Source: a virus
DNA length: 32,489 nucleotides
Reading direction: 5' to 3' (one strand)
Virus record (IMG/VR): IMGVR_UViG_3300044951_001144
Location: 1-32,489 of that record
The position numbers were made by a program, and so were the translations under genes. Of this stretch, positions 1-32,489 are shown piece by piece (within the stretch, counting starts at the first letter, position 1; each line of letters starts with the position of its first letter). The notes beneath the pieces were generated by a model. That model had not been told where the DNA came from, did not search any database, and saw only the letters and a list, made by a program, of their open reading frames with translations.

Positions 1-159
1 CGGATGGAACAAAAACAGGATTTAAGCGTACAATTGAACACTGGAAGAAAAACAGCTCAATCATGTTATCTGCTCGTTACCCTATGTCATCCCCTACGCT
101 TTGGATTCATCGAGCGGTTGCATGGACTAAACTACGTTTGGCCATGCGAGCGATTGCAG
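1..159 (+). repeat. Imperfect terminal direct repeat, left copy
   Basis: Bases 1-159 align without gaps to 32331-32489. I count 31 mismatches (about 80 percent identity), most at third codon positions, and the last 19 bases (141-159) are identical. The repeat lies inside a coding frame and its length is a multiple of three. It may be one locus sampled from two strains at the ends of a circular assembly, or a true duplication. Confidence 0.85.
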
Positions 160-227
160 GTAAGGACGCTTTTCGGTTCTACTTAGATGCTTATAAAAAC
201 AGGATTGCTAAAGAAGCGAAGGAATGA
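3..227 (+). CDS. C-terminal part of PLA2-like phage protein (5' truncated)
   Basis: This open frame enters at base 3 and stops at TGA 225-227, giving 74 residues with no start inside the window. It is the same protein family as the gene at the right end: 53 residues align without gaps, with shared runs such as HWK.NSSIMLS, RYPMSSP and LAMRAIA. Only this copy shows the natural C-terminus, which continues GKDAFRFYLDAYKNRIAKEAKE-like, basic and helical, before the stop. The residues that suggest a phospholipase A2-like fold (YxGxG and HDxxY) lie in the right-end part. If the ends are joined after removing the overlap, the composite gene is 435 nt and encodes 144 residues. A terminator follows 40 nt later, so this is probably the last gene of the late transcript. 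Confidence 0.75.
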   Translation, partial: DGTKTGFKRTIEHWKKNSSIMLSARYPMSSPTLWIHRAVAWTKLRLAMRAIAGKDAFRFYLDAYKNRIAKEAKE

Positions 228-267
228 TAATCTAGCAACTCACACTACATAGAGCATATAGGCTCGT

Positions 268-304
268 CCCCTCTACGAATTGAACTCCCGTAGAGGGGTT
301 TTTT
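268..304 (+). terminator. Rho-independent terminator
   Basis: A perfect 10-bp stem (CCCCTCTACG at 268-277 with CGTAGAGGGG at 289-298) encloses an 11-nt loop and is followed at once by six T (299-304). It lies 40 nt after the stop at 227 and before the first early promoter. It therefore probably ends late transcription and insulates the early region. Confidence 0.9.
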
Positions 305-344
305 CATGCACGAAAGAATTATTAAAATTTATTAAAAATTATGA

Positions 345-373
345 TTGACAGTCAGACCGCACTATGTAATAAT
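345..373 (+). promoter_or_regulatory. Strong sigma70-like early promoter
   Basis: TTGACA (345-350) is a perfect -35 box, followed by a 17-nt spacer and AATAAT (368-373), which matches the -10 consensus at five of six positions. The 30 bases upstream are almost pure A/T and resemble an UP element. It lies between the terminator and the first early gene and is the best candidate for starting the early transcript. Confidence 0.75.
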
Positions 374-406
374 GGCCACATCAACAACGCAATAGGAGTT
401 CAACAG

Positions 407-562
407 ATGAATATCAATATCAAATCAATGTTAAAGGCAATCGCTGAAAACCTTAAAGACGCACAAGACGCTGTTAAGGAAAACGAGATCGAATCACTTG
501 TCGACTCGGTAAACGATTTAGTACATCATGCAATCTGTTTACAAAAAGAGTTAAACGATTAA
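407..562 (+). CDS. Small helical protein of unknown function, 51 aa
   Basis: I place the start at ATG 407 because TAGGAGTTCAA (393-403) lies just upstream. The in-frame ATG at 341 overlaps the promoter and cannot be the start of a transcript from it. The protein is acidic and almost wholly helical in appearance (IAENLKDAQDAVKENEIESL, then LVHHAICLQKELND). I do not recognise a family. As the first gene after the early promoter it could be an immediate-early host-takeover or regulatory peptide, but that rests only on position. Confidence 0.7.
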   Translation: MNINIKSMLKAIAENLKDAQDAVKENEIESLVDSVNDLVHHAICLQKELND

Positions 563-585
563 CCCATTTGGCCGAGTGGTCAATC

Positions 586-643
586 CCTCGCCAGCGTGGC
601 AGACTGTTCAATAGACATTCTCACAATTAACACGCTGGCGAGG
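586..643 (+). repeat. 13-bp perfect inverted repeat between early genes
   Basis: CCTCGCCAGCGTG (586-598) and CACGCTGGCGAGG (631-643) are exact reverse complements separated by 32 nt. No T-run follows, so it is not a standard terminator. It lies in the 112-nt gap between two small genes, about 20 nt before the next ribosome binding site. Possible roles are an mRNA processing or stability element or a protein binding site. Several other gaps in this genome carry hairpins with the same GCCAG/CTGGC core. Confidence 0.8.
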
Positions 644-674
644 TTACTTAAACGATAACAGGATAGGAGTTCAA

Positions 675-839
675 ATGACCGAATCACAAATGCTAGATTA
701 CCGATTGGCAGTTGAGGAAATGATCGGACGGATTAACGGACTCTGTGCGCTCGCATTTACGCATGAGCAACCGTTCGCAAACGATATCAAAAGCGAGATC
801 AATCGCTTTGACCAAAAGAAAAAGGAGATCACTAAATGA
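675..839 (+). CDS. Small unknown protein, 54 aa
   Basis: The reading frame starts at ATG 675 directly after TAGGAGTTCAA (664-674), the same extended ribosome site used by the first early gene, and stops at TGA 837-839. The protein (MTESQMLDYRLAVEEMIGRI..., ending DQKKKEITK) is short, with an amphipathic helical N-terminus and a lysine-rich end. No family is recognised. The stop overlaps the next start as ATGA, which implies translational coupling. Confidence 0.7.
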   Translation: MTESQMLDYRLAVEEMIGRINGLCALAFTHEQPFANDIKSEINRFDQKKKEITK

Positions 840-994
840 GCAATGAAACCGAATACCTTGACCGTATTAACCTGCGAGCGATAAAACGTGAGCAACGCCG
901 TCAACAAATGTGCGAATATCTGGTCGCAATATTCACGGTCGGTTTTGCCGTGTTGATGGTGTGGGCGATTTTTAAGACAGCGCATATTAACTAG
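836..994 (+). CDS. Small single-pass membrane protein, 52 aa
   Basis: ATG 836 overlaps the previous stop. Residues 1-27 are charged and hydrophilic (RAIKREQRRQQ), followed by a hydrophobic stretch of about 20 residues (LVAIFTVGFAVLMVWAIF) and a short tail ending KTAHIN. The positive residues before the helix suggest an N-in orientation. The function is unknown; early phage membrane peptides often act in superinfection exclusion or host modification, which is only a guess here. Confidence 0.7.
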   Translation: MSNETEYLDRINLRAIKREQRRQQMCEYLVAIFTVGFAVLMVWAIFKTAHIN

Positions 995-1013
995 GAACGA
1001 AAGGACAAATGAA

Positions 1014-1454
1014 ATGAATAACGAACAAGAAACGATAGACGGAGTAAAAGGCGAGTGGCGCACGGTTACAAAGCCGAGCGAGGTTACGGTCGGGCAGAGG
1101 GTGAGGTATGAGGATAGAGTGTTTCACTCATATTCTGGATATGGAAACATACGGCTTATCAGCAAGAAAAACAAAGATAAAACGTGTAGCACATGGGATG
1201 GCGTAAAACCTAACAGCGGAACAGACTATTTATTTTATAAAGGCCACTGGACAAACATCCAAGCCTTCTTCCCTCTGCCAGCCAAGCGCAAGGTGGCGAA
1301 GGTGAAGATATATCCATCAAGCAAGTACTTCTTTGAAACGAAGGTCGCAGGGTTGCAAGTTGTAAGCGAGTACTACTCCAAACGCTCGCACGCCATTCGA
1401 GGCGCACGGCGGTTCTGCAAAGCGATTGGTTATGAGTGCGAGATTGTGAAGTAA
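1014..1454 (+). CDS. Modular protein: shared N-terminal module plus DUF1508/YegP-like C-terminus
   Basis: The start is ATG 1014, 9 nt after AAGGA; the nearby ATG at 1010 stops at once. Residues 1-95 match the N-terminus of the protein at 11761, sharing ETIDG.KGEW.TVTK, SEVTVGQRVRYE, W..I.AFFPLPAKRKVA. After the KRKVA hinge the two proteins are unrelated. Here the tail (KIYPSSKYFFETKVAGLQ..., SEYYSKRSHAIRGARRFCKA) resembles the small beta-beta-alpha YegP/DUF1508 fold, judged by eye only. The hinge lies in a 37-bp stretch that is identical in both genes. The function of the shared module is not known to me. Confidence 0.75.
   Translation: MNNEQETIDGVKGEWRTVTKPSEVTVGQRVRYEDRVFHSYSGYGNIRLISKKNKDKTCSTWDGVKPNSGTDYLFYKGHWTNIQAFFPLPAKRKVAKVKIYPSSKYFFETKVAGLQVVSEYYSKRSHAIRGARRFCKAIGYECEIVK
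1261..1297 (+). repeat. 37-bp exact repeat at module hinge, copy 1
   Basis: Bases 1261-1297 are identical to 11978-12014. They encode AFFPLPAKRKVA at the end of the shared N-terminal module. Flanking DNA differs on the 3' side in both sequence and encoded domain. Nineteen bases spanning its end (1283-1301) recur again at 12141-12159. This looks like a homologous recombination crossover point between protein modules. Confidence 0.9.
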
Positions 1455-1498
1455 GGTAAACGGTTAAACGAACAAACAAACGATAAGGAGTTCAAATT

Positions 1499-2071
1499 AT
1501 GAGTACGATTAAAGGACAGGTTACAATGACAAGCAAACAGGCGTGGGATAAGTTGGGCAACGTGTTGGGCGATATGAAGCGCAACATTTTAGAGGCTGGC
1601 CAGTTGGTCTGCTGGTTGCTCGACAATGACACGGATGCGCGTGATAAGTTCCGTAAGTTGGGCGTTACTCCGAGCGTGTATCTGCGCTTAGAGAAGGTCG
1701 GGCGCGGTGTCTTACTTCCAGAGCTTGCAGAACATTCGATGTTTTCACGCTTACCGATTGACCAACAAAAGCAGATTGTGGCTGGAAAAGTCACGGCTGT
1801 AATTGAAAACTGCAAGGGCGACTTTGACACCGTGCAGGTGGACATCTTACAAGCTGACCCTGTAACCATGATGCGCTGTATCGCTACAGACCACATCCGC
1901 ACACCTGCCGAGCAACGGTTATACATTGAGCGCATGAGAAAGCCAACTGTTACAGCAACGGAGGCTTGCAAAATCCCGTGGCGTATTATCGGAAAGAATA
2001 TCGAGTTTATCAAGCCGTGTGTTATGACTCGGAATGATATGCTTTCGGCAATGAGGGCGATGGAGGGTTAA
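1499..2071 (+). CDS. Conserved-looking unknown phage protein, 190 aa
   Basis: TAAGGAGTTCAA (1484-1495) supports ATG 1499; a second in-frame ATG lies nine codons later. The protein is mostly helical. A central part (VTPSVYLRLEKVGRGVLLPEL) is followed by LPIDQQKQIVAGKV and DHIRTPAEQRLYIE, and a C-terminal stretch (TEACKIPWRIIGKNIEFIK) that could be a helix-turn-helix. I suspect a DNA-binding regulator or replication accessory protein but cannot name a family. It ends AMEG-stop, and the DNA at this end (ATGGAGGGTTA) is repeated at the end of the next gene. Confidence 0.75.
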   Translation: MSTIKGQVTMTSKQAWDKLGNVLGDMKRNILEAGQLVCWLLDNDTDARDKFRKLGVTPSVYLRLEKVGRGVLLPELAEHSMFSRLPIDQQKQIVAGKVTAVIENCKGDFDTVQVDILQADPVTMMRCIATDHIRTPAEQRLYIERMRKPTVTATEACKIPWRIIGKNIEFIKPCVMTRNDMLSAMRAMEG

Positions 2072-2075
2072 TATC

Positions 2076-2573
2076 ATGCCTTACAAAGACAAAGAAAAAG
2101 CAAAAGCACGAGCAAGGCAAAGACGTATTGAAAATCATGAAAAAACATTAGAGTGGTATAGAAATTACACAGCAAAAAACCGAGAGAAGGTATTGGCATG
2201 GAAAACTAAATATAGAAACGAAAACAGAGATGCTATAAATGAAAAAATGAGAATTTTTAGAAAAGAAAACCCAAAAGTTGCAAGAGAAAAAGACAGAATC
2301 AGAAGAATTGTATCAAAGGAATCAATTAGGATTGCAAATAAAAAGTACGGAGAAAAAAACAGAGATAGGTTAAGTGCTAAAGCAGTTGAATGGGCTAGGA
2401 AAAATAAAAATGCTGTAGCAGAAAGAACAAAAAAATACAAGATGCTAAATCCTGAGAAGGTATTGGCTACTTGTAAAAAAAGTGTTTCAAATAGGTATAG
2501 ATCAAAGTTTATATCTCAGTTACAGATACTTAAAAATGCGTCAAGTGTTTTAAAGCAGGGAATGGAGGGTTAG
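2076..2573 (+). CDS. Lys/Arg/Asn-rich 14-residue-repeat protein, copy 1
   Basis: The ribosome site GGAGGG lies inside the end of the previous gene. The 165-residue protein is very basic and built from about eight imperfect units of roughly 14 residues: aromatic, two residues, [KE]-N-[RP]-[ED], then a helical stretch (for example YTAKNREKVLAWKTK, YGEKNRDRLSAKAVE). Such arrays occur before HNH nuclease domains in some phage proteins, but no HNH or other catalytic motif is present. The non-repeat C-terminus (ISQLQILKNASSVLKQGMEG) is shared with the next gene. Codon use is strongly A-rich (AAA, AGA, AAT), unlike its neighbours. A nucleic-acid-binding role is plausible from charge alone. Confidence 0.75.
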   Translation: MPYKDKEKAKARARQRRIENHEKTLEWYRNYTAKNREKVLAWKTKYRNENRDAINEKMRIFRKENPKVAREKDRIRRIVSKESIRIANKKYGEKNRDRLSAKAVEWARKNKNAVAERTKKYKMLNPEKVLATCKKSVSNRYRSKFISQLQILKNASSVLKQGMEG

Positions 2574-2576
2574 GAT

Positions 2577-3068
2577 ATGCCAAGAGACAAAGACAAATAC
2601 GAAGCATGGAAAAAAAACTATTACAAAAATAATAGAGAAAAGCTTCTTGCTAAAAGCAAAAAGTGGAGAGAGGAGAATTCAGAATATAATAGAAAAAGAG
2701 TCAAGCAATGGCAAGACACACACAAAGATGCTGTAGCTGGTTATGTGAAAAAGCAATATCTTAAAAATAAAGATAAGGCTCTCGCTTATCAGAAAATGTA
2801 TAGAGAAAAAAACAAAGAAGAACTAATAGAAAAACGCAAATACTATTATCTAAAAAACAAAAGTGCAATACTGGAAAAAAACAAAAAATATAACTCTTTA
2901 AGAAGGGATTCGCAAAAAATATACATGAAGGATTGGTATCAAAAAAACAAAGAATATATGGACGCAAATGATAGACGAAGAAAGAGATCATATTCATTGG
3001 TGGCTTTTCAAACCCAGTTACAAGCACTCACAAACGCATCGGAACAGTTGAAGAAAGGAACAGTATGA
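2577..3068 (+). CDS. Lys/Arg/Asn-rich 14-residue-repeat protein, copy 2
   Basis: This is a tandem paralogue of the preceding gene, 163 residues, with the same MP.DK.K opening, the same unit (YYKNNREKLLAKSKK, YREKNKEELIEKRK, YYLKNKSAILEKNKK) and the same C-terminal signature (FQTQLQALTNASEQLKKG). The junctions before each copy read ATGGAGGGTTA followed by a start codon within a few bases, so the pair probably arose by duplication with that end as boundary. The repeats have diverged much more than the tail. No catalytic motif is visible. Its stop overlaps the next start (ATGA at 3065). Confidence 0.75.
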   Translation: MPRDKDKYEAWKKNYYKNNREKLLAKSKKWREENSEYNRKRVKQWQDTHKDAVAGYVKKQYLKNKDKALAYQKMYREKNKEELIEKRKYYYLKNKSAILEKNKKYNSLRRDSQKIYMKDWYQKNKEYMDANDRRRKRSYSLVAFQTQLQALTNASEQLKKGTV

Positions 3069-3256
3069 GCAACACAATCAGAAAGAAGATCAAACCGAAT
3101 CACAAGGCGCGAGTGTCCCTCGAAATGCCGAAAAACGAATTTGACGACTTAAACGAAATGACAGACCGCCACTATTTCGGCAATATGTCGTTAGCGGTCA
3201 GAGAGTCGGTCAAGTATGCGAATGTTCACAAGTTCAATAAGAAAGGAAATGAGTAG
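3065..3256 (+). CDS. Ribbon-helix-helix-like DNA-binding protein, 63 aa
   Basis: After a basic N-terminal arm (IRKKIKPNHK) comes a short strand (ARVSLEMP), a helix (NEFDDLNEMTDRHY), a turn (FGNMS) and a second helix (LAVRESVKYANVHKF). This order and length match Arc/CopG-type ribbon-helix-helix repressors, which bind operators as dimers. It is coupled to the preceding repeat-protein gene by an ATGA overlap. It is the clearest candidate transcription regulator in the window. Target sites could be the palindromes near 7650-7681 or 13502-13523, which is inference. Confidence 0.6.
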   Translation: MSNTIRKKIKPNHKARVSLEMPKNEFDDLNEMTDRHYFGNMSLAVRESVKYANVHKFNKKGNE

Positions 3257-3257
3257 T

Positions 3258-3440
3258 ATGGGAATCGGAACAGAGAAAATTTGGATTACCTTTTGGTCAA
3301 TGATAGGAGCGGTCATCTGCTCCATTATCATTTCGATAACTGTTTATCACGTTGTCGTTACAAAGGACGCTTTCAAAAACGGATATGAGGAAGCGCAAAA
3401 ATTCGGCACTTGTGGCACATACTGGAAGGCGGTGAAATAA
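3258..3440 (+). CDS. Small single-pass membrane protein, 60 aa
   Basis: ATG 3258 is preferred because GAAAGG (3241-3246) sits 11 nt upstream; in-frame ATG 3249 is too close to it. Residues 6-31 form one hydrophobic segment (WITFWSMIGAVICSIIISIT, VYHVVV), followed by a soluble tail with two cysteines (GTCGTYWKAVK). The function is unknown. Its stop TAA shares one base with the next start, so it is coupled to the exonuclease gene. Confidence 0.65.
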   Translation: MGIGTEKIWITFWSMIGAVICSIIISITVYHVVVTKDAFKNGYEEAQKFGTCGTYWKAVK

Positions 3441-4261
3441 TGCATGGTTTAATCTATGACCTACCATTCACTCAATACGCCTCGCTACACGGTCTAAGCG
3501 CGTCCGCTATTAAGGCAGGGCGTTTGTCCATGAAGCATATGAGGCAAGCGATTGTAGGCCATTCCGAGCCGTCTAGCGCGATGGCAAAGGGGACGCTGAT
3601 ACATTCAATGCTTCTCGATTCGATGTTTTGGAGTAATGCCGTAATTACTGATGAAGACAGGAGAACAGGAAAATTCAAAGAGATAAAAGCAAAATACAAC
3701 GGACGGCCAATCCTTAAAACGGAGGAAGCCGACAGTCTAAAGGAAATTAAAACCTCTGTAATGGCAAACAAAGACGCTGTAGACCTGCTGGCACGTTGCA
3801 AGTATGAAGTGACGGCAACCTGGGAGCGTGGTGGATTGGGCTTGTGTAAGGCTCGTTTTGACGCAATTGCCGATGATGGCAGTTACTTTATTGACCTTAA
3901 GACATGCTCGGACATTTCCCCGCGCTCGGTCGGTAGTCAATTCGTCAATATGGGCTATGACATTCAATACGGTTGGTATCAATTCGGTGCGGAGGTCATT
4001 AACGGCAAACGTCCTAAGGTCTATCAGATCAACATCGAAACGTCCGCACCCTTTGACGTAACCGTGGATGACGTTTATAATGAGGCGTGTGCGGAGGGCT
4101 TGCGTAAGGCAATCGAGATCGCAACACGGTATAGGGAGTGCGAAGAGACAGGCGTATTCACAGGCGTTCGTGATTATATCGCAAGGCAGACGCTCCCAGA
4201 GTGGTACAAAGAGACTCTGGATATGACAGGCGATATACCATTCGGAAGTTTTGAGGATTAA
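3440..4261 (+). CDS. RecE/exonuclease VIII-like PD-(D/E)XK nuclease
   Basis: This 273-residue protein resembles the nuclease domain of RecE, a 5'-3' double-strand exonuclease that makes 3' single-stranded tails for annealing. Visible motifs are the GTLIHSMLLD helix (H55), KARFDAI (D141), IDLKTC (D152, K154, the (D/E)XK signature) and a Q-containing helix YDIQYGWYQ (Q176), in the family order. The start is ATG 3440, coupled to the previous stop; a TTG at 3410 has no better support. The genes that follow (unknown, unknown, SSB-like, RuvC-like) make this the head of a recombination cassette. A RecT-type partner is not recognisable. Confidence 0.85.
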   Translation: MHGLIYDLPFTQYASLHGLSASAIKAGRLSMKHMRQAIVGHSEPSSAMAKGTLIHSMLLDSMFWSNAVITDEDRRTGKFKEIKAKYNGRPILKTEEADSLKEIKTSVMANKDAVDLLARCKYEVTATWERGGLGLCKARFDAIADDGSYFIDLKTCSDISPRSVGSQFVNMGYDIQYGWYQFGAEVINGKRPKVYQINIETSAPFDVTVDDVYNEACAEGLRKAIEIATRYRECEETGVFTGVRDYIARQTLPEWYKETLDMTGDIPFGSFED

Positions 4262-4281
4262 CAAACAAACAAGGAGATAGT

Positions 4282-4707
4282 ATGAGCGAAGAAACAACAT
4301 CACAACCGACAGAGCCACTGGCAACACGGCCAACAGCTCCGCAGATTATCAACTGGTCAAACCTCAGATGCTTATATGCTGAGGATATTAAGGACGTAAA
4401 GATGCGCTTCAAGATTGCAGGAATTAGGGACACACCTAAAGGCGCACGGTTATTCTGTCAATCGGGCGAAACAGAGGCGTTCGATGTTGCGTTTGATCGA
4501 AAAGACAAACAAGGGAAAACGCTGTATATCCAACTGCCGAAAACAAATGCGTTCGGCAAACGTGCTGGCATCCTGCGCCAATACGTTATGGTGTGCGGAA
4601 ATGAACCGAGCGCAGAACATATCGGCAAAGAGGTGGTGCTGTATACCAAAGAGTCGGCTAAGTCGGTCACAGGTAAGGCAATCCGAATTGCGGACGTGAA
4701 TGAGTAA
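4282..4707 (+). CDS. Unknown protein between exonuclease and SSB; possible recombination partner
   Basis: ATG 4282 follows AAGGAG. The 141-residue protein has a disordered Thr/Pro-rich first 22 residues, then an apparently beta-rich domain (MRFKIAGIRDTPKGARLF, VAFDRKDKQGKTLYIQLPK, KEVVLYTKESAKSVTGKAIR). It has no similarity that I can recognise to RecT, Red-beta, Erf, Sak or Rad52. The gene order exonuclease, this protein, SSB suggests it handles single-stranded DNA or partners the nuclease. The closing half (GKEVVLY..., TGKAIRIADV) could be an OB-like fold. That is inference from layout and strand pattern. Confidence 0.7.
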   Translation: MSEETTSQPTEPLATRPTAPQIINWSNLRCLYAEDIKDVKMRFKIAGIRDTPKGARLFCQSGETEAFDVAFDRKDKQGKTLYIQLPKTNAFGKRAGILRQYVMVCGNEPSAEHIGKEVVLYTKESAKSVTGKAIRIADVNE

Positions 4708-4725
4708 GAATGAAAGGAAAAGAAA

Positions 4726-5097
4726 ATGACAAAGCAAACAAGAGACTATTTAGACTTTATTAGGGATATTGCTCAAAATGAAACACACGATGAGGCAGGT
4801 GTAAATCCATCTGGACATTCGGAAAAAAACCTTGACTCAATAATTACAACAGCTCGAATTATCGTGAATCGTATCTACGCAGAAGAACCAGAAACCGTCT
4901 GCGCTCAATTGCGTCAAGTCGGTGATGTGGCAATCAGTCAAATCGGTCTCACAAAGCGCGAATGGTTCGCTGGTATGGCGTTGCAAGGCTTGCTTTCAAA
5001 CCATACGCCAGACTCACAAAACGACAAAGAGTATTTTGCAAGAGAGTCGTTTTTAATCGCAGACGCAATGATTAAAGCAGGAAAGGAAACTGAATAA
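4726..5097 (+). CDS. Conserved-type hypothetical phage protein, 123 aa
   Basis: The C-terminal half has the pattern LTKREWFAGMALQGLLS ... ESFLIADAMIKAG, which I know from many small phage and prophage proteins of unknown function encoded near recombination and replication genes. The N-terminal half (DFIRDIAQNETHDEAG...) is not recognised. It starts at ATG 4726 after GAAAGGAAAAG and ends directly against the SSB-like gene (TAA then ATG). Confidence 0.7.
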   Translation: MTKQTRDYLDFIRDIAQNETHDEAGVNPSGHSEKNLDSIITTARIIVNRIYAEEPETVCAQLRQVGDVAISQIGLTKREWFAGMALQGLLSNHTPDSQNDKEYFARESFLIADAMIKAGKETE

Positions 5098-5463
5098 ATG
5101 AAGCAACCGAAAACAAGTGAGATCGTGGGCGAGGTGGCCAACATTCAAAAGAAGGAAGGGAAGAAAAACCCTTTTTACGTGGTTGACATTCTGGCATCAA
5201 TTGACGGCTACGATGGAAAGGCCGATGAAGTGGTCTACCAGATTACCGCGTTCGGCAAAATGTCCGATAAGGTGCAGGCATTGGCGGTCGGTGATTATGT
5301 CACCGTAGTGGCTTATGTCGGGTCGCGTGAATGGCAGGGAAAGTGGTATCCATCATTGACGCTCGCAAGCATCGACGTACATACAAACGTCGCGCCAGTT
5401 GAAGCGACAGGCGTACAAGTAACCGAACAAGCGGATGGTCAAGACACAAGTCTGCCATTTTAG
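5098..5463 (+). CDS. ssb: Single-stranded DNA-binding protein-like, 121 aa
   Basis: An OB-fold pattern is visible: EIVGEVANIQKKEGKKNPFY, VVYQITAFGKMSDKVQAL, GDYVTVVAYVGSREWQGKWY, then LTLASIDVH. A flexible tail ends DGQDTSLPF. That terminus resembles the acidic DDDIPF-type tip with which bacterial SSBs recruit partner proteins. The length (121 residues) is shorter than E. coli SSB (178) but usual for phage versions. It follows the exonuclease cassette, so it probably coats single-stranded DNA during recombination-dependent replication. A DUF3127-type OB protein is the close alternative. Confidence 0.75.
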   Translation: MKQPKTSEIVGEVANIQKKEGKKNPFYVVDILASIDGYDGKADEVVYQITAFGKMSDKVQALAVGDYVTVVAYVGSREWQGKWYPSLTLASIDVHTNVAPVEATGVQVTEQADGQDTSLPF

Positions 5464-5480
5464 CAACCAATCAATTGTTT

Positions 5481-5503
5481 GTCCGTTCAATTAAAAAACG
5501 GAC
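5481..5503 (+). repeat. 7-bp hairpin after ssb
   Basis: GTCCGTT (5481-5487) and AACGGAC (5497-5503) pair around a 9-nt A-rich loop. No T-run follows, so termination is doubtful. It lies in the 50-nt gap after the SSB-like gene and may stabilise the upstream mRNA end. Confidence 0.55.
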
Positions 5504-5513
5504 GCATTAACTT

Positions 5514-5678
5514 ATGAACGACTTTAAAAACAAACTACGCGCCATTATCGCAACCGCTGGATGTAACCACTGCTCAGCCTTTCAAACGTGCAAAGGGACA
5601 AAACGATGTGGAGCGTTCGTACCGAGCGCGGAACTGTATGAGACGGTCAAACGGATGGCAGAGAAGGAGGGAAAATGA
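5514..5678 (+). CDS. Small four-cysteine (zinc-binding) protein, 54 aa
   Basis: The frame runs from ATG 5514 to TGA 5676-5678 and overlaps the next start (ATGA). The middle holds CNHC, then QTCKGTKRC, giving four closely spaced cysteines that could bind one zinc. The tail is helical and charged (ELYETVKRMAEKEGK). No clear Shine-Dalgarno site is seen, which lowers certainty. The function is unknown. Confidence 0.55.
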   Translation: MNDFKNKLRAIIATAGCNHCSAFQTCKGTKRCGAFVPSAELYETVKRMAEKEGK

Positions 5679-5896
5679 AGGCATTTACGACTGTTAAAAC
5701 AACTCAAGGCGGTTTTTATGTTGGCTCACCGTTTGAATGTGAAAGCATTATTAACCATACAACCAACATGTTTGAAAAACTGGCAAAACATCAAGACATA
5801 AGACAAGCTGTTTACGCAATAATTCTACACGATGGAAGTGGAGCAATATTTCCAGCCGTAAACATTGAGTGCTTAATAACACAGGAGGCTAAATGA
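5675..5896 (+). CDS. Small unknown protein, 73 aa
   Basis: The ribosome site GAAGGAGGG lies in the end of the previous gene, 4-5 nt before ATG 5675. The protein looks like a mixed alpha/beta fold (KTTQGGFYVGSPFE, EKLAKHQDIRQAVYAIILHD). No family is recognised. The stop overlaps the RuvC-like start by ATGA spacing. Confidence 0.65.
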   Translation: MKAFTTVKTTQGGFYVGSPFECESIINHTTNMFEKLAKHQDIRQAVYAIILHDGSGAIFPAVNIECLITQEAK

Positions 5897-6414
5897 ACTG
5901 GCTATCAATTGACCCATCGAACCGCACAGGGCTTGCGTACTGGAAAGACGGAAAGCTAGTCGCAACGGCAACCGCTAGAGCTATGGGTAGCAAAGGCAAG
6001 TGGCTTGTCGAATGCGGTGACGGTTTTAGGCGTGTCTTCGATTGCAAATGGGAGTTATTTTTGCGAGCGTTTGAAGATCAAGAGGCGTTTGTAATCGAGG
6101 AAGGTTTTGGACAATTCGCCACGGCCGTAAAAAGTCAATCTGGTTATCGTGAATACTTCCATTCAATTATCGACTATCTGGCATTCACAGGACACAAGAA
6201 AGCATGGCACGTTGTCAACGTCATGGAATGGCGCAGGGCAATCAAGGAAGAGTTCAAACTGTCATGGCCAGCTACAACCGAGCGCAAGAAGGCGTTATCT
6301 GTTGCGACAGTTCAAAAGGCGTATGGCATCACGGTATCAGATGACGAGTCGGACGCTGTGCTGTTAGGCCGTGCGTCAATGCGGTTGGGGATTATTAATA
6401 CGGAGGGTAAGTAA
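5893..6414 (+). CDS. RuvC-like Holliday junction resolvase
   Basis: The 173-residue protein has the RNase H-fold order of RuvC: LSIDPSNRTGLAYW (D7, the first strand), VIEEGFGQ (E69/E70), and the C-terminal ITVSDDESDAVLLGRA (D150/D151/D154). RuvC-family enzymes cut four-way junctions with two magnesium ions. Length equals that of bacterial RuvC (about 173). Gene order with the exonuclease and SSB supports a role in resolving replication and recombination intermediates before packaging. GGAGG precedes ATG 5893. Confidence 0.8.
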   Translation: MNWLSIDPSNRTGLAYWKDGKLVATATARAMGSKGKWLVECGDGFRRVFDCKWELFLRAFEDQEAFVIEEGFGQFATAVKSQSGYREYFHSIIDYLAFTGHKKAWHVVNVMEWRRAIKEEFKLSWPATTERKKALSVATVQKAYGITVSDDESDAVLLGRASMRLGIINTEGK

Positions 6415-6642
6415 ATGGAAGGTTCAATATTCGCAGTAGGTTCGCTTCAAGTTGGGGATGATATTAAAATCATCGAAACTACAAGGAGCAAAATACAAAT
6501 GGCGCAAAACCAGATTGCAGATATTTTGAAAGCTCTAGAACCGTCAATCGGCTTAAACATCAGCACGGTTTATGTTGATGTTAGCAGGTGGACAAATGGG
6601 TGCATGGAAAACGTAAGAGTCAGAATTTTAACGGAGGCATAG
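6415..6642 (+). CDS. Small unknown protein, 75 aa
   Basis: GGAGGG lies upstream of ATG 6415. An internal in-frame ATG at 6499 also has a good site (AAGGAG at 6483-6488) and would make a 47-residue product. The C-terminal half (ILKALEPSIGLNISTVYVDV) has a helix-strand pattern like the end of the next protein and of the protein at 10693, so these may be diverged paralogues. The function is unknown. Confidence 0.6.
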   Translation: MEGSIFAVGSLQVGDDIKIIETTRSKIQMAQNQIADILKALEPSIGLNISTVYVDVSRWTNGCMENVRVRILTEA

Positions 6643-6645
6643 ACA

Positions 6646-6951
6646 ATGTGCTACGACCCACACGAAAGCCAAAAAACCATTGAAGCGGAAGAGCGCAAGT
6701 TCAACCGCGAATATGAAGAAGAGCAGGAACGGTTGAGAGAAGAAGCAAACGAACGTGATAGAAAAGAAATGGAGGATGATATGCCAAGACTATCAGACGA
6801 GGTTATGATTAAAGAAGCGCAATACAAGATCATCGAAACGATTGTAAACTTAGAAGATGAATGTGCGCTCAAACCAAGTACGGTCATGGTTTATAAGGAC
6901 GCTGTTACTTGCGGTTGGGTGTGCAAAATCGGGATGGAGGTAAGGACATGA
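6646..6951 (+). CDS. Charged coiled-coil plus small C-terminal domain, 101 aa
   Basis: Residues 10-50 are an extremely charged Glu/Arg helix (RKFNREYEEEQERLREEANE), probably a coiled coil. The C-terminal 45 residues (YKIIETIVNLEDECALKPST, VMVYKDAV) repeat the helix-strand pattern of the previous gene. GGAGG is 9 nt before ATG 6646. The stop overlaps the next start. The function is unknown. Confidence 0.65.
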   Translation: MCYDPHESQKTIEAEERKFNREYEEEQERLREEANERDRKEMEDDMPRLSDEVMIKEAQYKIIETIVNLEDECALKPSTVMVYKDAVTCGWVCKIGMEVRT

Positions 6952-7175
6952 AAATCACGATTGAGACAGAAGAGCTTGTAATCCGTGGCGGTGTAGTATA
7001 TTCGCAAGGTGAAGTAGTGACGGAAAAGCCAAAAGATGAAACGTGCAAGTGGCGTACAATAGAAAAAAGTGATGAACAGCATATCGCAGAACATCCACAC
7101 TTAGGTTTTGATTGCGACATTCAAGACTTTAAATTCTGCCCTGTCTGCGGTAAACGAATCGAGGTGGTGCAATGA
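6948..7175 (+). CDS. Small protein ending in a CPVCGKR zinc-knuckle motif, 75 aa
   Basis: I choose ATG 6948, coupled to the upstream stop (ATGA) and preceded by GGAGGTAAGGA. The N-terminus is beta-rich (KITIETEELVIRGGVV) and the C-terminus is DFKFCPVCGKRIEVVQ, a single CxxC knuckle common in small phage proteins. Other possible ligands are C36 and the HPHLGFDC stretch. The function is unknown. Confidence 0.65.
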   Translation: MKITIETEELVIRGGVVYSQGEVVTEKPKDETCKWRTIEKSDEQHIAEHPHLGFDCDIQDFKFCPVCGKRIEVVQ

Positions 7176-7369
7176 AAACGATTAAACTCGAAATTGATTT
7201 AGAATATAACGATGAAATATTTCACAGCGGAGACAGCGACAAAGAAGCTAAAGAGTGGTTTTTCGAGTTACTAACAAAACCAGATGAAGCACTTATTTTA
7301 TGGTGTAATGAAATAGGCGATGAAATTGGAATTGTTAAAAACTTGATTATCAAGGAGGTGGTACAATGA
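7172..7369 (+). CDS. Small acidic unknown protein, 65 aa
   Basis: ATG 7172 overlaps the previous stop, and GAGGTGG is positioned as its ribosome site. The product is acidic (KLEIDLEYNDEIFHSGDSDK, then KEWFFELLTKPDEALILW). No family is recognised. It is coupled at both ends by ATGA overlaps, which supports genuine translation. Confidence 0.65.
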   Translation: MKTIKLEIDLEYNDEIFHSGDSDKEAKEWFFELLTKPDEALILWCNEIGDEIGIVKNLIIKEVVQ

Positions 7370-7617
7370 CACGCGAACAAGCAGTCTCACTTGCGGTTGA
7401 AATCGTTATTCGCGAATCACGGAAAAACGGTTGTTCGCCTGTTCAACAGATTGAAGAGTGGAGCGGTCTAAATGGCGGTTGGGCAATCGGTGGTGAGAAG
7501 GTATGGTACAGCAGGACAGGCTTTCAGATAAGAGATGATACGGATGAATACTTGATCATCTGGCCTATCGTAAAGAAGGCGTTGGAAAGTAGCGATCAGA
7601 TGGAAATGAAGTTTTAA
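7366..7617 (+). CDS. Small unknown protein, 83 aa
   Basis: AAGGAGGTGG precedes ATG 7366, one of the strongest ribosome sites here. The protein has a helical N-terminus (REQAVSLAVEIVIRESRKNG) and a tryptophan-rich middle (EEWSGLNGGWAIGGEKVWY). It is the last gene before the structured leader at 7618-7825. The function is unknown. Confidence 0.65.
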   Translation: MTREQAVSLAVEIVIRESRKNGCSPVQQIEEWSGLNGGWAIGGEKVWYSRTGFQIRDDTDEYLIIWPIVKKALESSDQMEMKF

Positions 7618-7628
7618 CGAATTAGCGG

Positions 7629-7657
7629 TTGACTGTTTAGGACGGTTTTGGTAATGT
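7629..7657 (+). promoter_or_regulatory. Possible middle promoter
   Basis: TTGACT (7629-7634) matches the -35 consensus at five of six positions, followed by 17 nt and TAATGT (7652-7657), a weak -10 (three of six). It lies at the start of a 208-nt gap before the replication gene. The -10 falls inside a palindrome, which would fit repressor or activator control. The call rests mainly on the -35 and on position. Confidence 0.45.
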
Positions 7658-7681
7658 ATGAATTACCTAATTTATTTAGGT
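7650..7681 (+). promoter_or_regulatory. Two overlapping palindromes (operator-like)
   Basis: GGTAAT/ATTACC (7650-7655 and 7662-7667) and ACCTAA/TTAGGT (7665-7670 and 7676-7681) are two perfect 6-bp inverted repeats sharing the bases ACC. They could be alternative RNA hairpins in the leader or two DNA operators over the promoter. A dimeric ribbon-helix-helix protein such as that at 3065 could bind such sites; this is speculative. Confidence 0.5.
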
Positions 7682-7737
7682 ACGGTGTGAGAGCCGTAAA
7701 GTGAGGTTTAATGATTATGCAATGTATAGAAAAATTT

Positions 7738-7806
7738 GAACGCCAGCAAGACGGTAAATCAACTCGCAATGAGTCCTTACGCTACTCTCATGTCTTGCTG
7801 GCGTTC
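7738..7806 (+). repeat. 15-bp perfect inverted repeat in leader
   Basis: GAACGCCAGCAAGAC (7738-7752) pairs exactly with GTCTTGCTGGCGTTC (7792-7806). Inside the 39-nt loop ATGAG/CTCAT can form a small inner stem. The structure ends 9 nt before the GAAAGG ribosome site of the DUF1376 gene. It shares the CGCCAGC/GCTGGCG core with the 586-643 repeat. It could be a structured untranslated RNA or an RNase-processing site. Confidence 0.8.
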
Positions 7807-7825
7807 CCTATTATGAAAGGTCGTA

Positions 7826-8533
7826 ATGATTAAGTCACCAGCATTTCAATTTTATCCTGCTGACTATCTAGCGAGTCAACGAGTGCAGATGATGACGCTT
7901 GAAGAGGAAGGCGCATACATTCGCTTGCTTTGCTATTGTTGGCTACACGGTAGCATACCAGACGATGACGCACAGATAGCACGTTTGATTTCAAAGGGTG
8001 CTTCAACCACCCTTGCAACCACCGTTAAAGCAATGTTCAAGCAACATGAAACCGATGGAAAGCTACTGCACGACCGTTTAGAGCATGAAAGGTCAAAACA
8101 GGCAGAATGGAGCAGAAAATCATCAGAAGGTGGTAAAAAGAGCGCAGAACTTCGCAAGGGTGGTTCAAGGGTGGTTCAACCACCGCACCAACCAAATGGC
8201 AACATTACATCTACATCTACTATTACATCTACATCTACATCTACAATTACAAAAAAGAAAGATAATATTGTCGGTTCTTGCGAACCTACAAAAACAAAAA
8301 CTTTTAAAGATTTGACCAAAGAAGAGTTTGTAAACCAATGCCAGACTTTAAGCGAAGGAATACTTGACGAAGAAGAGGCGATAGGTTTCTGCCGTTATTG
8401 GGTTGAACCTAACACAAAAGGAAAGATGAAGTTTCAACTCCAGAAGACATGGGATATCAATTTGAGGATGCACACATGGAAAGCCAACGCTGATAAGTTC
8501 GCAGAAAGGAAGCAACATGGAAACAACGGCTAG
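7826..8533 (+). CDS. DUF1376-type replication protein
   Basis: The first 90 residues have the DUF1376 pattern: SPAFQFYPADYLASQRVQMM, TLEEEGAYIRLLCYCWLHGS, IPDDDAQIARLI. This is found in phage replication initiator or replisome-organiser proteins. A basic linker (KSSEGGKKSAELRKGG) and a Ser/Thr/Ile low-complexity stretch follow, then a C-terminal domain (DLTKEEFVNQ..., EEAIGFCRYWVEPNTKGKMK) typical of the same proteins. Length 235 is usual. ATG 7826 follows GAAAGG. It probably marks the origin or loads the host helicase; no phage polymerase, primase or helicase is visible in this window. Confidence 0.75.
   Translation: MIKSPAFQFYPADYLASQRVQMMTLEEEGAYIRLLCYCWLHGSIPDDDAQIARLISKGASTTLATTVKAMFKQHETDGKLLHDRLEHERSKQAEWSRKSSEGGKKSAELRKGGSRVVQPPHQPNGNITSTSTITSTSTSTITKKKDNIVGSCEPTKTKTFKDLTKEEFVNQCQTLSEGILDEEEAIGFCRYWVEPNTKGKMKFQLQKTWDINLRMHTWKANADKFAERKQHGNNG
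8204..8250 (+). repeat. In-frame ACATCT-type hexamer repeat
   Basis: ATTACATCTACATCTACT-like units repeat across 47 bases, encoding alternating Ile/Thr/Ser. The unit is six bases, so slippage changes linker length without shifting frame. Similar low-complexity linkers are common in DUF1376 proteins. Confidence 0.75.
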
Positions 8534-9002
8534 AGACATTCTAAAAGGCGTAATGACTGAAAGCGAGATCAGCGAGACATACGCACGACTTAACGCTGTC
8601 GGAGTTGACGGTTCTTTGCCACGCAGAGTTATGTTTGACCTTATGAGGCTTGCAGAGTCAATCCGTCAAGCAACAATACCGAATCAAGAGTTTTTCTATG
8701 AAGTCGCAAACTTGGAGCAATTTTGCTACCATTACCGAGCCGTAATGAAAAACCACAATTTGACACCGAATAAAACCGCTGATGGTGTCAACTGGTTAAA
8801 AGAGCAAGGACTGCTGGAAGAGTCGTTTGTAATACCAGATTTAGAACTGTTAAAAGTAAAGGCACGTTGTAAGGTTCTCGACAGAAAAGACAGACTAGAA
8901 AAGAGTAAAAAGGAATCTGAAAGCGGTAAAAACGACAAAAAGAACGGCAAGAAAACAGGATGGGGCGATTTAGGCGCAACCAATAGGCCATACAGCGATT
9001 AG
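8517..9002 (+). CDS. Unknown protein following replication gene, 161 aa
   Basis: ATG 8517 overlaps the end of the DUF1376 gene by 17 nt and has GAAAGGAAG upstream, so the pair is coupled. The N-terminal 110 residues look helical (RRVMFDLMRLAESIRQ, FFYEVANLEQFCYHYRAVMK). The last 40 are a Lys/Glu/Ser-rich tail (KKESESGKNDKKNGKK) ending TGWGDLGATNRPYSD. The place after a replication initiator is where helicase loaders often sit, but no P-loop is present, so it is not a DnaC-type ATPase. Confidence 0.7.
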   Translation: METTARDILKGVMTESEISETYARLNAVGVDGSLPRRVMFDLMRLAESIRQATIPNQEFFYEVANLEQFCYHYRAVMKNHNLTPNKTADGVNWLKEQGLLEESFVIPDLELLKVKARCKVLDRKDRLEKSKKESESGKNDKKNGKKTGWGDLGATNRPYSD

Positions 9003-9010
9003 GACGAACG

Positions 9011-9046
9011 CCAGCCGTAAAGACGTACAAACACCTTAACGGATGG
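9011..9046 (+). repeat. Imperfect 12-bp hairpin before methyltransferase
   Basis: CCAGCCGTAAAG (9011-9022) and CTTAACGGATGG (9035-9046) pair at 10 of 12 positions around a 12-nt loop. It sits in the 93-nt gap before the methyltransferase gene and starts GAACGCCAGC, the same ten bases that begin the left arm at 7738. No T-run follows. Confidence 0.5.
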
Positions 9047-9095
9047 ACGGACGCAACACGGGCGATTGTATGGCGGTTACACGCGAAAGGACAAA

Positions 9096-9719
9096 ATGGA
9101 CACTTATAAAACGGATTTACTTGACCTTCGGAACATGGACTGCATGGATTTAATGGCGCAATATCCAGACAAGCATTTCAAGCTGGCGATTGTCGATCCT
9201 CCATATCGTGATACAAACCAGCCAACAAAAGATATGCGAGCAAATGGAAGCATGAAGTCTCTTGAAGGTAGACCATCAAAAGAATACTGGAATGAGTTAA
9301 AGCGTGTTTCTGAAAATCAGATTATTTGGGGCGCAAATAACTTCCAGCTTCCTCAATGGAAAGGTTTTGTTGTTTGGCGTAAAATTCCTATTCCAGAAAA
9401 CTTTACAATGTCAATGTGTGAGGTTGCTAGCCTATCAGAAGGTCTTGGAACTGTTGCTAAGGTTGTCGAAATAACACCGATGAACCAAGTTAGATGTCAT
9501 CCAACACAAAAACCAGTCGCCCTATACCGCTGGCTTCTTGCAAACTATGCAAAGGAAGGCGATAACATTCTGGACACGCACGGTGGCTCATTCAGTAGTG
9601 CAATCGCCTGTCACTACGCAGGCTATCATTTAACTGCGTCAGAATTAGATGCGGATTACTTCCAAGCGAGCGTTGAACGTGTCAAACGTGAAACCGCACA
9701 AATGACGTTAGGGGTATAA
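9096..9719 (+). CDS. DNA adenine N6-methyltransferase, beta class
   Basis: The start is ATG 9096, 5 nt after GAAAGG; the upstream TTG at 9066 lacks a site. The catalytic motif VDPPY (34-37) comes before the SAM-binding motif (ILDTHGGSFSSAIA, 158-171), the beta-class order, and CHPTQKPVALY (134-144) is the usual bridging motif. Motif I is unusual in reading DTHGGSFSS rather than DxFxGSGTT. At 207 residues the enzyme is short, with a target recognition region of about 95 residues. No restriction enzyme is encoded nearby, so it probably protects phage DNA from host restriction. Confidence 0.85.
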   Translation: MDTYKTDLLDLRNMDCMDLMAQYPDKHFKLAIVDPPYRDTNQPTKDMRANGSMKSLEGRPSKEYWNELKRVSENQIIWGANNFQLPQWKGFVVWRKIPIPENFTMSMCEVASLSEGLGTVAKVVEITPMNQVRCHPTQKPVALYRWLLANYAKEGDNILDTHGGSFSSAIACHYAGYHLTASELDADYFQASVERVKRETAQMTLGV

Positions 9720-9721
9720 AA

Positions 9722-10027
9722 ATGGACGAACTAAAACTTGAATATGCGATCGACTGGAAGGCCAGCGAATTACCGACCGACCAAGAGACAAAAAGCCTTA
9801 TCGGTTACGTCAACGGATGCAGGGCATTTCATATACCAGTTTACGGAAATAAGTATCATGCGTACTTTATGCCTAATGGATGGGTAAACTTTGGGCAGGC
9901 TGTACGGTTTGACCCATGCGAGCGGTTTATCTCATACGCAACGGTTGAAGAGGCAAAGTCTGATTGTGCGAAACATCTAACGGCTTTCGGATTGAAGCCG
10001 AGTAGCAACTCAAAATTAGGAAAGTAA
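9722..10027 (+). CDS. Unknown protein, 101 aa
   Basis: It begins two bases after the methyltransferase stop, with AGGGG upstream. The sequence is mixed alpha/beta with many aromatic residues (CRAFHIPVYGNKYHAYFMPN, GWVNFGQAVRFDPCERFISY) and a helical C-terminus. No family is recognised. The tight spacing suggests it is co-translated with the methyltransferase. Confidence 0.65.
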   Translation: MDELKLEYAIDWKASELPTDQETKSLIGYVNGCRAFHIPVYGNKYHAYFMPNGWVNFGQAVRFDPCERFISYATVEEAKSDCAKHLTAFGLKPSSNSKLGK

Positions 10028-10046
10028 ACCACCAACCAACCGAGTT

Positions 10047-10069
10047 TGCCAGTCTCGCAAAAACTGGCA
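10047..10069 (+). repeat. 7-bp hairpin next to a ribosome binding site
   Basis: TGCCAGT (10047-10053) pairs with ACTGGCA (10063-10069) around a 9-nt loop. The ribosome site GGGAGGTG starts one base later and serves ATG 10080. The hairpin could tune access to that site. It carries the GCCAG/CTGGC core seen in other gaps. Confidence 0.65.
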
Positions 10070-10079
10070 GGGAGGTGTT

Positions 10080-10367
10080 ATGATTGAATCACCGAAATTG
10101 ATAATGGTTGAAAATGCAAAGGGTGATGGATACGGTATATCTGGTTTTGAGCAGTTCGATATGTGGGCGCGTCAAAATGTAAACTTATGGAACTACGCAA
10201 CTATGATTTGCTCAATTAATGGTTATGACGAAGAAACAAGAATAAAGATGATTGCCTGTGCGCTCGCTGAACAAGTTGTAAAAGTAATAGATGAAAACAT
10301 GAAACTAAGATGGAATGAAAAGCCGTCTTGTTTATTTGACCAACCAACAGATAAGGAGTCCACATGA
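10080..10367 (+). CDS. Unknown protein, 95 aa
   Basis: A strong GGAGGTG site precedes ATG 10080. The protein begins beta-rich (SPKLIMVENAKGDGYGISGF) and continues helical (RIKMIACALAEQVVKVIDEN). No family is recognised. The stop overlaps the next start (ATGA). Confidence 0.65.
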   Translation: MIESPKLIMVENAKGDGYGISGFEQFDMWARQNVNLWNYATMICSINGYDEETRIKMIACALAEQVVKVIDENMKLRWNEKPSCLFDQPTDKEST

Positions 10368-10618
10368 TCACCCAACACTCAATCGAGCAACTGACCAAAC
10401 GGACACGCGAACAGATGACAGCTCTTTCGGTCACTCGCCTGTCAATCGGGTTACAAACTGTCGTACATATCTCATACAGCGACTTTATAGACGCATTTGC
10501 GAGCGAGACAACGACCTATCGGCTCGGTATGCAAATTCGGATGGACGTGAACGAGATCACCTATTCGGCTGACATTGTGAACGGTGGGACAACCGTTGAA
10601 AAGAATTGTGAGGAATAG
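10364..10618 (+). CDS. Unknown protein, 84 aa
   Basis: ATG 10364 overlaps the previous stop and has AAGGAG upstream. The first 25 residues look like a basic helix (IEQLTKRTREQMTALSVTRL); the rest is beta-rich (YRLGMQIRMDVNEITYSADI). No family is recognised. Confidence 0.65.
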   Translation: MITQHSIEQLTKRTREQMTALSVTRLSIGLQTVVHISYSDFIDAFASETTTYRLGMQIRMDVNEITYSADIVNGGTTVEKNCEE

Positions 10619-10629
10619 TGAAACAGTTA

Positions 10630-10658
10630 TTGAAATCGCCAGACGGTTATGATAAATT
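10630..10658 (+). promoter_or_regulatory. Weak promoter-like element
   Basis: TTGAAA (10630-10635), a 17-nt spacer and TAAATT (10653-10658) give a plausible but weak sigma70 match in the 74-nt gap after 10618. AT-rich DNA follows up to the AAGGAGTTCAA site of the next gene. Confidence 0.35.
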
Positions 10659-10692
10659 ATTAACAATTCAAAACTAACAAGGAGTTCAACCT

Positions 10693-10896
10693 ATGAGTGA
10701 TGGAAAGCAATCAAGCGCAATTATGGCGCGAAAACAAGCCGAGGGAGAGATTGAGGTTATTATACACCGTCTCGAACTTGAAACAGGTTTACTGGTTGTC
10801 GAATGTCAAGACGTTTGCGCTAAACTTCAAGATCACACAGGAAGAGTTTCCAAGGTATATCACAGCGTAAACATAACACTTAACCTAGGAGTTTAA
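10693..10896 (+). CDS. Small unknown protein, 67 aa
   Basis: AAGGAGTTCAA (10679-10689) marks ATG 10693. Residues 17-45 (EGEIEVIIHRLELETGLLVV) and the end (VYHSVNITLNLGV) echo the helix-strand pattern of the C-termini at 6415 and 6646, so it may belong to the same small family. The function is unknown. Confidence 0.65.
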   Translation: MSDGKQSSAIMARKQAEGEIEVIIHRLELETGLLVVECQDVCAKLQDHTGRVSKVYHSVNITLNLGV

Positions 10897-10897
10897 C

Positions 10898-11143
10898 ATG
10901 AGTTCAGAAGAAATTACAGCATTAACCGATTCAGTTCAGCCGCGCAAACCTTCAAGGGTGCGCAAGTTCAAAGAGGATTACGTGAACGACCTTACCATTT
11001 TACGTATGGATCATCACGCTTTAGAATGTCATGCCGTTAAACTTGAAATGGCAAACGCTTATCTACTCAATCAAATCAACCATCCGTCAATCCGTTTCGC
11101 GCTCGGAATGTTGGTCAAAGCGGTGAAAGGGTGGTGCAAATGA
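10898..11143 (+). CDS. Small unknown helical protein, 81 aa
   Basis: CTAGGAG lies upstream of ATG 10898 within the end of the previous gene. The protein has a basic linker (PRKPSRVRKFKEDY) followed by helices (LRMDHHALECHAVKLEMANA). His/Cys residues are present but do not form a clear zinc motif. The stop overlaps the next start. Confidence 0.65.
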   Translation: MSSEEITALTDSVQPRKPSRVRKFKEDYVNDLTILRMDHHALECHAVKLEMANAYLLNQINHPSIRFALGMLVKAVKGWCK

Positions 11144-11439
11144 TTAAGTTTGTAAAAACACGGTCACTGTTTAGATGTGAAAGATGCTGTTTAAGGGGTT
11201 CGCTAATGTGCAGAAAGGCCGATTGTGGAGGTGGCTACTTTACTGATAAGCCATCAGCACCTAAGCGCACACGTCCGCGCAAGTCACGAGATAGGCGACT
11301 GCTGGAGGCGATGTTGTTAGCTGTTGTTGTTGACAAAACTGGATATGTAAACGGCAACTGCAATGGAGTATCTAAGACAATCGGAAGTCAGTTGGTCGCC
11401 ATCAAGCAAGCGATGGACAAGAAAGCGAGTAAGGTATGA
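11140..11439 (+). CDS. Cys-rich N-terminus plus shared C-terminal module, 99 aa
   Basis: ATG 11140 (ATGA overlap) is better than the upstream GTG at 11131. The N-terminus is cysteine-rich (RCERCCLRGSLMCRKADCGG), suggesting a zinc site. After a basic linker, the last 50 residues (RRLLEAMLLAVVV ... QLVAIKQAMDKKASK) match the C-terminal module of the protein at 11761 (ERLLKALLKSAK ... QLIAIKEAMEKKGGK). So this gene shares one module with 11761, which shares a different module with 1014. The function is unknown. Confidence 0.7.
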   Translation: MIKFVKTRSLFRCERCCLRGSLMCRKADCGGGYFTDKPSAPKRTRPRKSRDRRLLEAMLLAVVVDKTGYVNGNCNGVSKTIGSQLVAIKQAMDKKASKV

Positions 11440-11597
11440 GCTGTAAGAAATGCGGAAACTATATGCCGTATGACGAAAAACTAGACCCATCTTTTCGAGA
11501 TGTTTGTCCGTCATGCCGAATCAAGGAATTTGGAATACCAAAACTAAATCGTTTTATGTTTACAGAACTCGAACAGCAGAAAGGCGGTGCGGAATGA
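11436..11597 (+). CDS. Small zinc-ribbon protein, 53 aa
   Basis: The frame runs from ATG 11436 (ATGA overlap with the previous stop, AAGG upstream) to TGA 11595-11597. Two knuckles, CKKC (residues 3-6) and CPSC (24-27), are spaced as in a four-cysteine zinc ribbon. The tail is helical and polar. Such mini zinc ribbons are common in phage accessory regions; the partner is unknown. Confidence 0.65.
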   Translation: MSCKKCGNYMPYDEKLDPSFRDVCPSCRIKEFGIPKLNRFMFTELEQQKGGAE

Positions 11598-11746
11598 AAT
11601 GTGAATCAGATATTAATGGCGCACTTTCAAAAGTGAATACAAATGAATCAAACTTTCAAGGTATGACATACGAGCAAGGAGTCGAAGAAGCTCTTATGTG
11701 GGTATTAGGCGAAATTAATGATACTGAATTTGAATTTGCAAAGTAG
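11594..11746 (+). CDS. Small acidic unknown protein, 50 aa
   Basis: ATG 11594 overlaps the previous stop. The product (MKCESDINGALSKVNTNES ... QGVEEALMWVLGEINDTEFE) is acidic with a helical second half. An in-frame extension upstream to 11504 would collide with the zinc-ribbon gene and is not favoured. The function is unknown. Confidence 0.6.
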   Translation: MKCESDINGALSKVNTNESNFQGMTYEQGVEEALMWVLGEINDTEFEFAK

Positions 11747-11760
11747 AAAGGACTAACGAA

Positions 11761-12333
11761 ATGAACAACATCGAAACAATAGACGGAATCAAAGGCGAGT
11801 GGCTGACTGTCACGAAGGCAAGCGAGGTCACGGTAGGTCAGAGGGTACGGTATGAGAGAGAATCACGATTTGGATATAAAATTCCTCATGTTATAACAGG
11901 AATCAAAAACAACGAGGCAGGAACAAAAGGAGATGGATGGGATCGTAATATTTTCAATGGTTACTGGACAAAGATAGAAGCCTTCTTCCCTCTGCCAGCC
12001 AAGCGCAAGGTGGCTGATGGTGATTCAGACTGCACAAACACGTCATGCCGTTTCAACGATCACACTATGGCTCAAAATTGCGCTCGATGTGTAAGCGGTG
12101 AAAACGATGAACCATACGCCACAATATGCCCTCGAAAGAACAAGCGCAAGGTGGCGAAGCGTCCAACGAAGCACGAGCGGTTGCTCAAGGCGTTGCTGAA
12201 GTCGGCAAAAACTGGAGAAAATTGTGGTGGTAAGTTTATCTATTTTGTCGAGTATCCTTTTATAACAAAGGAAGAACGTAAGCAACTCATCGCCATCAAG
12301 GAAGCGATGGAGAAGAAAGGCGGTAAGTCATGA
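11761..12333 (+). CDS. Three-module mosaic protein, 190 aa
   Basis: Module A (residues 1-84) matches the protein at 1014 (IDGIKGEWLTVTK, SEVTVGQRVRYE, FFPLPAKRKVA). Module B (85-127) is a cysteine-rich insert (CTNTSCRFNDH ... NCARC ... ICPRK) that could bind zinc. A second KRKVAK linker then leads to module C (130-190; ERLLKALLKSAK ... QLIAIKEAMEKKGG), shared with the protein at 11140. Both KRKVA linkers are encoded by repeated DNA. The biochemical function is unknown; architecture and location among small accessory genes suggest an adaptor or host-interaction protein. Confidence 0.75.
   Translation: MNNIETIDGIKGEWLTVTKASEVTVGQRVRYERESRFGYKIPHVITGIKNNEAGTKGDGWDRNIFNGYWTKIEAFFPLPAKRKVADGDSDCTNTSCRFNDHTMAQNCARCVSGENDEPYATICPRKNKRKVAKRPTKHERLLKALLKSAKTGENCGGKFIYFVEYPFITKEERKQLIAIKEAMEKKGGKS
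11978..12014 (+). repeat. 37-bp exact repeat at module hinge, copy 2
   Basis: Identical to 1261-1297. It encodes the end of module A and the KRKVA hinge. Homology to the first gene stops exactly at its 3' end (T at 12015 against G at 1298). Confidence 0.9.
12141..12159 (+). repeat. 19-bp hinge repeat, third copy
   Basis: CAAGCGCAAGGTGGCGAAG is identical to 1283-1301 and shares its first 15 bases with 12000-12014. It encodes the second KRKVAK linker, between the Cys-rich insert and module C of the same gene. Confidence 0.85.
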
Positions 12334-12536
12334 GTAACGACCTCCGCACAAACGCAGGAAGGCGCAAGGAGATACTTGAGAACGTCCGCAAAGGAAACCT
12401 TGTATCATTCAACTGGATTACCGCAAACAAGCACCGTGCAAGCGTGGCAACGGCTATGCAAGCTAGCGGTGAGTTAGAGTTGAAACCGTCAAGCGGAATG
12501 ATGTACGAAGCAACGATTAAGGAGGTGGTGGAATGA
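12330..12536 (+). CDS. Small unknown protein, 68 aa
   Basis: ATG 12330 overlaps the previous stop, with AAAGGCGG upstream. The protein starts basic and helical (RRKEILENVRKGNLVSFNWI) and includes a possible helix-turn-helix-like stretch (ITANKHRASVATAMQASGEL). Evidence for DNA binding is weak. Its stop overlaps the next start. Confidence 0.65.
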   Translation: MSNDLRTNAGRRKEILENVRKGNLVSFNWITANKHRASVATAMQASGELELKPSSGMMYEATIKEVVE

Positions 12537-13219
12537 GCGTAAGCAAGCAAGACATCGAGAAAGCGTTTCAGATTGTTCAAGATGTTGCAGAAACGAAGCT
12601 GAAAGAAAAAGATGATAGGATAGCAGACCTCAAAAAAACCATCAAAGGTTTTGACGGACTTATATCCATTCACAATCAGACAAACAGCGAGCAACAAAGA
12701 TGCATTGATAACCTAAAGGAAACAATAAAAGGATGTGACCGCGCAATCGTTGAGTATACGCGTATAATCGCAGAGAAGGACGAGACGATTGATACACTAA
12801 CAAACGTCAATCAAGCGCACTCTGCAATGCTGAAGCTCAAACATAACGAGGTAAGCGAGCTTGAACAGCGCATAGCCACGCTCCTAGAGGCACAGGCGAG
12901 CGTACCGACACGCGATGTCAATGGCACGATTGAGGCGCTAGACAAGGCCAACGCTTGCAAGGCTGAACAGATAAAGAACCAGCAGGCCGTGATTAAGCAG
13001 TACCGCACGGAGATGCAGGCGTTACAGAGGAAGGTACAGGAGCAGGATGAGCGGATGGCAGGTGATGGAATGATACTGTTTAGCACTCGCAAGATGGTAG
13101 CAGGATGGATTGACGAATGGTATGACGCACACCCAGAGGCGTTGAAGTGTTCATTTAATGCAGTAAACGCTCTTCACTCAATGGGACTTCTAAAAAAGCC
13201 GAAAGGAAATCAACCATGA
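12533..13219 (+). CDS. Long coiled-coil protein, 228 aa
   Basis: GGAGGTGG precedes ATG 12533. Residues 5-185 are almost continuous coiled coil with heptad character, including two related segments (DLKKTIKGFDGLI and NLKETIKGCDRAI). The last 45 residues form a small domain (STRKMVAGWIDEWYDAHPEA, ALHSMGLLKKP). It resembles structural scaffold-like or regulatory coiled-coil proteins, but no family is recognised. Coupled by overlaps on both sides. Confidence 0.7.
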   Translation: MSVSKQDIEKAFQIVQDVAETKLKEKDDRIADLKKTIKGFDGLISIHNQTNSEQQRCIDNLKETIKGCDRAIVEYTRIIAEKDETIDTLTNVNQAHSAMLKLKHNEVSELEQRIATLLEAQASVPTRDVNGTIEALDKANACKAEQIKNQQAVIKQYRTEMQALQRKVQEQDERMAGDGMILFSTRKMVAGWIDEWYDAHPEALKCSFNAVNALHSMGLLKKPKGNQP

Positions 13220-13470
13220 TAGCACTATGTAAAGCGTGTGGACTTCCGTTCGTTCAGTACGATGATGGTAAAGGCACTCCAAGGCTGTACTGTGATAAGG
13301 TATGCAGGTCTGCTGCGCACATGAAGCGCAACCTAGCAAACAGGGAGAAGCGCAGACAGGAGCGTGGCGTTAGTCCGATGGTTAAAGCGGCAAACGTAAT
13401 GGAGCATGAACAAATGAAGCAAGGAGTGTTGAGCAATGACCCAATCGGATTGCAAGCAACCGATGGGTAA
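13216..13470 (+). CDS. Zinc-ribbon protein, 84 aa
   Basis: CKACGLPF (C5, C8) and YCDKVCRSAAH (C26, C30) form a four-cysteine site of the kind seen in many small phage and toxin-antitoxin-related zinc-ribbon proteins. A basic stretch follows (MKRNLANREKRRQERG). It is the last gene before the late promoter, so an activator of late transcription is a reasonable guess, not shown. Confidence 0.65.
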   Translation: MIALCKACGLPFVQYDDGKGTPRLYCDKVCRSAAHMKRNLANREKRRQERGVSPMVKAANVMEHEQMKQGVLSNDPIGLQATDG

Positions 13471-13501
13471 TTAGCTCAAGGCTGAATTATAGCAAGAGAT
13501 T

Positions 13502-13523
13502 TTTAAGGTTGTCAAACTTTAAA
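13502..13523 (+). promoter_or_regulatory. Near-perfect palindrome upstream of late promoter
   Basis: TTTAAGGTT (13502-13510) and AACTTTAAA (13515-13523) pair over nine positions (one G-U) around GTCA. It ends 13 bp before the -35 box. As DNA it could be an activator or repressor site; as RNA it could be a weak terminator for the early transcript, although no T-run follows. Confidence 0.55.
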
Positions 13524-13536
13524 TACGGTTAAACGA

Positions 13537-13565
13537 TTGACAGTATGGGCGATTGATTGTATAGT
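13537..13565 (+). promoter_or_regulatory. Strong sigma70-like late promoter
   Basis: TTGACA (13537-13542), a 17-nt spacer and TATAGT (13560-13565) match the consensus at eleven of twelve positions. It lies in the largest intergenic gap (13471-13751) directly upstream of the methyltransferase-terminase-structural block. It is the best candidate for driving late genes, perhaps controlled through the palindrome just upstream. Confidence 0.75.
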
Positions 13566-13598
13566 TGTTTGAATGGTAAGGAGTTAGGAAGTAAGAGA

Positions 13599-13679
13599 AT
13601 GGATAAAGATTGTATGTATACAAGCGTTTATGATAGGCATGGTATTGCAGGATGTCGCAGGGGCCTTCCAGCCATGTAG
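13599..13679 (+). CDS. Possible 26-residue leader peptide
   Basis: Within the late leader, ATG 13599 follows AAGGAGTTAGGAAG and opens a 26-codon frame (MDKDCMYTSVYDRHG..., ending LPAM) closed by TAG 13677-13679. Downstream bases 13656-13695 contain AGGGG and CCCCT arms, which could form a hairpin. It may be a real leader peptide or simply chance; the ribosome site is the main support. Confidence 0.35.
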   Translation: MDKDCMYTSVYDRHGIAGCRRGLPAM

Positions 13680-13751
13680 GTGGGATACCCCTTTTGACGA
13701 AGTCTTTGAAACAAAACTAGTCCCCGATTTATGAAACGAAAGGAAATCAAA

Positions 13752-15011
13752 ATGAAGGAAAAGAAGAGCAAAGTTGACTTATCTGCAGACATTCCAATCC
13801 ATTGCAGTTATTCACAACTGACTGCAATACAAGAGCTTAATCCAAACCCACGTAATTACAACAAGCACCCAGACGAGCAGATCGCCTTGCTTGCTAAAAA
13901 CATACGTGCTTTGGGTTGGCGTCACCCGATCATCGTCAGCAAGTTGTCTGGAAAGATTGTTGCAGGCCACGCTCGTTTGGAGGCCGCTAAACTATTATCA
14001 CTTCAAACCGTCCCAGTTGACTTCCAGTCATTCAACTCGCAAGACGAAGAGAACGCTTATTTGATAGCCGACAACAAGATTGCCGAACTTGCCGAGCTTG
14101 ACGAATCGCAACTCAAGGAACTATTGACTGAGCTGACAGCAAGTGAGATTGATATGGACTTAACTGGATTCACTGAGCAGGCGTTAAGCGAGATACTCAA
14201 GCAAGAGGACGGAGAAGCGGACGCAGAACCACAGATTGATAATGCAGATGAGCTAAACAAGGTCTGGCAGGTTAAAGTCGGAGACGTTTGGACGATAGGA
14301 AATCACAGATTGATGTGTGGTGATAGCACAAATAATAATGATGTTGATAAGTTAATGATGGGAGAAAAGGCAAGCATGGTTTTCACAGACCCACCATACA
14401 ATGTTGATTATGGTGCAAACGAAAATCATCCATCGCATAAAATTAGAACAATTGTAAATGATAAAATGTCAGACTCTGACTGGAATAAGTTTGTTGTTGG
14501 ATATATGAAGTCTATTTTTAGAATGACGGATGGTAATATTTATATATCTATGTCAGACAAGGAGCTTGGACATATGCAATCAACCTTTAGAGATTGTGGT
14601 GGAAAGTGGGCAAGTTTCATCATTTGGGTTAAAGACAGTTTGGTTTTATCGGCAAAAGATTATCACTCTAGGCATGAAACGATATTATATGGATGGAAAG
14701 AAGGAGCAAAAGAACGTCTAAGAGTTGAGGACAGAAAACAAGATGATGTGTGGGAGATTGATAGGCCAAAGAAATCCGAAGACCATCCAACAATGAAACC
14801 AGTAGCTCTTGTTGAAAGGGCGATAAATAATAGCTCAAAGCAAGGATGGATTATTGGCGATCTGTTTCTCGGTTCTGGAACAACAATGGTCGCTTGCGAA
14901 AACCTCCACCGCAAGTGCTACGGAATGGAAATAACACCGAACTATTGCGCTGTTATCCTGCAACGCATGAAAGACGCATTCCCATCACTCGAAATTAAGC
15001 GTGTAGAATAA
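13752..15011 (+). CDS. ParB-like domain fused to DNA methyltransferase
   Basis: ATG 13752 is preferred over ATG 13731 because GAAAGGA lies between them. Residues 20-115 are a ParB/sulfiredoxin-like domain: ELNPNPRNYNKHPDEQI, then GKIVAGHARLEAAKLL (GxxRxxA motif) and a helical tail. After an acidic linker (about 150-165), residues 170-419 are a methyltransferase with DPPYNVDY (213-220), HPTMKPVALVERAI and DLFLGSGTTMVA, the beta-class order, likely adenine N6 or cytosine N4. Such fusions often lie beside terminase genes in phages, as here, and may modify DNA before packaging. DNA for the methyltransferase half is more A/T-rich than the ParB half. Confidence 0.85.
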   Translation: MKEKKSKVDLSADIPIHCSYSQLTAIQELNPNPRNYNKHPDEQIALLAKNIRALGWRHPIIVSKLSGKIVAGHARLEAAKLLSLQTVPVDFQSFNSQDEENAYLIADNKIAELAELDESQLKELLTELTASEIDMDLTGFTEQALSEILKQEDGEADAEPQIDNADELNKVWQVKVGDVWTIGNHRLMCGDSTNNNDVDKLMMGEKASMVFTDPPYNVDYGANENHPSHKIRTIVNDKMSDSDWNKFVVGYMKSIFRMTDGNIYISMSDKELGHMQSTFRDCGGKWASFIIWVKDSLVLSAKDYHSRHETILYGWKEGAKERLRVEDRKQDDVWEIDRPKKSEDHPTMKPVALVERAINNSSKQGWIIGDLFLGSGTTMVACENLHRKCYGMEITPNYCAVILQRMKDAFPSLEIKRVE

Positions 15012-17101
15012 TGGAAATATCAGAACAAATAAAGACGCTCAACCTGCCAGCCTTTCGTGAGTATTGGTTTAAAATCCACGGACGCAAACCAACCGCAATC
15101 GAAGAGCATAACTTCAAAGCCTCAAAGAGAAAGTATCACAGCGAGGCCGAGAAGAAGGCAGGACAGCGGTCGCAACATAACAGAGTCGAGCGCAGGGATT
15201 GCGAGGACATGGCTAGGCGTGAAAGGTTAGAGCAAGACCCAGAGGCATGGTTAAAATTCTACATGGCGCAGGCATTCCGCATGGACTGGGCAGAATCGCA
15301 CAAGGCAATGATTAGGAACGCCATAGCAAGCGCAGAGACTGGAAGTGGTATGGTTGTGGCTGCCCCACGCGGTGATGGCAAGAGCGCAATCCTGCGCGGT
15401 GTTGCGCTATACCTTCTACTGACTAATCGGATAAGGTTTCCGTTGGTAGCTCCGTGGACTGCTCGCAATTCAAGTCAGCACTTTAGAGCATGGGTCAAGT
15501 TTATATCAGAGCGTGGATCACCGCTTGCTCGAGACTACCCAGAATATTTACAGCCATTCGAGATAAGCACAAACACGGCAAAACTAAAGAATCTACGGTG
15601 GGCAGACACAGGTGAGTATATCGGTGCGGAGGTTTCTGCGGCAGACAAGCAGATAGTTCTTCCAGACTCGCTTGGTGCAATCATGACTGCATCTGTCAAC
15701 GGTGACATTAAAGGAACGCAGATCACACTTAGAAGCGGTGAGATTATACGCCCAGACCTTCTAATGCTAGACGATGCACAGGACGCAAAGAGAGCAGATA
15801 ATACAGAAGCCGTCCAAGACACAATCGACACGCTTGAAAGCGAGTGGTTCTGCTTGTCTGGCCCAGATACGGCATTGACCGTCTTTAACGCTTGCACGGT
15901 TAAATACAGAAATGACGTCTCTGAATACTTCCTTAAACACCCAGACTTTAAATCTGTCCGCATTGCTCGCGTCCTTTCGTGGCCAGATGGATGGGAGGAT
16001 GATAAGTCTGAAACGTACAGGCATTGGCTTGAGTGGAACGAGATAAGAAATCAAGGACGCAACGAGAGAAACAAGTATTATTTAGAGAACAAAGAGGTAA
16101 TGACAAAGGGAATGGTCGTGTCGTGGAATGACAGGTACGACAAAAAGAAACAGGAAATAGACGCTTTTCAGTCTGCGATGATTGCTTATTTCCGATTTGG
16201 TAAAAAGGCTTTCTATAGCGAGTATCAAAACGACCCACTAATCGAAGGCGTTGACGTTTATTCTATATCACCAGAGGTTATCCTATCGCGCAAGTCAGAC
16301 CGCCAAGCCTTCCAAGTGCCAGAGTGGTCGGAGCTTATCGTGTGCGGAACTGATATTAACCCTTCCTACGCCTTGTCAACGGTTGTGACAGCGTTCGGAA
16401 AGGACAGGACAGGTGCGGTTCTATGGTACGGCAAGTATACTGACGCACCTTTGCCGACTAACGACGAGATGAGCGACACGCAAAAACAACAGATCATATT
16501 TGGTGCGCTTTGGAAACATGGCGAACAGTTGCTTGGTTATCCATCAAAGGCTCGTCAATGGGGAATAGATGGCGGTGGAGCGCAGTCAACGGTTGCTAAG
16601 CGGTTCGCATATGAATGGAATCGCAAGCATCCCGAAATGGCGGTTGTAGTAACATACGGACGAAGCGGAAAGTCTGCGCGTATATCTGCTCGTAATGAAA
16701 CGATTAGGCGCAGAGGTAACGATCAATCATGGCTTCTATGCCGTGACCGTGACCCTGTTTACGGTTCGACCGAATGGGTGCTTTGGAACTCGGACTATTG
16801 GCGCGAAATTATGCAACGTGCTTTCACTTGCGAAACAGGGGCGGCAGGTGGTATCACATTACCACAGGGATCACACCACGAGTTCGCAGAGCATATTTGC
16901 CGTGAAAAGTTGCGCGGAAAGGTCGAGCTAAACGGTCGAATGATTTTCGACTTTGAGAAGTCGGCAGGTAAAAACGATTTGTCAGACGCTTTGAATATCT
17001 GCTATCTGATTGCAGATATGCAGGGAATAGGAATAGAGTCAGTAAAACAAAAGGCTTCACCACGGGTCGCACCTGTGTTTAGGCCGTCAAGTAGGAGGTA
17101 G
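15011..17101 (+). CDS. terL: Terminase large subunit (packaging ATPase and nuclease)
   Basis: At 696 residues this is in the size range of large terminases of the lambda gpA group. The ATPase part has Walker A APRGDGKS (118-125) and Walker B DLLMLDDAQ (249-257). The nuclease part has CGTDINPSYA (D448), GIDGGG (D520) and KNDLSDALN near the C-terminus as acidic candidates. The N-terminal 100 residues are basic and may contact the small subunit. TerL cuts concatemers and drives DNA into the prohead through the portal. The start shares one base with the previous stop. No small subunit is recognised next to it. Confidence 0.85.
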   Translation: MEISEQIKTLNLPAFREYWFKIHGRKPTAIEEHNFKASKRKYHSEAEKKAGQRSQHNRVERRDCEDMARRERLEQDPEAWLKFYMAQAFRMDWAESHKAMIRNAIASAETGSGMVVAAPRGDGKSAILRGVALYLLLTNRIRFPLVAPWTARNSSQHFRAWVKFISERGSPLARDYPEYLQPFEISTNTAKLKNLRWADTGEYIGAEVSAADKQIVLPDSLGAIMTASVNGDIKGTQITLRSGEIIRPDLLMLDDAQDAKRADNTEAVQDTIDTLESEWFCLSGPDTALTVFNACTVKYRNDVSEYFLKHPDFKSVRIARVLSWPDGWEDDKSETYRHWLEWNEIRNQGRNERNKYYLENKEVMTKGMVVSWNDRYDKKKQEIDAFQSAMIAYFRFGKKAFYSEYQNDPLIEGVDVYSISPEVILSRKSDRQAFQVPEWSELIVCGTDINPSYALSTVVTAFGKDRTGAVLWYGKYTDAPLPTNDEMSDTQKQQIIFGALWKHGEQLLGYPSKARQWGIDGGGAQSTVAKRFAYEWNRKHPEMAVVVTYGRSGKSARISARNETIRRRGNDQSWLLCRDRDPVYGSTEWVLWNSDYWREIMQRAFTCETGAAGGITLPQGSHHEFAEHICREKLRGKVELNGRMIFDFEKSAGKNDLSDALNICYLIADMQGIGIESVKQKASPRVAPVFRPSSRR

Positions 17102-17102
17102 A

Positions 17103-17324
17103 ATGGAAACATGGCATATAGAAAAGGCCGATGATATTGTTGGTTTTTCTGCCAAAAGAGTATCATATTTGTTTATGTGCGATAACGGAAAAAAGGCGTA
17201 TGTATCGCACATTGTTAGTCCGTTTTTGCTTAAAGCACAAAACAGACTAAAGCTATTAAGGGAAATGTTTAATCATTCGATTAATCGTTTTTGTGAATGT
17301 GAAAACGTAAAGGAGATAAAATAA
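17103..17324 (+). CDS. Small unknown protein, 73 aa
   Basis: TAGGAGGT precedes ATG 17103, which lies two bases after the terminase stop. The product is mixed alpha/beta (EKADDIVGFSAKRVSYLFMC), then helical (LKLLREMFNHSINRFCE). No family is recognised. The codon use is more A/T-rich than that of terL. Confidence 0.6.
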   Translation: METWHIEKADDIVGFSAKRVSYLFMCDNGKKAYVSHIVSPFLLKAQNRLKLLREMFNHSINRFCECENVKEIK

Positions 17325-17701
17325 TGGAAGAACAGAAACGCAGAGGCAGACCGCCGAAACAACAGATAGCAGACAATCCGCGCCATAAGCCGATGGTATG
17401 TGTGCGTGACCCTGTTGTGGAAAACCGTGACCCTGTGATTGAGCAACCAAGGCGAGTGTGCAATCCAAGGCGGTATATTCCTGCCTCAATGCCAACGATA
17501 TGCCCAGAGTGTGGACATAATACGCGCTGTGATAGCGGTCGGCATATTGACCCAGTGCGCTGTAAGATTGTTGAATATAGGCGGTGTAGTAAATGCAATC
17601 TGCTTTTAGGAGCAGGACGGCCAATGACCGAGCGCGAAAAAGAATTACTTTGCAAAGGTGCTGAAGTAATTAAGGACTATGAAAAAAGCGAGTTGCAATA
17701 G
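17324..17701 (+). CDS. AT-hook and zinc-ribbon protein, 125 aa
   Basis: Residues 5-12 read KRRGRPPK, an AT-hook that binds the minor groove of A/T-rich DNA. A zinc ribbon follows: CPECGHNTRC (about 60-69) and CSKC (about 90). Between them lies a short duplication (RDPVVEN then RDPVIEQ). Position directly after the terminase and two DNA-binding elements make it a candidate DNA-recognition factor for packaging, perhaps replacing a classical small terminase. That is inference. AAAGGAG precedes ATG 17324. Confidence 0.65.
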   Translation: MEEQKRRGRPPKQQIADNPRHKPMVCVRDPVVENRDPVIEQPRRVCNPRRYIPASMPTICPECGHNTRCDSGRHIDPVRCKIVEYRRCSKCNLLLGAGRPMTEREKELLCKGAEVIKDYEKSELQ

Positions 17702-17756
17702 TCGCAACTAGGTACATTTAGACCCCTTTACAAATTACTTGCCTTGTGCTTAATAT

Positions 17757-18284
17757 ATGGCCATGGCAAGTACTTTATCTATTTTACCATCTGATTTAAT
17801 TCAAGGCGAGTCAATCAATAAGACTCTCCCAAGCACAGTAACGGTTACAGGTTACACGCTTGTCTATAAATTTTCAAGTCAGCCTACACCTATCGAAGTC
17901 GCGTGTACTGGTACGACTGTTTGGGCTTTAACGGTCACTGGCGCACAGACGCTACTATGGGGGCGAGGCATAGTTCGCTATGCGGCCTATCTAACAAATT
18001 CAACGTCTGGCGCAGTGACGGTTATTGATTCTGGTACGATTACGGTTGAAGCGTCACCGATTGCAACGAGCCAATACACAGCCGCACTCGCCGCAGTTGA
18101 GGCCGCAATTCTGTCATACGCCTCAAATCCCAACCGCTCAATCAGTGTCGGGACAATCCGAATTGATTACAAGGATTTTAAAGAGCTTGAAATGTTGCGT
18201 GATTATTACAAGCGCGAAATCGCTAAAGAAACTGGCAACGGTTACGGCGGTGGTCGCGTAGTCCTGTTAACGAGGTTCAACTAA
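17757..18284 (+). CDS. Beta-sandwich domain plus gpW-like head-tail joining region
   Basis: Residues 1-100 look like an all-beta domain (LPSDLIQGESINKTLPSTVT, IVRYAAYLTNSTSGAVTVID). Residues 105-160 (YTAALAAVEAAILSY, SVGTIRIDYKDFKELEML, RDYYKREIAKE) resemble gpW-type connector proteins. In lambda gpW also lies between terminase and portal, which fits. No Shine-Dalgarno site is visible before ATG 17757, and a second ATG lies two codons later; TAATAT just upstream is a -10-like sequence. Confidence 0.6.
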   Translation: MAMASTLSILPSDLIQGESINKTLPSTVTVTGYTLVYKFSSQPTPIEVACTGTTVWALTVTGAQTLLWGRGIVRYAAYLTNSTSGAVTVIDSGTITVEASPIATSQYTAALAAVEAAILSYASNPNRSISVGTIRIDYKDFKELEMLRDYYKREIAKETGNGYGGGRVVLLTRFN

Positions 18285-19780
18285 TGTTTGACTTTTTGAA
18301 GCGCAAAAATAGGAAGTCGCCATTTAACTTTGGCGTGAGGTCATTTTCGGCGGCTGAAATGTCGCGTATTTTGCGCCCTTGGACATTCGACAAAGGATTT
18401 GATAACCAAGAGATTGAAAGTCAACAGCGCACAATCGTAGCACGTTCGCGTGAGATGTATAAGAACAGCGCACACATGAAGCGGTTTGTTTCGCTCTTTG
18501 AAACTAACGTGGTAGGTGACGGCTTCAAACTGAAAAGCACACCGTACGATGGCGTGGCAGGTCAAAAGGATTACAAGCTAGACACCTCTGCGGCTCGTTA
18601 TTTCGAGGATCACTTTTGGAAGTGGGCAAACAATCCGAAATGGTGTGACGCTACTGGGCGCAAGACATTAGTCGAGATTGACAGAATGTGCGTCAAGAAC
18701 TGGGCGCGTGATGGCGAGTATTTCATTATCATTTATCGCGGTCAACCCAACCCTTATGGGATTAGCTTGCGCGTTATTCGTCCAGACGCTTGTGATAGTC
18801 GCTACCGTGCAACAGCAAGCAACGGAAATCCTGTCCGTGGCGGTGTAGAGTTGGACGCTAACACGATGGCTCCAGTTGCGTATTACGTTCAAACGACTAA
18901 GGAATATTCAAGCGTTTCAACGGCTCTCGGAAATATGCGCCGTATTCCTGCATTTGACCCAGAAAAAGACCAAGCCGAAAGCATGATTCACGGTTACACG
19001 CAAGAAGAGGAAGACCAGACAAGAGGCATACCGCTATCCCATGCAATCCTAAAGAAGCTCAAAATGTTGGATGAGCTGGACATTGCAGAGCTAGTCGCCG
19101 CAAAGGATGAGGCGTGTACTGTTCACAGTTATGAGTCAACGAATAATAACCCAGAGACTTTCATTGACTTGACCACAGCTGAAGGTTCGGCAATGGCGAA
19201 CACCTATATGCAGGAAAAAGAGGCAGGAATGTCGGAGATTCTGCCTGCTGGATGGACGCGCAAAACGAATACGCCACAGCACCCGAATATGCAGTTAGTT
19301 CCGTTCAAGGCTACGATGCTGAAAGACATTGCAAGCGGTGTCAATGTTGAACACGCGAATTTCTCCAACGATTGGGCTGGCGTTTCCTATTCGTCAGTCC
19401 GTCAAGGCACGTTATCAGAGCGTGATATGTGGATGACCATGCAAGACCGCTATATGGGTCAATGCAAAACTCCTGTTTATCTCGCTTGGATGCGCTCATT
19501 CTTGGCTAATGAGGTGAGCGGTGGTTTCATGATTATGAAGTTTTGGAAGTTTAAGGAGCATTACTTCCGTGGTCGCCGTTGGGGATGGGTTGACCCGATG
19601 CGTGATATGCGAGCCAACGAAGTCGCAAGGCTTCACGGATGGAAGAGCGACACGCAGATTGCCGAGGACTTTGGTGGCGACTTTGAGGACACGGTTGACC
19701 AGATTAAACGTGATGACGAAATCAAAAAGGGAACATCTTTGGAGGTAAAAGCAGATGAAAAACAAACAGAAGCAAAATGA
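18284..19780 (+). CDS. Portal protein (lambda gpB-like)
   Basis: The 498-residue product matches the lambda-type portal family in order: an N-terminal arm (FDFLKRKNRKSPFNFG), IVARSREMYKNSAHMKRFVS with a following ETNVVGDGFKL, WARDGEYFIIIYRG, LRVIRPDACDSRY, an I.HGY box with LSHAILKKLKMLDELDIAEL, and the C-terminal VEHANFSNDWAGVSYSSVRQ. The portal is the dodecameric ring through which DNA enters and leaves. Length is close to lambda gpB (533). The start shares one base with the preceding stop. Confidence 0.9.
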   Translation: MFDFLKRKNRKSPFNFGVRSFSAAEMSRILRPWTFDKGFDNQEIESQQRTIVARSREMYKNSAHMKRFVSLFETNVVGDGFKLKSTPYDGVAGQKDYKLDTSAARYFEDHFWKWANNPKWCDATGRKTLVEIDRMCVKNWARDGEYFIIIYRGQPNPYGISLRVIRPDACDSRYRATASNGNPVRGGVELDANTMAPVAYYVQTTKEYSSVSTALGNMRRIPAFDPEKDQAESMIHGYTQEEEDQTRGIPLSHAILKKLKMLDELDIAELVAAKDEACTVHSYESTNNNPETFIDLTTAEGSAMANTYMQEKEAGMSEILPAGWTRKTNTPQHPNMQLVPFKATMLKDIASGVNVEHANFSNDWAGVSYSSVRQGTLSERDMWMTMQDRYMGQCKTPVYLAWMRSFLANEVSGGFMIMKFWKFKEHYFRGRRWGWVDPMRDMRANEVARLHGWKSDTQIAEDFGGDFEDTVDQIKRDDEIKKGTSLEVKADEKQTEAK

Positions 19781-21593
19781 AGAGCGCAATAAGGACGGCC
19801 TGACCTTCCGTGATTGCGTCTTCGAGATTCGAGAGATTAACGAGGAAGGCAAAGAGCCTGTCAAAGGGCTGTATATGTCTGCGTCCAGTGAAGAGCCTGT
19901 ATTGACATACGCACGGTATAATGGCGAATATCAGAGAGTCTATGAGATTCTTGACCATTCACCTTCGAGCGTGAATATGTCGCGTATGAAAGACGGCTTG
20001 ATTATTCAGGATACACACTGGGGCGACCAAATAGGACTTATCCGCAAAGTGTCTCTAGATGGAAAGAAGCTTGGCGGTATTGCAGAATTTTGTTGCGGTG
20101 AACGGGCGCAAGAGATAGCGCAGGATGCAATGAAGGGGCTACGCAGGAATACAAGTGTTGGATACATTTGCAATCCTGAAAGCTATAAACTCGACGGAGA
20201 AAAAGACGGTATACCCGTGGTACGGTGTACTGATTGGACTCCTTATGAGGTTTCCTTTGTGAACGTCCCAGCGGACACAAGTGTCGGTGTAGGCCGTGAA
20301 TTGAACATTAAACAAAGCCCTTCAAACGATGAAGGCAAACGAAAGGAAGAGGTTATTATGAACCCTAAACAGATGGCAGAACTTGCAAAGCGTGCAAACG
20401 AAAACGGAGTCAGTGACAAGCTGGCTGGAATTATGGAAACGGCAGAGACTTTTGAAGCCGCCGAGCGTGCATTGAATGATGCGATTATCGTATCGCAACG
20501 CGCACAGATTCAGAGTCTCAAGGTGGTCGCACCTGCAAAGGTTGACCCTGTGGCACAGCGGACGGTTGCACCTGTGATTGACGTTCCTAATAAGGAAATG
20601 CGCCAGTATAGCGTTATGAAGGCTCTCCGCGCAATCGGTGGTGACAAGTCGGTCGACGCTGGTTTCGAACGTGAAGTGTCTGAAGAGCTGGCTAAACAGC
20701 GTGGCAAATCGGCAAGCGGTATCATTGTTCCGTTTAGCGCACTTGGTAAACGTGCATTCACGGTTGCTGGTACGTCTTCGGCTTCGGTCTCGACTGACCT
20801 AATGGCGAATGACTTCATCGACTTGCTCCGTACTCAATCAGTCCTCGGTGCGGCTGGTGTTCGCTTCATGACTGGTTTGGTCGGCAATGTCGCAATTCCA
20901 AAGATGACCGCTGGCGCAACTGGTTACTGGGTTGCTGAAGCTGGTGATATCACTGGTTCACAGCCTACGATGGGTCAAGTGACTGGCACTCCTCACACTT
21001 GCGGTGTGTTGGTTGACATTAGCCGTAAGCTTCTGCAACAGTCCACGCCGTCCGCTGAAATGCTCGTCCGTGATGAAATCATGGAGCGCATTATCCGCAC
21101 AATCCAGATCGCTACGTTCGCAGGAACTGGCGCAGATGGACAGCCGAGTGCAATCACCAACGCGACAGGTATTAATGACGTTAGTGTAACGACAGGGACG
21201 CCAACCTATGCTGAACTGCTCGGCTTTATCGGTGCAATCATGGCTGATAACGCAATGGCAGACAATCAAAAGTGGATTGGTACTGGTGAAGTGTGGGCTA
21301 AGTTGGCGGCAACCGCAACGAACGGAGCAGGGTCTCCTCTCGCTCTGGATGCCGCGACTAACAAGCTGATTGGCCGTGACTTCCTTACTACCGAGGACGT
21401 GCCTGCCAATTCGCTGTGGTTTGGTAACTGGAATACCGTAACCGTTGGCGTGTGGGGTAATGGTCTTGACATTACGGCAGATACCGCAACACTGTCAAGC
21501 TCTGGCGGTCTGCGTTTGGTCGGATTGCAGGATGTTGATATCATGGTTCGCAACGGTCAAGCGTTGGCCTATGATCTGGCCGTCACAAGCTAG
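19755..21593 (+). CDS. Fused prohead protease and HK97-fold major capsid protein
   Basis: The 612-residue protein combines two functions. Residues 20-185 look like the HK97-type serine protease: QDTHWGDQIGLIRKV (H88), RRNTSVGYI (S134) and WTPYEVSFVNVPADTSVG. A linker with scaffold-like helices (202-290) follows, then the capsid (about 310-612: NDFIDLLRTQSVLGAAGVRF, YWVAEAGDITGSQPTMG, DVDIMVRNGQALAYDLAVTS). GGAGGT precedes ATG 19755, which overlaps the portal gene by 26 nt. An in-frame ATG at 20358 has its own ribosome site and may produce separate capsid precursor. Confidence 0.9.
   Translation: MKNKQKQNEERNKDGLTFRDCVFEIREINEEGKEPVKGLYMSASSEEPVLTYARYNGEYQRVYEILDHSPSSVNMSRMKDGLIIQDTHWGDQIGLIRKVSLDGKKLGGIAEFCCGERAQEIAQDAMKGLRRNTSVGYICNPESYKLDGEKDGIPVVRCTDWTPYEVSFVNVPADTSVGVGRELNIKQSPSNDEGKRKEEVIMNPKQMAELAKRANENGVSDKLAGIMETAETFEAAERALNDAIIVSQRAQIQSLKVVAPAKVDPVAQRTVAPVIDVPNKEMRQYSVMKALRAIGGDKSVDAGFEREVSEELAKQRGKSASGIIVPFSALGKRAFTVAGTSSASVSTDLMANDFIDLLRTQSVLGAAGVRFMTGLVGNVAIPKMTAGATGYWVAEAGDITGSQPTMGQVTGTPHTCGVLVDISRKLLQQSTPSAEMLVRDEIMERIIRTIQIATFAGTGADGQPSAITNATGINDVSVTTGTPTYAELLGFIGAIMADNAMADNQKWIGTGEVWAKLAATATNGAGSPLALDAATNKLIGRDFLTTEDVPANSLWFGNWNTVTVGVWGNGLDITADTATLSSSGGLRLVGLQDVDIMVRNGQALAYDLAVTS
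20341..20360 (+). promoter_or_regulatory. Internal ribosome site and start inside protease-capsid fusion
   Basis: GAAAGGAAGAGG (20341-20352) lies 5 nt before ATG 20358, codon 202 of the fusion and in frame. Translation here would give a 411-residue scaffold-plus-capsid protein (MNPKQMAELAKRA...) without the protease, allowing more capsid than protease. Confidence 0.6.
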
Positions 21594-21612
21594 TCTCTAG
21601 TTGGTAATGAAT

Positions 21613-21634
21613 AAGCGAGGACGTTCACTCGCTT
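21613..21634 (+). repeat. 7-bp hairpin after capsid gene
   Basis: AAGCGAG (21613-21619) pairs with CTCGCTT (21628-21634) around an 8-nt loop, 20 nt after the capsid stop. No T-run follows, so mRNA stabilisation or processing is more likely than termination. Confidence 0.6.
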
Positions 21635-21666
21635 CCCTAACCAAAACAATCACGAAAGGATTATCA

Positions 21667-22128
21667 ATGAATAAGTTTAACGGTTTTTTAGTTTCGATTA
21701 TGTTATCAGCTGGCGTATATGCGGCAGATGCTAATCAAATGAAGTATGTTCAGATGTTGCCTCCGAATGTCTCAACAAACTTGAGCGTTACAGGTGACAC
21801 TATTGATATCGCAAACTATAAAGGTAATGCGGCGTTGGTAGTTGAAACTGCGACATCAAGCGCAATGACCAACACGATCACGGTTACGCTTCAGCACAGC
21901 ACGGCAAGCAACTTTGCTAACCCTACAACGGTTACAAATTTGGCTGGAACAGCTGGCGTATTGACCGAGACCTGTACGACCAACACGGCGGACACAGTCA
22001 ACATTCAAACGTACCCGATTGATACGGCACGTTTGCACAAGTATATCCGCGTTATTTATACGACCACAATGGCAGACGCATACATTCCTGTGTCTGCTTT
22101 GTTTGTCGCACCGATGAAAGCAGAGTAA
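21667..22128 (+). CDS. Decoration-like protein with apparent signal peptide, 153 aa
   Basis: GAAAGGA (21654-21660) supports ATG 21667; an upstream TTG extension lacks a site. The first 19 residues (MNKFNGFLVSIMLSAGVYA, then AD) look like a Sec signal peptide with an AxA-type cleavage site, which is odd for a gene right after the capsid. The rest is Thr/Ala/Asn-rich and beta-structured (DTIDIANYKGNAALVVETAT, TITVTLQHSTASNFANPTTV). Position suggests a head decoration protein; the leader suggests export. I cannot decide between them. Confidence 0.6.
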   Translation: MNKFNGFLVSIMLSAGVYAADANQMKYVQMLPPNVSTNLSVTGDTIDIANYKGNAALVVETATSSAMTNTITVTLQHSTASNFANPTTVTNLAGTAGVLTETCTTNTADTVNIQTYPIDTARLHKYIRVIYTTTMADAYIPVSALFVAPMKAE

Positions 22129-22141
22129 ACAACTAAACCAT

Positions 22142-22171
22142 TCCCCCATGCAGATGGTGGGGGAGTCTTTT
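22142..22171 (+). terminator. GC-rich hairpin, weak terminator or SD-masking element
   Basis: TCCCCCA (22142-22148) pairs with TGGGGGA (22158-22164) around a 9-nt loop, followed by GTCTTTTA. It lies after the capsid/decoration genes and could partly terminate to favour their expression. The 3' arm contains GGGGGAG, the only purine-rich ribosome-site candidate for ATG 22178, so folding would also block translation of the next gene. Confidence 0.6.
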
Positions 22172-22177
22172 AAACCT

Positions 22178-22510
22178 ATGTCACTTCTAACAGATATAAC
22201 AGGCGCAGTAAACGGACTTATGACCTCACTGCCAGAGCTTACAGGAACGCTAGTCAATAGCAATGGTGATTCGGTGACTGTCATATTTACGCAGGGCTAT
22301 ATCATGCGCGACAATTCGGCATTAGGCGCACTTGACGCAACGGCAAGCACGTTTGACATTTTAGAAGCTAACATCTTAGCAAGCGGTATGAATTTAGGCG
22401 ACTCCGTAACGATTACCGATTCACAAGGCATCGTTACAAAGGCGCGGTTACTCTCAAAAGGTAACTCACTCAATTTCGTAACATTCACTTTTGAGGCGGT
22501 GAACCAATGA
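22178..22510 (+). CDS. Small head-tail or tail protein, 110 aa
   Basis: I use ATG 22178 because the in-frame ATG 22148 lies inside the hairpin stem. The protein (MSLLTDITGAVNGLMTSLPE ..., DILEANILASGMNLGDSVTI) has a helical start and a beta-rich end. Its position after the capsid genes and before the gp10-like protein suggests a head-completion or head-tail joining role. No family is assigned with confidence. Confidence 0.6.
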   Translation: MSLLTDITGAVNGLMTSLPELTGTLVNSNGDSVTVIFTQGYIMRDNSALGALDATASTFDILEANILASGMNLGDSVTITDSQGIVTKARLLSKGNSLNFVTFTFEAVNQ

Positions 22511-23241
22511 TCACCATGTCAATAGATAATGCGAGCGTTCAGTCTATCGTCAATGACATTAAACGCTTGGAGGTAGCCGGAAAGAAGTCGGCAAGAGAAG
22601 CAACAGAGTGGGCAGGCGTTACTATTTTAAGATCGCTCGGAGCACAGACAAAAGTTTCTCCAAAAAAGAGAAAGATCGTAACGCAAGTCACGGACGTTGG
22701 CGGTGGTATAAACGCTAAAGGTCGCAAGGTTAGAGGCAAGAAGATACGAACAAAAGGCGTTATGATTTGGCGCGTATTAAATGGAAAAGCAAAAGAGGTA
22801 TTTTTCCCTATTGATTTTGACAAAGATGTGCCAGTTGTTCACTTCATTGGAAGAAACAACAATGCTCTAGTGAGATTTATAAGTACAGGAAATGTTGTTT
22901 CAGAGAGAGCTTATTCCGCAATGACAAAATACCAGATTGCCAAAAATTCGTATCTTGCTTTTATCCGCATGGCTGGACTTGCGAAAAAGTCATGGAATTG
23001 GATGAAGAAGCGGTCAAAGCGTGGAGGTGGTGTAAGTGAAAGATTTGGAGGGCGTGTTGTTAATGTAGGATCAATTTCATGGATGGGAGACAACTTAACC
23101 ATTCACAATAGGCTTGGTTATATTACTGACGCTCTTAAAGGTGGCACATCATCTATTGACCAAGCAATACGCGATGGTGCAGAGAGTTTCAAATGGAAGG
23201 TTGACGAATTACTAGGACTTCACGAGATTAAAACGCAATGA
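22507..23241 (+). CDS. HK97 gp10-like head-tail/tail completion protein
   Basis: The 244-residue protein begins with the pattern of gp10-type minor tail proteins: a helix (SIVNDIKRLEVAGKKSAREA), then ILRSLGAQTKVSPKK and a basic loop (NAKGRKVRGKKIRTKGV). Most gp10 homologues are shorter (about 120-160), so the C-terminal 100 residues (MKKRSKRGGGVSERFGGR...) are an extension. The gene overlaps its neighbours at both ends (ATGA). The central DNA is more A/T-rich than adjacent genes. Confidence 0.55.
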   Translation: MITMSIDNASVQSIVNDIKRLEVAGKKSAREATEWAGVTILRSLGAQTKVSPKKRKIVTQVTDVGGGINAKGRKVRGKKIRTKGVMIWRVLNGKAKEVFFPIDFDKDVPVVHFIGRNNNALVRFISTGNVVSERAYSAMTKYQIAKNSYLAFIRMAGLAKKSWNWMKKRSKRGGGVSERFGGRVVNVGSISWMGDNLTIHNRLGYITDALKGGTSSIDQAIRDGAESFKWKVDELLGLHEIKTQ

Positions 23242-23729
23242 ACATCCCAAAAACAATCGAATCGGCAACCGTTGATGCTCTCCGTTCTTACGGCGTAGGG
23301 GCTGAAACTCTTATCCGTTCATGGCGCAACCTTCAAAAGGATGAAAAGTGGGACGAAGATAACGACCGCTCTTTTCCTTGCATTGACGTTAAAGCGTCCC
23401 CTCCACGGCTTGACCAAGCAAACGCAGTTACGCTCATGTGTGAAGTCGCATTAACAATCTACACCAAGCTTGCTGACGATCAATCGCACAGCGTCCTAAA
23501 TTCGATTGAGCAAGCGACCCAAGAGTGCATTGATACTTTGTACGCACAACACCGCTCAAACGCAACCACAGGCCTGTACGCTGACTTGGTGGCTTCAATC
23601 GAAAGCGAGTGCGCTGTTTCTATCGGTGGGCTGTATATTGGCGACCCTACACCACCAGATGAGGACGGAGAGGGTCGGACGTATGTTGGATTAACTTTAG
23701 TCATTGCCTATAGTCGGGCTGACTTTTAA
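23238..23729 (+). CDS. Putative tail terminator protein
   Basis: At 163 residues, with an N-terminal helix (PKTIESATVDALRSYG), a strand pair around RSFPCIDVKASPPRL and VTLMCEVALTIYT, and a closing strand (TYVGLTLVIAYSRADF), it follows the pattern of gpU-like tail terminators, which cap the tube and join it to the head. Position between the gp10-like and tail-tube genes agrees. Sequence support alone is modest. Confidence 0.55.
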   Translation: MNIPKTIESATVDALRSYGVGAETLIRSWRNLQKDEKWDEDNDRSFPCIDVKASPPRLDQANAVTLMCEVALTIYTKLADDQSHSVLNSIEQATQECIDTLYAQHRSNATTGLYADLVASIESECAVSIGGLYIGDPTPPDEDGEGRTYVGLTLVIAYSRADF

Positions 23730-23744
23730 CAAGAGGAAAAAACT

Positions 23745-24542
23745 ATGGCAGATGTAAAACCGTGGGCAGTAAAAAGTACAGATGACATTTTCGGCATTTT
23801 GGCAATCGTGGACGGTGGAGGGACGCTTGCTGATATTCTGAAGATTAAAGGGTCAACTCGCACACCGATTGCAAAGGGAACGAGCATTGCAAGTGATGAA
23901 TACGGAGACGTATGCGCCAAGTCAATTTACGGAGCAGCTATAACCCAATTCGAGGCTACTTCTGAATTTGAGGTAACCAGTGGAACACTTAATACCGCTC
24001 TGTTATTCTTGGGCGCAACAGCAACGAGCGGAACAAACATCACTGGCATTTCAATCAAAACTTCAAACGGTGGCTGGCCTACTCTGTCAATCACTGGTAA
24101 TGTCGGCAAGGTGTTAGAAGCCGCTCCAACTGGCAAACTCAATAAATGGGCATTACCTTCTATTAGCGTTACAGGTCGAAAGGTAGCACAAGAGTTTGGC
24201 GGTGGCGGTGCTGGCGGTCATGGATTCTCAACTGAGGCAGATTGCAAGTGTACTGGAAGCGGACTCGACTTCACGGTTAACTTCTCGGAAACGACAGACG
24301 GTGAAGGTTTGCCAGTCTCGTTTTCAATTCATGGCGCAGACGGTTCAATGAGTGCTGACTTTGTGGCGTTCGCAGAGTTGGCTCAATTCCTGCAACCGTG
24401 GACGCTTGACGCAACGACAGGCTTCCTGTGGAGCAACATTGCCAACCCTGCAACGTCCAAAGCTCCAAACGAGTACTGGACTGGATCGGCAAGCGCAACG
24501 CTCGCTGACCCTGCAACCTCATTGACTCGCGTATCGGCATAA
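23745..24542 (+). CDS. Putative major tail (tube) protein
   Basis: The 265-residue product is beta-rich and Gly/Thr/Ser-rich (EATSEFEVTSGTLNTALLFL, TGISIKTSNGGWPTLSITGN, FTVNFSETTDGEGLPVSFSI). Its position just before a chaperone-like gene and a tape-measure-like gene is the usual place of the tail-tube subunit. GAGGAAAAA is the ribosome site for ATG 23745. Codon use is that of a well-expressed gene (many GCA/ACT/GGC). Confidence 0.65.
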   Translation: MADVKPWAVKSTDDIFGILAIVDGGGTLADILKIKGSTRTPIAKGTSIASDEYGDVCAKSIYGAAITQFEATSEFEVTSGTLNTALLFLGATATSGTNITGISIKTSNGGWPTLSITGNVGKVLEAAPTGKLNKWALPSISVTGRKVAQEFGGGGAGGHGFSTEADCKCTGSGLDFTVNFSETTDGEGLPVSFSIHGADGSMSADFVAFAELAQFLQPWTLDATTGFLWSNIANPATSKAPNEYWTGSASATLADPATSLTRVSA

Positions 24543-24548
24543 AACCAC

Positions 24549-25193
24549 ATGAAGAACTACCGCACACTTTCGAGTCAAGCGGAGGCAGAGATCGAGGCGT
24601 TACGCGCACAAGGCGTGACGCTCTCGGACTCTGATATTATCGCCATTAACGCGCTTGCATGGGAAATCGAAACACCATCCAAGCGCGTGTCATTGGCGCG
24701 TGGAAAGCCTATCAAGTGCGGTAATGTGTTCTTTTGGCCGTTGACCATTCATAGCGGTACATGGTTCAGTGATACAGGAAAGCATTTCGATAATGCCACA
24801 TACGCACTTGCCTACGCGATGGCACACAGGGACGATGATTTATACCTTGTTTCAGGGCAAGACGTTGACCGTTGGTTTAAAACAGTAAGGGCAACACAGG
24901 ACGAGCTTAATGAGTGCCTAGCCATTATCATTGACCAATCAAGCAGGGATGATTTGCCGACAAGCGATGATGATAAGATCACGCTTTCTCAGTTGGCGCA
25001 ATTGATGGTCGATAATCATGGCGGTAATTTCGAAATGTGGGAACGTCAATGTTCAATTGATTACGTGCGCAACTTTATTGATACGACTTGTAAACAGGAC
25101 GAAGCGGAACAGAAGAAAACGCGCATTGAAAAAGCAACTCTAATTCTCGCTCGCTACACTCAATCACTTTTAAGGAAGCACAATGGCAAATAA
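24549..25193 (+). CDS. Putative tail assembly chaperone-like protein, 214 aa
   Basis: It lies between tail tube and tape measure, where tail assembly chaperones are encoded. Residues 55-80 (IKCGNVFFWPLTIHSGTWFS) and the C-terminal helices (KITLSQLAQLMVDNHGGNFE) fit proteins I have seen in that position. No slippery sequence or second frame for a frameshift product is evident. It overlaps the tape-measure gene by 11 nt. There is no strong ribosome site, so coupling to the tube gene is likely. Confidence 0.5.
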   Translation: MKNYRTLSSQAEAEIEALRAQGVTLSDSDIIAINALAWEIETPSKRVSLARGKPIKCGNVFFWPLTIHSGTWFSDTGKHFDNATYALAYAMAHRDDDLYLVSGQDVDRWFKTVRATQDELNECLAIIIDQSSRDDLPTSDDDKITLSQLAQLMVDNHGGNFEMWERQCSIDYVRNFIDTTCKQDEAEQKKTRIEKATLILARYTQSLLRKHNGK

Positions 25194-26637
25194 AGACCTA
25201 AAGATTAAACTTATTACGCAGAACCTATTGCCAGCAGGACTTTCGCAGGCACAGAGAGACGTTAAGTCATTCTCGCGTGGTCTTAAAGGAATTTTTGATA
25301 TTGGCGCAAAACCAGCCGCAGTTTTAACGGCTGGATTAATGGCTATTAAAAAAGCGGCAGAGTTCGTTGAAGAGGGGTTTAATGGAATAGGGAGAGTATT
25401 TCGTGATTTGCGCACAGAGTCACTTGCAAAAGATTTTGATAATTTAAAGAAATCAATAAACGATGTTTCTCAATCATTCATCGCAAGCAAAGAGTCTTTT
25501 GATTCTGAAAACAAAATTCTTGAATCACAGCAAAAGAACGTAAGGGCTTTAGAGGACGCTAATAATAATCTAGCAAAATCAAAAAAGCTGATGACGGCAA
25601 CAAGCGCAGAACAAGCAAGCGCAATGGAAGAAGAGTATAAAATAAGCCAGATCACTTTGGATGCGAAAAGAAAAGAGCAAGACATTTTGGATAATGTTGC
25701 AAAAGCAAAAGCCGACGCTAACAGGAAAACACAAGAAGCTAATGAGTTGCAAAAGGAATCGGAAAGACTTGAAGCTATCGCAATTTCAAACGGAGATAGA
25801 TCACTTGAAATGCAACGCAAGAAAAACGATTTAATGCAATCGAAGTCTCTTGGCACATTTGCGTCAACGGTTACAGGAACAAGCAAGAAAGAGCTTGATA
25901 GTTTAGAGGAAGCGCGAAAGGCTTCAAAAGAAATATCAGAGCGTAGTTTCGAGGAAAAGCAGGCACTAGATCGTAGGATAGCCAAGTTGCGGATGGAGGC
26001 TGTAGAGATAGCAAAGACAACTGGTGACAAACAGTATTTGATTGAGCAAGTTACAGCACAGCAAGCGGCTTCATTTTATGAGATACAGGCAAAAAATAGA
26101 ATCAAGGATATTGAAGATAGACGCGCCTATGCAGAGAAGGCCGTTGAGAACGAACAAAAGTTATATGATATACTTGTTGTGCAAAAGAAAAAGCACGTTG
26201 AAGAAATGAAGGCTCTCGAAGAAAGGAAACAAGACGCAGAGGAAAATTTGGCAGAAAAAGAAAAGAAAAGAAACGGACAAGGATTACAAGATAGAATAAA
26301 CCAAGCCAAGAAACTTGCAGAAATGACGGTTAAGGAATTTTTGGCTAAAGGAAAAGCTGACGAGGATAAAGAAAAATCTGACAAAAAGCAAAAAGGAAGA
26401 TATACAGAGCTTAGAAATAGAGAGCTTCGTGGAACAAAGTTATCGAAAGAGCAAATCAAATTTATGCAGGCATTTGAACTTATAGAGGAAGCAAAAAACA
26501 AACTAGGAAAATTGCAAAAGCAGGCTGTAGACGAAGCGCAGAAAAAAGCAGTGATTGACATCGCGAGAGCAGCCGACACGTTAAACCTAGTTCTTGCAGA
26601 ACAACGCAAACTTAAGCCACTTCTCGAAGCAAACTAA
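25183..26637 (+). CDS. Tape-measure-like coiled-coil tail protein
   Basis: The 484-residue protein is nearly all helical coiled coil, rich in Lys/Glu/Ala. A hydrophobic segment near the N-terminus (AAVLTAGLMAIKKAAEFV, residues 45-65) resembles membrane-active stretches of tape measures. If tail length follows the usual rule of about 0.15 nm per residue, the tail would be near 70 nm. A/T-rich codons (AGA, AAA, ATA) differ from those of the tube gene. No lysozyme or peptidase domain is seen. Confidence 0.65.
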   Translation: MANKDLKIKLITQNLLPAGLSQAQRDVKSFSRGLKGIFDIGAKPAAVLTAGLMAIKKAAEFVEEGFNGIGRVFRDLRTESLAKDFDNLKKSINDVSQSFIASKESFDSENKILESQQKNVRALEDANNNLAKSKKLMTATSAEQASAMEEEYKISQITLDAKRKEQDILDNVAKAKADANRKTQEANELQKESERLEAIAISNGDRSLEMQRKKNDLMQSKSLGTFASTVTGTSKKELDSLEEARKASKEISERSFEEKQALDRRIAKLRMEAVEIAKTTGDKQYLIEQVTAQQAASFYEIQAKNRIKDIEDRRAYAEKAVENEQKLYDILVVQKKKHVEEMKALEERKQDAEENLAEKEKKRNGQGLQDRINQAKKLAEMTVKEFLAKGKADEDKEKSDKKQKGRYTELRNRELRGTKLSKEQIKFMQAFELIEEAKNKLGKLQKQAVDEAQKKAVIDIARAADTLNLVLAEQRKLKPLLEAN

Positions 26638-26647
26638 GGAGCTTTTT

Positions 26648-26983
26648 ATGGCATTAGCAACATCAGTCAATGAGTATAGCTGGAAACTACAGAGCGGAGG
26701 TAGTAGTCCTGGCGGTTATGATTCGACATTCCAGCGCAAGAACGCAGACGGCTCTTTTACCACAAAGAAGCTGACCGTTAGCTATCTTGAAGTATATTCC
26801 GAGTATAAGCATTACGCTCTAACCGAGGACGCATGTACAAACTACATTACGGCGCATCCAGAGCTTTTGCTTCAGTACTCACGACAAGACGAGTTTGGCT
26901 TAAGCTTTACTTTGACAAAACGAAACACAGCTCGCACTAACTTTTCTTATACTCTTGCAGACGTACCAGAAACAGGGAGTTAA
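26648..26983 (+). CDS. Small tail protein, 111 aa
   Basis: AAGGAG overlaps the tape-measure stop and supports ATG 26648. The protein is short and beta-rich (SVNEYSWKLQSGGSSPGGYD, KLTVSYLEVYSEYKHYALTE). It probably belongs to the tail tip or distal tail, judged from position only. Confidence 0.6.
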   Translation: MALATSVNEYSWKLQSGGSSPGGYDSTFQRKNADGSFTTKKLTVSYLEVYSEYKHYALTEDACTNYITAHPELLLQYSRQDEFGLSFTLTKRNTARTNFSYTLADVPETGS

Positions 26984-26985
26984 TC

Positions 26986-28335
26986 ATGGGGCGCATATTT
27001 ACAAACACACCGATGGAGGGAAAGCCTTTAGCATTGCGCGGTCTTGCTAGGGGCTGGCGGTTGCTTGAGGAAGCGTGGGAGAGCTTGGAGATCATAGGCG
27101 GTCATGTCGAATGGCGTAATGGTCGCAATGGTTTAATACCGCGCATAGTTATTGACGCGCTTTCGAACGAAGGTGACGAAGACCCGTTGCACGTTTGGCA
27201 GATCAAAGATATAGGCGGTTTCACGTGCATCTATATGCCTGCCAATTCATTTGTTGTCAACGGTAAGGACTTTACCGCGCTACAAACTGGATTGACCGCA
27301 ATCGGTGTTGGCTCTCCCGATTGGTACTCCGTTGGATTGTTTGCGACTACAGGATTAAATGCGTATATTACTTTTGGCAGTAGAACATCAAGCGAAGAGC
27401 AAGGAAAGCCAGAGACGCTTAAATTCGGAACATCAGAGCCATCAAAAGAAACTAACCAAAGAATTGTAACTATAGCAATTCTCGCATATACAGCCACACA
27501 AGGTATTTATTCCCTTCATCATTCTGCAATCAATTATGAGCGGATTGGTTTCGACGGTGACAGTCCTTCTCCGTCTTATTGGAAGTCGTTATGCAGGCCG
27601 ACAACAAGTGCAGATTGGGTAAACGAAGATCACAGTATTGGTTTAAATGGATTCACGACTCCATTAACGCCAGATGAATTGCCATTCGCAGAAACGCCAG
27701 CACGGACACAGCATATCAGTTTGCGCGAAACAAAAACAGGCGGTGGAGCAGACCTTCGCTGGTACAATCTACGGACATTGATTAGCGACCTTAAAGCCAA
27801 TCTAGTAGCCGATACTTCATTCCTTGATGACTTAGGCGACGCGGTCGGAGGTTATATCGACTGGAATGATGACTGGAATTCAAGCGTGTCACATACAGGC
27901 ATTGACTTCAGCGGTTCAACGTCCGCAAAGGGGACTGGACTTTCGGGCGGCAATACAGACCACGATGATAGCTACTGGCATGAGGCTGGTTTGATTACGT
28001 CGCCATTTACAGATACGAAGAACTATGTCACTAGCGGAACTGTAAGGGCAGGAGAGTTTGCGCTTGAAGGTTCGCCTACTACAAACAAATGGACTAGTGC
28101 TATATTCAATGTAAGTGCTACATTTGATGTTTCATTTACTGGAAGCGGAACATGCTCTCTTTCTCTTGGAGGAGGTACTGGATACGATTTTACTGCAATC
28201 TATTTTAATGGTATCGCAGGCGTTGACATTACCAACTGGACAACAAAGGGCGGTTTGACTGGCTCAACCATTCAAGAGATTGCAATCGAGGACGCACAAC
28301 CGAGCGACAAAATACTCGTTATAAGGAGCGCATAA
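26986..28335 (+). CDS. Tail tip or receptor-binding protein, 449 aa
   Basis: The N-terminal 60 residues (GLARGWRLLEEAWESLEIIG) may anchor it. The middle is mixed (FTCIYMPANSFVVNGKDFTA), and the C-terminal 150 residues are Gly/Ser/Thr-rich beta structure (DFSGSTSAKGTGLSGGNTDH, SFTGSGTCSLSLGGGTGYDF) typical of fibre-like or carbohydrate-binding tips. GGGAG precedes ATG 26986. No enzymatic motif is recognised. Confidence 0.6.
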   Translation: MGRIFTNTPMEGKPLALRGLARGWRLLEEAWESLEIIGGHVEWRNGRNGLIPRIVIDALSNEGDEDPLHVWQIKDIGGFTCIYMPANSFVVNGKDFTALQTGLTAIGVGSPDWYSVGLFATTGLNAYITFGSRTSSEEQGKPETLKFGTSEPSKETNQRIVTIAILAYTATQGIYSLHHSAINYERIGFDGDSPSPSYWKSLCRPTTSADWVNEDHSIGLNGFTTPLTPDELPFAETPARTQHISLRETKTGGGADLRWYNLRTLISDLKANLVADTSFLDDLGDAVGGYIDWNDDWNSSVSHTGIDFSGSTSAKGTGLSGGNTDHDDSYWHEAGLITSPFTDTKNYVTSGTVRAGEFALEGSPTTNKWTSAIFNVSATFDVSFTGSGTCSLSLGGGTGYDFTAIYFNGIAGVDITNWTTKGGLTGSTIQEIAIEDAQPSDKILVIRSA

Positions 28336-28336
28336 C

Positions 28337-28978
28337 ATGAAAACGATTACTCTACTATTTGCGATATGTTTAGCCGTTTCGTTGCACGCGCAAACCAATA
28401 TCGTATGGTCGGACGGTACTCGCTTCTTTACAAAGGGCGGTGGAGGTGGTGTTACAAACGCACCTTATGGTTGGGATGACATTCTGGCAAGCGCAAACAC
28501 GGCCTATACGTCTGGACAAACGGACATTGAGCAGGACGACGCTTTGGGCGGTAAGTCGTTCAAGACCTCTGCTACCACGAACAAGGCGAACGACCATTTA
28601 ACGTTCACTCTGCAAGCGCCACATTCACGGAAAAAGGGGACAGACATTTATCCGCACTTGCACTTTTGGCAGACAAACGCAGACCAAACGAATATGTGGT
28701 ATTGCTATTACAATATAACAGGTGTAGGACATACGAACGAAACGGAGATATTCAGCGGTGTGGCCTCTAATCGCATTACCTATGCAGGCGGTACTATGCA
28801 CCAACTGGCATCATTTCAACCGATAACTGGACTTAGCAACGGAGTTTCAAGCATCATCCGAATTAAGCTACACCGTCAAGGAAACATAGGGACAGGCGCG
28901 GTCACGGTCACTGACTTAGACTGCCATGTACTAAAGGACGGCTTTGGAAGTGACAGCGAAACAGGCAAGAGTTATTAA
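28337..28978 (+). CDS. Fibre-like protein with Sec signal peptide, 213 aa
   Basis: It starts MKTITLLFAICLAVSLHA|QTN, a textbook signal peptide (basic n-region, hydrophobic core, small residue at -1). The mature part has a glycine run (FTKGGGGGVTN) and a domain with PHLHFWQTNADQTNMWYCYY that resembles C-terminal parts of phage fibre or virion-associated proteins. AAGGAG precedes ATG 28337. A signal peptide on a virion protein is unusual. Confidence 0.65.
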   Translation: MKTITLLFAICLAVSLHAQTNIVWSDGTRFFTKGGGGGVTNAPYGWDDILASANTAYTSGQTDIEQDDALGGKSFKTSATTNKANDHLTFTLQAPHSRKKGTDIYPHLHFWQTNADQTNMWYCYYNITGVGHTNETEIFSGVASNRITYAGGTMHQLASFQPITGLSNGVSSIIRIKLHRQGNIGTGAVTVTDLDCHVLKDGFGSDSETGKSY

Positions 28979-28991
28979 AGGAGTACAAATT

Positions 28992-29162
28992 ATGTCAACT
29001 ATTACAATCAATTTGACGTTGAAGCAAGCAGAAAATCTATGTATAATGATGTCTAAATCTGACCCATTCGGAATTTGGACAGGCGACATTTTGCAACAGG
29101 TTAACGAAACGGCCAAAAAGCATATTCACGAAATGATGGCAGAAAAGGAGAAAGCACAATGA
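28992..29162 (+). CDS. Small unknown helical protein, 56 aa
   Basis: AAAGGAGTACAA supports ATG 28992; the longer frame from 28944 overlaps the previous gene without a site. The product (MSTITINLTLKQAENLCIMM ... ETAKKHIHEMMAEKEKAQ) is helical. It lies between two fibre genes and could be a fibre chaperone or an unrelated small protein. Its stop overlaps the next start. Confidence 0.55.
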   Translation: MSTITINLTLKQAENLCIMMSKSDPFGIWTGDILQQVNETAKKHIHEMMAEKEKAQ

Positions 29163-30910
29163 GAAGTTTACTGATTGGTTTATTGATGGGCGTTTCGACA
29201 ATCGCAACCGCTGACCCTCGCGACTGGGCAAAGCGTATTCCGTGCGAGCTACAGACGGCAGGAGTGGCGAGCTTACCAACGCTCGAAGTATTGCAAGGGT
29301 CTAGTCCGCTGATCGCCTGTGACCAATATCGGAGCGGTAAGGCGTTGACCGTGACTAATGACGTTCAAGCGGTCATGCGGTTTTCAAGTTCGCTGACCAA
29401 TACTCTGTGGGTATCGGTGACAAATCAGAGTTACTATTCAAACAGCTATCTGATTCAATTGCCGTCACTCGGGACAAACGCCACATCATGGGTTTATACA
29501 ATCCTATACTACAAGGACAGCGCAATCTATTGGACAGGAACAGGACGGCTTGATATTAAGCGGACAGAGGTGACAGGCAATTCGCTGGTATGGCAACAGG
29601 TCGCAGGGTGTGTCTCTACTGCGGATGTAGCAACGGCTATTAGTACCCATAACACTAATTTAACATCACACGCAACTTTACTATCAAGCTATGTCACGCA
29701 AGCAATGACAAACGGATGGACGGTTTCAGCGCACCTCGATTGGCTGGTACGCTCTGAAACAAACGGATGGGTAGTATCACCACATCAAGCATGGTTGACC
29801 GCAGAGGCTGACCCAAACCTTGCGCCAGCGTTGTCGGCACTTAGTAACCAAGTAAATACGGCAAGCGTTAAGGCAACATCATCGGCAGGTAGTACGCTCA
29901 ATTCGTTAAGCGGTGCGGAGTGTTTACGTTGGGGCGTTGGCAGTTCTTGCGCTATCAGTACGACAGACGGTTTGCAGGTTGGCGGTACATTGAGCGCAAA
30001 TTTATTTAGTGGTAATGGCGCATCATTGACAAACCTTCCACCCAGCGCGATCACAGGCTTGACGAGCGCACTTGCTACACCGCTCGCCTACACACCAATC
30101 AGCACCACCGCTGGAGGTACGACCTTCACGGCCAACGTCACAAGCGCACGCAGTATCTACGACTTTACTGCAAGCGCAGTGAACGTCTATACGAATAACC
30201 TGTCCGCTCTATCGTTAAACGGCACGACTAATTACGCTTGGACTGCACGGATTAACTACACAGATACTAACGCACTAAGCACGACATGGGATAGCCGTAT
30301 CGAATGGGTCGGACTTGCAAGCACGACTCCAGACTTGACGGTCACAGGGAGATATGAGTTTGCGTTCAGCACATCGGACGGTGTTACGATTCAAGGACGG
30401 CAGGTTTATCCGAGCGTATATCAATATTCCAGTTTAACTGTTGGTGGGAAAATAATGAGCGGAGTAACGGGGACATGGGCGTTTAATTATGAGAGCGCAA
30501 ATCAATCTGGAGCTGTTACAGAATCAGCAACGTGCTATCCGTTTAGCGTTTCATCTGGGCAAAAATACTTTTATGCAAAAGTCTACTCTATGTGGGCTGG
30601 GAAAACTGGAACAGCTACAAACCTTTTAGCTGTAATGCAAGCAGACCACTATCCGTATTTAGCGGATGGATCTCTACGTGGCACAGTATATACAAATATT
30701 ATTGCCTATCAAGCAACCACATTGACCGAAAACAAATATATGCTAACTGGTTTTTCTGGAAACTCATTAAGCGACACGGTTTTGGCTATCGGAATCAGAA
30801 CTGGGACAGCGGATAATCTGTCTGGTTTTCGAGTATATAATTCAGTGTCAAAAATTAGAACAGCGAACGAACTTGAAATAAAAGCCTATAACGCAGGATG
30901 GAGGCCATAA
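29159..30910 (+). CDS. Large tail fibre protein with signal peptide, 583 aa
   Basis: The first 18 residues (MRSLLIGLLMGVSTIATA|DP) form a signal peptide with an ATA cleavage site. The body is Ser/Thr/Asn-rich and beta-structured, with two related segments (TNGWTVSAHLDWLV and TNGWVVSPHQAWLT, about residues 180-225) and the fibre-type motif ANLFSGNGASLTNLPPSAIT (about 280-300). The C-terminal part (ITYSADI-like strands, YNAGWRP end) probably forms the receptor-binding tip. It is the second longest structural protein here and the most likely host-range determinant. Confidence 0.7.
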   Translation: MRSLLIGLLMGVSTIATADPRDWAKRIPCELQTAGVASLPTLEVLQGSSPLIACDQYRSGKALTVTNDVQAVMRFSSSLTNTLWVSVTNQSYYSNSYLIQLPSLGTNATSWVYTILYYKDSAIYWTGTGRLDIKRTEVTGNSLVWQQVAGCVSTADVATAISTHNTNLTSHATLLSSYVTQAMTNGWTVSAHLDWLVRSETNGWVVSPHQAWLTAEADPNLAPALSALSNQVNTASVKATSSAGSTLNSLSGAECLRWGVGSSCAISTTDGLQVGGTLSANLFSGNGASLTNLPPSAITGLTSALATPLAYTPISTTAGGTTFTANVTSARSIYDFTASAVNVYTNNLSALSLNGTTNYAWTARINYTDTNALSTTWDSRIEWVGLASTTPDLTVTGRYEFAFSTSDGVTIQGRQVYPSVYQYSSLTVGGKIMSGVTGTWAFNYESANQSGAVTESATCYPFSVSSGQKYFYAKVYSMWAGKTGTATNLLAVMQADHYPYLADGSLRGTVYTNIIAYQATTLTENKYMLTGFSGNSLSDTVLAIGIRTGTADNLSGFRVYNSVSKIRTANELEIKAYNAGWRP

Positions 30911-30911
30911 C

Positions 30912-31361
30912 ATGAGCTACTACCAAATCAAAAACGGAAAAGCCGAGCAAGTGACAGAACTGCCAAACGTGTCAGGTGTTGACCTATACCTTGCGTCAAT
31001 CACAATCGCAGACCGTCAAGCGCGTGGCATCTTCGCAAATATGGTCTACAGCGCACAAGTGAGCGAGGCAACGGCTGACCATGCACTAGATACCATCTTC
31101 GCGCCTATGCCACCAGAGCCGATTAAAGAGACGTCTAACTATGACCGCATTAAGCTACTTGACGCGCTGGCAAAACGTAACCTCTTACAGGTGTTCGATT
31201 CATTCATGGCGAACGATGCAAAGGCGAGGTGGTACTTCACAACCGCCACCGTAATTGAGGAAAGTCATCCTGTTTTCATTTCGGCAATGACCGCGATGGT
31301 TCAAGTGGCTGGCGTGTCGCAGGAAGAAGTAAACGCGATTTTGGAAGAATCAAAGGCTTAA
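30912..31361 (+). CDS. Tail accessory or fibre-associated protein, 149 aa
   Basis: GGAGG lies in the end of the fibre gene, before ATG 30912. The N-terminus (YYQIKNGKAEQVTELPNVSG) is beta-like. The C-terminal half (DRIKLLDALAKRNLLQVFDS ..., VSQEEVNAILEESKA) is a helical domain that I recognise from small proteins encoded after phage tail fibre genes. It may be a fibre assembly chaperone. Confidence 0.6.
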   Translation: MSYYQIKNGKAEQVTELPNVSGVDLYLASITIADRQARGIFANMVYSAQVSEATADHALDTIFAPMPPEPIKETSNYDRIKLLDALAKRNLLQVFDSFMANDAKARWYFTTATVIEESHPVFISAMTAMVQVAGVSQEEVNAILEESKA

Positions 31362-31376
31362 CGAAAGGACTCACTT

Positions 31377-31430
31377 ATGGCTTGGCAACTTTTGGACATT
31401 AAGGCTCTGAAACGGAGAACTTACAAATGA
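31377..31430 (+). CDS. Possible 17-residue micro-ORF
   Basis: GAAAGGA (31363-31369) lies 7 nt before ATG 31377, which opens MAWQLLDIKALKRRTYK and stops at TGA 31428-31430, overlapping the next start as ATGA. Ribosome site, spacing and overlap match genuine genes here, yet the peptide is very short. It may be a coupling peptide for the membrane protein that follows. Confidence 0.4.
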   Translation: MAWQLLDIKALKRRTYK

Positions 31431-31741
31431 CACCTTGCGAACAGAGGGACAACGTGATGGACATAAAAGCGTCCATTGGCAAAATCAAACAGACGCTCTA
31501 TGAAGGGAACGGCAAACCGTCCATTCTGTCACAGCTCGAAGTCGGCAATGAGAAGTTTAACGAGATTGACAAAAAGCTGGACGGACTAGACAAGAAGTTT
31601 GACACATTAGCGTCCTACGGTCGGGCGGTTGCGCTTTCGGTCTTGGGATTTATGGGCGTGATATTCTGGCAGATGGTACAGAAACATAATGCCGATACGT
31701 ATTACAAGACTGACGGCAAAATTACGGAGGTACGAAAATGA
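31427..31741 (+). CDS. Coiled-coil single-pass membrane protein (holin/XhlA-like)
   Basis: Residues 10-65 form a helical coiled coil (DIKASIGKIKQTLYEGN ..., FNEIDKKLDGLDKKFDTLAS), followed by one membrane helix (VALSVLGFMGVIFWQMVQ, about 70-87) and a short tail. This layout resembles XhlA-type haemolysin/holin accessory proteins. Position between fibre genes and a lipoprotein, in a lysis-like cluster, supports a role at the inner membrane during lysis. Confidence 0.6.
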   Translation: MTPCEQRDNVMDIKASIGKIKQTLYEGNGKPSILSQLEVGNEKFNEIDKKLDGLDKKFDTLASYGRAVALSVLGFMGVIFWQMVQKHNADTYYKTDGKITEVRK

Positions 31742-32019
31742 AAAGCGCATTTATAACAAGTTTATCGGTTGTATTGTTGATCGGTTGCAATGCGTCACCT
31801 AATCAGCTTCACGGTCAGTTTTCGGTTTTTACATTTGACAATCGCACGTTTTATGAGTCTCCTGCAAACGCCACCAATCGCGCCACAATAGGGCAAGGCG
31901 GTCATGGAAGCAATAGCCGTGTGTATTGCGACACGTTACAAGGCATGGTGCTTTATAAGTCACCTATGACCGCTTCTAGCAATTCAACCCCTGTATCGGT
32001 TGAGATGCCGATTAAATGA
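31738..32019 (+). CDS. Small lipoprotein, 93 aa
   Basis: The N-terminus MKSAFITSLSVVLLIGCNAS has a basic start, a hydrophobic core and a lipobox (LIGC, C17), so the mature form of 77 residues should be lipid-anchored. The body (FSVFTFDNRTFYESPANATN) is polar and not proline-rich, unlike typical Rz1 spanins. It overlaps the previous gene (ATGA). It could be an outer-membrane spanin-like lysis protein or a superinfection exclusion lipoprotein. Confidence 0.65.
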   Translation: MKSAFITSLSVVLLIGCNASPNQLHGQFSVFTFDNRTFYESPANATNRATIGQGGHGSNSRVYCDTLQGMVLYKSPMTASSNSTPVSVEMPIK

Positions 32020-32126
32020 TTTACTTTGCGCCTGCCAGTCCGTTTCATGGACGGATTGGCAACCGAGACCTCTACACGCGTTACACGGTCAAGGGGGCGC
32101 GATTTTTTGAAAGGATAGACCAATGA
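32016..32126 (+). CDS. Possible 36-residue peptide overlapping an RNA structure
   Basis: ATG 32016 overlaps the lipoprotein stop and TGA 32124-32126 overlaps the next start, the coupling pattern used across this genome. The product (MIYFAPASPFHGRIGNRDLY ...) is basic. The same bases fold into a strong RNA structure, so coding is uncertain. No clear ribosome site is seen. Confidence 0.35.
   Translation: MIYFAPASPFHGRIGNRDLYTRYTVKGARFFERIDQ
32026..32108 (+). terminator. Branched RNA structure ending in six T
   Basis: An outer stem (TTGCGCC at 32026-32032 with GGCGCGA at 32096-32102) could enclose an 11-bp hairpin (TGCCAGTCCGT 32033-32043 with ACGGATTGGCA 32051-32061, one G-U) and a weak GACC/GGTC stem. 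Six T follow (32103-32108), and the GAAAGG ribosome site comes next. It may be a terminator or attenuator before the last gene, or a structured regulatory RNA. Confidence 0.5.
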
Positions 32127-32489
32127 GTGATAAAGACGTTTTTGAGGCAATCAAGTTTTACAAGCTCCGTGCTTGCGTTGAATTCTACTGCATGAGTGAG
32201 AAATCGTTCGCTCGTATCTACAACGGTTATGGCCCAGACGCATGGCCTAATAGTATGCGGTCAATCCTTACATGGATTTTCGGAAACTTTAAAGAGGTCG
32301 CAGGTGTGCATGATGTGGAGTATTACTATTCGACAGGAACACGAGCAGGGTTTAATCAAACGGTTAAACACTGGAAGCAGAACAGCTCAATCATGCTATC
32401 GGTTCGCTATCCTATGTCATCGCCTAGCCTATGGATTCACCGAGCGATTGCATGGACAAAGCTCCGTATAGCCATGCGAGCGATTGCAG
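32123..32489 (+). CDS. PLA2-like protein, N-terminal part (3' truncated)
   Basis: GAAAGG (32109-32114) supports ATG 32123; the frame runs off the window after 122 codons. Residues 33-37 read YNGYG and residues 63-67 HDVEY. Together these resemble the calcium loop (YxGxG) and catalytic HDxxY motif of phospholipase A2, best known from parvovirus capsid proteins. A helix separates the two motifs (SMRSILTWIFGNFKEVAGV), as in that fold. The C-terminal region recurs at the left end of the window. In the lysis-like cluster it could attack membrane lipids. The enzymatic call rests on two short motifs only. Confidence 0.6.
   Translation, partial: MSDKDVFEAIKFYKLRACVEFYCMSEKSFARIYNGYGPDAWPNSMRSILTWIFGNFKEVAGVHDVEYYYSTGTRAGFNQTVKHWKQNSSIMLSVRYPMSSPSLWIHRAIAWTKLRIAMRAIA
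32331..32489 (+). repeat. Imperfect terminal direct repeat, right copy
   Basis: This matches 1-159 with 31 differences and no gaps, and the window ends exactly where a 19-base identical block (32471-32489) ends. The composite gene made by dropping one copy keeps the frame; so does direct joining, since 159 is divisible by three. Confidence 0.85.

Follow-up and report, generated by a model that had tools for sequence, protein, structure and literature searches.

The protease-capsid fusion gene analyzed here very probably works as a nested gene with two in-frame translation starts, producing a 612-aa protease-delta-capsid protein and a 411-aa delta-capsid protein. This reading of the sequence comparisons, which we consider the best full explanation of the locus, agrees with the preliminary description of this DNA, in which dual starts had been suggested. 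It is supported by the recurrence of an in-frame ATG with an upstream Shine-Dalgarno (SD) sequence in the linker between the protease and the capsid part of fused relatives, and by split homologues, in which the capsid gene begins at this same joint; its odds depend on these homologues and on the reading-frame control described below. The window, that is, the entire stretch analyzed, is the 32,489-nt virus record IMGVR_UViG_3300044951_001144 from IMG/VR.

Layout of the fused gene

The 612-aa protein is a fusion of the phrog_617 type, with protease, linker and HK97-fold capsid in a single ORF. It consists, in order, of a putative S78-type prohead protease, a linker, a delta or scaffold-like region and an HK97-fold major capsid protein (Table 1). 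The profile of phrog_617 ('major head protein') spans residues 42-606 (E 1.3e-98), and that of PF05065 matches residues 351-605. The portal gene runs to 19780 and contains the first ATG in its 3' end.

Table 1. Coordinates of the protease-capsid gene, its predicted domains and its two candidate starts in the window
Feature	Position	Strand	Basis
Fused protease-capsid gene	19755..21593	+	ORF, 612 aa, 65.7 kDa
First start, GGAGGT and ATG at 19755	19741..19757	+	Sequence; SD -10.7 kcal/mol
Folded protease domain, about residues 36-181	19860..20297	+	pLDDT, invariant residues
Linker, residues 183-201, without conserved sequence	20301..20357	+	pLDDT <50 at 183-203; linker sequences
Internal Shine-Dalgarno-like sequence GAAAGGAAGAGG	20341..20352	+	Sequence; -6.7 to -7.0 kcal/mol
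Internal in-frame ATG, codon 202 of 612	20358..20360	+	Comparison, statistics, capsid-gene starts in split homologues
Delta/scaffold-like region, residues 202 to about 344	20358..20786	+	Predicted mostly helical (AlphaFold2)
Mature HK97-fold capsid protein, about residues 345 to 612, 27.8 kDa	20787..21590	+	PF05065, Foldseek

AlphaFold2, run on the window protein with 50 sequences, predicted the protease confidently up to about residue 180, with block means of pLDDT of 86-97 over residues 41-180, and the end of the domain coincides with a conserved PAD..VGVGR motif. H68, S134, Y137, P163, E165 and R181 are invariant in an alignment of 16 sequences (A1), and the columns of H68 and S134, which we take to be the catalytic residues, are at least 90% conserved in an alignment of 50 (A2). 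The Peptidase_S78 profile (PF04586) matched 47 of the 50 aligned members; the window protein itself gave no match at E 0.01 or 0.1. The best 50 of 792 Foldseek matches contained no protease chain, all being capsid, encapsulin or engineered-capsid chains; the capsid part matched 8gta_A (E 3.2e-20) as well as HK97 capsid chains. Because the mean pLDDT of the model was 74.8 and its pTM 0.49, the relative placement of the domains was not relied upon.

The linker, which is probably disordered judging from the structural model, contains the candidate internal ribosome-binding site. Beyond it, the predicted helices of the delta region (204-216, 220-227, 233-262 and others) are of low confidence until about residue 280. 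The location of the internal start between the protease and the scaffold-like region, as originally proposed, thus agrees with the AlphaFold2 model on the protease side and is less sharply defined on the other, where the helix that follows (204-216) is called with a pLDDT of only about 50. The downstream limit of delta was derived from alignment to the deposited capsid chain of Dinoroseobacter phage R4C (8gta), which starts at residue 362 of the 629-residue gene product and lacks residues 1-361. This start aligns with approximately residue 345 of the window protein, near which we place the putative cleavage point; in this relative, the shortened chain would be compatible with removal of delta, as in HK97-type maturation.

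An identical gene is carried by another contig (L002; 0 of 1839 differences), and that of a second contig (L003) differs from the window at six positions, none of them at the internal start site. These six differences all lie within 46 nt (20711-20756), perhaps reflecting a recombination tract or an assembly effect. Residues 208-233 (20376-20453) match PF24182 (Gene 1 ring forming protein) with 19.2 bits, compared to the curated cut-off of 22.6 bits, and the tail of a ClpP gene in another contig (L199) contains a stretch that is similar by eye.

Several other features of the window were observed. Three virion-region genes (21667-22128, 28337-28978 and 29159-30910) encode N-termini that by eye resemble signal peptides (MNKFNGFLVSIMLSAGVYAADA..., MKTITLLFAICLAVSLHA... 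and MRSLLIGLLMGVSTIATA..., respectively), which is unusual in structural proteins. A short protein with a lipobox-like LIGC at its N-terminus (31738-32019) is possibly a spanin-like lipoprotein. Repeated KNRE-like units characterize two neighboring lysine-rich proteins (2076-3068), which by eye are apparently paralogous; the second of them shows a weak HNH endonuclease match. The window further encodes a ParB-like domain fused to a DNA methyltransferase (13731-15011) and a second DNA methyltransferase (9066-9719).

The candidate internal start in the window

The ATG at codon 202 and its upstream SD are present at 20341-20360, as the preliminary description had noted, separated by the 5-nt spacer TTATT (20353-20357). 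Translation from this codon would yield a predicted delta-capsid protein of 411 aa and 43.0 kDa, the sequence of which begins, again as had been given, with MNPKQMAEL. The energy of the anti-SD duplex is -7.0 kcal/mol, or -6.7 kcal/mol over a slightly narrower stretch, and the characterization of the site as near-ideal overstated its quality: with the first start counted, codon 202 is the third strongest of 19 in-frame ATGs by energy and the fifth strongest of 43 ATG, GTG and TTG codons, close to the median of -6.85 for 34 positions taken as gene starts in the window, one of which (21664) is no start codon. The SD of the upstream start (-10.7) is stronger. Taken alone, the site in the window is not above chance; the comparative evidence is.

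The 61 nt around 20358 showed no unusual folding relative to shuffled sequences (z 0.41). Between 19500 and 21800, a single sigma-70-like match was found, at 21547, with shuffled sequences averaging 2.2; for a host with sigma-70-type promoters, a separate transcript from the joint is not suggested.

Recurrence of the candidate start among fused relatives

In a first alignment of 20 sequences, every linker, although otherwise unconserved, contained a Met after the PAD..VGVGR motif, mostly behind a purine run. The comparison was then made on 99 fused sequences, including that of the window, in 50 clusters at 70% identity; this set had been enlarged by an IMG/VR scan and alignment, with both scan patterns located outside the linker and with four contigs (L002, L003, L007 and L024) excluded. 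The mere presence of a linker ATG was not counted as evidence: although every one of the 50 clusters has such a codon 5-65 codons from the end of the protease, 83% of 2195 60-codon windows elsewhere contain one as well. The linker test accordingly combined an in-frame ATG with an SD of -4.5 or better, within a 40-codon window after the protease that, like the windows of the PF25209 tests below, was chosen after the sequences had been inspected. Such a site occurs in 35 of the 50 clusters, compared to 8.9 expected from equal windows in the same genes and to a maximum of 21 in 200,000 simulations, so that conservation in relatives, which had been named as a check on the internal start, is supported. 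As a frame control, the other two frames yielded 5 and 0 of the 50 clusters.

Further properties distinguish the linker ATG. The first such ATG has a mean SD of -5.6, versus -2.5 for 660 other in-frame ATGs (p ~1e-13), and the best one a mean of -5.9, versus -4.1 in synonymous recodings (Wilcoxon p ~1e-6), with p < 0.05 reached in only 6 of the 50 clusters when these were considered one by one. The mRNA around it is more open than the rest of the gene (mean percentile 0.87; top quarter in 43 of 50), and the second residue belongs to the set S, T, E, N, D, A, P, K in 46 of 50 cases, compared to 315 of 660 after other Met residues. In a marine-phage subgroup consisting of many near-identical members, for which 80 loci were fetched with a search pattern not spanning the linker Met and 11 without a readable junction were dropped, the ATG is present in all 69 readable junctions and the SD in 68. 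In the nearest relative (L025, 41% identity), AAGGAG precedes the ATG even though the local residues differ. When synonymous constraint was examined among 25 closely grouped sequences, a dip appeared around the linker; it is confounded where residues differ between subgroups, because cross-subgroup comparisons vanish there.

The signal is not uniform, with 15 of the 50 clusters below the -4.5 threshold in the 40-codon linker window. Four of these (L009, L047, L068 and L087), resembling Synechococcus-phage sequences, contain no convincing linker SD; ten others have weaker linker sites (-2.1 to -4.3), and in the remaining one (L076) the linker ATG is located 61 codons on. Phages S-LBS1 and S-CBS1 have a junction ATG without an SD, which is not simply a host habit because their other genes do have SDs. 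SD energy is an imperfect guide, being only -3.8 for HK97 gp5 and -4.3 for Mu T.

Split homologues and fusions with other protease and capsid families

The protease gene of FP_Epona stops 25 codons past the same conserved motif and that of Dulem virus 34 stops 28 codons past it, both within the linker, and the capsid gene starts 13 and 15 nt later, respectively, with SDs of -11.6 and -12.2; the capsid of FP_Epona, the one of the two that was scanned for its family, belongs to PF25209. An Anaerolinea-labelled contig (L199) carries a separate ClpP gene followed, after 9 nt, by a capsid gene that begins at the joint with an SD of -9.3 and belongs to the window's own capsid family. This direct succession of a ClpP-type protease gene and a window-family capsid gene occupies L199:2212-4314. 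Protease modules of different families appear to have been exchanged at the same joint.

Five fusions with a protease of the window's kind have a linker ATG with an SD in the range of -6.0 to -9.3, namely Stenotrophomonas phage S1 and phage B8b, the two scanned for their capsid family (PF25209 in both), and PBb002, Pd_22F and DCP80. Fusions joining proteases and PF25209 capsids were clustered at 80% identity, after 5 of 155 loci had been dropped as split or incomplete. Among S78-PF25209 fusions, ATG and SD occur together in 8 of 14 clusters versus 3.4 expected, which lies inside the simulated range and is suggestive only. Among ClpP-PF25209 fusions, including relatives of Gifsy-2, this is the case in 34 of 37 clusters versus 8.8 expected, with a maximum of 20 in 100,000 simulations and with 1 and 0 clusters in the other frames. 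In two scans, one of the six search patterns covered the linker Met (IEKEETAM, QEHTMPQP), and the hits may lean towards ATG; one such scan supplied all 14 S78-PF25209 clusters and 25 of the 37 for ClpP. The remaining 12, obtained by a scan without a Met-spanning pattern, all have ATG and SD. In Gifsy-2-like clusters, conservation could also act at the protein level, because amino acids preceding the Met are conserved as well. The protease half belongs to two Pfam families (PF04586 and PF00574), and the joint together with its start is the common feature of these fusions.

Two split-looking Gifsy-2-like loci (L231 and L233) were rejected as gene boundaries, as they match Gifsy-2 at 99% in two overlapping frames. 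Five A/T-rich S78-PF25209 fusions (L329, L332, L338, L364 and L377) contain a linker ATG without a good SD, and their hosts are perhaps not SD-reliant.

A proposed mechanism and its alternatives

Under the dual-start explanation, initiation at 19755 would produce the long protein, in which an S78-type protease is followed by a flexible linker, the delta scaffold and the HK97-fold capsid protein, whereas initiation at 20358 would produce delta-capsid alone, as a counterpart of HK97 gp5. The bulk of the procapsid would consist of this short form, with which a minority of long subunits would co-assemble via the common delta-capsid part, bringing the protease into the shell. Once assembly is complete, the protease would cut off delta together with its own tether, and about 268 residues would remain in each mature subunit. 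What we observe is the site, its recurrence among relatives, its position at the domain joint and the homologues split there; translation from 20358, the ratio of the two forms, their co-assembly and the cleavage scheme are inferred. The position of the upstream start inside the end of the portal gene may limit initiation there.

If each capsid subunit carried a protease, the procapsid would be crowded with hundreds of copies of the enzyme; the recurrent second start would explain how fused-gene phages can work. Relief of this one-to-one stoichiometry, which the preliminary description had anticipated, is supported insofar as the internal start recurs; the site energies do not consistently favor it. 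Among 17 sequences with a given upstream start, the internal site is the stronger of the two in 7 and the weaker in 8, including the window, with 2 ties. With the upstream site being the stronger one in those 8 sequences, the SD energies give no reason to expect more of the short than of the long form.

This last result leaves room for the possibility that the short form is not the major one and that, instead of diluting the protease, the internal start mainly provides free delta-capsid as a chaperone or as a subunit for size control. Given that the short form aligns with HK97 gp5 in content, comprising delta and the capsid domain, we regard such a role as unlikely.

It is quite unlikely, too, that only the full-length fusion is made, with self-cleavage in the linker freeing the protease and with the Met and the purine-rich codons being incidental to a K/E-rich spacer. 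The low model confidence of the linker is as expected for a flexible spacer, synonymous recoding of the seven residues preceding the start in the window (KRKEEVI) yields an equally good SD half the time (p = 0.52), and a nested product is annotated in 0 of the 22 fused records examined. However, a spacer would not be expected to show the bias at residue 2 and the openness of the mRNA, nor would it account for the excess of ATG and SD in one frame over the other two or for the capsid gene of split homologues beginning at the same joint.

Alternatively, the site could be a relic of two genes merged by loss of a stop codon, with the old capsid start retained but unused. The split arrangement at the same joint in FP_Epona, Dulem virus 34 and L199 fits this scenario, as does the separation of gp4 and gp5 in HK97, where gp5 starts 2 nt past the gp4 stop. 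An unused site should decay, yet this one is kept in most clusters despite differing linker residues and is kept in ClpP fusions as well, making a relic very improbable. Finally, although 12.6% of the 691 plus-strand ATGs in the window have an equal or better SD and ATG 20868 in the same gene scores better than 20358, there is almost no prospect, in view of the comparative tests and the recurrence in relatives, that the site is by chance one of several in-frame ATGs behind a purine run.

Returning to the dual-start explanation, we lean slightly towards a general rule, namely, that any protease-capsid fusion, whether S78 or ClpP and PF05065 or PF25209, keeps or evolves an internal start at the joint. 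The fusion would then be a delivery device, in which the protease enters on a minority of subunits as an N-terminal extension and releases itself together with delta, the protease half being exchangeable at the joint.

From the recurrent second start, we would expect many sequenced phages to make a product missing from their annotation, and, for structural and assembly work, this start would define the true N-terminus of the capsid precursor. The question of stoichiometry is directly testable in cultured phages, for example, R4C and RcCronus.

Comparison with known systems

Nested in-frame starts in protease genes are already known, being annotated in lambda C/nu3 and Mu I/Z, and so are fused protease-capsid genes, one of which is labelled 'major head and protease protein'. 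In our literature search, we recognized no description of an internal start in a protease-capsid fusion, although an earlier one for Gifsy-2 is possible, and the 22 fused records contained no annotation of a nested start or product.

Among solved structures, the R4C capsid (8gta) is the best match to the window protein, and its gene is the same kind of fusion. The accessible part of the R4C capsid paper treats vBDshSR4C_006 as the MCP (PMC10276861), and in that part of the text no mention of a protease or of cleavage was found (PMC10276861).

Gifsy-2 resembles the window gene in that a single ORF joins a protease, a middle region and a capsid, with an in-frame ATG at codon 221, just after the protease, and an SD of -8.8; unlike the window gene, it combines a ClpP protease (PF00574) with a capsid of family PF25209. 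Effantin et al. are said to have described, in 2010, the capsid gene of this Salmonella phage as 'tripartite'. In herpesviruses, the protease-scaffold and scaffold forms encoded by UL26 and UL26.5 are nested in frame, as in the scheme proposed here; there, however, the short form has a transcript of its own, and the capsid is a separate protein.

In HK97, a head maturation protease likewise precedes delta-capsid, gp5 aligns with the proposed 411-aa product, and the HK97 capsid chains match the window protein both by profile and by model. The difference is that gp4, which we take to belong to the S78 family, and gp5 lie in different frames, as separate genes divided by a stop, and that the SD of gp5 is weak. 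In Mu, according to the annotation of the record, Z starts within I, with a site of -7.4, comparable to that in the window; the capsid protein T, in contrast, is encoded by a separate gene.

In lambda, the protease gene C (4418-5737) contains an in-frame internal start for nu3 (5132-5737), and the annotated nested start has an energy of -6.9 kcal/mol, similar to that of the window site. The lambda protease is annotated as S49, unlike the putative S78 type of the window protein. By its sequence features, the window gene has the hallmark of such nested genes, an internal in-frame start with an SD after the protease, and to this extent the analogy with C/Nu3 drawn in the preliminary description holds. 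It does not extend to the product: in lambda, the nested protein is the scaffold only and the capsid protein gpE has a separate gene, whereas the nested product proposed here would be the delta-capsid protein itself. Thus, the window gene is C/Nu3-like in its proposed working without being a member of that type, because its ORF runs on through the capsid domain to 21593.

Follow-up and report, generated by a model that had tools for sequence, protein, structure and literature searches.

Sec-type signal peptides predicted on post-capsid, nozzle and fibre proteins of tailed phages, and a possible role for export in their assembly

The virions of tailed phages are taken to assemble wholly in the cytoplasm. 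What, then, would Sec-type signal peptides be doing on proteins encoded among the head and tail genes of such a virus? The question is raised by an IMG/VR virus record of 32.5 kb that is classed as linear and is analysed here over its whole length of 32,489 nucleotides (the window), in which an initial annotation had described three proteins of this kind together with a lipoprotein. The window encodes a portal of the lambda type, a capsid fused to a protease and a terminase resembling gpA, and genes for connector, tail and fibres come after these. The features that bear on the question are listed below, and proteins are named by their first nucleotide.

15011 to 17101, + strand: large terminase (phrog_38, PF20454); no signal peptide in our scan
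18284 to 19780, + strand: portal protein (PF05136, E 3e-72); no signal peptide in our scan
19755 to 21593, + strand: protease-major capsid fusion (phrog_617, E 1e-98; PF05065); no signal peptide in our scan
21613 to 21634, + strand: hairpin between the capsid stop codon and the signal-peptide gene; also at L006 5254-5275 and L003 3235-3254
21667 to 22128, + strand: post-capsid (decoration-slot) protein, 153 aa; predicted signal peptide at residues 1-19 (VYA^AD), mature domain matching phrog_5707
25183 to 26637, + strand: probable tape-measure protein, from its long coiled coil and gene position; no signal peptide in our scan
26986 to 28335, + strand: tail-tip/fibre-region protein, 5' of 28337, with a 75% identical homologue in L003; no signal peptide in our scan
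28337 to 28978, + strand: fibre-tip protein, 213 aa; predicted signal peptide at residues 1-18 (LHA^QT), linker, C-terminal modelled beta-sandwich of about 170 aa with an [EK]GTxxxPHxH[WF] motif
29159 to 30910, + strand: tail fibre-like protein, 583 aa; predicted signal peptide at residues 1-18 (ATA^DP), conserved N-terminal part of about 290 aa, exchangeable C-terminal tip
31738 to 32019, + strand: small lipoprotein; signal-peptide score 8.6, lipobox LIGC, Cys17

Signal peptides were called with a score of our own, calibrated on E. coli K-12. Searches for a prophage found none, either by terminase alignment or by tip-domain motif, the latter returning only Lutibacter. At least 8.5 was reached by 18 of 21 known exported E. 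coli K-12 proteins, and the highest-scoring soluble cytoplasmic protein was CarB, at 8.2; the inner-membrane protein NhaA passes and lambda Rz is also flagged, and the score alone does not distinguish short membrane anchors from cleavable signal peptides. On this scale four of the 55 window genes score high, 29159 at 9.4, 28337 at 8.8, 31738 at 8.6 and 21667 at 8.4, and the next-best gene reaches 4.6. Three of these belong to the structural block; the remaining one is the lysis-region lipoprotein. Shuffled N-termini gave a mean of 0.03 passes per genome, and none of the window's 115 internal Met starts or 60 minus-strand ORFs passed. All four reading frames were found at the coordinates listed, each preceded by a Shine-Dalgarno sequence, and the internal starts able to yield signal-less forms had, by eye, no good Shine-Dalgarno sequence upstream. 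The positive n-region, hydrophobic h-region, small-x-small site and correct spacing expected of Sec/signal peptidase I substrates are present in 21667, 28337 and 29159, and the predicted cleavage sites, VYA^AD, LHA^QT and ATA^DP, are those given in the initial annotation, whose reading of these N-termini as Sec-type signals is upheld. Its lipoprotein is likewise borne out, 31738 being the only one of the four to carry a lipobox (signal peptidase II); this may be an outer-membrane spanin or an exclusion lipoprotein, and in L003 the equivalent slot holds a different lipoprotein (13574-13885).

The controls agree that export signals on virion-type proteins are unexpected, as had been remarked: none was seen on the virion proteins of 13 reference phages. 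Nine of these controls were phages with homologous capsids, in which 0 of the 110 CDS of the virion block carried a signal, and among the 104 CDS of lambda, P22, crAss001 and 11b the score flagged only Lom, Rz, Rz1, Bor, lysis-region proteins or lipoproteins. No close isolate was found for 21667, 28337 or 29159, nor for the proteins of the loci L079 and L049 considered below; Prochlorococcus phage P-SCSP1i gave the nearest fibre match and was rejected as a close isolate with a signal-bearing fibre, having a T7-type N-terminus and no signal peptide.

The signals can also be followed through the gene slots in which they occur. In 21667, residues 23-137 match positions 7-116 of the 134-position profile of phrog_5707, a family of unassigned function (E 4e-10), and the match begins just past the signal. 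TTG 21601 is another potential start of this reading frame, but the Shine-Dalgarno sequence precedes ATG 21667, where the L006 homologue also starts. In L006 the capsid is nearly identical to that of the window and the 21667 homologue, 75% identical, retains its signal. The head module of L003 and L004 is of another kind, with a GP7-like capsid, and the gene directly after the capsid encodes a signal peptide on a protein unrelated to 21667; both also have an additional signal-bearing protein with a Gly_rich_2 domain, which in phrog_2295 sits within a large protein. Unrelated signal-bearing proteins fill the post-capsid slot in the different head modules of the window, L003 and nine podophage loci. 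Comparison of the window with L003, L004 and L006 at the post-capsid and lipoprotein slots thus indicates that slot and signal are retained while sequences turn over. The AlphaFold model of 21667 was too poor for a structure search (pLDDT 52), and neither this protein nor 29159 had a Pfam match to an outer-membrane beta-barrel family. The hairpin upstream of the slot has a stem that is wholly different between the window, L006 and L003, with GGACG retained at the start of the loop. Since the P22 record annotates a stem-loop at the equivalent place, said to be similar in location to those of HK97 and lambda, the hairpin at the capsid 3' end is probably a known type of element.

The fibre proteins present a related picture. 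No database match was found for 29159, and it shares its N-terminal 290 residues with the L003 homologue whilst the C-terminus differs, an exchange of tips of the kind seen in receptor-binding fibres. For 28337 the only matches were to a tip-domain family built in this analysis by degenerate DNA search, in which 86 viral contig stretches yielded 82 distinct members, and for which no Pfam or PHROG entry was found. The domain, of about 170 residues with a conserved PHxH motif, ends 0-8 residues short of the C-terminus in every one of the 100 scored members, 28337 among them. These proteins span about 150 to 1164 residues and many are long fibres; normally the domain ends fibres without a signal. 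AlphaFold models 28337 as a beta-sandwich; pLDDT exceeds 80 for most of the domain, and confidence is low in no part other than the leader and linker. The closest PDB matches of the model are the carbohydrate-binding modules CBM36, CBM15 and CBM6, and its closest viral models are collagen-type fibre proteins. A LamB porin (PF02264) scored 23 bits, below the cut-off of 25.1, and was rejected along with a Lom-type outer-membrane beta-barrel, the modelled fold being a sandwich and not a barrel. A role for disulphides in the family was also set aside, with 0-4 cysteines per domain and no clear pairing.

Among the 82 tip-domain proteins, signals occur in the window/L003 group, in L049 (where five consecutive genes carry them), L079 and L022, and in the cellular protein L112; the cellular proteins L115 and L116 carry them too. 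On a tree of 59 tip domains the trait needs six changes, with signal-bearing L022 sister to signal-less L081, so domain and signal appear to be readily joined. This tree does not place the window domain near those of the cellular proteins. The cellular proteins are signal-bearing products of Bacteroidota chromosomes (L112 5949-6977, L115 1105-1932, L116 1483-2319); two of the three genes adjoin one for a type IX-sorted-looking protein and the third adjoins one for a similar protein with a signal peptide. They may possibly represent a domesticated phage tip. That of Lutibacter oricola (L112) resembles 28337 in joining a signal to a C-terminal [EK]GTxxxPHxHW domain, but is chromosomal, lies outside a phage and has a VGIGTTTP fibre-like N-terminus.

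A division between signal-bearing and signal-less proteins is also seen in about ten divergent podophage contigs, where signals lie on the post-capsid gene, the tail nozzle (phrog_3287) and the fibres, and are lacking from terminase, portal, scaffold, capsid, adaptor and ejection proteins. The L079-relative set combines a Wzy_C gene, a signal-less SU10-type adaptor, a signal-bearing phrog_3287 nozzle, a small signal-bearing protein and signal-bearing fibres. In podophages 48-68% identical to L079, essentially every complete case has signals on the post-capsid protein (nine contigs of this set), nozzle and fibres and none on the major capsid protein or adaptor; a few members fall below threshold, such as the L128 fibre and the L119 small protein, and look signal-like by eye. 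The signal sequences diverge between podophages yet remain signal peptides. Taking all the signal sequences together, nearly all end in small-x-small, mostly with Ala at -1 and at the right spacing, and none continues as a long membrane helix. In one 39-kb record (G258), 7 of 7 presumed exterior proteins carry a signal against 0 of 8 packaging, shell and ejection proteins (Fisher p = 1.6e-4, with classes assigned by the analyst). The signal-bearing nozzle, in which three Cys columns are conserved, occurs in 11 podophage contigs and is single-copy in all 10 of the records examined, two of them about 40 kb long; if the nozzle is in the virion, it follows that the signal-bearing form supplies it. 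An O-antigen ligase (Wzy_C) gene was also observed within the virion block, between the post-capsid signal-peptide gene and the adaptor (L125 1844-2983, with equivalents in L118-L128).

Homologues without the hydrophobic N-terminus, which had been named beforehand as grounds for discarding the signals, do exist at a distance: the nozzle of L129, a distant relative, has no signal, and the podophage nozzle is homologous to the signal-less stabilisation protein of podophage ct52p938. This does not undo the prediction, the window signals being present, and shows that the signal is a module added in certain lineages. It forms an N-terminal addition to the phage domains of phrog_5707, the phrog_2295 glycine-rich fibre domain (L003), phrog_3287 (L079) and the 28337 tip, and the arrangement appears to have arisen independently in unrelated phages.

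How might such proteins reach a virion? We infer that 21667, 28337 and 29159 are virion proteins from domain or family and gene position, and of the options raised in the initial annotation, periplasmic assembly would fit best. It seems to us an evenly balanced prospect that Sec exports the proteins of the virion exterior, which then attach to heads made in the cytoplasm once lysis opens the inner membrane, and slightly short of even that several unrelated tailed-phage lineages use such a two-compartment assembly, in which filled cytoplasmic heads would be completed by Sec-sent decoration, nozzle and fibre proteins. The post-capsid protein, fibre and fibre tip are predicted from sequence to be made as Sec precursors with signal-peptidase-I sites. 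Late translocation and cleavage would leave the folded exterior proteins waiting in the periplasm, while heads would be built and filled in the cytoplasm from signal-less proteins. On opening of the inner membrane by holin, heads would meet concentrated exterior parts before or during the outer-membrane break, and these would bind. Such a route might, speculatively, avoid premature binding to envelope precursors, provide a calcium-rich oxidising compartment for the folding of lectin-like tips and leave fewer virion proteins open to cytoplasmic immune sensors. The joining in vitro of heads with separately made tails, spikes and fibres is classical, which makes late joining plausible on chemical grounds. 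The chief obstacle is the retention of DNA before a nozzle is in place. In P22-type phages the nozzle contributes to keeping the packaged DNA inside, so that, were it to join late, filled heads would stay open or be held by the adaptor alone. Parts freed at lysis would also be diluted.

The exported proteins might instead act away from the virion, coating or blocking receptors on the infected or lysed cell, changing the surface of a lysogen or serving as free decoys, in the manner of Lom or T5 Llp. We regard this as unlikely, though lambda has a gene for the signal-peptide protein Lom (score 10.0), with J to one side of it and the side tail-fibre genes to the other (PMC12309495). The modelled carbohydrate-binding-module-like fold of the 28337 tip would suit such a role, as would the presence of the domain in secreted Bacteroidota chromosomal proteins and the separate, signal-bearing form of the adhesin-like Gly_rich_2 protein of L003. 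However, it leaves unexplained the signal on the post-capsid protein in several head modules and on a single-copy nozzle, with no second, signal-less nozzle to serve the virion; moreover, none of 21667, 28337 and 29159 is a lipoprotein, and the model of 28337 does not show a barrel. Receptor blocking, one of the earlier suggestions, is weakened, since the post-capsid gene and nozzle in related systems carry signals too.

Still less probable, in our estimation, is that the N-termini stay uncleaved as hydrophobic anchors, keeping the proteins attached to the inner membrane so that assembly can take place there, or being retained on the virion. The score's inability to tell a short anchor from a signal peptide, illustrated by Rz, allows for this, and P22 gp7 is annotated in its record as a virion protein whose N-terminus is removed without Sec; against it stand the small-x-small sites at the right spacing in nearly all the sequences, mostly with Ala at -1, the lack of a long membrane helix in every one, and the proper lipobox on 31738. 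That the phage captured the genes of fibre-like surface proteins secreted by a host, and that their signals were kept without a special role, we consider very improbable, although chromosomal signal-bearing tip-domain proteins lie beside type IX-like or signal-bearing surface proteins in three Bacteroidota genomes and the six changes on the domain tree show how readily domain and signal combine. The window tip domain is not near the cellular ones, both 21667 and the nozzle are members of phage families, and the podophage signals are retained over large divergence and recur slot by slot on unrelated proteins. Recent capture, as first proposed, is not supported for 21667 and 29159, whose signals are joined to phage families, conserved in relatives and found again on a different protein in the slot; it may still apply to 28337, whose tip domain occurs in secreted chromosomal Bacteroidota proteins.

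Export followed by late assembly can also be set against systems already described. M13 pIII and pVIII are virion proteins with Sec signal peptides, in a phage whose particles form in the membrane and leave the cell by extrusion, with no lysis. The present proteins are similar in being virion-type and bearing Sec signals, but they belong to tailed dsDNA phages whose head, portal and packaging proteins are signal-less. Lambda Lom and Bor are comparable in that their genes, within or close to the late region, encode a signal-peptide protein or a lipoprotein; they are, however, outer-membrane proteins of the lysogen and not of the virion, and Lom is a beta-barrel whereas 28337 is modelled as a beta-sandwich. 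T5 Llp is a receptor-blocking lipoprotein, and so shares predicted export with these proteins and a lipobox with 31738, but 21667, 28337 and 29159 are not lipoproteins and have fibre or decoration-slot domains. The podophage nozzle is homologous to the P22 gp10-type head-closure/stabilisation proteins (phrog_3287), differing in the added signal.

In the literature searched, which was open-access with most subscription journals outside it, we found nothing on exported exterior virion proteins, exported tail fibres or post-lysis assembly in tailed phages. Two-compartment assembly would, if true, be a previously undescribed route for tailed viruses. It would bring a new compartment into how phages assemble, when they lyse the cell and how the host senses their proteins, and annotation pipelines would be expected to mislabel such fibres as host secreted proteins. 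In a study of a Bacteroides phage (PMC6199706), the absence of signal peptides was taken as consistent with binding proteins having come from a phage and not from a cell; if some lineages routinely export exterior virion proteins, a rule that no signal peptide means phage origin would fail.

Other features of the window were noted in passing. An Rfam search matched nothing. The terminase (15011-17101) is mosaic relative to that of L015 (3342-5333, - strand), with about 260 C-terminal residues identical and the N-terminal ATPase part far more divergent. Upstream of it, 13731-15011 encodes a ParB-methyltransferase fusion with many similar phage proteins, the best isolate match being about 43% identical. 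The product of 32123-32488 has, by eye, a phospholipase A2-like pattern (NGYGPD...HDVEYYYSTG) and had no Pfam match. The ends of the window (6-159 and 32336-32489) are 82% identical and represent two alleles of the 32123 gene region; the genome may be circular, with the record joined from two strains.
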